Assembly: GCA_023251435.1 (NCBI GenBank)
Contig: JAHEYU010000023.1
Coordinates: 1 to 40,020, forward strand
Reading direction: 5' to 3'
Length of the DNA stretch: 40,020 bases
DNA from: Bacteroidota bacterium
GTDB lineage: Bacteria; Bacteroidota; Bacteroidia; Bacteroidales; Prolixibacteraceae
The notes beneath the pieces are model-generated. The model worked only from the letters and a program-made list of their open reading frames with translations. It had not been told where the DNA came from and made no database searches. Position 1 is the first letter of the stretch. Each line of letters opens with the position of its first letter. The position numbers and the translations under genes were made by a program. Of this stretch, positions 1 through 40,020 are shown piece by piece.

Positions 1-522
1 TTTCTCTATATTCAGCTCCGAAAGCCGGGAGTTCGCTTTTTCAATTTCAGCGGTACGGGCTTGCACTTTCGCCTCCAGATTTTGATTGGCTTCCTGCAGG
101 CTGGCCAGCAATTTCCGGTTATTAGTAATCAACTCGTATTTTTCAAAAGCCTCGCGGATAATGGTTTCCAATTCATCCGGATTCCAGGGCTTTTTAACAT
201 ACCTGAAAACCTGTCCTTCGTTTATAGCCCCAATAACAGCTTCAATATCGCTGTATCCGGTCAGGATAAGTTTCAGGGCATCCGGATACTTGTCTTTAAT
301 CTGAGCAAAAAAATCCACACCAGTCATTCCGGGCATCCGCTGATCCGACAAAACGACCTGTATTTTCTCCTTCTCCATTATTTTAAGGGCTTCCGAAGCA
401 TCGGTCGTTGCTATTACATTGTATTTTCTTCGGAATTGCCTGACCAATGATTTGGTAATATCGACCTCATCATCAATGATGAGCAGGTTGTGGTCTTTTA
501 CTATTAATTGATCTTGCAGCAT
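1..522 (-). CDS. Response regulator, HupR/RpfG-like REC domain plus coiled coil (3' end outside window)
   Basis: The reverse strand opens with ATG at 522-520 and stays open to the window edge, giving 174 residues without a stop. Residues 12-125 form a receiver domain: acidic pocket D17-D18, phosphoacceptor D60 in a SDQRMPGMTG motif, T88 and K111 in KKPW. The GYSD, AIN.G and VFRY..KPW pattern is typical of HupR/RpfG-class receivers, which usually precede an HD-GYP, PP2C, GGDEF or AAA+ output. From about 130 the chain becomes a heptad-like coiled coil (EANQNLEAKVQARTAEIEK). The output domain lies beyond the window, so its function is unknown. The start is 1 nt from the stop of the upstream hybrid kinase gene, so the two are surely co-transcribed and probably partners. 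Confidence 0.88.
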   Translation of the reverse strand, partial: MLQDQLIVKDHNLLIIDDEVDITKSLVRQFRRKYNVIATTDASEALKIMEKEKIQVVLSDQRMPGMTGVDFFAQIKDKYPDALKLILTGYSDIEAVIGAINEGQVFRYVKKPWNPDELETIIREAFEKYELITNNRKLLASLQEANQNLEAKVQARTAEIEKANSRLSELNIEK

Positions 523-523
523 A

Positions 524-2188
524 TTAAACAGTAATATATTTGTGAATTATTCTCGAAATTCCGGTTGTTGTCAATGGTTTTACAAAGTAATCATTAAAAC
601 CTAACTGAATGGCATCGTGTTGGGTATATTCAGTTGAAAAACCAGTTATCGCAACAATCGGAATGTGGATATTATTTTTTCTGATTTCCCTTGCAGTTTC
701 AAGTCCATTCAAAACGGGCATGTTAATATCCATCAATATCATGCTTAACGAATTGTTGTGCATGATCTGTTGAATAGCGTCAACACCATTTTTTGCGTAA
801 ACTACCTGCAAATTGTATTTTTCGAGTTGAGCTTTAATCAGTTGAGCTTGTTTAAAATCATCTTCAACCAGTAAAACTGTCTGATTTGGCAAATCGGCTG
901 ATTTAGAATTTTTGTCATCAATAAACTCACAGGAAATTGAAAAGCTAAAACATGCACCTTCACCTGCTTTTGATTCAACCCAAATACGACCATTTAATAA
1001 CTCGACTAAAGCTTTGCATAGTGAAAGACCAAGTCCGGAACCTTCGGTATTGTATTTTGAGTTGGTATTGACCTGGTAAAACCGCTCGAACAAGTGCTTT
1101 TGTCCTTCTTCCGAAATACCTAATCCATTGTCTTTTACTGTGAAAACAATTTGATTTCCCTCTCTGTAATATCCAATCTCTACAAATCCATTTTTTGTGA
1201 ACTTCAAGGCATTGCTTAAAAGATTTGTCAGGATTTGTGTCAGCTTTGATTTGTCAGCAATAATATTAATGTCGCTTAATTCCGGAGAAATATGAGTAAC
1301 AATGTTAACATCTTGTTTGTCGGCAATTACCTGAAAAAGTTCTTTCACTTCGCTTATAAGCATGCCGGGGGAAAAGGTTGTGTTTTCAACAGGCATGTTT
1401 CCCGATTCAATCTTACTGATGTCTAATATCTTATTAATCAAATTTAAAAGCCGTTCGCCATTGCGGCCAATAATCTCAGCATAAGACTTTGCTGTTGGGG
1501 TATCGGGTTCATCATCGTAAATAAGTGAAGCGAAACCTAAAATTCCATTGAGTGGAGTCCGTATTTCGTGGCTCATATTGGCAAGAAAAGCTGATTTCAA
1601 ACGCTCACTTTCCTTGGCTCTTTCTGTTTCCAGCAAGAGATTAAACTCGAGTTCTTTTTGCATCGAAATATCGATGATAGCAATTCTCAATTCTTGTGAT
1701 TTACCATTGGTGTATTGGTCGGGCAATGCAATAATACTGGCAAAGAAATTGAATCCTGAAGCATCTTTTAATTTGAGTTCGCAGGACTTGAAATCGGGAT
1801 TTACAAAAATATCTTTAAAAAAGAGGTAAAACTGATCCTGAAAATCAGGGTGAATCCACTTGGTAAAGCTTGTATTTTTAAGTAAATCATACTCCAGATT
1901 GAGAATTTTGCAAGCAGTAAAGTTGACTTCAGTAATTTTATAGTTATTACTTAAAATCATATAACCTATTGGTGCATAATTAAATAAGTCAGTAAACCGA
2001 TTCTGAATCATGACTATTTTCTCATGGGCTTCCATCAATTCCTGATTTTGGTGCTCCAATTCAAACTGATGAATTCTTAATTCCTCGATCAATGATTCCA
2101 AATCCTTTTCATAAAGAGTCTTGTCAGCAACTCCATTACTGCGCATCAACTCTTCCGCTTTTAACCTTAAATATTCTTTCTTGCCCAT
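524..2188 (-). CDS. Soluble hybrid histidine kinase, coiled coil-PAS-HisKA-HATPase-REC
   Basis: This 554-residue protein has no signal peptide or membrane segment. An N-terminal coiled coil (about 20-62, with the H-QFELEHQNQEL signature common before PAS domains) leads into one PAS domain (about 63-178). The dimerisation helix carries H207 in SHEIRTPLNG. N-box NLLSNALKF (about 322-330), DNGLGI and GSGLGLSL G-boxes complete the catalytic domain by about 425. A C-terminal receiver has VEDD at 441-444, phosphoacceptor D487 (MDINMP), T515 and K537, so intramolecular phosphorelay is expected. ATG at 2188 lies 62 bp after the CheB-CheR stop, and the next gene (REC protein) starts 1 nt after this stop. 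It is a good candidate for the kinase of that downstream regulator; ligand unknown. Confidence 0.93.
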   Translation of the reverse strand: MGKKEYLRLKAEELMRSNGVADKTLYEKDLESLIEELRIHQFELEHQNQELMEAHEKIVMIQNRFTDLFNYAPIGYMILSNNYKITEVNFTACKILNLEYDLLKNTSFTKWIHPDFQDQFYLFFKDIFVNPDFKSCELKLKDASGFNFFASIIALPDQYTNGKSQELRIAIIDISMQKELEFNLLLETERAKESERLKSAFLANMSHEIRTPLNGILGFASLIYDDEPDTPTAKSYAEIIGRNGERLLNLINKILDISKIESGNMPVENTTFSPGMLISEVKELFQVIADKQDVNIVTHISPELSDINIIADKSKLTQILTNLLSNALKFTKNGFVEIGYYREGNQIVFTVKDNGLGISEEGQKHLFERFYQVNTNSKYNTEGSGLGLSLCKALVELLNGRIWVESKAGEGACFSFSISCEFIDDKNSKSADLPNQTVLLVEDDFKQAQLIKAQLEKYNLQVVYAKNGVDAIQQIMHNNSLSMILMDINMPVLNGLETAREIRKNNIHIPIVAITGFSTEYTQHDAIQLGFNDYFVKPLTTTGISRIIHKYITV

Positions 2189-2250
2189 TTTTGCAGGTTT
2201 AAAGAAGGTTTTTTACCGAAGATAATAACCTTTCAGTATAAAATCAATTA

Positions 2251-5088
2251 TTATTTTAATTCTATTGTTTTTTTTTCTGTGATGTTTTGTATTACTCCCA
2301 TCAGTTTTCGCGGCTTTCCTGCGTTGTTTCGTTCAACAACCTGACCTTTATCAAAATACCATGCATATTGGCCGTCTTTTTTTCGTATCCGGTATTCAAC
2401 TTCGTAAAACGGACATAAACCCTGTAAATGGTTTCTCATTGATTGCATAGATGATTCCAGATCATCAGGGTGGAGCAGTTCTGTCCAACCTTCGAATCCC
2501 GGCTTTATTTCATCTTCTTCGTATCCCAACATGGCATACTTTCCTCTGCTTGTTTTAACCTTATTCAATTCGCAGTCCCATTCCCACCATGCCATATTGC
2601 CAATATCCATAGCCAGTGAAAATTTATCATTTAAATCGGCGGCAAATTGCTGCGACTCCTTTATTCCGCTAATGTTAACAAAGGTGACAATAATCCCTTC
2701 AACGGCATTGTCTGAAGTGCGGTATGGCAGAATTCGCATAAGATACCAAACTCCATTTTTATCTTTTATATCTCGTTCAATATGCTGCAAGGTGTCTGAA
2801 ACGGCGTAAATATCTTCAAGAAATTCAGGATACAGACTTCTTATTGCCAAATGCTGAATGGGGCGCCCTACATCAGTCGGTAGAATGTTGGTGAGCAAAG
2901 TTGCCACATCATTAATTTTTCGGATGTTGAGGTTGCGGTCGAGAAATAAGTTACCTGTCTGCGTATATTTCAACAGGTTGTCGATATCGGCATACAATTC
3001 GGTAAGTTCTTCAATTTTCCGGATATGCTCCGAATTTACAGTATAAAGCTCTTCGTTAACCGATTGCAATTCTTCATTGGTACTTTGCAGCTCTTCGTTG
3101 GACGCCATCAGCTCTTCGTTTGATGACTGCAACTCTTCGTTCGAAGTTTCCAGTTCTTCGACGGTGGCCTGTAAACTTTCACTTTTAAACTGCAATTCTT
3201 TTTCCAATTCCTCCACTCGTTCCTGATATTGAACATTGATATCTATGGTCTCGATGCGTTTTACTTCTTTGACCCTTTCTTTCTTATCTTTTTCGATGAA
3301 GGAGATGAGGTAATAAATCTCGCCTGTGCGCGTATTCGGTAATTTTTTACATGCCAACGATAAAGTTTTAACGTTATCAGTCGAACTGACATTTTCAATA
3401 ACAACCTCGCTGTTTTTTTTATCAGCTCTGCGTATCAGACTATTCACAATGATGCCAGTTTCGCGGGGCAACATTTTCAGCAGATTTAGAGACACCTGAC
3501 CGATGGGTAATGACACGTATTTGCCAACTTGATGAATGGTGTGAACAATTTCAAAATTCTCGTCGATAATTACAGATGTTGGTATATAATCGCCCAATAT
3601 CTGGTCGAAAATTCCGTCAAGAACCGAAGCTTTTGGTCTTGGGTTTCGAATATAAGTGCTAATATTTTTTAACTCGCTGTTGGTCTTGTGAACCGAATTT
3701 ATACCAAAATTTTGAATTTGAAGTGGCTTGAAACCTTTTTTTTGCCTGTAAATTTTCAATTTTGAATCGATCGTAGTAAAACCTTCCGATATATTTCCGA
3801 GCGATTCGCTGCTTCCCAAAAACAGGTAGCCCATTTCATTGAGCGAAATGTAAAACATTGACAGAATGCGTTGCTGAACATCGTTATTGAGGTAAATCAG
3901 CATGTTGCGACAGGTTATCAGATCTAATTTGGAGAATGGTGGATCCTGTAAAATATTATGGCGGGCGAAAATAATCATGCTACGGATGGTTTCATTGACC
4001 TGATAACCGTTTTCGCGACGGATGAAAAATTTTGAAATACGTTCGGGTGTTACATCCGAAGCGATGCTGTCGGGGTATAAACCAACACCTGCATATTCGA
4101 GTGAGGCGGTATCAAGGTCTGTGGCGAATATCTTCACATCGCAATAAATGTTGTTCTCGTTCATAAATTCGCGGAAAAGAATGGCCAGTGTATAGGCTTC
4201 TTCACCGGTTGAGCAGGCCGCTACCCAAACACGAAACTCGCGCTGAGTTGATCCTTTTCGTATAAGAGAACCAATGACTTCACTTTTCAGTTTTTTAAAG
4301 GCTTCCTCGTCCCTAAAAAAACGGGTTACGCCAATCAGCAATTCATTAAACAGAATATTGATCTCACGAACATTGTTGGCCAGAAACTTCACATAATCTT
4401 CAATATTTTCGAATCGGTTGATACTGATGCGTTTTTCCAATCTTCGGATAATGGTATTTTCTTTGTAATCAGAGAAATCGACCCCTTTAGAATCACGAAT
4501 AATTGAAATCACTTTGGACAACTGGTTATCGTCATTGTTGAGCAGCGCTTCTATTTTTTGCTTTTGCTTTACAAACGGATGCTTGATATAGTTCACCAAT
4601 TCATCGGCTAATTGGGCAGGAGGCAGAATAAAATCAACCATTCCGGTTGAAATGGAACTGCGGGGCATTCCATCAAATTTAGCCGATTGGTCGTCCTGAG
4701 CCATGATCATCCCACCATACTCTTTTACAGCCTTGATTCCTAAGGTACCATCGCTACCAGTTCCTGAGAGAATAATGGCGATGGCGTTTTTTTCCTGATC
4801 TTTTGCCAGCGATCGTAGAAAAATATCGATGGGAAGGTTTAATGTTCGGTTAGGCGAATGCTCGCTTAAATAGAGCCTGCCATGAAAAATAGTCATGTTC
4901 ATCCGGGGCGGAATCAGGTAAATATGATTTTCCTCTACAGGAATCCCATCGGTTACCCGGTGGATGACCATACTTGTATATCGGGCAAGTAACTCATCCA
5001 TAAGGCTTTTGTAATCGGGCGATAAGTGCTGTACAATTACATAAGCCGCTCCTGAATTAGCGGGCATGGCCTTAAAGAATTGCTCCAA
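2251..5088 (-). CDS. CheB-CheR fusion (methylesterase/methyltransferase) with coiled coil and two C-terminal PAS domains; 5' end frameshifted
   Basis: The longest frame with a legal start begins at a TTG (5088) and encodes 945 residues. In order: CheB methylesterase (about 1-165; catalytic His in VQHLSP at 21 and Asp in SGTGSDGT at 113), CheR methyltransferase (about 190-450; SAM motif [14 protein letters not shown] at 289-302, ATDLD at 322-326, TCRNMLIYL), the EELQS/NEELQ coiled-coil linker typical of CheB-CheR fusions, then two PAS domains ending in [10 protein letters not shown]. No kinase domain follows, unlike many relatives. Homologues begin with GxGASAGGL, which holds the catalytic serine. 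That motif is encoded here at 5121-5098, upstream of the TTG and in the same frame, but has no start codon of its own. The true start is probably ATG 5209 with a +1 base near 5137 (separate entry). CheB/CheR normally tune chemoreceptors; no receptor gene is present here, so a non-chemotactic signalling role is inferred. Confidence 0.85.
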
Positions 5089-5209
5089 TGCTTCTAAGCC
5101 TCCGGCAGAAGCGCCAACTCCAACAACCGGAAAATCAAGAAGTGACCCCTCCTTGTGATTTTATAAACGAAGATTTAAAATCACCCGAACTCATTAGACT
5201 TTTCTTCAT
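5089..5209 (-). other. Frameshifted 5' segment of the CheB-CheR gene
   Basis: ATG at 5209-5207 opens a 24-codon frame (MKKSLMSSGDF...) that ends at TGA 5137-5135. One base off, the open frame running into the CheB domain reads [17 protein letters not shown] from 5136, with an upstream in-frame TAA and no ATG, GTG or TTG before 5088. Removing one T in the TTCTTGAT stretch (about 5135-5141) would join the two frames into one normal CheB N-terminus. The segment holds the catalytic serine (codon 5109-5107), so a protein started at 5088 would lack it. An AAGGAGGGG stretch lies just upstream at 5142-5150. Causes may be a sequencing or assembly error, a true mutation, or slippage; the first is the simplest. 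Confidence 0.75.
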
Positions 5210-5297
5210 AAAAAAGCATTATTGAAAGCACCAAATTTATAAAACTGATTTGAATATCCTTGTCCTTACCAATGAGATTTTCGCTCTGGAGAATATA

Positions 5298-5380
5298 GTC
5301 ACTTGTTGTCATTTGTTGTCATTTGTTGTCACTTGAGCTACAATTAATGACTACGAATGACAACTTAATGACAACTTTTG
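5298..5380. repeat. Tandem 10-bp repeat with inverted downstream copies (hairpin-forming)
   Basis: Positions 5298-5336 hold about three and a half copies of a 10-base unit, TTGTTGTCAT, with C/T variation at the ends. At 5356-5377 AATGACAACTT occurs twice in tandem, which is the reverse complement of the same unit. The two blocks can fold into a stem of roughly 19 bp with a loop of about 30 bases. The element lies between the end of the upstream kinase (5415) and the broken CheB-CheR start (5209). It may be a transcript-processing or attenuation hairpin, or simply a mobile intergenic repeat. Confidence 0.7.
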
Positions 5381-5414
5381 AAAATTGCTAATTGCTAAAA
5401 TAATTAAAAAAAAC

Positions 5415-6689
5415 TCAAACTACCTGCTTTGAAGGAACTACCAATTTAAATACAGTTCCGGAGCCTGCTTCTGAATGAACCTCAATTTTACCATTGTGCA
5501 AATCGTGGATGATTTTGTAAGTTATACTTAAACCCAATCCGGTTCCACTTCCGACTGGCTTTGTCGTAAAAAACGGCTCGAAAATCCGGGATTTAATTTC
5601 TTCCGGGATTCCATTCCCATTGTCTTTTACGCTGATGAATACGTTGTTTTCGTCGTTAGTAACCGAAAGGCAGACCTGTCCGCCATCATCAACAGCCTGA
5701 ACAGCATTAATTAACACATTGAGAATGGCCTGATTGAGCTGACCCGGGAAGCATTCAATCGTTAGACCCTCCGGAGAAGTAAACTGAAAGTCGATGTTTT
5801 TTTTGCTGATTTCGGCCCGGGCAATCGATATGGTTGAACGGATATTTTCAATCAGGTCAACTTGTTTGATGTCCGATTCGTCGAGGCGCGAAAACCGGCG
5901 AAGATCCTCCACAATGGTTTTCACCCGTTCAATTCCAACTTTCGATTCTTTGGTCATATCCGAAATATCTTCTTCCAGATAATCCAAATCGTTCTTTTCA
6001 CGGAGCTGTACAATGGTTTCATTTAATTCCTGATTTCCAACCGATTCAACTTGATGTTCGATTTGACGGATGGCATCAAATACTTCTGCGACATATTTAT
6101 CGAGCGAAAACAGGTTGCTGTAAACAAAAGCGATCGGATTATTCAACTCGTGCGCAACCCCAGCCACCAATTTACCCATCGCGTTCATTTTTTCGGAATG
6201 GATGAGCATTTGCTGGGTTTCCTTTAATTCAGCGAGCGTGGTCTGCAAATTCTTTTTTTCTTTAATGAGTTGCCGCTGCAGGTTGTTAACTTCCTGATTT
6301 AAAACGCTCATTTTTTTATTTTCCTCAAATAAATTGGGAACATCGGCCTCGGCATAAACCAATATCCGGTCATTTCTCCTGAATACCCTGGACTGAAGTA
6401 CGTAACTAACATCAGCATAATTTCCAACAGTCATTAAACCTTCAAAAACCAGTTCTTCGTTTTTGTCTGAAAGAAAGAATGAAAATTCAGGATTAATAAA
6501 AAAGTTTTTTGGTTCCAGCTGTATTCGATCGGCATCCAAAAAATAGCATAAAGCCGGATTGGCTTCAAGCAACCGGCCTTCAGCATTAAAAATGCCAATA
6601 GCAACTGAGTACCCCTGATTCGAAAGATCACAAATCAGGGGTGCCCAGTCGGAGATAAGATTATTTTCAGATAGCCTGCTTTGATCCAT
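5415..6689 (-). CDS. Soluble histidine kinase with N-terminal PAS-like domain (HAxxELNNP type)
   Basis: The 424-residue protein has a divergent PAS-like sensor (about 20-115; [20 protein letters not shown] is a typical PAS opening), a long coiled coil (about 122-165) and a kinase core with H180 in [12 protein letters not shown]-box [37 protein letters not shown]-boxes and [11 protein letters not shown] end the protein. This phosphoacceptor type (AHELNNP, F-box FFTTK) differs from the SHEIRTPLN cores of most kinases in the window. It has no membrane segment, so it is cytoplasmic. ATG at 6689. It sits in the run of genes starting at 9661, after the small helical protein and before CheB-CheR, and may read the neighbouring B12 protein; that link is inferred from position only. 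Confidence 0.92.
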
Positions 6690-6706
6690 ATTGAAACTTT
6701 ATATAA

Positions 6707-6820
6707 TTGAGTTTCGATCTCTGTGTGACTCTGTGTTTTTACTCTGTGTAACTCTGTGATACATTAAAAATTACACAGAGATTAAAAGAGAAGACACGGA
6801 GTTTCACAGAGAAATCTCAA
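6707..6820. repeat. Imperfect ~110-bp inverted repeat of CTCTGTGT words
   Basis: The stretch between two operon genes contains TTGAGTTTCGATCTCTGTG at its left end and a near-complement ending CACAGAGAAATCTCAA at its right end, with internal words ACTCTGTGTAA and TTACACAGAG also facing each other. The whole element is a long imperfect palindrome. Its right edge overlaps the stop codon (6819-6817) of the helical protein gene. The form suggests a MITE-like or REP-like insertion; in RNA it would be a strong hairpin that could attenuate or protect the transcript upstream of the kinase gene. Confidence 0.65.
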
Positions 6821-7278
6821 TGTGCCGAAAGTGGGGCATCGAGCTCGTCTTCTGCCAGTTTATTAAAAGTAGGGATATTAATCTGCATCCAGTTGTAATA
6901 AGGATAAATTTCCTGAAAGCATTCGGGCGAAAGTTCCTTTTTATAGATTTCGATCCAGGCATTTAGCTGGGCGGCCCAATAGGTTGAGCTGAAATTGCGC
7001 GAACGATAAGCCCGGAAAACCCAAAGAACTGTATCAGTCAGAATTTCGGGTGAATGCTGGTTAAAAATGGATTCGAGGAAACGTGCATGATTGGCATGAT
7101 TGTCCTTCATCATTTCCACATTATCGGCTCCCACCATGTCTAGCAAGTCGGGACGTGCTTCCATTTTAGCATTCATCATAGCTACCAATGCCTCTTTTCT
7201 TGAGCCGAATTCGGCAGCGCTTCTTTCGCTTACCTGGTTAAGCTTTTCAGCAGTTTTAATTAAATCATTTCTGTCCAT
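6817..7278 (-). CDS. Small all-helical protein of unknown function, paired with the B12-binding protein
   Basis: ATG at 7278-7276 gives 153 residues; a TTG two codons earlier is possible but less likely. I do not recognise a named family. The sequence looks soluble and almost entirely alpha-helical, with an Arg/Lys/Glu-rich first half, a His cluster (H61, H64, H75) and an aromatic-rich second half (LWVFRAYRSRNFSSTYWAAQ, then W109, YPYYNW, about 85-130). It contains no cysteine pairs apart from one C120. It starts only 9 nt after the stop of the CarH-like B12 protein, so stable co-expression and perhaps a complex are likely. It might be a helical partner, adaptor or phosphotransfer-like protein, but no HPt histidine motif is evident. 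Function unknown. Confidence 0.85.
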   Translation of the reverse strand: MDRNDLIKTAEKLNQVSERSAAEFGSRKEALVAMMNAKMEARPDLLDMVGADNVEMMKDNHANHARFLESIFNQHSPEILTDTVLWVFRAYRSRNFSSTYWAAQLNAWIEIYKKELSPECFQEIYPYYNWMQINIPTFNKLAEDELDAPLSAH

Positions 7279-7287
7279 AAGCAAGTT

Positions 7288-7947
7288 TTAAAGATTAGTG
7301 TTGATTGTTTCAATATATTTTTCGAGCAGGTACAAATCGGATAAAAGAACCACATTCCCAAGGCGTTGTAATGCCTGGTCGGAAGCACGACTGAACGCCT
7401 GTCCGCCAACAATGATCTGTAAATCGGGGAATTCGTTTCGAAGTAATTCCAACATTTTCAGCAGGTTGGCAAAATTAAAATAAACGCTTAACGAAACAGC
7501 CAGTATATCGGGCTTAATTTCATGAATAAATTTAACCAGTTCCGAAGTGGGAATTCCTGTTCCGAGGAAAAAACTTTCCCATCCTTTCATTTCAAATACA
7601 TCGGCCACCATTTTGATGCCCACCTGGTGCTGCTCCCCTTCGACACAAGCCACCACCACTTTTTTGTTATATTTTCTGCCAGAAATTATTTGCTCAAACA
7701 ACTCATTCAGAATACCTTCAGTTATTGCAGTAGCCAAATGCTCGGTGGCTACCGTTATTTGGTTGGTTTCCCAAAAACGGCCAACTTCGTACAACGAAAC
7801 TTTAAAAACCTCCTCGTATAAATCTTTGATGGACGGGTTTTTCTCCAGATATTGCCGTGCAATAGCCGAACAATTGGAACGGTTGCCTTTCAATAGATTT
7901 TGTAAATAATCCTTTACTACCGGACTAAGATTTTGGGATTCCATCAT
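7288..7947 (-). CDS. Stand-alone cobalamin-binding protein with CarH/LitR-type photoreceptor motifs
   Basis: The 219-residue protein has a helical cap (about 5-90) and a Rossmann-like B12-binding domain (about 95-219). The binding signature is E105-x-H107-x2-G110, then 41 residues to S152-x-S154, then 26 to G181-G182, matching the base-off/His-on spacing with Glu in the first position as in CarH/LitR rather than the Asp of methyltransferases. The cap carries W59-x9-E69-H70, the signature that in CarH lies over adenosylcobalamin and couples photolysis to oligomer change. Unlike CarH there is no MerR DNA-binding domain, so the output must be through protein contacts. It starts 1 nt after the stop of the DUF1638-like kinase and precedes the helical protein, implying a partner in a light- or cobalamin-sensing kinase complex (inference). 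Confidence 0.9.
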   Translation of the reverse strand: MMESQNLSPVVKDYLQNLLKGNRSNCSAIARQYLEKNPSIKDLYEEVFKVSLYEVGRFWETNQITVATEHLATAITEGILNELFEQIISGRKYNKKVVVACVEGEQHQVGIKMVADVFEMKGWESFFLGTGIPTSELVKFIHEIKPDILAVSLSVYFNFANLLKMLELLRNEFPDLQIIVGGQAFSRASDQALQRLGNVVLLSDLYLLEKYIETINTNL

Positions 7948-7948
7948 A

Positions 7949-9661
7949 TTATTTATTTAATATTTGTGGTATCGTAAAATAAAACGTACTGCCCTTCCCC
8001 TCTTCGCTTTCAGCCCAGATTTGGCCACCGTGCTTATCGACAAATTCTTTACACAGGATCAAACCAAGGCCTGTACTGGGTTCGGCATCTGTGCCTTGAC
8101 GACTAACATTTACATCGATCCTGAAAAGATTATCAAGAATTTGCTTGCTCATTCCTATCCCAGAATCTTTTACTGAAAACAGAATAACATTTTCATCTGA
8201 CAATCTGGCTTCAACCTTAACTTCTCCACCTTGACGGGTAAATTTGATGGCATTCATCACCAGGTTTCGCATAATGGTTTTTAACATGTTTGGGTCGGCC
8301 TGTGCGGTTAATCCTTCCGGCAGGTTGACCTCTAAAATAATCATTTTATTTTCGGCAGCAAAACGGACTGATTCATCACAGTTCCCAATAAAATCTTTTA
8401 GATTTATTGATTCTGGTAGATAGGCTATACCGTCCTTCTGCAAGTGCGACCACTCCAGTAAGTTTTGTAGTAAATCGTTGGTCGATTTTGCTGTTTTATG
8501 AACAGAAAGCGTGAAATAGCGTAGATCCTCGGTTGAAAGATCGTAACTATCATCAGCCATCAAACCAGTCAGGCCTAATATCGAAGAAAAGGCGCCCCTC
8601 AAATCGTGCGAAATAATAGAGAAAAATTTGTCTTTGGTGGCATTGAGTTCGCACAAGGCCAAACGCGTGAGCTCAAGCTCTGAATATTTCCTGGCATTTG
8701 CAATAGCCAATCCACCAATTTGGCTGATAACCAGTTCCATCGGTTTATATTGAGGAATAAACTTGGGGAAGCGAACGTTGAGTACCTCGAACAGTCCCAG
8801 CGTTTCATTTTGGTGCCTAACCTCAATGGTGATGCTATCTTCAGGATTAAATATCTCTGAAGCTTGATTGGGTGTGTTCGTTTCAACTCCATTGCTATAC
8901 TGATGATAAACAAGCTGTTCGGGCGCGAAAAGCAAGTTTAGTAAATTTTTGATTTCCTGAATGATAAATTCTTCGTCGGTATGATCGATCAGATTACGGA
9001 GATGACTGAATACAAGGGAATAGTCGGCGCTTTCGCGGGCCAGCTTTGCAATCCGGCTATTCTGTGTTTTTCTTTCATTCTCATTTCTCCATTCCAAAAC
9101 AACCGAATCGAGGAATCGCTGGAGATGGTTGATTCCAACAGGCAAAATATCGTACGGAACACCCATGTATTCTGAAAGTGCGGTTAGATTGGTCAGGTAA
9201 TCACCAGGCAAACCGGTTTCTAGCAGAACAATTTTCCGGATCGATTCTCCAAAGAAGTTTTTGGCCGAATCGGAATCGAAGCCCCAATCGCGGATATGAC
9301 GGTTGTAATTGCGAAGCCATCCGTTTGAAACAAGATAATTACCTTGTTTGATGTAATGGTAAATTGTTGGCAGCGGAAAAAGAATCTCAAGGCATTGTTC
9401 GAGCCGGATAATTTCCACGTTTTTCAGATGGATATTTCTGACATTCTTTTTGCCCATGCAAGAACTTACAATTACTGCAATTTTTGAATACTGATACGGA
9501 TTGTCGCCGATAATTTCCACAATTCGCTCGTCGGTAACGAAGCAACCAGTGCAAACAGCCGGAAAACTTTTTAGAGTTACATCGGGATAGTTTCCTGCCT
9601 GCAGAATGTGGCTGATCTCTGGCGCCAGCGAATTACAAATTATTATACAAAGTCGTTCCAT
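7949..9661 (-). CDS. Histidine kinase with DUF1638-like N-terminal domain and GAF domain
   Basis: Of 570 residues, about 1-195 form an unusual N-terminal domain with cysteines at 5, 9, 37 and 40 (CTGC), 68 and 90, plus a NYLVSNGWLR motif (108-117) and IRKIVLLETGL (141-151). This resembles DUF1638, a family often found near corrinoid methyltransferase genes; I judge that match moderate. A GAF-like domain follows (about 225-325), then HisKA with H352 in ISHDLRGAFSS, ENLLEWS, N-box NLVMNAIKF, and STGLGLILC G-box to FTIP at the end. No membrane segment. The cysteines could bind metal or a cofactor. The core is closely related to that of the 15994-20391 kinase. ATG at 9661; the B12 protein gene starts 1 nt after its stop, so this kinase is its most likely partner. 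Confidence 0.9.
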   Translation of the reverse strand: MERLCIIICNSLAPEISHILQAGNYPDVTLKSFPAVCTGCFVTDERIVEIIGDNPYQYSKIAVIVSSCMGKKNVRNIHLKNVEIIRLEQCLEILFPLPTIYHYIKQGNYLVSNGWLRNYNRHIRDWGFDSDSAKNFFGESIRKIVLLETGLPGDYLTNLTALSEYMGVPYDILPVGINHLQRFLDSVVLEWRNENERKTQNSRIAKLARESADYSLVFSHLRNLIDHTDEEFIIQEIKNLLNLLFAPEQLVYHQYSNGVETNTPNQASEIFNPEDSITIEVRHQNETLGLFEVLNVRFPKFIPQYKPMELVISQIGGLAIANARKYSELELTRLALCELNATKDKFFSIISHDLRGAFSSILGLTGLMADDSYDLSTEDLRYFTLSVHKTAKSTNDLLQNLLEWSHLQKDGIAYLPESINLKDFIGNCDESVRFAAENKMIILEVNLPEGLTAQADPNMLKTIMRNLVMNAIKFTRQGGEVKVEARLSDENVILFSVKDSGIGMSKQILDNLFRIDVNVSRQGTDAEPSTGLGLILCKEFVDKHGGQIWAESEEGKGSTFYFTIPQILNK

Positions 9662-9670
9662 TTTGATATT

Positions 9671-9823
9671 TAACCGAATTTGCGGTTATTTTGTGTTCAT
9701 TAATTAGCAACGGCATTTATGCCGTTGGATAAATTGATATTAAAAATGGGCTTTAGCCCAAAATTATGACCGTATGGGCTAAAGCCCGTATTCGTTTGCA
9801 TTTTTTACATAGCCTGAAGGCTA
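9671..9823. repeat. Cluster of four small perfect hairpins (REP-like)
   Basis: Four separate inverted repeats stand in a row in the spacer upstream of the 9661 gene: TAACCG/CGGTTA (9671-9688), CAACGGCAT/ATGCCGTTG with a 2-base loop (9708-9727), GGGCTTTAGCCC/GGGCTAAAGCCC (9748-9787) and TAGCCT/AGGCTA (9810-9823). Such arrays resemble the REP/palindromic intergenic elements of Bacteroidota. The element covers part of the 518-bp gap between 9662 and 10179, where I see no open frame worth calling. It could end the upstream transcript or act as an mRNA boundary. Confidence 0.7.
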
Positions 9824-9862
9824 CGCCTAATGAAAAAGAACCAACAACCCGATAAATCCGTT

Positions 9863-10157
9863 CATTAATAAGATAATAAGGTCATATACTGGATTTTATA
9901 TACTTTCTACTGAGGTTATTTCCTTTAAAATTAGGTTTAAAAAAAACATTTGATCTCCTTTTCTTTAAACCTTATTTGCAATGGCTACCTCAGTAGAAAA
10001 TTTGCGATCACAGCCAAAACCTTATTACCTAATTTTGGCTTCATAGTATTCTGATAGTACTGGTTGTCGTATTGAACTTTCATAAATAAGGGAATAAGGT
10101 TATATCCTGTTTGTTATATACTTTCTACTGAGGTTATTTTCTTTAAAAATAAGGTTT
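9863..10157. repeat. Two ~76-bp direct repeats flanking one inverted partial copy
   Basis: Copies at 9863-9938 and 10081-10157 share the order AATAAGG, TATATACTTTCTACTGAGG, TTAT, CTTTAAAA and a terminal AGGTTT, with scattered differences. A shorter copy lies between them on the other strand at 9967-10003, containing ACCTCAGTAG and AAACCTTATTTG. The core CTACTGAGGT is present in all three (9907-9916, 10125-10134, and inverted 9987-9996). The element sits directly downstream of the MtaA-like gene and upstream of the 9661 gene. I recognise no transposase or known IS end; it could be a non-autonomous mobile element or a repeated regulator target. Confidence 0.7.
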
Positions 10158-10179
10158 TTTCATGCCATTCTATTTGGTT

Positions 10180-11223
10180 TTATCCGACGGTCTCTTCGTA
10201 AACCCCGTGGGTATGAACTGCTTCCGAAACGGCCATCAGCACCTCGTCGGATACCTGAAATGGTATTTCGCCGTGGTTGTCGGAAAGGATAAAACCTCCG
10301 CCAGGCGCTGCTATCTCAATCACTTTCCGAACATTTTCGGTGGCCTCTTCGGTTGTCCAGCGGCGCATTTCAATGCCATTGAGATTGCCCAGAAGTGTGA
10401 GTTTATTTTTATAGGCTTTTTTGAGTTTTGACAAATCTTCCATCGAACTTATTCCAACCACTGCTGTGCCGGTTTGCGGAACGAGGTCGGCAATTGGAAG
10501 ACAATTACCTGATGCAAAATGCGTTGCCGTTGGCCCGTTAAGCCGCGACAAGGTTTGTTGTGCAATGCGGAAGCCGGTTTCAAGATAAAGCTCCCGCGGA
10601 ATAATGGTCGAAGAAGAAACAGGGTCGAAATAACAAATGGCCGTAGCGCCGGCAGCCAACTGGGCATTGCTCCACTCCACGCAAAACTCCATGTTTACGT
10701 GCATCAGGTGATCGAACAGGTCTTTCCGGTAGTGCATTATCTCCAGGTATTTTTCGAATCCCATTTGCATTATAGGCAACGAAAATGGCGACATGGCCAC
10801 CCCAATGATGGGGATTTCACTTTTAGCTTTTTTCTTCAACTTTTCAATAGCGAAAAGTACTTTGTGCAGCATTTTCGATTCGCTTATTTTAGGCGGTTCC
10901 AATTCAAGTATTTTTTCGATGTTCTGGATAAAAGGCAAACCTGTATTGGGAGGACCATCCTCACTGTAAATCACTTCGCCACCAAAGGCTTCAATTTCGA
11001 GCGGGGCGTAAAAGAAAGCATAAAAACAATCGTTGCGGTATTTTTTCTGTAACCTGAGTTGCCCTTCTACCACATTTTCGCCTTTCGAAAAATAGTCTTT
11101 AATGCTCATTCCCAATTCTTTTGCACCATGCATGGTAAGCAGCAGAAATTGGGGAACGCGATCAGGTTCGTTGTGCCCCAAGGTAGTGAGCACCCGTTCC
11201 ATTGATGTCATTTTTGTCTTCAT
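10180..11223 (-). CDS. Uroporphyrinogen decarboxylase / MtaA-CmuA family protein, atypical metal site
   Basis: The 347-residue protein has the family opening (MTSMERVLTTLGHNEPDRVP), GVAMSPFSLP (141-150), FDPVSSS (199-205), and the C-terminal LGNLNG and GGGFILSDNH blocks of a UroD-like TIM barrel. Members that move methyl groups between corrinoid proteins and thiols bind zinc through an HxC motif and a distal Cys. Here the HxC position reads H235-F-A237 and the distal site reads SDNHGEIP (314-321), so the usual Cys ligands are missing. It may use other ligands (for example H235, D315, H317) or act without thiol chemistry. Its ATG overlaps the corrinoid-protein stop by 4 bp (ATGA), a strong sign of coupled translation. 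No methyltransferase-I gene is nearby, which argues against a plain catabolic role. Confidence 0.88.
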   Translation of the reverse strand: MKTKMTSMERVLTTLGHNEPDRVPQFLLLTMHGAKELGMSIKDYFSKGENVVEGQLRLQKKYRNDCFYAFFYAPLEIEAFGGEVIYSEDGPPNTGLPFIQNIEKILELEPPKISESKMLHKVLFAIEKLKKKAKSEIPIIGVAMSPFSLPIMQMGFEKYLEIMHYRKDLFDHLMHVNMEFCVEWSNAQLAAGATAICYFDPVSSSTIIPRELYLETGFRIAQQTLSRLNGPTATHFASGNCLPIADLVPQTGTAVVGISSMEDLSKLKKAYKNKLTLLGNLNGIEMRRWTTEEATENVRKVIEIAAPGGGFILSDNHGEIPFQVSDEVLMAVSEAVHTHGVYEETVG

Positions 11224-11861
11224 CCCATTTCCTCCACGAGTTTAGTTACCATTTGAATAGCTTCCGACGAATCTTTTCCAAAACCATCGGCGCCCACTTC
11301 TTTCCAAAGTTCTGCATCGAAGCGGAACGGTGCTCCGCCCACCAAAATTTTTACATCAACATCTTTCAGTTTTTCCTTCAATTCTTTGATATGAAGGGCT
11401 GATGGTAGCATCAATACCGACAGTAGCATAATCCGGATTTGTTCCTTTTTGATTGTCTCAACTAACTTGTCGATTGAAAGTCCTCCGCCCAGATCAGTCA
11501 ATTCGAAGCCTGAAGCCCGGAGCGATGAATACACAATTCGCTTGCCCAGTAAATGGTAATCTTCGAATACGCCAATGGCCATTTTGGGCTGATGAATGCG
11601 AACCGGACTTTGGGGCGGAAGAATTTTATCGATCAGTTCTTCGCAAATAATCCCACTCATATACACCTGCGAAAGCGCAACCGAGCCATCTTCCCAGTCG
11701 TCACCAATTTTTTTCAGTGTAGCTGTAATAATCTTACTTGCTATCTCAATGGCGCTTCCTTTCCCGGATGCCTCCATCAGCAGTTTTTCGGCTGCCTCTT
11801 TGTCGAGCAACAACAGCGATCGCTCCAACTCATCACAGTAAAACTTTATATTTTCCATCAT
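11220..11861 (-). CDS. Corrinoid-binding protein, MtaC/MtbC/MetH-like
   Basis: The 213-residue protein has a helical cap (about 1-85) and a B12-binding domain (about 92-213) with D101-x-H103-x2-G106, then 41 residues to S148-V-L150 and G175-G176 (VGGAPF). This is the standard base-off/His-on motif, with H103 as lower axial ligand. The length matches small corrinoid shuttle proteins of methanol, methylamine or methoxy-aryl methyltransferase systems. It starts 8 bp after the stop of the 8xPAS kinase and overlaps the MtaA-like gene, so kinase, corrinoid protein and MtaA-like protein form one transcription unit. It differs from the second B12 protein (7288-7947), which has ExHxxG and the W-x9-EH cap. 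Likely role: methyl or corrinoid carrier whose state is read by the signalling proteins (inference). Confidence 0.92.
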   Translation of the reverse strand: MMENIKFYCDELERSLLLLDKEAAEKLLMEASGKGSAIEIASKIITATLKKIGDDWEDGSVALSQVYMSGIICEELIDKILPPQSPVRIHQPKMAIGVFEDYHLLGKRIVYSSLRASGFELTDLGGGLSIDKLVETIKKEQIRIMLLSVLMLPSALHIKELKEKLKDVDVKILVGGAPFRFDAELWKEVGADGFGKDSSEAIQMVTKLVEEMG

Positions 11862-11869
11862 TTAAGATT

Positions 11870-14800
11870 TTATTGTTTTGGTAACGTAAAATAAAAGGTA
11901 CTGCCTTTTCCAACTTCGCTTTCGACCCAGATTTTACCTCCCATTAATTCAATCAGTTTTTTCGAGATGGCCAGCCCAAGTCCGTTCCCACCATATTTGC
12001 GTGTGTACGATGCCTCTACCTGACGGAAGCGGTCGAATATCTTTTCATGGTAGTCGGCAGGAATGCCAATTCCAGTATCTTTAACGTAAAACTCAATCAT
12101 CCTGTCAGATTGCCTGCATCCTATTTCGATGTATCCCTGGGCTGTAAATTTCAACGCGTTTCCAATCAGATTATTAAACACCTGAAACAAACGTTCTTTA
12201 TCGGCAGATACAACTACCGGTTCGTTGGATGATTTACATGCACAAATACACTTTAGTGATAGTTGCTTTTCTTTTGCGTTGATTTCGTGCATAATCGTTA
12301 GGTCGTCAAGAAGTTGAGCGACCTTGAAACTGGAGGTGCGTATGGTGATTTCACCCGATTCAATTTTTGAAATGTCAACAATATCGCTGATGATAGTCAA
12401 CAGGTTATTCCCATTGGTAACAATGTGGCTAACAAACGTATTTTTCATTTCTGCATCATAAGCCTCATCGCCCAATAATTCAGAAAAACCAATAATACTA
12501 TTGAGTGGTGTGCGTATCTCGTGGCTCATGTTGGCGAGGAAGGCAGATTTCAGCCGATCACTTTCTTCGGCTCTTTCTTTTGCTGCAATCAGATCTGCTT
12601 CCATTTGTTTACGCAAACTAATGTCTTCTTTAATAGCGATATAATTGATAATTTCTCCTTTATCGTTCTTAATGGATGTCATGGTAGCCCACTCCCAATA
12701 CAAATCACCGTTTTTCTTTTGATTCAGGAATTCGCCCCTCCAAACATCTCCACTTTGCAGGGTCTGCCAAACCTGCCTGTAAACTTCATCAGGCATTTTT
12801 CCCGATTTTAAAATTCGTGGATTTTTCCCGATTACTTCCTCGGCTGAATAACCGGTGATTTCAGTAAATTTTGGGTTGACATACTCAATGCTTCCATCTA
12901 AGTCGGTTATTACAATCGTCGACGGACTTTGCTCAATACTTTTGTTCAGTTTGCTGATTTGTGCTTCGGCTTTCTTTCGATCGGTAATATCCTGAACAAT
13001 CCCATGCAGCAAACTTGGCTTGCCATTTTGGTCGAATTCAATGTCACCGGCCTCTGCCCAAACTACGCGAATTGATCCATCTTCCCAAATCACCCTGTAT
13101 TCAAGAGAAATTGGCTTTGACTCCTTAACAACAGATGCATTGCTCTTAAATACTTTTTCCTGATCGTCGGGGTGAATGCGTAAATGAATAACCTCGTTCA
13201 AGTCGCCGGTGAAAGTTGATTTATCAATTCCAAAAATGCGGTACATTTCGTCGGACCATATCAGCTTGTTGGTTTTAATGTTCCATATCCAGTTCCCCAC
13301 ATGAGCCACCTGTTGTGCACGTTTAAGTTCTTTTTCCGACTGAAGGATTTTTTCTTCCGCCTTTTTACGTTCAGAAATATCGCGCATGGAATCCATTATA
13401 TAAGCAGGAACGCCATCGGCATCAGTGACCAGTGACAGGTTAAACTCGGCCCAAAAAGTGCTGCCATCGCGACGAACCACTTCGGACTCAATGTTCTTTA
13501 ATTGTCCGGCAGCAAAAAACTCATCGGATAAGGACCAGAACATTTCATGGTATTTGGGCGCTATCAATGAATATGCGTTGATTCCAATCAGATCGGTAAA
13601 CAAATTTACCCCGATCATTTCGGCCTTGTGCTGGTTGGCAAACAGAATGTTGCCTTCCAGATCGAGCAGGGATATTCCGTCGGGCGATGACTCAACCAAA
13701 GTCCTGAATTTCTTTTCACTTTCCTTGATTTCGATTTCAGCCAGCTTAATTTGGGTAATATCGCGCTGAATTCCAAAATGCCCGGTAATTCGCCCTTCGG
13801 CGTCGTACAGGCAAATGTAGTCACCTTCTATAACGATAGGCTCTCCATTCAATTTGCGTTCGTCGGTAATGGTATGCAGTTTTCCATCGTTGTACAACTT
13901 TCTCCATTGATCTTTTCCATGCGCAACATTATGCGCAAAAAAATCAGCAGGAGTGAGATTCATAAAATCGGTTTCAGCTGCTTCGTATTGATCGAGCATG
14001 GCCTGATTGATTTTCGTAATCTTCTGGTGCGAAAAAGCATGGTCGAGTAATTTCTCTTTGTTAGCTTCTTCGTTCCAATTAATGGGTTCATCCAGCATCA
14101 TAAAAAAGAAACCATCAAGCGACTGGTTGAAAAACGCATCCATTTTTTGGTTAACTTCCAGAATAACCGCTTCAGCCTGTTTTCTTTCAGTAATATCACG
14201 GATTATTCCGCCAATCCCCTTTTTGCTCCCCCGCAAGTGCAAGGGGAATTTGGTCGTTTCATAGATACGATCGCCCAATTGCTCTTCAACAGTAAACGCT
14301 TCGCTGGCCTCCAATGCTTTTTTATCGGACGATTTGCAGGGGATGATTTTCATTTGATCCGTTAATTCCTCGTCTGTTTTGCCGATCAATTCAACAGGAG
14401 TTTTTCCGAAAAAAGCAGCCATCGCATTGTTGGCCATCAAATACCGGCGATGTTCGTCTTTTACAAAAATCATGTCGATGTCGGCATTTATAAATGCACT
14501 GTACCTCTCTTCGCTTTCTCGAAGCTGTTCTTCTGTTCTTTTTCGTTTAGTTATATCGCGCACTACTCCCTGAAGCCTCCCGTCTTTCAACATTTTCCCG
14601 CTAATTTCAACATGAATCACACTTCCATCCTTGCATGTAAGTTGACGTTCGGCAAGTACTTGTGGCTGCTCTTTTAGTTCTTTATATTTTATTGGATTAG
14701 CGGTAATACCTTCCTCTCCAACTAAATCTTTAATGTTCATTTTCAGAATTTCCTCACGCGAATACCCAACCATTTTGCACCCGGCTGTATTTACATCCAG

Positions 14801-15775
14801 GTAATTCCCTTCACGATCAGTAATAAAAATACCATCGGAAGCTTGTTCAAACAATGTACGGTATTGATATTCGCTCAAGTTTAATTGCTTATCACTTTGA
14901 GCCCTTTTGGTAATGTCGTTGATAATTGCCAGGAACAAAGGCCGTTCACCCTGGTGGTCAAGCTGCAAGTGCACTTCAACGGGATACAAGGTTCCGTTTT
15001 TACGGCGATGAAAAGTTTCGAACACCAACTTTTTTTCCAGGCCCGAAAGCAATGGCTCCACTGCTTTTCTGAAGGAATCTTCAGTGTATTCAGGTTTTAT
15101 GTCGTACGGAGTCAGCGATTTTATTTCTTCGGAAGTATAGCCGAGGTTTTCGAGCGCACCTTTGTTTAGATGCTCGAATTTGAATGTTTCAGCATCGAAA
15201 ATATAAATCTCATTCAGGCTGTTCTCGATAATATTCAGCAACCTGAATTGTTCCTGTTCGGCCTTTTTCCGCCGTGTGATGTTTTTGACAGAAGTAATAA
15301 AATACAAAGGATTCAGCTCTGCATCGCGTTGCAGAAAGGTGGAAACTTCAGCATAAACGATTTCACAGTTTTTATGGATATACCTTTTCTCGAAGGTTGC
15401 CTTATCGAGTTTGCCGGACAATAAATCGGAAGTAATGCTATCGGTAAATTGTTCGTCGTCATTGTGGCTTATGTATCTCCAGTTTTTATTGACCAGCTCT
15501 TCGTGACTATACCCCAGCATAGCGCAAAACGCCTGATTTACCTGCAAAGAACCATCAATACCGGTTATCGACATGCCTAATGGCGAATGCTCAAAAACAA
15601 AACGAAACCGTTGCTCACTTTCGAGAAGTGTAGCCCGAATTCTCACCTCACTTTCAGGCAAGGTTTTTTCGTCTAACGACTGTTTGTTAATAACATGTTT
15701 TTGCTTTTCTGCTTTCCCTTCATTCGTCCGGTTGGATTTTCCTGAATGGTTAGAATCAGATAGGTTAGAACTCAT
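11870..15775 (-). CDS. Soluble multi-PAS histidine kinase (8 PAS domains)
   Basis: The 1301-residue protein has about eight PAS/PAC repeats (roughly residues 50-1060), each ending in a DITxRKxAE-type linker, and a kinase core with H1085 in SHEIRTPLN, NNLIGNALKF, DTGIGIP and GGNGLGLAIS. The fifth PAS is an unusual variant (SLDGFFFMMLDEPINW, GDYICLYD) shared with the 33206-38497 kinase. The eighth (ITGYS..E, KNPRILKSG, EWATMTSI) is like flavin/redox PAS domains of the NifL type and also recurs in other kinases here. No membrane segment or receiver. It is the first gene of a unit with the corrinoid and MtaA-like proteins, so it is a prime candidate to sense their state. ATG 15775 is supported by an AGGAGGAG site 5 nt upstream. 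Confidence 0.93.
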   Translation of the reverse strand: MSSNLSDSNHSGKSNRTNEGKAEKQKHVINKQSLDEKTLPESEVRIRATLLESEQRFRFVFEHSPLGMSITGIDGSLQVNQAFCAMLGYSHEELVNKNWRYISHNDDEQFTDSITSDLLSGKLDKATFEKRYIHKNCEIVYAEVSTFLQRDAELNPLYFITSVKNITRRKKAEQEQFRLLNIIENSLNEIYIFDAETFKFEHLNKGALENLGYTSEEIKSLTPYDIKPEYTEDSFRKAVEPLLSGLEKKLVFETFHRRKNGTLYPVEVHLQLDHQGERPLFLAIINDITKRAQSDKQLNLSEYQYRTLFEQASDGIFITDREGNYLDVNTAGCKMVGYSREEILKMNIKDLVGEEGITANPIKYKELKEQPQVLAERQLTCKDGSVIHVEISGKMLKDGRLQGVVRDITKRKRTEEQLRESEERYSAFINADIDMIFVKDEHRRYLMANNAMAAFFGKTPVELIGKTDEELTDQMKIIPCKSSDKKALEASEAFTVEEQLGDRIYETTKFPLHLRGSKKGIGGIIRDITERKQAEAVILEVNQKMDAFFNQSLDGFFFMMLDEPINWNEEANKEKLLDHAFSHQKITKINQAMLDQYEAAETDFMNLTPADFFAHNVAHGKDQWRKLYNDGKLHTITDERKLNGEPIVIEGDYICLYDAEGRITGHFGIQRDITQIKLAEIEIKESEKKFRTLVESSPDGISLLDLEGNILFANQHKAEMIGVNLFTDLIGINAYSLIAPKYHEMFWSLSDEFFAAGQLKNIESEVVRRDGSTFWAEFNLSLVTDADGVPAYIMDSMRDISERKKAEEKILQSEKELKRAQQVAHVGNWIWNIKTNKLIWSDEMYRIFGIDKSTFTGDLNEVIHLRIHPDDQEKVFKSNASVVKESKPISLEYRVIWEDGSIRVVWAEAGDIEFDQNGKPSLLHGIVQDITDRKKAEAQISKLNKSIEQSPSTIVITDLDGSIEYVNPKFTEITGYSAEEVIGKNPRILKSGKMPDEVYRQVWQTLQSGDVWRGEFLNQKKNGDLYWEWATMTSIKNDKGEIINYIAIKEDISLRKQMEADLIAAKERAEESDRLKSAFLANMSHEIRTPLNSIIGFSELLGDEAYDAEMKNTFVSHIVTNGNNLLTIISDIVDISKIESGEITIRTSSFKVAQLLDDLTIMHEINAKEKQLSLKCICACKSSNEPVVVSADKERLFQVFNNLIGNALKFTAQGYIEIGCRQSDRMIEFYVKDTGIGIPADYHEKIFDRFRQVEASYTRKYGGNGLGLAISKKLIELMGGKIWVESEVGKGSTFYFTLPKQ

Positions 15776-15780
15776 ATTAT

Positions 15781-15788
15781 CTCCTCCT
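15781..15788 (-). promoter_or_regulatory. Strong Shine-Dalgarno site of the 8xPAS kinase
   Basis: Reading on the minus strand, AGGAGGAG is followed by ATAAT and then the ATG at 15775. Bacteroidota genes often lack a strong Shine-Dalgarno, so this stands out and fixes the start. Confidence 0.75.
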
Positions 15789-15865
15789 GAGTTAATATGA
15801 AACTATTCAAGTTCCATAAGTTTAGATGTTCCCTTTTTCAGGTTTAAATCTAGTAATTTTTCAAC

Positions 15866-15901
15866 AAAAAAGCAGACCTGCGAATGCAAGCCTGCTTTTT
15901 T
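15866..15901 (-). terminator. Rho-independent terminator after the 8xPAS+GAF kinase
   Basis: AAAAAAGCAG (15866-15875) pairs perfectly with CTGCTTTTTT (15892-15901), and the inner CCTGC/GCAAG stretch extends the stem with mismatches. In minus-strand RNA the hairpin is followed by a U-rich run, ending the unit whose last gene stops at 15994. The A and T tracts on both sides make it potentially bidirectional. It separates unit B from the kinase-corrinoid unit starting at 15775. Confidence 0.85.
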
Positions 15902-15993
15902 GTTTAAGATTTTGGATAAAAGATTTATCGAACCGTTTTGCCCAATACTTCGGCCAATTGAGATTTTTTCTGTTTGCTGAATTTTCACCCGGT

Positions 15994-18900
15994 TTACTTC
16001 GTTTCTTCAGTAATTCCAGGTAATGAAAAATAAAACGTACTGCCCTTCCCAACTTCGCTTTCGACCCAAATTTGGCCACCATGTTTTTCTATAAATTCTT
16101 TGCACAGCAGTAATCCCAATCCACTACTTGGCTCTCCATCGGTACCTTTTTGGTTTATTTTTACGTCAATTCTGAAAAGGGTTTCGACAATTTCCCGGGT
16201 CATGCCAATGCCAGTGTCACAGCAGGACACTTCGACCCAATTCTCGGGTGTCGTTTTGGCAGAAAGAGTCACCAATGCTCCTTTCAACGAGTACTTTACT
16301 GCATTTGAAATCAGGTTTCGAATCACTGTTTGAAGCATATTATTGTCGGCAGTTACCCAAAGGCTTTCTAAAATATCAGTAACTATTTCTATTCCTTTAT
16401 TTCGGGCAGTTTCCTTTAGCATTTCAATACTTTCATCCGTTGCCTGCCTTAACAGAACTGGTTCTTGCTTGAATTGAATGGTACCGCGTTGTACCTGCGA
16501 CCATTGCAACAGGTTTTCGAGTAAACGATATAGTGAAGATGCCGACTTACTCATACTGACCGCCATTTCCTGAACCTGCGACATGGTAAGATTGGGCAAT
16601 TCTTCGGCCATAATTTGTGTCATTCCAAGGAAACTGTTAAACGGGCTACGCAAATCATGCGCTAAAATGGAGAAAAATTTATCTTTTTCAGCATTGAGAT
16701 TTTGAAGTGTTTCGTTTGCTTTAAGAAGTGCGCCCTCTGCTTGTTTGCGCTCTGTAATATCTAACCCAAAAGTCCAGTTTTGTTTTCCAATGGGCTTAAA
16801 ACCCCACACGATGTTTTTCGTTAAACCATTTTTGCATGTAACCACAACTTCCATTGGTTCAATTTCTGATTGATTTTCAATGGCCTGTTTTACTTTTTGT
16901 TGCCATTCCTCAGCAATCTGTTTTCGGTAATTTTCGTCGGGATAAGCAATTGGCCACCATTCATTTGCTGATGGAACTTCTTCGATCTCATAGCCAAACA
17001 GATTAATGAAAGTAGGATTGATATATTCAGCTTTTTGCTCAATACCTGCTGACATGTATATAGCCAGTGGTGAAGTGTCGGCAATTGCTTTAAATTTCAA
17101 TTCGCTTTCGAGTAGGGCTTCCTCTGCTTGTTTCCGCTCTGTAATATCGGTATGGGTTCCGAACATCCGAATTACCTTCCCGTCTGCATTTTTCATTGAT
17201 GATGCCTTATTGAATATCCAGCGATATGATCCATCTTTATGACGAAATCTGAACTCCAGTAAGAAATGTCCGACAGGATTTTCAAGGTATTCCTGAACGA
17301 CATTCAGGCAGGCTTCTTTTTCGTCGGGGTGAAGATGCTCAATCCATGTAGCAAATTCATTTTTTAATTCGTGATCATTGTAGCCAATTTGATTTTTCCA
17401 TTGTTTTGAATAATACACTTCATTAGCTTCAACATTCCAGTCCCAAATGCCCTGTTCCGTTGCATCAGTTGCAAGAGCATATCTTTGCTCGCTTTCTTTC
17501 AGTGCTTCCTCTGCCTGTTTACGATCGGTAATGTCTCGGTTACTCTCACGTCGTCCCAACCACTTACCGTCATGTCCAAAAACCGGAGTGCAGGAATGAC
17601 TTATCCAGCGAATATTGCCATCTTTGGTTATTATCCTGAAATCGTAACTTGAATGATCAAGGTGGTCTTCATGAAATACTGTCTGTAAATGTTCTTCAAC
17701 TTTAATCAGGTCGTCGGGGTGTGCAATTTCTTTAACGAGATTAGGATTGTTAAAAAATTCTTCCGTTAAATGTCCGGAAATACGCTCGCATGATGGAGAA
17801 ATATATCTATATTTTTCATCGGGCGTAATCCATGCTTCCCAGTCGTGAGTATAGTTGGCCAGTGTCCTAAATTTCTCCTCGCTCAATTTAAGCGCTTCAT
17901 CCACTTCATGCCACCTTCTTATTTCTTGCATCTTATTCAGCAATGAAGTAATTCCCAGTGCATCATCTGTTGTGTATTCATCTGGTTTATTGGCAATTGA
18001 TATTACAGAAACTACGCGCCCATTTTCAGTTAACGGAACGGCCATCATACGGGTAATTGGCACATGACCCATTGGAATACCTTTTTTTGCTGGATGAGCC
18101 TCGATGTAATTATTCACAAAAACAGGTTGGCGTGTTCGGATACATTCACATAACAAACCTGTTTCTGAAACACGAAAACTTAAAGGACCCGTATCCATTT
18201 TACACTGTTCCATAACACCTTTAGACCAACGGACTACTTTCAGTTCGGTTTCTTCGCGATCGACCATTCCAACAAACGAAAACTCACTCCCGGTCATTTT
18301 TTGGCTGGCTTCGAGAACAAAGTCGAGTATTTCGGCAAATGGCTGATGGTTCATTTCATTTAATTCTAATAAAGCCTGAAGCCGGATGGTGTGTTCGCTC
18401 AATGCTTTTTCGGCCTTTTTTGCTTCGGTTACATCAATCGATAACCCAACAACACTTGTTACCTGGCCATTCGCATCAAATATAGGTTGGTAGTTGGTAT
18501 TAAATTTCAGGTTTCCCAATTCGAGCCCTTCAGTTTTTACCAAATTGCCGGCAAGTGCCTTTCGCAACCCCTCAAGAACCTCTGGAAAATCTTTATATGC
18601 ATCGAATACCGACAATCCTACAACCTGTCCGGGTTTTAATCCCAATTTTTCGAGACCTTTTCCTTCGGAGAAGGTAAAAATGCCGTGGGCATCGAGGGCA
18701 AAAATTACCTCCTGAACTTCTGCTGTGATTGTTTTTAGAAATTGTTGGTTTTCAATTACCGCTCTTTCAGCTCGTTTGCGATCTGTGATGTCGATCAATG
18801 TCCCCTCAATGGTATCTCCGTCTAATATTAGACTGTATAAAAAAGTCCTTTCATTGCCTTTTTGTGTCAGGACATTGGCCTCAAATCTTTCTACACGGCC

Positions 18901-20391
18901 CTCTTTTTTCAAAATTCGAACCAACTCATCCCTTTGCGCGGGATTTTTGTACCGTATTATAGCGCCTGCCGCAATCAAATCCTCTCTGGAATCGAACTCC
19001 AACATTCTGACAGTGGTATCATTCACATAAATAACTTCACCATTTACTTTTGACCTTAAAACGCCAACCAATGAGTTTTCGACCAGGTTGCGATACTTTA
19101 GCTCCGATTCCTTCAGGATAGTTTCCGCCTTTTTGCGTTCGGTAATGTCCCGGGCGAAGATTGCGACCCTATCCGAAATTTTGTTTTCTACATAAATCGG
19201 ATGTATCGCAATTTCATTCCAATAACCACCTCGGAAATCTTCAGCGTAAATAGGTTTTCCGGTAGAAATTGCTTTTTGAATAAGCGCCCACCTTTTTTTT
19301 CTGATGTCTTCAGGCAAATAATCAAATACATTTTTCCCAAGTAATTCGGCTCGGTTCGTGTTTAGTCTATTTGCATGTGCTTCATTAGAATCAATTACAA
19401 TACCTGTTTTGTCGAGCAACAAAAACACATCATTGGTCGATTCCATCATGGCTCTGGCGTTAGCCTCACTTTCTTTGAGTAATTTCTGTGATTCCTGACG
19501 TTCTGTAATATCTCTGATGAGTATACTGGTTCTTAATAATCCGTCGGTATCCTTAAAAATTGTTGTAGATAATTCTACCGGGAATTTACTTCCATCTTGG
19601 CGCAGGCAGGTCAGTTCGCCGGAAAATCGCCCTGTTCGGCTCCGTTCTTCCAACGCAACTTTCAGCCGTGGATCGGATGTGTCAACAATGCCATTGCGCC
19701 CAATTTGACAGATCTCATCTGCCGTTCTCCCGAACATCTTACATGTGGCTGGGTTTACACTGATAATACCTCCATTAATATCTGTCAACAGAAATGCATC
19801 GAAGTTATTTTCAAAAATTAGCCGATAACGCTGTTCACTTCTATGCAGTTCATCTTCTGCCTTTTTACGGTCGGAAATATCGCGAAACACGACCAAATCA
19901 CAATACTGACCGTCCCATTGGATTTTTGTCCCCGAAACTTCAACATACAAACTTGTTCCATCTTTCCTCCTGATAATTGTTTCGTAGTTTGATGGTACTG
20001 GTCGGCCAGCAATACGGTCGAGTAGCCGCTGTTGTCGTACAGGATAAGCATGCGGGTCGGCCAAATCTTTAAGAGTAGTTTTTAGCATTTCTTCGGGAGA
20101 ATAACCCAATAGCTGCGATGCGTGGCCATTTGCGTATATATGATGACCGTCTGCAGAAGCTATAACAATCCCATCCCGTATGCTATCAGCCAGATTTTGG
20201 AAGTTAGCAGCCTCAAAAACATGTTTAAAGCGAATTTCGCTTTTCAACAAATCTCCCTTGATTTGCTTCAATACAACATTTTCGGCACTGCTTTGCTCAT
20301 ACAAGCCCTTCATTAACTTGTATTCCTGCTGCAATGTTTGCAGGTCACGGATTAGTTCTTCCCTCGATTTTTCCCGATCGCTCATATCCAT
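15994..20391 (-). CDS. Soluble multi-PAS/GAF histidine kinase (8 PAS + 1 GAF)
   Basis: This protein of 1465 residues opens with a coiled coil (REELIRDLQTLQQEYK), followed by five PAS domains, a GAF2-like domain around residues 665-835 (QKMTGSEFSFVGMVD, RTRQPVFVNNY, GRVVSVISIANKPDEY), three more PAS domains and a kinase core. The phosphoacceptor is H1245 in LAHDLRSPFNSF, with ENLLQWS, NLISNAVKYS, DTGIGM and SSGLGLLLCKEF. This core is of the same subtype as the 7949-9661 kinase and unlike the SHEIRTPLN cores of its direct neighbours, so PAS arrays and cores have been shuffled. No membrane segment. ATG 20391 lies 40 bp after the upstream kinase stop; its own 3' end is followed by a terminator. 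Confidence 0.92.
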   Translation of the reverse strand: MDMSDREKSREELIRDLQTLQQEYKLMKGLYEQSSAENVVLKQIKGDLLKSEIRFKHVFEAANFQNLADSIRDGIVIASADGHHIYANGHASQLLGYSPEEMLKTTLKDLADPHAYPVRQQRLLDRIAGRPVPSNYETIIRRKDGTSLYVEVSGTKIQWDGQYCDLVVFRDISDRKKAEDELHRSEQRYRLIFENNFDAFLLTDINGGIISVNPATCKMFGRTADEICQIGRNGIVDTSDPRLKVALEERSRTGRFSGELTCLRQDGSKFPVELSTTIFKDTDGLLRTSILIRDITERQESQKLLKESEANARAMMESTNDVFLLLDKTGIVIDSNEAHANRLNTNRAELLGKNVFDYLPEDIRKKRWALIQKAISTGKPIYAEDFRGGYWNEIAIHPIYVENKISDRVAIFARDITERKKAETILKESELKYRNLVENSLVGVLRSKVNGEVIYVNDTTVRMLEFDSREDLIAAGAIIRYKNPAQRDELVRILKKEGRVERFEANVLTQKGNERTFLYSLILDGDTIEGTLIDITDRKRAERAVIENQQFLKTITAEVQEVIFALDAHGIFTFSEGKGLEKLGLKPGQVVGLSVFDAYKDFPEVLEGLRKALAGNLVKTEGLELGNLKFNTNYQPIFDANGQVTSVVGLSIDVTEAKKAEKALSEHTIRLQALLELNEMNHQPFAEILDFVLEASQKMTGSEFSFVGMVDREETELKVVRWSKGVMEQCKMDTGPLSFRVSETGLLCECIRTRQPVFVNNYIEAHPAKKGIPMGHVPITRMMAVPLTENGRVVSVISIANKPDEYTTDDALGITSLLNKMQEIRRWHEVDEALKLSEEKFRTLANYTHDWEAWITPDEKYRYISPSCERISGHLTEEFFNNPNLVKEIAHPDDLIKVEEHLQTVFHEDHLDHSSYDFRIITKDGNIRWISHSCTPVFGHDGKWLGRRESNRDITDRKQAEEALKESEQRYALATDATEQGIWDWNVEANEVYYSKQWKNQIGYNDHELKNEFATWIEHLHPDEKEACLNVVQEYLENPVGHFLLEFRFRHKDGSYRWIFNKASSMKNADGKVIRMFGTHTDITERKQAEEALLESELKFKAIADTSPLAIYMSAGIEQKAEYINPTFINLFGYEIEEVPSANEWWPIAYPDENYRKQIAEEWQQKVKQAIENQSEIEPMEVVVTCKNGLTKNIVWGFKPIGKQNWTFGLDITERKQAEGALLKANETLQNLNAEKDKFFSILAHDLRSPFNSFLGMTQIMAEELPNLTMSQVQEMAVSMSKSASSLYRLLENLLQWSQVQRGTIQFKQEPVLLRQATDESIEMLKETARNKGIEIVTDILESLWVTADNNMLQTVIRNLISNAVKYSLKGALVTLSAKTTPENWVEVSCCDTGIGMTREIVETLFRIDVKINQKGTDGEPSSGLGLLLCKEFIEKHGGQIWVESEVGKGSTFYFSLPGITEETK

Positions 20392-20431
20392 TGTTTTTAA
20401 ATATTTTTTTTGACAAACTTTTAGTAATCAA

Positions 20432-23400
20432 CTAGCCTTGCGGTAACGTAAAATAAAACGTTGCTCCTTTCCCCAATTCCGATTCGACCCAAATTTTACC
20501 TCCCATTAGTTCAATCAGTTTTTTCGAGATAGCCAACCCAAGCCCGTTCCCGCCATATTTTCGGGTGTACGATGCTTCTACCTGCCTGAAACGATCGAAT
20601 ATCTTTTGGTGATAATCAGCGGGAATGCCAATCCCGGTATCTTTTACATGAAACTCCACCATATCGCCGGTTAGCCTGAATCCAATCTTTATATGTCCTT
20701 CCGAAGTAAACTTTAGGGCGTTGCTGATAAGGTTATTGAAAATTTGCAGTAACCGTTCTTTATCTGCAAAAACATTAGAATTCGATTCAGCCTTCAGGAA
20801 ATCAAGATCGAGACGGAGATTCTTTTGTTCCACTTTATGAATATGCATCAACCTGATTTCATCCAGAAATTGCATAACATCCACTTTCGATTTCCGGATG
20901 GTAATTTCGCCTGATTCAATTTTCGAAATGTCCATTACATCGCTGATGATATTTAACAGGTTATTTCCATTGGTGATAATACTTCCGGCAAATGTTTCTT
21001 TTTGTACGGCGTCATAATCAGGATCATTAAGTAACTCCGAAAACCCGATAATGCTGTTTAATGGAGTCCTGATTTCGTGGCTCATGTTTGCAAGGAAAGC
21101 TGATTTAAGACGATCGCTTTCTTCGGCCTTTTCTTTGGCTGTTCTTAATTGCATTTCAGCCTGCTTGCGTTCTGAAATATCATGGTAGTTTCCCAATAAT
21201 CCTTGTATATCCTTGTCGTGCAAAAGATTTATTACACTGAATTCTATCCATACAAACTCACCGTCTTTGCGTTTGTATCGCACTTCTATTGTTCCGGTGG
21301 CGTTGGGTTCTGTTGCGATTGAGCCAATAAATTTTTGTCCTGATTCCAAATCGTCAGGGTGGACATTAACCCAGGTGCTTTTTCCAACCAATTCTTCAGG
21401 TTGCCAACCAAATAATATTTTACTGTTCGGGCTTTTATACTGGATTATTTCATTTTGGTCAATTATGACGATCACATCGCTAATATTTGAAACCATCGTG
21501 TTCTTTATTGCTTCGCTTTCTCTTAGCTTTTCTTCTGCCAGCTTGCGTTCAGTCGTATCCATGGAGACGATGATCAGGTATTCAATCCGGCCATTATCAT
21601 CCTTTGCGGGCACAATGGTTGAATGAAACCAGACTTCATTACCGTTTAGATCAACAACAGGTGCTTCCTGGGTAATTATTTTCCCGGTTTCTTTCGCCCT
21701 TTTCATATTTCCTGTCATTTTGGTTTTAAATGACTCCGGATAAAAATGGAATGGATAGGGCTTGCCATAATAAGGCGTGATATCGTCGATATTCAGACCT
21801 TTTACGCCGGCACTGCTCATGTATTGCAGATTGAAATCAAGATCAACAATTTTGGTACACGTGGGTGAGTTCTCTAACCACGCATGGCTTTGTTGTTCAA
21901 GTGTATGAAGCTTTTCTTCCGCTTGTTTGCGGTCGGTAATATCAAGAAAAACCACAATTGCTGATGTCTGAATTCCTTGTGCATTATAGATTGGTGCTGC
22001 ATTTGCCCATACGTAACGGTCTTCATTATTGTCGCGACGAATAATGCCTTCGCAGCTATATGTTTCGCCAAACAAAATTGCTCTTGCCAAAGGTGTTTCA
22101 TCGTTTTTAAATGGTGTCCCATCGAAATGGAATATTTGCCAACTCGAAACATATTTATCAACATCAATATCTTTAACTATTTCATCGTATTCTTTACCCC
22201 GAATGAGCAATGCAGCCTTATTTGCATATTTCATTTTTCCAGTTGGATATTCAGCAATTATAATACCTGCATGACTATTATCCATGGAGGCTTTAAAAAA
22301 TGCTTCACTTTCTTCGGCCCGCAATTTGGCCGCTGTTAATTCCTGATTTGTTTGATTCAGTTCTTCGTTTTGGACTTCTATTTCTTCTGACTTTTCCTGA
22401 AGTAATTCTTCAGCCCGCTTGCGTTCGCTAATGTCGGTGTGGGTGCCAACTATCCTAACTGCTTTCCCACTATCATTAAAAAAAGCTTCTGCCCGTGAGA
22501 GAATATCTACCCAATGTCCTTCTTTATGCTTCATTTTAAATTCCAGGACAAAACGGTCAACTTCCTTATTGATAAGTTTTTGTTGAAGTTCCCATGATTT
22601 TCTAACATGCTCGGGGTCGGTGGTGTTTTCCCAAACCGAAAAATCATTGGGTAGTTCATCATCCTCATAACCAAGCATTTTCTTCCATCCCGGCGAGTAA
22701 TATATTTCGTTGGTTTCAAGGTTCCAGTCAAACAAGCCATCATTCGAAGCTTTCATGGCAAGGTTAAATCTTTCCTCGCTTTCTTCCGTTTTTTCTTTGG
22801 CTTTTATTATTGCATTTTCAAGTTCTTTCTGTTCAGTAATATCATGTGACATTATCTGAATACCTTCAATTTCACCACCTGTATTAATAATTCTCGCATA
22901 AGTACTTAAGAAATAATTATTACCTGTTGGCAAATTAACTTCATCTTCATAAGTAACAGGAATTTCAGATACAGCTGCCTTTTTAATTCTTTCATGATAA
23001 AATTCGGCTACAGACCCGGGGAATAAATCATAAATAGATTTTCCCTTAAAATCTTCGGGTACGCCATTCATATTCCTGGCAGCAATAGTATTATAGGATA
23101 TGATGGTTCCGTCAACCTTATAATATCCAATACCAATACCTGCATTTTCGTGCAATAACCGGTATTTTTCTTCGCTTTCTTCGGCTTTTACTTTGGCTGC
23201 AATTAATTCTTGATTAGCATGATGGCGTTCTGTAATATCCTGTATAAATCCATGCCAAATTATACTTCCATCATCCAGTTTTTGAGGGGTGGAATTTCCT
23301 TCAACCCAAATTGTTTTGCCCGAAGGTTGGTTAACGCGATAGATATCGTGCCAGGGAGTAAGGGTTTCTGCTGAATGGTAAATTGAAGCACTTACCTGCT

Positions 23401-24880
23401 CCAGGTCTTCAGGATAAATAGCCTTAAAAGCAGCTGAAGCATCATGCTCTACATCTTTTGGCAGCACACCGTAAATATTGAAAATGCCTGGACTGGCATA
23501 TGGAAAATGGAAAGAACCATCATTACGAAGTCTGAATTGGTAGATAACCCCTGGTAAATGAAAGCTTATTAGCTCGAATCTTTTCAGAAGTTCTTTTTCT
23601 TTTTCTTCCGCCCGCTTCCTTTCAGTGATGTCAGTGTGGGTCCCAACTATCCTAACTGCTTTCCCACTATCATTAAAAATAGCTTCTGCCCTTGAAAGAA
23701 TATCAACCCAATGACCGTCTTTATGCTTCATTTTAAATTCCAAAACAAAACGGTCAACTTCCTTATTGATAAGTTTTTGTTGGAGTTCCCATGATTTTTT
23801 TACATCCCCGGAGTCGGTGGTGTTTTCCCAAACCGAAAAATCATTGGGTAGTTCATCGTCTTCATAACCAAGCATTTTTTTCCATGCCGGGGAGTAATAT
23901 ATTTCGTTGGTTTTAAGATTCCAGTCAAACAAGCCATCATTCGAAGCTTTCATGGCTAGGTTGAATCGTTCTTCGCTTTTTTTTATTTGCTTTTGGGCAA
24001 TGTAGCTTCCTGTAATATCCGAAAAAACCAAAACAACGCCTGTAATTGCACCCTCCTTGTTTCTGATGGGTGCAGCGCTATCGGAAATTTGGTATTCGGC
24101 ACCATCTTTCGAAATCAAAACGGTGTGGTTTGCAAGCCCAACTATTTGACCATTTTCCAACACTTTTTCCACCGGATCGGCAACAGTTTGACGGGTTTCG
24201 GCATTGATTATTCTAAAAACTTCGGTCAAAGGTTTACCCAACGCATTGGTTAGTTTCCAACCACAAAGCGTTTCTGCAACCGGGTTCATACTAAGCACAA
24301 AACCATTGTTATCGGTCGAAATTACGGCATCACCAATTGATTGGAGAGTGGTAGAAAGTTTTTCTTCGCTTTCAAGCAAAGCAATCTCTGCTTGTTTGCG
24401 TTCAGTAATATCCTGTAAAATACAATGTGTTTGTTTAAATTTTCCTTTTAAATCGTATCCTATCCTGCCATCAAAAGCGATAAATAAAACAGACCCATTT
24501 TTATGGATCATTTCAAACTCGCTGTGGATCTTGCCCAGTTCTTTAAAAATCGGGAAGCGTTTACGGAATCCATCCTTAAATACAGGTGTAAGAAAATCGC
24601 CAAACCACTTGCCAATTACCTCTTCGCTTTCGTAACCCAAAGTATCGAGCCACTGTTGGTTTACTTCGATGAAATTTCCATCAAAATCGAGGGATTGATA
24701 ACCAAGCGGAGCTTTATTGAACAAAAGCTGGAAACGCTCTTCACTTGCCTTCAATGCCTCCATTGTCTGCTTTTGTGTGATGCTATCTGCTTCAGCAGAA
24801 ACCTTCAAGGCATTATGCGCTTCCCGCAATTCCTGTAACTCTTTAATGAGTTCTTCTTTGGTTCTTTCCTGATTGTTCAT
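20432..24880 (-). CDS. Soluble multi-PAS histidine kinase (9 PAS domains) with an internal PAS duplication
   Basis: The 1482-residue protein starts with a short coiled coil (TKEELIKELQELREAHNALK), then about nine PAS domains and a kinase core with H1268 in SHEIRTPLN, NNLISNALKF, DTGIGIP and GGNGLGLAIS. PAS 3 and PAS 6 are nearly the same (112 of 121 residues identical by direct comparison, beginning FNLAMKASNDGLFDWNL), pointing to a recent duplication. The second PAS (TTLQSIGDAVISTD) is related to the first PAS of the 33206-38497 kinase. The kinase core is close to that of the 24919-27213 protein. No membrane segment or receiver. It starts 38 bp after that gene and is followed after 40 bp by the 8xPAS+GAF kinase, so the three are likely co-transcribed. 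Confidence 0.92.
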   Translation of the reverse strand: MNNQERTKEELIKELQELREAHNALKVSAEADSITQKQTMEALKASEERFQLLFNKAPLGYQSLDFDGNFIEVNQQWLDTLGYESEEVIGKWFGDFLTPVFKDGFRKRFPIFKELGKIHSEFEMIHKNGSVLFIAFDGRIGYDLKGKFKQTHCILQDITERKQAEIALLESEEKLSTTLQSIGDAVISTDNNGFVLSMNPVAETLCGWKLTNALGKPLTEVFRIINAETRQTVADPVEKVLENGQIVGLANHTVLISKDGAEYQISDSAAPIRNKEGAITGVVLVFSDITGSYIAQKQIKKSEERFNLAMKASNDGLFDWNLKTNEIYYSPAWKKMLGYEDDELPNDFSVWENTTDSGDVKKSWELQQKLINKEVDRFVLEFKMKHKDGHWVDILSRAEAIFNDSGKAVRIVGTHTDITERKRAEEKEKELLKRFELISFHLPGVIYQFRLRNDGSFHFPYASPGIFNIYGVLPKDVEHDASAAFKAIYPEDLEQVSASIYHSAETLTPWHDIYRVNQPSGKTIWVEGNSTPQKLDDGSIIWHGFIQDITERHHANQELIAAKVKAEESEEKYRLLHENAGIGIGYYKVDGTIISYNTIAARNMNGVPEDFKGKSIYDLFPGSVAEFYHERIKKAAVSEIPVTYEDEVNLPTGNNYFLSTYARIINTGGEIEGIQIMSHDITEQKELENAIIKAKEKTEESEERFNLAMKASNDGLFDWNLETNEIYYSPGWKKMLGYEDDELPNDFSVWENTTDPEHVRKSWELQQKLINKEVDRFVLEFKMKHKEGHWVDILSRAEAFFNDSGKAVRIVGTHTDISERKRAEELLQEKSEEIEVQNEELNQTNQELTAAKLRAEESEAFFKASMDNSHAGIIIAEYPTGKMKYANKAALLIRGKEYDEIVKDIDVDKYVSSWQIFHFDGTPFKNDETPLARAILFGETYSCEGIIRRDNNEDRYVWANAAPIYNAQGIQTSAIVVFLDITDRKQAEEKLHTLEQQSHAWLENSPTCTKIVDLDFNLQYMSSAGVKGLNIDDITPYYGKPYPFHFYPESFKTKMTGNMKRAKETGKIITQEAPVVDLNGNEVWFHSTIVPAKDDNGRIEYLIIVSMDTTERKLAEEKLRESEAIKNTMVSNISDVIVIIDQNEIIQYKSPNSKILFGWQPEELVGKSTWVNVHPDDLESGQKFIGSIATEPNATGTIEVRYKRKDGEFVWIEFSVINLLHDKDIQGLLGNYHDISERKQAEMQLRTAKEKAEESDRLKSAFLANMSHEIRTPLNSIIGFSELLNDPDYDAVQKETFAGSIITNGNNLLNIISDVMDISKIESGEITIRKSKVDVMQFLDEIRLMHIHKVEQKNLRLDLDFLKAESNSNVFADKERLLQIFNNLISNALKFTSEGHIKIGFRLTGDMVEFHVKDTGIGIPADYHQKIFDRFRQVEASYTRKYGGNGLGLAISKKLIELMGGKIWVESELGKGATFYFTLPQG
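22412..22785 (-). repeat. Copy 2 of internal PAS duplication
   Basis: This stretch encodes PAS 6 of the 9xPAS kinase and is almost the same, base for base, as 23610-23983. Both contain the same runs, for example GTGTTTTCCCAAACCGAAAA and GTAATATATTTCGTTGGTTT. The copies are in direct orientation, about 1.2 kb apart, so recombination between them could delete three PAS units. Confidence 0.85.
23610..23983 (-). repeat. Copy 1 of internal PAS duplication
   Basis: This stretch encodes PAS 3 of the 9xPAS kinase. It differs from the other copy mostly in a short cluster (DSGDVKK here, DPEHVRK there) near the middle of the domain, which may mark divergence in ligand or signal specificity. Confidence 0.85.
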
Positions 24881-24918
24881 AACAGCAATTTAAAATGTCA
24901 TTGTTCCAACTCCATCTA

Positions 24919-27213
24919 TCAAATTCTTGGTAACGTAAAATAAAACGTTGCTCCTTTCCCCAATTCCGATTCAACCCGGATTTTACCGCCCATTAGTTCA
25001 ATCAGTTTTTTAGAGATAGCCAGCCCAAGCCCGTTTCCACCATATTTTCGTGTGTGCGATGCTTCTACCTGTCGGAAGCGGTCGAATATTATATTGTGAT
25101 ACTCTGCAGGAATGCCAATCCCGGTATCTGTTACATGAAACTCCACCATATCGTTGGTTGGCCTGAATCCAATTTTTAAATACCCTTCGGAAGTAAATTT
25201 GAGAGCATTGCTGATAAGGTTATTGAAAATTTGCAGTAACCGTTCTTTATCTGCAAAAACAAAAACATTTGAAATTGATTCAGCCAACAGGAAATCAAGA
25301 TCGAGACGGAGATTCTTTTGTTCCACTTTATGAATATTCAACGACCTGATTTCATCCAGAAATTGCATAACATCCACTTTCGATTTCCGGATGGTAATTT
25401 CGCCTGATTCAATTTTCGAAATGTCCATTACATCGCTGATGATAGTTAACAGGTTATTCCCATTGTTGATAATATTGCCAATAAATGTTTCTTTTTGTAC
25501 GTCGTCATAATCAGGATCGGACAGTAACTCCGAAAACCCAAGAATGCTGTTTAATGGAGTCCTGATTTCGTGGCTCATGTTTGCAAGGAAAGCTGATTTA
25601 AGGCGGTCGCTTTCTTCGGCGTGTTCTTTTGCCGCAATGAGTTCCTGTGTCATTCTTTTTTGTTCGGTAATATCTTTTCGTATGGCCAGGTAATGGGTTA
25701 TTTTGCCATTTTTATCGGTTACCGGAGAAATGGTAGCTGACTCCCAGAAAAGCTCACCATTTTTCTTTTTATTCTGAAATTCACCTTCCCAAATGTTCCC
25801 ATTTGTAATGGTATTCCAAAGTGCTTTATATTCTGATTTGGATTTATTTCCCGAGCTAAAAATCCTTGGATTCTGTCCAATCAATTCATCGGCTGTATAA
25901 CCTGATATTCTAATCAATGTCGGATTTACATATTCAATTTCAGCTTTAGTATTGGTAATTAATAGTGAATCAGGGCTTTGCTCAACAGCACGTGAAAGTT
26001 TTCTCAACTCATCCAACGCCGCTTTGCGTTTCGAAATATCTCTGGTAACTCCCAATATTCCAACTGGATGATTGTCTTCATCGAAAATTAGCGAAGCCTT
26101 TACTTCGGTCCATACAGTTGTTCCATTTTTCCTGATCATTTCCAGTTCAATCGTTCGTTGCATTTTAGTTTCATCCTGTGTTTTTCGGTGTAGGTTTAAG
26201 GTATCCGAAAGCATTTCTATAGCTCTTTCATAAGATTCGCGGGTTAATACCTCACTGATTTTTTGTGTCATGGCTTCTTCGGGGCTGTAACCCCTTAGCG
26301 AGCTGATTGCCGGGCTGATGTATGTGTAGTTCAAATCCAGATCGAGGGTAAAAATTACATCGCCCGAATTTTCAGCAATTAAACGGTATTTGGCTTCGCT
26401 TTCCTTCAGCGCTTTTTGACTTCTTTTTAACTCGTAATGCTGATAAGCAGCGGTAATTAAAGTTGGTAGCCTGAACATATAATTTTCGCGCTTGACAAGA
26501 TATTCCGAAGCTCCTAATTTCAGCGCCTGCACAGCGACATCATCATTCCCTTGGCCTGATACAAGAATAATCGGGATGTCGGATTTACGCTCCTGCCTGA
26601 TTATCTTGATGAATTCAAGCGCGTTCAATCCAGGCAAACGATAATCCATCAATATTACCTGATAGTTGCGGAGTGTATCATCTTTGGGTAAAATCAGCAG
26701 CGCTTCTTCGGCTGTAACAACTGTTTCAACTACAATATTTGGTGAATATTGCCTTAGATGACGCAAAGTGAGATCGATATCTGAAGTGTTATGCTCGATG
26801 TAAAGCAACTTTAACACATCGGTTCGTAATTGCTTATTGTATTTATAATTTTCGACGGCAAAATGGATAGTCTTAGCCAATTGCGAAAAATAACCCTGAC
26901 GTTTTAAAACATAATCATCGGCTCCGGCTTTAAGTGCGGCAACGGCCACCTCTTCGTTCCCATAACCGGTAAGCATCACCACTGCCATATCACCCCCCGA
27001 TAGCCTGATTTCGGCCAATAATTCCTGTCCGTTGCCATCGGGCAAGGCCATATCGAGTAATGCGACATCGAATGTTTCTCCACTTTTAAGTAAGTTCCTG
27101 GCATCCTTCAATGTTGAAGCTATACGAATAACACAGTCGGGAATTGAATTGGTCAGACTTCTTTGTGTAAGTTCGCTATCCGTTAAATTATCCTCTAAAA
27201 GTAATATTCGCAT
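24919..27213 (-). CDS. Hybrid kinase with two N-terminal receivers: REC-REC-PAS-PAS-HisKA-HATPase
   Basis: Of 764 residues, the first receiver (1-125) has E7-D8, phosphoacceptor D54 (LLDMALPD), T82 and K104. The second (about 133-258) has D190 (LMDYRLPG), S219 and K241, but its acidic pocket reads YIEHN, so only one acid remains and phosphorylation may be weakened. Two PAS domains follow (about 273-520); the second (VEQSPDSLLIT, QNPRIFSSG) is of the redox/flavin NifL-like type. The kinase core has H548, NNLISNALKF, DTGIGIP and GGNGLGLAIS, close to the core of the next gene, with a two-residue insertion (FVF) from a short AAAACA repeat. It is soluble, first gene of its unit, with ATG 27213 downstream of a hairpin cluster. 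Confidence 0.93.
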   Translation of the reverse strand: MRILLLEDNLTDSELTQRSLTNSIPDCVIRIASTLKDARNLLKSGETFDVALLDMALPDGNGQELLAEIRLSGGDMAVVMLTGYGNEEVAVAALKAGADDYVLKRQGYFSQLAKTIHFAVENYKYNKQLRTDVLKLLYIEHNTSDIDLTLRHLRQYSPNIVVETVVTAEEALLILPKDDTLRNYQVILMDYRLPGLNALEFIKIIRQERKSDIPIILVSGQGNDDVAVQALKLGASEYLVKRENYMFRLPTLITAAYQHYELKRSQKALKESEAKYRLIAENSGDVIFTLDLDLNYTYISPAISSLRGYSPEEAMTQKISEVLTRESYERAIEMLSDTLNLHRKTQDETKMQRTIELEMIRKNGTTVWTEVKASLIFDEDNHPVGILGVTRDISKRKAALDELRKLSRAVEQSPDSLLITNTKAEIEYVNPTLIRISGYTADELIGQNPRIFSSGNKSKSEYKALWNTITNGNIWEGEFQNKKKNGELFWESATISPVTDKNGKITHYLAIRKDITEQKRMTQELIAAKEHAEESDRLKSAFLANMSHEIRTPLNSILGFSELLSDPDYDDVQKETFIGNIINNGNNLLTIISDVMDISKIESGEITIRKSKVDVMQFLDEIRSLNIHKVEQKNLRLDLDFLLAESISNVFVFADKERLLQIFNNLISNALKFTSEGYLKIGFRPTNDMVEFHVTDTGIGIPAEYHNIIFDRFRQVEASHTRKYGGNGLGLAISKKLIELMGGKIRVESELGKGATFYFTLPRI

Positions 27214-27280
27214 AACTTTAATCTCTGTTTAAGTTTATATTGAAGTCACTCTGGGGTTCTCAAACCAGTTATTTTATTTG

Positions 27281-27385
27281 CCTCCGGTTTTACCGGAGGT
27301 TATTAATATTCAAGTCTTTCGGACTTGTGCATGGTGAAAACCCAGAATGGGTTTTATTTGAATAACTGTGGGCGTTAATCCACAG
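27281..27385. repeat. Cluster of four small hairpins in the spacer between units A and B
   Basis: Four inverted repeats stand in tandem: CCTCCGGT/ACCGGAGG (27281-27299), CAAGTC/GACTTG (27311-27327), AAAACCCA/TGGGTTTT (27337-27355) and CTGTGG/CCACAG (27366-27385). The design is the same as the cluster at 9671-9823 though the words differ. It fills most of the 252-bp gap between 27214 and 27465. It could be a REP-like mobile mosaic and may end or stabilise the transcript of the response regulator gene. Confidence 0.7.
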
Positions 27386-27465
27386 ATAATGAGAGATGTA
27401 AAACAACAACCCTGATAGTGTTGAACTTTAAAGTATTTTAAATCTATCACCCATTTGCAAACATC

Positions 27466-27903
27466 CTAATCACTTAAGAAAGGTTGGTTTAATACGCTCC
27501 AGTAAAGTTCTATTTGCGTGGCCACCTCAATAAATTTATCGAAACTAACAGGCTTGACGATGTATGAGTTGGCGCCTAACTGATAGGATTTTTTCACATC
27601 GCCTGATTCGAAAGAAGTAGTGAGCACCACTACCGGAATGGTTCTGAATTCAGGATGTTTTTTAATTGCTTCCAACACTTCGAGACCATTAACTTTAGGT
27701 AAGTTTAAGTCCAGCAGTATCAAGACAGGAACGGTTTCGCCATTTTTCCATTTTTCGATGTAGGCCAGCGCTTCTTCACCATCCCGGGCTATTTCAATTG
27801 GATTGGTAAGTTTCCGCGTTTTAAATGCACGCAGCGTGAGGTCGAGATCAACCGGATTGTCTTCGACCAGCAAAATAGGTTGGTTCAAATTTGTTGTTCT
27901 CAT
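27466..27903 (-). CDS. Single-domain response regulator (Rcp1-like REC)
   Basis: The 145-residue protein is a receiver only: E14-D15 pocket, D65 in LLDLNLPKVNG, T95-T96, K117 in VKPVSFDKF, and the LTLRAFKTRKLTNPIEIARDG pattern seen in regulators that pair with phytochrome-type kinases. It starts 2 nt after the stop of the PocR-4xPAS-GAF kinase. That kinase has a phytochrome-like core (SHDLKAPL), so the two are a convincing cognate pair. With no output domain it must act by protein contact or as a phosphate carrier. Confidence 0.95.
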   Translation of the reverse strand: MRTTNLNQPILLVEDNPVDLDLTLRAFKTRKLTNPIEIARDGEEALAYIEKWKNGETVPVLILLDLNLPKVNGLEVLEAIKKHPEFRTIPVVVLTTSFESGDVKKSYQLGANSYIVKPVSFDKFIEVATQIELYWSVLNQPFLSD

Positions 27904-27905
27904 AA

Positions 27906-30900
27906 TTAAAGTGGTTTTGGTATTTCAATATAAAATGTTGCGCCCTGCCCCGGATTACTTTCAGTCCATGCCTTGCCGTTCATGCGTTGCATAGCTTTGC
28001 TCACCATGGCCAGGCCAATGCCAGTGCCGGGATAATCTTCGACACGGTGTAAACGCTGAAATATTTCAAATATGCGTTGGCTGTATTTCATGTCGAACCC
28101 GATACCATTATCTTTTACGGAAATCATCCAGGAACGGTCTGATTCCTCCATTTTAATTTCTATGGTCGGTTCAGGAATTGTCTTTGTGAATTTAAGTGCA
28201 TTTTCAATCAGGTTTCTCAATGAAATTTGAATCCCGCTGGAATCAGCAATAATTGGCGTATCAGGAATGTCAATCACAACCGAAAAACCACGGGAGATTA
28301 TTTCCTCCTCATTTATTTTCAAAATAGCGTTAATATATTGTTTAATCATGATTGGCTCGCTTCGCAGCTGGATACGTTCAAGGCGGGAATACTGCAGCAG
28401 ATCATCAATTAGCTGACTCATTAGTTGTGTTGAGCTACGAATCGTGGTGATGAAAAATTTGGCTTCATCGTTTAAATCATTGCCATACAGATCAGAAAGC
28501 AGCTTGCTGTATCCATCAATGCCTCTTAATGGTGCTTTCAGGTCGTGAGAGACTGAATAGGTGAATGTTTCGAGTTCTTTGTTGGCAGCCTGAAGCTGCG
28601 AAGTGCGTTCCCTGATCATTTTTTCAAGATTCTCGATCAGCTGAACATTTTCGACTGCTTTAGCGGCTGCATCAGCCAATGTTTTCAAAAGTATAATTTC
28701 CATCTCAGATGGTACAGAATTACCACCCCAGTATGCGCCAATTGCTCCAAGCGGATCATTACCGCGTATCGGAGCAATTGCCAGACTTTTTACAAAAGTT
28801 GATTTGTACTCTTCAATTGGAATTCTGTCATCAGCATATATATCCTCAATTATTACTGATTGTTTATTAAGTATAGCCCATCCGCTGATACAACTGGTAA
28901 GCGGAAACCGCTGCCCCTTCCAAAGCGGACTTAAGGTATCTTCATCGGCATAATAACAAAAATCCCCATCGCGCAATATAAAAGTTGATCCTTCAGCATT
29001 TACAAGATTTCGTACAGATGTACTAACAATAGCCATTATATTTTCCATAGTGGTGGATACCGATAGTTCCTGAATTACTTCAACAAGCAACTGCAACCGC
29101 TCATTCAATGTTTTAATTTTTTCATCAGCCTGCTTTCGTCCGGTTATATCTTCGATTATGGCAAGGTTGTAAAGAAAATTTCCATTTTTATCAAAGTTCG
29201 AAGCCGCGGTAATAGAGACCCAAATAATCCTTCCGTCTTTTCTTACATATCTCTTTTCTAATCTGAAAACAGGGATTTCTCCTTTAATAAGTTTCTTAAC
29301 GTCATCTATGCCTAAGTCCTTGTCTTGGGGATGGGAAATATCTCTGAAAGTAAATTCTTTAAGTTCAGTTTCAGAGTAACCTGTTATATTGCAGAACGTT
29401 CGATTTGCCATTGTGAATTTATACTCACTGTTTACCAAAGCCATTCCAAAAGGACCTTCCTCGTATATTTTCCTGAACTTTCCTTCACTTTCACGCAATT
29501 CATCTTCAAATTCTTTTCGCTGCGTAATGTCGGCATTGAATCCATACCATGTAATACTTCCATCGGGCAGTTTTTCAGGTGTCGATCGTGATAAAATCCA
29601 CTGGATTGGTTTTCCCGGAATCTGCACCCTGAATTCACTGGTAAAATGTGTAAGGTTATTTGCAGAATATTCTATATCAGCAACAACCCTTTCAGCGTCA
29701 TCAGGGTATATCACCTTGCCGATAGGTGTAAAATCGTCCGCCACGTCTTCGGGCGAACATCCGAAAATATTCTTGATGCCTTCAGAAGCAAAAGGCACAC
29801 AGTATGTTCCATCCGCTTTTCTAGTAAACTGAAATAACAAATCAGGGAGGTTAGCAGATAGTTTTCTGAATTGAAGGTCTTTCTCCCTGCTTTTTGCTTC
29901 GGCCAACATATTTTCTGAAATATCCTGAAATGCACCCTGCACTTTAAAAATCTGCCCATTTTCATCTCTCACTGCCTCGCCAATTGTTCTTACCCAGACT
30001 CTTCTTCCTGTCGAAGTAATTATTTCCATCTCCTCGTCATAGGTAATTCCCTTTTCAACACAGTCGGTAAAGACTTTGGTGATTCGTTCGTGCCATTCAG
30101 GAGCGTAAAAGTTGATTCCATCCTCAACCAGTGGGGCATAGCCGGGAGGCATTTCGTGTATAGCAGCCACTTCATCCGACCAGTAAGACCGATTCTCTTT
30201 CAGATCAACATTCCACCCTCCCAGTTTTGCTTTTTCGGCGGCAATACGAATCAGCGTATTGTTATCCCTTATTTTCTCTTCAGCCAGTTTGCTTTCGGTA
30301 ATGTCTTCAACGCTCGACCATATAAATTTCTCCTTGTTTCGTTCAATAATCAAACCCTGCAAGCGCACCGGCACCAAATGCCCGTCTTTATGAATATATT
30401 CTTTCTCGTAAGGTCCGTATCGCCCGGTTTTTGCAAGCGATTCGAGTTGTTGGTGTTCCTGATCTTTATATTTTTCAGGAGTAATTTCCCAGTAAGTCAA
30501 TGTTTTGGCTTCTTCAATGGTTCTGCCAATAATAACGGCACATGCCTGGTTAATATCTACCAATTTCCCATCGAGCGAGGTTAATAGCAGTCCAATTGCC
30601 GATTGCTCGAACAACATGCGGTTGTATTTTTCACTTTCTTTGAGCGCTTCGCGATCTTCCATTTGCTCCAGTTTCTGAAAGGTTATTTCGCTGATCATTT
30701 GAGTCATATTCAGCAAAAAATCCATTGCCACTTTCACTTTTTCCTTTGAAACAACGGGTACATTTTTGAAGGCTTTAAGGTAAATTTCTTTGTTAAAATT
30801 ATATTTCGCTGCTTGTTTCTGAAAATATGATTCATCGGGTTCTTCAAAAAAGAATTGACCGGAAAACAAGTTGGCAATGTGTTCGCCCTTTACGATAATC

Positions 30901-31181
30901 GGCACGGCTACATCAACCAATCCATTTAAACATTGATAAAAATGATAATTTTCACCTTCGGCCATTTTATTTGCCAATTCGGTGTCGCTAATCAAACATT
31001 TCTTTGCAGTTTCGGGATTGATACGGTGAAATTCTGTGCAGATTTGCCTCCAGCCCGATTTTGACAGAACATTTCCTTCGAGGTCTAAAATGGCGGTCAC
31101 AAATCCAGTCGATTTATTAAAGCCTTCGAGTAAGGTATCAACTTTTTCAAAATCGATTAAATCTAAAATTTTAGTTTTCAT
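27906..31181 (-). CDS. PocR-4xPAS-GAF histidine kinase
   Basis: The 1091-residue protein begins with a PocR sensory domain (about 5-175; DLEGNVLSKSGW, CTEFHRINPETAKKC with C48 and C62, C84, FSGQFFFEEPDE), which binds small organic ligands in characterised members. About four PAS domains (178-685), a GAF domain (about 690-845; FILRDGDFCYYADED, LAIAPIRG) and a kinase core follow: H879 in VSHDLKAPLRG, DDLLQYSRLE, NLIENALKF, DNGIGFD, GTGIGLAMV. The core is of the bacteriophytochrome/cyanobacterial type. No transmembrane segment. The PocR family name comes from the Salmonella regulator of propanediol use and cobalamin synthesis; related domains are proposed to sense C1-C3 compounds, which suits the corrinoid genes nearby (inference). 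It is followed directly by its likely partner REC protein. Confidence 0.93.
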   Translation of the reverse strand: MKTKILDLIDFEKVDTLLEGFNKSTGFVTAILDLEGNVLSKSGWRQICTEFHRINPETAKKCLISDTELANKMAEGENYHFYQCLNGLVDVAVPIIVKGEHIANLFSGQFFFEEPDESYFQKQAAKYNFNKEIYLKAFKNVPVVSKEKVKVAMDFLLNMTQMISEITFQKLEQMEDREALKESEKYNRMLFEQSAIGLLLTSLDGKLVDINQACAVIIGRTIEEAKTLTYWEITPEKYKDQEHQQLESLAKTGRYGPYEKEYIHKDGHLVPVRLQGLIIERNKEKFIWSSVEDITESKLAEEKIRDNNTLIRIAAEKAKLGGWNVDLKENRSYWSDEVAAIHEMPPGYAPLVEDGINFYAPEWHERITKVFTDCVEKGITYDEEMEIITSTGRRVWVRTIGEAVRDENGQIFKVQGAFQDISENMLAEAKSREKDLQFRKLSANLPDLLFQFTRKADGTYCVPFASEGIKNIFGCSPEDVADDFTPIGKVIYPDDAERVVADIEYSANNLTHFTSEFRVQIPGKPIQWILSRSTPEKLPDGSITWYGFNADITQRKEFEDELRESEGKFRKIYEEGPFGMALVNSEYKFTMANRTFCNITGYSETELKEFTFRDISHPQDKDLGIDDVKKLIKGEIPVFRLEKRYVRKDGRIIWVSITAASNFDKNGNFLYNLAIIEDITGRKQADEKIKTLNERLQLLVEVIQELSVSTTMENIMAIVSTSVRNLVNAEGSTFILRDGDFCYYADEDTLSPLWKGQRFPLTSCISGWAILNKQSVIIEDIYADDRIPIEEYKSTFVKSLAIAPIRGNDPLGAIGAYWGGNSVPSEMEIILLKTLADAAAKAVENVQLIENLEKMIRERTSQLQAANKELETFTYSVSHDLKAPLRGIDGYSKLLSDLYGNDLNDEAKFFITTIRSSTQLMSQLIDDLLQYSRLERIQLRSEPIMIKQYINAILKINEEEIISRGFSVVIDIPDTPIIADSSGIQISLRNLIENALKFTKTIPEPTIEIKMEESDRSWMISVKDNGIGFDMKYSQRIFEIFQRLHRVEDYPGTGIGLAMVSKAMQRMNGKAWTESNPGQGATFYIEIPKPL

Positions 31182-31201
31182 ACGAATGACATTTTTTTAG
31201 A

Positions 31202-33172
31202 TCAAACAGGTGCGCGATATAAAGGCAATGTAAAATAAAACGTACTGCCTTTCCCCAATTCCGATTCAACCCGGATTTTACCCCCCATTAATTCAACCAA
31301 ATTCTTCGAAATAGCCAGCCCAAGCCCGTTCCCGCCATATTTTCGGGTGTACGATGCTTCCACCTGGCGGAAGCGAACGAATATCTTTTCGAGATAATCA
31401 GCAGGAATGCCTATCCCGGTATCTTTCACATAGAACTCAACCATCTCACCAGACTGATAACAGCCTATTTCAATATGACCTTCCGAAGTAAACTTTAGTG
31501 CATTGCTGATAAGGTTATTGAAAACCTGGACCAATCGTTCTTTATCGGCAATCACAATTATGGCTTCGTTTTTATTGTTACAAGAGCAAAAACATTTCAA
31601 TGACAATTGCTTTTCTTTTGCCTTTAATTCGTACATGTCTTTAATTTCAATCAAAAAATTTTCTACCTGAAATGTAGTTTTTCGAATGGTAATTTCGCCT
31701 GATTCAATTTTCGAAATATCGACAATATCGCTGATGATATTCAAAAGATTATTGCCATTGGCTATGATATGACTGATAAAGCTATTTTTCATTTCCACGC
31801 CATAATCGTCATCTCCAAGTAATTCAGAAAACCCGATGATGCTGTTTAGCGGAGTACGTATTTCGTGACTCATATTGGCCAAAAAAGATGATTTGAGTCG
31901 ATCGCTTTCTTCTGCTTGTTCTTTGGCTTTTATCAATTCCTGTTCTGTCTCTTTAACTATGCTTATATCGAATGAAATCCCACCAATTACAGGTTTTTCG
32001 TTTGGTAATTTCAAATAAAACTTATAATCGTGGAGCCATATTTCCTGATCCTTCATTTTACAGAAATATTGCAGATCGATATTCTTTAATTCCGAATTCA
32101 ACACTTTTCGGTCGGTCTGCTCCAGCATTTCGGCAACGTGTGGCTCAAAAATTATCTTTGCCGAACTCAATTCATTTTTATTGGTAGATTTCACAACACT
32201 TTCCACCATTTTGTTTTTGTAAATATGATTGAGATTTTCGTCTTTGATATACACAAAAGCGGGCGTATTCTCCATGAAAGCTTTAAAAATGGCTTCGCTC
32301 TTAAGTACTTTACCTGTAGCAATTTTAACTTTATACCGAAGTAAAACGACAAACAAAATCAATATAGCAATCAGGAAAATTGCCGAGTAAATGGCATTGT
32401 TTACCCATTCGGGAATAATAGTAATGGAGCCTACTTTACCATGCGACCATTTTTGCCTGGCTAGGTTATAAACCGAATTTCTGTCGTGTTGCCAATCATC
32501 GAGATATTTGTTTAATACCATGAGCAATTCACGGTTTTGATTTTTTCTGACGGTAAAAAAAATATCAAACGGATTGAAAATAATTCCACTTGAACGAAGG
32601 CTGAATTCCTGATTTTTGGAGGCACCGAATGTGTTGTTTACCACGCCGGCATCAGCTTCTCCGGATACAATTAATTTAAAAACCTCTTCGAAGCCGGGAG
32701 TCTCAATAAATGTGCAGGTGATGGCGAGTTTATTTGTAAGCTCCTGAAGATGTTTACCATTCATATCGCCTTTCATGATGGCTACTTTCTTATCCTTCAA
32801 GTCAAGAACCCCACTGATATGCGACGAAGGAGTTACGTACACTTCGCCCCAAACAGTTAGCAATGGCAAGGAAGCGTAATCCATGTATCCTGCTCTTTCT
32901 TCAGAATAGGCAACACTTGTAAGCATGTCTACCTCACCATTTTGCATCCTTAAAAGGCCATCGTTCCACGAACCATATACATATACAAATTCAATATTTT
33001 CCTTTTCTGCAATTTCGTTTAACGCATCAACATAAAAACCTTTCACCTTTCCATCGGTATCCTGAAATATGCCCGGATAGAAATTAAATGCACCAACTTT
33101 CACCACACGTTGCCCATTCGCAATTGTAGCAACTATGATAATGAGGGCTATCAGAAAAGTTATTTTTTTCAT
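31202..33172 (-). CDS. BvgS-like membrane histidine kinase with periplasmic solute-binding domain
   Basis: The 656-residue protein has a signal peptide (MKKITFLIALIIIVATIANG), an SBP_bac_3-type periplasmic domain (about 22-245; VKVGAFNFYPG, GKVKGFYVDALNEIAEK, ELQNGE-like MQNGEVDMLTSVAYSEER, GEADAGVVNN), one membrane helix (about 258-279), a PAS domain (about 291-410) and a kinase core with H436 in SHEIRTPLN, NNLISNALKF, DTGIGIP and GGNGLGLAIS. It is the only kinase here with a membrane segment. SBP_3 domains usually bind amino acids or similar small polar solutes. Venus-flytrap closure is expected to set kinase activity. It sits between the two PocR kinases, 33 bp after the larger one, so external and cytoplasmic signals may be integrated in one unit. 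Confidence 0.94.
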   Translation of the reverse strand: MKKITFLIALIIIVATIANGQRVVKVGAFNFYPGIFQDTDGKVKGFYVDALNEIAEKENIEFVYVYGSWNDGLLRMQNGEVDMLTSVAYSEERAGYMDYASLPLLTVWGEVYVTPSSHISGVLDLKDKKVAIMKGDMNGKHLQELTNKLAITCTFIETPGFEEVFKLIVSGEADAGVVNNTFGASKNQEFSLRSSGIIFNPFDIFFTVRKNQNRELLMVLNKYLDDWQHDRNSVYNLARQKWSHGKVGSITIIPEWVNNAIYSAIFLIAILILFVVLLRYKVKIATGKVLKSEAIFKAFMENTPAFVYIKDENLNHIYKNKMVESVVKSTNKNELSSAKIIFEPHVAEMLEQTDRKVLNSELKNIDLQYFCKMKDQEIWLHDYKFYLKLPNEKPVIGGISFDISIVKETEQELIKAKEQAEESDRLKSSFLANMSHEIRTPLNSIIGFSELLGDDDYGVEMKNSFISHIIANGNNLLNIISDIVDISKIESGEITIRKTTFQVENFLIEIKDMYELKAKEKQLSLKCFCSCNNKNEAIIVIADKERLVQVFNNLISNALKFTSEGHIEIGCYQSGEMVEFYVKDTGIGIPADYLEKIFVRFRQVEASYTRKYGGNGLGLAISKNLVELMGGKIRVESELGKGSTFYFTLPLYRAPV

Positions 33173-33205
33173 ATCTCAGGATATATTTTTAACAACCATT
33201 AATTC

Positions 33206-36200
33206 TTAGCTCCTTGGCAAAGTAAAATAAAATGTGGCTCCTTTCCCCAATTCCGATTCGACACGGATTTCACCTCCCATTAATTCAATCAAATTCTTCG
33301 AAATGGCCAGCCCCAACCCGTTTCCTCCGAATTTTCGGGTGTACGAGGCTTCAACTTGCCTAAAACGATCGAATACTTTTTGATGATAATCGGCAGGAAT
33401 GCCAATTCCGGTATCTTTAACATGGAACTCCACCATATTGCCCAACACCCTGCAACCCAACTCAATATATCCTTCAAAAGTAAATTTAAGGGCGTTGCTA
33501 ATAAGGTTATTAAAAATTTGCTGCAACCGTTCTTTGTCACCAAAAACAAAACATTCCGTTACAGTCACAGAATCATCGCAGATAAGATTGAGCCGGAGTT
33601 TTTTCCCTTCCACATTAATAAGATGCAATGCCCTGATTTGGTTTAAAAACTGTATTACCTGAATTTTTGAATTCCGAATGGTAATTTCCCTGGCTTCGAT
33701 TTTGGAGATGTCCACAATATCGCTGATGATATTCAACAGGTTATTCCCATTGAGAATGATGTGGTCGATAAACTCTACTTTCTGATCAACTTCAAAATCG
33801 GAGTCGGACAGCAGTTCGGAAAAACCGATGATGCTATTGAGCGGAGTACGTATTTCGTGACTCATATTGGCAAGGAACGAAGATTTCAGGCGGTCGCTTT
33901 CTTCTGCTTTTTCTTTGGCAACTATCAAATCAGCTTCCATCTGTTTGCGCAAACCAATGTCTTCTTTAATAGCAATATAGTTAGTTATTTCGCCATGTTC
34001 ATTTTTAATAGAGGTCATGGTGGCCCATTCCCAATATAGTTCTCCATTCTTTTTGCGGTTATGGAATTCGCCCCGCCAAACCTCACCCGACGAAATTGTA
34101 TCCCATAGATTTTTATATCCTTCCGGAGACATTTCTCCTGACTTGAGCATCCTTGGGTTTTGCCCCTTCGCCTCATCGAAGGAATAGCCGGTTATTTCAG
34201 TAAACTTCGGATTTACGTATTCAATGTTTCCATTTAGATCGGTAATTACAATCGACGATGGATTTTGCTCAATACTTTTGGACAATTTCTGGATCGTCTC
34301 GTTGGCTTTTTTCTGTTCGGTAATATCGCGACCGATGCCCACGAGGCCGGTAGTCTTGCCTTGCAGATCAATTATTGGGACTTTTGAAGTTAATAGCCAC
34401 CTTCGGGAACCATTTTTATCAACGAAAATTTCTTCACGGTTTAAGACAGGTACTTGTGTTTGAATAATTTTCAGATCGTCCTCATAACCCCGCTGTCCAA
34501 TTTCATGAGAGAATGTTTCGAGATCTGTTTTTCCCAAAACTTCGGCTTCGGTCTCCACCCCAATAACTTCCAAATCGGCCTTATTAGCCACTAATTTGTG
34601 ACCTTCATTATCTTTTACATAAATGGTTACTGGCAGATTATCGATCAGTGTACGCAGAAGTTGTCGTTCATTCTGAATGGCCTCAACTGCCTGTTTGCTT
34701 TGGGTTATATCGCGCTGAATACCAAAAAGTCCGGTAATTTTTCCTTCCGAATCGTATAAGCATGTATAGTCACCTTCAATGAACATGTTTTCTCCATTAA
34801 TTTTTTGTTCTAAGGTTTCTATCTTCATTTTCCCATTGTCAAATATTTTCTTCAGAACGTCTTTCCCTTGTTCGATGTCGTGGGCAAAAAAATCGAGGAA
34901 ACATTTCCCTAAAATCTGATTGAGTTCGGCTCCATACTGGTCAAGTATCGCATCGTTTACCCGGCTAATTTTCAGGTGTGAACAAGAAAAATCCAAAAGT
35001 TTCTCTTTAACGTCATTATTTACCCAGTCGATTGGTTCGTCAAGTATCATAAAGAAGAATCCGTCGAGCGACTGTTCGAAGAATGAGTTCATTTTCTGGT
35101 TAGCATCGAGAATTGCTCTTTCAGCCCGTTTCCTTTCGGTAATGTCTTGTATGGCACCATGCATTCTGATGGGATTTCCTTTTTCATCCAGTTCAAGTTT
35201 TCCGGTACCATAAACCCAGCGCTCCGCACCATCGTCAATCCGGATTATTTTATACTCATGTTCAAAAGGAACTCTTTCCTTTATAACATATTCATGGTAG
35301 GCAGCTACTTCTTCGCGGAAGTCAGGATGAATAAAGCCCACCCAGCCTTCTATGGTATGAGGGTATGTTTTGTCTATTCCAAATAATTTATAAAATTCAG
35401 GAGAGCATACCCAGGTGCTTTTACCTATTTCCCTTTCATTCAGAGTTGTTGAATAGGAACATATATGTGCCACCGATTGGGAATTACGCATCATTTCTTC
35501 GCTTTCAAATAATGCATGTTCAGCCTGTTTGCGTGCCGAAATATCCTGAGCTGCGCCCCAGAGGCCGACAGTCTTCCCTGTATCATCCTTTATTGTTTCA
35601 CCACGCACCCACATCCAGCCGTTGCTACCATCTTCGCGCACTGTTTTTAACTCCAGTTCGTAAGGAATTCCGGTTTCGGCAGTGTTTGCCAACGATGTTG
35701 ACAGCAACTCCCAGCTTTCGGGCGTAAAGAGTTTTTTATGTTCTGTGTAGGGAGGAACGGGCAAATTTGGGTCGAACCCATACATTTTATAAAGTTCTTC
35801 GGACCAATATACTTCATTATCGGCCAGATTCAGGTACCAACTTCCGATGTGTGTAATTTGTTGTGCTTTTTTAAGCTCCTGCTCACTCCGTTGTAATTTG
35901 ATTTCAAACTGTTTTCTTTCAGTTACATCACGGAAATTGATGACGATAGCCTGAACATCAGGATCGGCGAGTAAATTATTGGCGACACCTTCAATCCATA
36001 TCCATGAACCGTTATGATGCATAACCCGTGTTGGTAATAAGATCGCGATCCCCGGATTTTTAAGAATCTCTGTAAACATATTTATCAGCGAGTCTTTGTC
36101 TTCCGGATGTATCAGTTCCATCATGCTTTTCCCATTTCGTTCTTCGGCAGAAAAGCCCAGGATTTGCTCACATGAAGAGCTATGATAAAATTCGAGCCCA

Positions 36201-38497
36201 TTCGAATCCACAAGCGAAATAGCATCGGAACTGTTCTCTATCAGGGCGCGGAATTTTCGTTCGTTTTGTCGCAGACTTTCTTCGGCTTCTTTGCGATCGG
36301 TAATATCGCTGATGCTTGTAATAAAAAAATCAGGCTGGTCATTTTCATCGCAATGTAGGGTCGTACTGACATCGGCCCAGACAATTTTTCCATTCTTGTG
36401 CAGGTACCTCTTTTCGAAACGAAGTTGTCGGGCTTGCCTATTGATCAAAGTATTAATAAAATCTTCACTCTTCTTAATGTCTTCGGGATGTGTTATTTCC
36501 TGCCATTTTTTGTTCCTGAATTCGGCCTCGGTATATCCCAGCATTTCGTGCATTCGTGCGTTAATTGTCATGGTACCATCGATACGGGTCATCGATGTGC
36601 CAACAGTCCCATTTTCAAACAGACTTCTGAATTTCTCTTCGTTTTCCCTAAGCGCAATTTCAGTTTTTTTCCGATCAGAAATATCCATAAAATCAACGGC
36701 AATCGAATTATTTTCAATCCTGAAAACGGTGACCTGAAAAAAGCCATTAATCTGGTTTTCAGAATACTTAATTTCGAATGATTGGGTTGGAAGTTCACCT
36801 TTTGCAATCTGTGCATACATTTCGGGAACCCCGGTTTTTGCCAGATCTGGAAATGCCTGTTGAATGGTTTTCCCCATCAGGGTATGATGATCGATCCCGA
36901 TAATACGGTCGGCAGAAGGGTTGGCTCCCATAAAAATAAGTCGGCCATCCTCCTGAAGCCGATAGATATACTTCCCTATCGGGCTCGATTCAATAATACT
37001 CCTAAATCTTTCTTCGCTTTCTCGCAATGCTTTTTCAGCTTTACGATCTTCTGTTTGATCGCGAAACACCAAAACAACTCCTACTATTTCGCCTTTCTCG
37101 TTTCGGATAGGAGCGCCACTGTCGGCAATCGGACGTTCGGTGCCATCTTTGGCAATCAAAAGAGTATGATTGGCAAGACCAACAATTACTCCTTCCCGTA
37201 AAACTCGTCGAACCGGAACTTCAACCTGTACATGGGTATCTTCATTAAAAATCCTGAAAACATCTTCAAGGGCTTTTCCTGATGCTTCCTGCTGTGTCCA
37301 GCCGGTGAGTTGTTCGGCAATCGGATTCATTAGCCTGACTTTCCCCACCGCATCAGTAGTAATTACCCCATCGCCAATGCTATATAAAGTGGTTCGGAAG
37401 CGTTCTTCGCTTTCGAGTAAAGCTATTTCGGTTTGTTGGCGATCATTAATAAATCGGGCCTGCTGCACATTCTGGAAAGCCATATCCGACAATTGCCCTG
37501 CCATAGTAAACAGCATTTCGGCGATTTTATGAAATTGCTCCTGCGACATAGATGGAATTTCGTGAAATGCCTTCATAAAATCAGTTTCATCGGCACCAAT
37601 TTCACGTGCATATTCTTTCAACTTCCCTTCTTCCTGAACCTTATCGCGAACCTGACCAATCAGCCAGCTTGCAACATGCTGACCACCAACCGTAATACTG
37701 GCTCCGGCATCCCATAAACCTCCGCTAAGACAAGGCATAACAACAGGTCCTTCAGGATGATGGCGACCAATTACCGAATCAGAATGCATGCAGTTTAGTC
37801 GTCCTTTTTCGGTACAGCGAATTATATTCTGGCACAACCGGCTGAAATTACTGGGTCGGGTAACAGGAGTACCATCGGGTTGGGTAATAATTGAAGCTAC
37901 TCCAAAAGCACTGGCAAACTGATCCTGAAGTTGCAGCAATTCAGCAATATCGAAAAGCTCGCTAATATCCAGATCTTCCCTATTTTGCAGAGGCTTCGTC
38001 AAGGCAACCAATCTTTTTTCTATCGCAAGTTCATCTTGCTTACGCCTCAGAACCTCTTCTTCTAATTTTAGATTCTTGGTTTTCAGGTCCAACTGAAGAT
38101 GAAACAAGCTGACATGAGTTTTTACCCTTGCAAGTATTTCTTCTTTCCGAAAAGGTTTGTTAATAAAATCTACTCCGCCTACCTCAAAACCGGTCAAAAT
38201 CGACTGCCTATCATCGAAAGCGCTTATAAAAATAACAGGAATATCTCTGGTGTTTTCGTCGGCTTTTAATATGCGGCAAACCTCGTAACCATCCAAACCG
38301 GGCATTCTTACATCAAGTAAAACAATGGAAGGTAGCTTAGTTTCAACCAATTTCAAAGCCAATTCTCCACTGCTGGCTTTATGTACAACATAACCGGCAT
38401 TCGTCAGAATTTCATATAGAAGTCCAAGATTGAAATCATTATCATCGACTATAAGTACATTATTTACAGACAGTTCATTTGGATTATTTACCCTCAT
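33206..38497 (-). CDS. Giant REC-PocR-9xPAS histidine kinase
   Basis: I choose ATG 38497 (1763 residues) rather than the upstream TTG at 38542 because a clear AAGGGAGGG site lies just before it. A receiver (about 10-130; D18-D19, phosphoacceptor D62 in LLDVRMPG, K114 in NKPF) leads through a coiled coil to a PocR domain (about 176-350; cysteines at 222, 228, 236 and 256, LSGGLWDAG, GGQHVASWLIGQVRD). About nine PAS domains follow, then the core with H1547 in SHEIRTPLN, NNLISNALKF and GGNGLGLAIS. PAS 7 (SLDGFFFMILDEPIDW) and PAS 9 (ITGYS, QNPRMLKSG) match PAS 5 and 8 of the 11870-15775 kinase. It is soluble and first in its unit. The PocR cysteines may bind metal or a cluster (inference). Confidence 0.93.
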   Translation of the reverse strand: MRVNNPNELSVNNVLIVDDNDFNLGLLYEILTNAGYVVHKASSGELALKLVETKLPSIVLLDVRMPGLDGYEVCRILKADENTRDIPVIFISAFDDRQSILTGFEVGGVDFINKPFRKEEILARVKTHVSLFHLQLDLKTKNLKLEEEVLRRKQDELAIEKRLVALTKPLQNREDLDISELFDIAELLQLQDQFASAFGVASIITQPDGTPVTRPSNFSRLCQNIIRCTEKGRLNCMHSDSVIGRHHPEGPVVMPCLSGGLWDAGASITVGGQHVASWLIGQVRDKVQEEGKLKEYAREIGADETDFMKAFHEIPSMSQEQFHKIAEMLFTMAGQLSDMAFQNVQQARFINDRQQTEIALLESEERFRTTLYSIGDGVITTDAVGKVRLMNPIAEQLTGWTQQEASGKALEDVFRIFNEDTHVQVEVPVRRVLREGVIVGLANHTLLIAKDGTERPIADSGAPIRNEKGEIVGVVLVFRDQTEDRKAEKALRESEERFRSIIESSPIGKYIYRLQEDGRLIFMGANPSADRIIGIDHHTLMGKTIQQAFPDLAKTGVPEMYAQIAKGELPTQSFEIKYSENQINGFFQVTVFRIENNSIAVDFMDISDRKKTEIALRENEEKFRSLFENGTVGTSMTRIDGTMTINARMHEMLGYTEAEFRNKKWQEITHPEDIKKSEDFINTLINRQARQLRFEKRYLHKNGKIVWADVSTTLHCDENDQPDFFITSISDITDRKEAEESLRQNERKFRALIENSSDAISLVDSNGLEFYHSSSCEQILGFSAEERNGKSMMELIHPEDKDSLINMFTEILKNPGIAILLPTRVMHHNGSWIWIEGVANNLLADPDVQAIVINFRDVTERKQFEIKLQRSEQELKKAQQITHIGSWYLNLADNEVYWSEELYKMYGFDPNLPVPPYTEHKKLFTPESWELLSTSLANTAETGIPYELELKTVREDGSNGWMWVRGETIKDDTGKTVGLWGAAQDISARKQAEHALFESEEMMRNSQSVAHICSYSTTLNEREIGKSTWVCSPEFYKLFGIDKTYPHTIEGWVGFIHPDFREEVAAYHEYVIKERVPFEHEYKIIRIDDGAERWVYGTGKLELDEKGNPIRMHGAIQDITERKRAERAILDANQKMNSFFEQSLDGFFFMILDEPIDWVNNDVKEKLLDFSCSHLKISRVNDAILDQYGAELNQILGKCFLDFFAHDIEQGKDVLKKIFDNGKMKIETLEQKINGENMFIEGDYTCLYDSEGKITGLFGIQRDITQSKQAVEAIQNERQLLRTLIDNLPVTIYVKDNEGHKLVANKADLEVIGVETEAEVLGKTDLETFSHEIGQRGYEDDLKIIQTQVPVLNREEIFVDKNGSRRWLLTSKVPIIDLQGKTTGLVGIGRDITEQKKANETIQKLSKSIEQNPSSIVITDLNGNIEYVNPKFTEITGYSFDEAKGQNPRMLKSGEMSPEGYKNLWDTISSGEVWRGEFHNRKKNGELYWEWATMTSIKNEHGEITNYIAIKEDIGLRKQMEADLIVAKEKAEESDRLKSSFLANMSHEIRTPLNSIIGFSELLSDSDFEVDQKVEFIDHIILNGNNLLNIISDIVDISKIEAREITIRNSKIQVIQFLNQIRALHLINVEGKKLRLNLICDDSVTVTECFVFGDKERLQQIFNNLISNALKFTFEGYIELGCRVLGNMVEFHVKDTGIGIPADYHQKVFDRFRQVEASYTRKFGGNGLGLAISKNLIELMGGEIRVESELGKGATFYFTLPRS

Positions 38498-38760
38498 TTT
38501 CTTCCCTCCCTTGTAGAGTTTCTGATTTAAAGAATCTGACAAATATTAAAAACGATTACGCAAAAGCATTTGGATAGTCAATTGCAAAAAGCGGTAATTC
38601 TTAAATTTCTATTGTACTAATTTTTACCCTTTTCCGCTTTAAATGTAGTAAAATTAGATTTAAATGGAAATGCGTTTAAAAATGAACTATCTGATTTCTT
38701 TTTGTATTTTTAAGGTGACGTTTAATTCGAACTGAGAGTAAACTATTTAAAATTTTTCTC
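38498..38760. other. Divergent intergenic region
   Basis: This AT-rich spacer separates the minus-strand kinase unit from the plus-strand hydrolase, so it should hold promoters for both. I see TTTG-containing and TA-rich words, but no pair with the TTTG / TAnnTTTG spacing of Bacteroidota promoters that I would defend. No hairpin or repeat stands out apart from the ribosome binding site at its left edge. Confidence 0.5.
38504..38512 (-). promoter_or_regulatory. Shine-Dalgarno site deciding the giant kinase start
   Basis: On the minus strand AAGGGAGGG precedes AAGAAA and the ATG at 38497, a normal spacing. It supports ATG 38497 over the TTG 45 bases upstream. Confidence 0.7.
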
Positions 38761-39771
38761 ATGAAAAAAGTTTTGCGCACTCTACTGGTAATAATTGCCA
38801 TTCTTGCAATCGCGTATCTTGCAGGGCCAAAATTTCAGAAACCACTTCTGACGGATAAACTCCCGGCTATTGAAATTCAGACTACGGAAGCCGAAAACTA
38901 TATCAGGGACAAAGAAGCCGGATTAAAAATAAAGCCGGATAATGAAGCCAGGATTATTTGGGCCAACGACAGCCTTAAAAATAAAACCGATTACTGCCTG
39001 CTTTACCTGCACGGATTTTCGGCATCGTGGTTTGAAGGAGAGCCGGTGCACACCGATTTTGCCCGGCGGTACGGAATGAATCTCTATATTCCGCTGCTTG
39101 CTTCTCACGGAATCGACACCTCCGAAGCGCTGATGGACATGACACCCGACCGGCTTTACGAATCGGCTAAGGAAGCGCTGGTTGTGGCTCAATCGCTGGG
39201 CAATAAAGTTATCCTGATGAGTACTTCAACCGGCGGAACATTGAGCTTAAAACTGGCAGCCGACTTTCCGGAGTTAATGGAAAGCCTGGTTTTACTTTCA
39301 CCCAATATCGCGATCAATAATCCGGCAGCATTTCTGTTAAGCAAACCCTGGGGATTGCAGATTGCCCGGAGTGTTTACAATGGAAATTACCGCGTTACCA
39401 ATCCTGATTTTGCTTCGGAAGATTGCCGTTACTGGAATTGCAAGTATCGGCTCGAAGCGATCGTTTACCTCCAGCAATTGGTTGAATTGACCATGAAAAA
39501 GGAAACCTTTGGTAAAATATCCAAGCCAGTATTTTTGGCCTACTATTATAAAGATGAAGAAAATCAGGATGAGGTTGTTAAGGTTGATGCCATGCTCGAA
39601 ATGTTCGATCAGCTTGGTACTCCTGAAAACCTGAAACAAAAAGTCGCATTTCCTGAAGCGGGAACTCACCCGATTGGCTCAAAACTATTTTCAAAATCGT
39701 GGCAGGATGTAGAAAAAGCAACTTTTAAGTTTGCAGAAGAAAAGCTGGGATTGATGCCAGTAAGTAAATAA
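38761..39771 (+). CDS. Membrane-anchored alpha/beta hydrolase
   Basis: The 336-residue protein has an N-terminal hydrophobic helix (about 4-22) that is either a signal anchor or an uncleaved signal peptide, placing the catalytic part outside the inner membrane. The fold is shown by the oxyanion motif LYLHGFSAS (81-89), nucleophile S156 in MSTSTGGT (a GxSxG variant with Ser in the first position), SLVLLSPNIAI (175-185), an acid region near D265 and the catalytic histidine H303 in AGTHPIGS. Substrate unknown; an esterase or lipase-like activity is likely. It is alone on the plus strand, divergent from the kinase unit and convergent with the toxin gene 32 bp beyond. ATG 38761 is the natural start. 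Confidence 0.93.
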   Translation: MKKVLRTLLVIIAILAIAYLAGPKFQKPLLTDKLPAIEIQTTEAENYIRDKEAGLKIKPDNEARIIWANDSLKNKTDYCLLYLHGFSASWFEGEPVHTDFARRYGMNLYIPLLASHGIDTSEALMDMTPDRLYESAKEALVVAQSLGNKVILMSTSTGGTLSLKLAADFPELMESLVLLSPNIAINNPAAFLLSKPWGLQIARSVYNGNYRVTNPDFASEDCRYWNCKYRLEAIVYLQQLVELTMKKETFGKISKPVFLAYYYKDEENQDEVVKVDAMLEMFDQLGTPENLKQKVAFPEAGTHPIGSKLFSKSWQDVEKATFKFAEEKLGLMPVSK

Positions 39772-39803
39772 TAAATTCTACTTCGTTGATTCGGACAACA
39801 TAA

Positions 39804-40020
39804 CTATTTTAGTTTAACCGTATTTTGTCTGTTATCCCATATCCTGATAATTTGCACCACTTCAATGGAAACAATTCTATATATAATTGATACTTGTTTT
39901 TGAATAACAATCATTCGATAATCTTGAATTCCAACATTTTTAAATTCGAAATTGCCTTTTTCGAGTGTTGATAATGCTGACATAACCTTATCAATAAAAT
40001 GCTGGACTTCCTTTGTAGTC
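39804..40020 (-). CDS. ParE/RelE-family toxin, C-terminal part (5' end outside window)
   Basis: Reading from the right edge, an open frame of 72 codons ends at TAG 39806-39804. The visible part reads HFIDKVMSALSTLEKGN, then GIQDYRMIVIQKQVSIIYRI, then IIRIWDNRQNTVKLK. The pattern of a regular spacing helix followed by a strand pair and a final RIWDNRQNP-like strand is characteristic of RelE/ParE-type plasmid-stabilisation toxins in Bacteroidota. These proteins cleave mRNA on the ribosome or inhibit gyrase. An antitoxin gene would be expected just upstream, beyond position 40020, so the pair cannot be confirmed here. Confidence 0.75.
   Translation of the reverse strand, partial: TTKEVQHFIDKVMSALSTLEKGNFEFKNVGIQDYRMIVIQKQVSIIYRIVSIEVVQIIRIWDNRQNTVKLK

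Follow-up and report, generated by a model that had tools for sequence, protein, structure and literature searches.

Both the cobalamin photoreceptors and the corrinoid methyl-transfer systems have features in common with the locus analysed here. CarH, the MerR-B12 photoreceptor repressor, possesses a Cap plus Rossmann cobalamin domain with a Trp, a Glu-His pair and an ExH motif. The gene neighbourhoods of photoglobins are reportedly surveyed in a 2022 study by Schneider et al. In the accessible text on the photocobilins SasPcob and AbDPcob, a globin-type domain accompanies a CarH-type B12 domain, which bears W-x-EH and ExH, and the two are linked to a signalling output; stand-alone photocobilins can act in trans, one of them altering a cyclase (PMC10979010). 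The two-gene globin/B12 arrangement itself is not new to the literature, since a separate globin gene lies beside the gene of a B12-binding protein in BBAG-2 and the Myxococcales globins (PMC10151467, as far as accessible). A corrinoid protein and a UroD-family protein occur together in the mec cassette and MtaABC systems, and kinase and corrinoid-reactivation genes are also found in the former (PMC9768040, accessible part). DUF1638 (PF07796) lies beside a corrinoid protein in the split methionine synthase and, according to the accessible portion of that paper, Phaeobacter needs it to make methionine by the B12-dependent route (Price et al. 2018, PMC5764234).

The window, i.e. the whole stretch of 40,020 nucleotides that was analysed, contains an array of ten histidine kinases, within which the two groups of genes that we call modules A and B are situated (Table 1). 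We consider it moderately probable that these are two adjacent corrinoid input modules, B being a two-gene photocobilin-like receptor and A a corrinoid-state sensor. A more detailed version is put forward tentatively: the methylation or oxidation state of Cor would be a two-component signal, an altered UroD-type protein loading or unloading Cor and the DUF1638 domain of the kinase reading it, and the two-gene B12-globin photoreceptor would drive kinases in lineages that yielded no heme oxygenase and have a globin without the bilin-contact Asp, this globin working bilin-free or with a tetrapyrrole produced by another route.

Table 1 Features of modules A and B and their surroundings
Feature	Coordinates	Strand	Characteristics
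Histidine kinase with multiple PAS domains, 1301 aa, preceding module A	11870..15775	-	Pfam PAS_9 in 7 stretches, HisKA, HATPase_c
Cor, corrinoid protein, 213 aa, module A	11220..11861	-	Pfam B12-binding_2 + B12-binding; DYHLLG = DxHxxG
UroD/MtaA-like protein, 347 aa, module A	10180..11223	-	Pfam URO-D, 182.5 bits
518-bp gap inside module A	9662..10179	no strand	between the UroD and DUF1638-kinase genes
DUF1638 histidine kinase, 570 aa, module A output	7949..9661	-	Pfam DUF1638 37.5 bits (cut-off 27), HisKA, HATPase_c
B12L, stand-alone CarH-like cobalamin domain, module B	7288..7947	-	Pfam B12-binding_2 + B12-binding; W-x9-EH, EGEQHQVG
SMALL, 153 aa, module B	6817..7278	-	all-helical, globin/phycobiliprotein-like predicted fold
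Histidine kinase, 424 aa, module B output	5415..6689	-	Pfam HisKA + HATPase_c

The six minus-strand genes from 15775 to 6817, which the first-pass annotation had described as a possible corrinoid-coupled sensory system, are all present and are separated, in this order, by 8, −4, 518, 1 and 9 bp. For SMALL, the ATG at 7278 is a likelier start than the TTG at 7284 of the ORF list. The DUF1638 and kinase parts proposed for the 570-aa protein were recovered, but the GAF domain was not, as its middle region had no Pfam match at 0.01. The N-terminal part of the kinase 6689-5415 was judged to be PAS-like by eye only. PocR domains are carried by two window kinases, 27906-31181 and 33206-38542.

For both B12 proteins, the linkage to kinases recurs in the loci of relatives and is thus more than chance. 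The idea of corrinoid sensing read by kinases keeps its footing in this linkage; that of one shared sensor had to be given up, and one of the sensors is probably for light. Among the genomes searched, the full six-gene set occurs only in the same-genus genome G109 (locus L149), and the set without UroD in G106 (L150). The DUF1638 kinase, which had been grouped with the CarH-type protein, instead accompanies Cor and UroD in relatives, and the partner of the small protein and the CarH-type protein is the kinase 6689-5415, located outside the interval of the six genes.

Module A looks like the rarer of the two, built from relatives of methyl-transfer enzymes. In 140 genomes of the host family, 10 of the 13 DUF1638 genes lie beside Cor and/or UroD and the other three stand alone (L033/L150 and L037/L149, apparently the same contigs, were counted once); a kinase core is next to DUF1638 in nine of these ten loci. 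All ten are from one family, and a class-wide search detected DUF1638 in 2 of 295 genomes, one of them being the host genome, where the module A setting occurs twice (the second operon is L110). Fusion of DUF1638 to the kinase was also found in L149, L150 and L189, with broken frames in L151. A large kinase precedes Cor in L149, L150, L110 and L161, with one PAS gene in between in the latter two.

The cap and Rossmann domains with DxHxxG assign Cor to the corrinoid carrier proteins of the MtaC/MttC type. The D, H and G were conserved in all eight aligned relatives, none of which has the EH of the photosensor motif, and the PDB matches were MttC/MtmC-like. The best NCBIfam models for UroD were of the MtaA/CmuA type, all below their cut-offs (109.5/244, 95.3/235.4, 81.6/400 and 66/600 bits), and its profile relatives in the PDB included MtaA (4ay7) and, weakly, CdmB (9rui). 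We take the His-x-Cys ... Cys positions to be the zinc site of MtaA/MtbA. The His of this site is kept in 7/7 aligned UroD sequences, whereas the first Cys, the only one spanned by the alignment to 4ay7, is replaced by Ala or Gly in all seven. There is no Cys in the stretch FILSDNHGEIP/FIFASSNADIP, the expected place of the second one; one Cys lies elsewhere, near the end of the L161 UroD. By the zinc Cys and the NCBIfam cut-offs, UroD does not match the MtaA/MtbA methylcobamide:CoM methyltransferases. The DUF1638 model, built from three sequences, was too poor for a fold search (pLDDT 52.8).

The partners expected of a methyl-transfer pathway were also searched for. PF06253 (MttB) and PF14574 (RACo/RamA activase) had no matches in the host genome, which is 99.9% complete, and both were positive in the control, Methanosarcina acetivorans. 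No separate methyltransferase I (MTI), methyltransferase II (MTII) or RACo was found beside module A; at the ten module A loci, no methyltransferase II or activase was noticed by eye, Pfam having been run on ten chosen neighbours. The lack of methyltransferase I, from which a sensory function had been argued before, is therefore borne out for MttB, but the argument is weak: UroD-family proteins have themselves been proposed as MTI, as in the case of MecE in the accessible description of the mec cassette (PMC9768040), and the genome-wide evidence covers MttB only.

It is conceivable, although rather unlikely, that module A serves as a small cassette for catabolic or biosynthetic corrinoid methyl transfer, in which UroD is the methyltransferase and which simply carries two-component regulators of its own. 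The mec cassette, in which the CmuA/MtaA-family MTI MecE is encoded near a corrinoid protein, a receiver and a kinase with a PocR domain (PMC9768040, accessible part), provides a precedent, and the PocR domains of the two window kinases, the MtaA and CdmB structures related to UroD and the intact DxHxxG of Cor are compatible with it. The fusion of DUF1638 to a kinase at several loci, the loss of the first zinc Cys from UroD, the lack of MttB and RACo matches and the loci inspected by eye argue against such a cassette. The best reading of module A, judged from its proteins and neighbours, is a putative corrinoid-state sensor. UroD would bind a methyl donor or acceptor, Cor would carry the corrinoid, and DUF1638, fused to the kinase or encoded just before it, would report the oxidation or methylation state of Cor. 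The module A arrangement was not found described in the literature searched, which included few subscription journals.

Module B is probably a light sensor common to many bacterial groups. Homologs of SMALL were found at 74 loci in several phyla, and eight columns are invariant across 69 sequences, which rules out a chance ORF (68 of the 74 loci supplied the 69-row alignment; L033, L037, L059, L091, L100 and L102 were left out). When L102, whose SMALL is cut by the contig end, is set aside, a CarH-like B12 gene lies within 300 bp of SMALL in 64 of 73 loci; in four further loci it is separated by one kinase gene. A kinase follows SMALL directly, starting −150 to +400 bp from its end, in 55 of the 73 loci; the first 165 residues of kinase 6689-5415 are matched with more than 20 bits by 53 of these kinases. 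Among the 18 others, a contig end lies close by in five and the kinase gene sits between those of B12L and SMALL in four; neither applies to the remaining nine. The strains that carry the module include Puteibacter caeruleilacunae JC036 and Marinifilum breve JC075. B12L and SMALL are separate genes in the window and in the mapped loci; only in Ilyobacter are they fused, with a GGDEF gene next. The protein distances of B12L and SMALL correlate (r 0.67, 0/999 permutations, 70 protein pairs), which shared descent alone could explain. Of the 18 SMALL-bearing genomes searched for the PF01923 adenosyltransferase, 15 encode it, the host genome among them (G099, with a weak broken SMALL match, was excluded from this set).

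W-x9-EH is kept in all 70 complete B12L sequences, the window copy included (71 alignment rows; the L101 fragment does not reach this region). Loci without a B12L above 100 bits (L053, L059, L084 and L096) were excluded from the alignment, the neighbours in L084 and L096 scoring 49 and 46 bits. The lower-ligand motif ExH is nearly invariant (Glu 71/71, His 70/71), as are the Gly of GxxW (70/70) and the GxxxP motif (Gly 71/71, Pro 68/71); the GxxH Gly of the published signature is present in only 8/71, among them the window B12L. The best PDB chains, 8j2w, 8j2x and 8j2y, are photocobilins. By W-x9-EH and ExH, B12L looks like a CarH-type adenosylcobalamin (AdoCbl) photosensor domain, and this signature in the second B12 protein makes light the likelier signal. 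The residue after the Trp is Glu in 67/70, so that the bis-His light state of CarH is not expected.

The AlphaFold model of SMALL was of high confidence (pLDDT 94.4) and globin/phycobiliprotein-like. Globins or phycobiliproteins made up 49 of the 50 Foldseek matches listed, among which there was no E below 0.001 and no photocobilin chain. SMALL has no Pfam family (no match at 0.01), and PDB/Pfam sequence searches, started from the single sequence or from profiles of 16 and 69 sequences, gave nothing convincing. Its profile aligned with photoglobin domains over 112 columns; none of 150 shuffles aligned equally well, and the hhalign probability was only 8.6%. The photoglobin set consisted of 16 domains, 15 from ORFs with W-x9-EH and one (L193) from a 173-aa ORF without the motif. 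Trp86 of SMALL is aligned with a Trp kept in 16/16 of these domains, and Met57 stands where 9/16 have Cys. Asn60, found in 69/69 SMALL sequences, occupies a position that is Asp in 16/16 photoglobin domains; from the 26-residue spacing to the Trp we infer that this column corresponds to Asp270 of SasPcob. Asp59, considered as the bilin-contact Asp, was dropped, as Asn60 is the aligned position. In AbDPcob, the loss of this Asp to His weakens biliverdin binding (PMC10979010, accessible text). PF01126 (heme oxygenase) was missing from 18/18 genomes with SMALL (the set used for PF01923) and from 13/13 with photoglobin-type fusions; heme oxygenase was therefore rejected as a bilin source and does not separate the two-gene from the fused forms. 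Bilin binding by SMALL is doubtful, since Asn60 replaces the bilin Asp and no heme oxygenase was found.

Given the CarH-like signature, the globin-like SMALL and the fusion in Ilyobacter, B12L and SMALL look like a two-gene photocobilin-like receptor. B12L would bind adenosylcobalamin in the dark with His107 below the cobalt, the adenosyl group being capped by Trp59 and Glu69-His70, and SMALL, as a photoglobin-type globin, would dock over B12L. Green light would break the Co-C bond, the B12L-SMALL assembly would change and the neighbouring kinase would be switched. For both modules, the observations made here are the genes present, their repeated linkage, the motifs, the predicted fold of SMALL, the natural fusion in Ilyobacter and the lack of MttB and RACo matches; we infer the identity of the cofactor, the light response, the protein contacts and every kinase effect.

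An unlikely alternative is that the signal for B12L and SMALL is not light but the supply of AdoCbl, or oxygen or redox state through an effect on cobalamin; all that the W-x9-EH pocket would then report is AdoCbl occupancy. Many SMALL hosts look, from their titles, like sediment bacteria, for which light is no obvious signal, and the missing heme oxygenase and the Glu after the Trp would also suit this alternative. It is opposed by the adenosyl-capping Trp, Glu and His, kept throughout B12L, which are the published light-responsive signature, and by SasPcob, which is light-responsive even without a bis-His state (PMC11796333, PMC10979010, accessible parts). That modules A and B form one functional unit, with the DUF1638 kinase reading both corrinoid proteins, is improbable: although they adjoin with a 1-bp gap and L149 and L150 show the same neighbourhood, just two of the 74 SMALL loci, L033 and L037, have module A genes in the flanks examined, an extra kinase lies between the modules in L149, and module A occurs without B12L or SMALL in the stretches of L110, L151, L161, L162, L166, L188 and L189, several of which are cut by contig ends.

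The 518-bp gap within module A contains two copies (85%) of a 78-nt direct repeat, together with inverted repeats. A terminator-like hairpin lies at 9760-9747, and such matches are not in excess in the region (12 vs 10.8 in shuffles). At the same junction there is an 11-bp overlap in L151, a spacing of 2 bp in L189 and a gap of 342 bp in L149, which suggests that the gap was inserted later, within the host genus.

If true, module B would represent a natural two-piece photoreceptor, a B12-globin receptor that has a kinase of its own and is widespread among Bacteroidota, Desulfobacterota and other groups. As SMALL has neither a Pfam family nor the bilin Asp, the role of the globin in light sensing becomes testable. 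Through module A, histidine kinases would receive a corrinoid-methyl or cobalt-redox input, for which the searches made yielded no description, and DUF1638, a family known by its phenotype but not by its function, would gain a concrete, testable role.

In comparison with CarH, B12L has no DNA-binding domain, and Glu mostly follows the Trp where CarH has the histidine of its bis-His state. Unlike in photocobilins, the B12 and globin domains are not in one polypeptide but come from two genes, after which a kinase gene follows; module B is thus a photocobilin-like two-gene variant and not a photocobilin. SMALL is too distant for sequence matches to known photocobilins and photoglobins, has Asn60 instead of the bilin-contact Asp of photoglobins, and its 18 host genomes examined are without PF01126. 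The BBAG-2 and Myxococcales globins occur with a bilin reductase and/or in genomes that have heme oxygenase, and some have a Cys motif (PMC10151467, accessible part), whereas module B continues with a kinase and combines the lack of PF01126 with Met57 in SMALL. The accessible parts of the photocobilin, photoglobin and BBAG work contain no B12L-SMALL-kinase module, an earlier mention in the photoglobin survey being possible. Module A differs from the mec cassette and MtaABC in that no separate MTI, MTII or RACo was found nearby, in the missing first zinc Cys of MtaA and in DUF1638 being fused to or directly before a kinase. In the split methionine synthase, DUF1638 goes together with a RamA-like protein and methionine synthesis (PMC5764234, accessible portion), whereas here, in a genome without a RACo match, it goes together with UroD and a kinase.

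All six genes described by the first-pass annotation, which include two B12 proteins and an MtaA-like protein among kinases, are present on the minus strand of a genome of 5.73 Mb (99.9% complete). They lie within a 38-kb stretch of one strand (524-38542) that encodes ten histidine kinases, a CheB-CheR-PAS protein and a receiver. The earlier sensory reading of the six genes holds in outline. They form two systems rather than one, however, and the better supported of them, module B, is most likely a light sensor. The distances between the six genes are 8, -4, 1 and 9 bp, with the single exception of 518 bp at 9662-10179. This interval holds two 78-nt direct repeats (85% alike), inverted repeats and a terminator-like GGGCTAAAGCCC hairpin; small repeat elements seem to have entered here, between the UroD and DUF1638-kinase genes of module A.

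Signalling genes of the array and their module partners
Feature	Coordinates	Strand	Module
histidine kinase	524-2188
CheB-CheR-PAS protein	2251-5088
histidine kinase	5415-6689	-	B
SMALL (small helical protein)	7278-6817	-	B
B12L (B12 protein)	7947-7288	-	B
histidine kinase with DUF1638	7949-9661	-	A
UroD (MtaA-like protein)	11223-10180	-	A
Cor (corrinoid protein)	11861-11220	-	A
histidine kinase	11870-15775	-
histidine kinase	15994-20391
histidine kinase	20432-24880
histidine kinase	24919-27213
receiver	27466-27903
histidine kinase with PocR domain	27906-31181
histidine kinase	31202-33172
histidine kinase with PocR domain	33206-38542

Homologs of SMALL were found at 74 loci in the genome_contigs search; of 100 genomes from the same family, 19 have a homolog, in one case a weak broken match. 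The closest relative in a named record (92%) comes from a Prolixibacteraceae (Bacteroidota) metagenome genome. According to record titles, many of them of metagenome bins so that single names may be wrong, the hosts include several kinds of Bacteroidota, Desulfobulbaceae, Desulfamplus, Desulfosarcinaceae, Spirochaetaceae, Ignavibacteriae, Balneolales, Elusimicrobia, Aminicenantes, Competibacteraceae, Chitinispirillum and Oligosphaera. A SMALL gene was called at 73 loci. B12L lay on the same strand at a distance of at most 300 bp in 64 of them (downstream in L094), was separated from SMALL by one kinase in four more and lay 7.3 kb away in one; the remaining four had no B12L above the threshold, two of them with a weak or broken B12 piece. 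In 55/73 loci, a kinase began between -150 and +400 bp relative to the end of SMALL; 53 of these 55 kinases also matched the window kinase 6689-5415 in its first 165 residues. The 18 other loci were near a contig end (5), had the kinase between B12L and SMALL (4) or neither (9). Since both B12L and the kinase recur beside SMALL, the recurring unit is B12L-SMALL-kinase, and the interval of the first-pass annotation omits its kinase. Pairwise distances of SMALL and B12L were correlated (r 0.67, 70 protein pairs, 0/999 permutations as high), which shared descent alone could also produce.

B12L consists of a cap and a Rossmann cobalamin domain, with no further domain recognised by Pfam. In the PDB, it is closest to the photocobilins 8j2w, 8j2x and 8j2y (E ~1e-17), with CarH behind (5e-9). 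The window protein carries W59-x9-E69-H70 and E105-x-H107; in CarH and photocobilins, W-x9-EH caps the adenosyl group and ExH binds cobalt, according to PMC10979010 and PMC11796333. In the alignment of the window protein with those of 70 loci (71 rows), W, E and H of the first motif were kept in all 70 rows reaching that region, as was the Gly of GxxW, and the ExH motif had Glu in 71/71 and His in 70/71 rows; GxxxP had Gly in 71/71 and Pro in 68/71. Of the published GxxH element, the Gly is present in only 8/71 rows, which counts against the photosensor assignment. The residue after the Trp, the position of the CarH bis-His light-state histidine, is Glu in 67/70 rows, so that any light state should resemble that of photocobilins rather than that of CarH. 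Elsewhere in the source genome, a MerR-like protein (L111 4160-5032, contig C145) has a C-terminal B12 domain with W-x9-EH and ELHELG; as a CarH-like regulator, it is likely a second B12 photosensor.

SMALL had no Pfam match at 0.01, no NCBIfam match at 0.1, only scattered single matches of chance level at E up to 1 and no convincing match to PDB sequences. Its AlphaFold model (69 sequences, pLDDT 94.4) points to a globin- or phycobiliprotein-like fold: 49 of the best 50 of 502 Foldseek matches were globins or phycobiliproteins, among them smURFP (TM 0.68/0.76, rmsd 2.5 A) and allophycocyanins (TM ~0.63), with no E-value below 0.001 and no photocobilin chain among these best 50. The alignment of the SMALL profile with 16 photoglobin-type domains (12 Bacteroidota genomes, G035, two Azospirillum and Skermanella) spans 112 columns and contains a single gap of one residue; the SasPcob-like domain from Streptomyces entered only weaker tests that preceded this one. 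The hhalign P value was 0.004 at a probability of only 8.6%. The real score, 24.0, was not matched by any of 150 column shuffles (best 20.5), and reversing the profile gave 12.9. Trp86 of SMALL (69/69) aligns with a Trp kept in 16/16 domains, whereas their Asp (16/16) aligns with Asn60 (69/69), next to Asp59. Judging from its 26-residue spacing to the Trp, this Asp would be the biliverdin-contact Asp270 of SasPcob; loss of the equivalent Asp in AbDPcob is described to weaken biliverdin binding (PMC10979010). With the Trp shared and Asn60 in place of the bilin Asp, SMALL looks like a photoglobin relative with an altered bilin site. In the anaerobe Ilyobacter polytropus, SMALL (97 bits to the profile) and B12L are fused in one protein, and a GGDEF gene comes next. 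In G035, a genome of the same genus as the source in which no SMALL was found, the gene for a photoglobin-type B12 fusion protein precedes that of a 398-aa kinase (L171 6029-7087).

Module B has observed support in the motif, the linkage, the predicted fold and the fusion. By analogy with CarH and photocobilins, B12L would be loaded with AdoCbl and, in the dark, carry the docked SMALL; light would cleave the Co-C bond and rearrange the B12L-SMALL assembly, which would switch the adjoining kinase. A stand-alone photocobilin altered a cyclase in trans, as PMC10979010 describes. The adenosyltransferase PF01923 was found in 15/18 SMALL genomes, including the source genome. Heme oxygenase PF01126 was found in neither the 18 SMALL genomes nor the 13 genomes with photoglobin-type fusions, which makes biliverdin doubtful as the chromophore of both.

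In module A, Cor is an MtaC/MttC-like corrinoid protein; its aligned relatives have DxHxxG (8/8) and lack the EH of the photosensor motif (8/8). Close orthologs (at least 64% identity) occur in 4/140 family genomes and some match in 27/140. DUF1638 is encoded by 13 genes in 10/140 family genomes and was found in 2/295 genomes sampled across the class, one of them the source genome. The surroundings of all 13 genes were inspected: three stand alone (L185, L186, L187) and ten lie beside Cor and/or UroD. Two of these ten loci, the window and L110, belong to the source genome. Cor was seen at nine (L189 begins inside UroD), and UroD also at nine, L150 being without it. There, the Cor gene (9213-9851, G106) runs at its end into residues resembling the UroD tail, which could reflect a real deletion or an assembly error. 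The window, L149, L150, L189 and, with broken frames, L151 have DUF1638 fused with the kinase; in L110, L161, L162, L166 and L188 it is a separate gene just ahead of a kinase/PAS gene. A kinase core is next to or fused with it in 9/10 loci; in L166 it is followed by an ORF of 317 aa that matches PAS, lacks a kinase core and ends 64 bp short of the contig start. The kinase-corrinoid linkage claimed originally is real and recurs in both modules. A bacterial globin gene (PF01152) heads the L110 operon, with a multi-PAS kinase and PAS proteins after it, and L161 is laid out alike by eye. In L189, a MEDS (DcmR sensory) domain protein (4013-4672) directly follows the DUF1638-kinase gene. Another region of the source genome (L109 127-4603, contig C14) encodes a separate corrinoid protein, a long UroD-like protein and, by eye, homocysteine methyltransferase-like and CobW-like proteins; these are probably ordinary split methionine-synthase-type genes.

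At the positions which we take to form the MtaA zinc site, the His is retained in the UroD proteins, but the first Cys is replaced by Ala or Gly (7/7). The second Cys would be expected in the FILSDNHGEIP/FIFASSNADIP stretch, which contains none; the 4ay7 alignment does not extend that far. With these Cys replaced or absent, a role of the UroD proteins as MtaA-type thiol methyltransferases is unlikely. Searches of the source genome for MttB (PF06253), the methyltransferase I family covered, and for the reductive activase RACo (PF14574) gave no match. Both results speak against the rival reading, which we consider less likely, of module A as a corrinoid methyltransferase pathway with its own regulators, like the dichloromethane (mec) cassette. 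In its favour, two window kinases carry PocR domains (27906-31181, 177.6 bits; 33206-38542, 165.1 bits), and in the mec cassette, as PMC9768040 describes it, a PocR-domain kinase and a receiver adjoin MecE, a UroD-family protein named as methyltransferase I. The first-pass argument from a missing methyltransferase I is weakened by MecE. In Phaeobacter inhibens, DUF1638 is reported to be needed for B12-dependent methionine synthesis and to co-occur with a RamA-like protein (PMC5764234). We prefer to see module A as a sensor in which UroD and Cor would control the corrinoid's state of methylation or oxidation, which DUF1638 would pass to the kinase part; the presence of DUF1638 inside a kinase, the strongest single clue, hints at this.

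No description of the module A arrangement was found in the literature searched. Module B would work like a photocobilin but differs from it in two defining features, the single chain and the bilin Asp, and its bilin binding is only putative. A globin gene beside a separate B12 gene has already been published for Myxococcales and BBAG-2 clusters (PMC10151467); the kinase, the setting free of heme oxygenase and the SMALL globin family were not met in the sections of that paper dealing with these clusters. Neighbourhoods like module B may already appear in photoglobin work (Schneider 2022).
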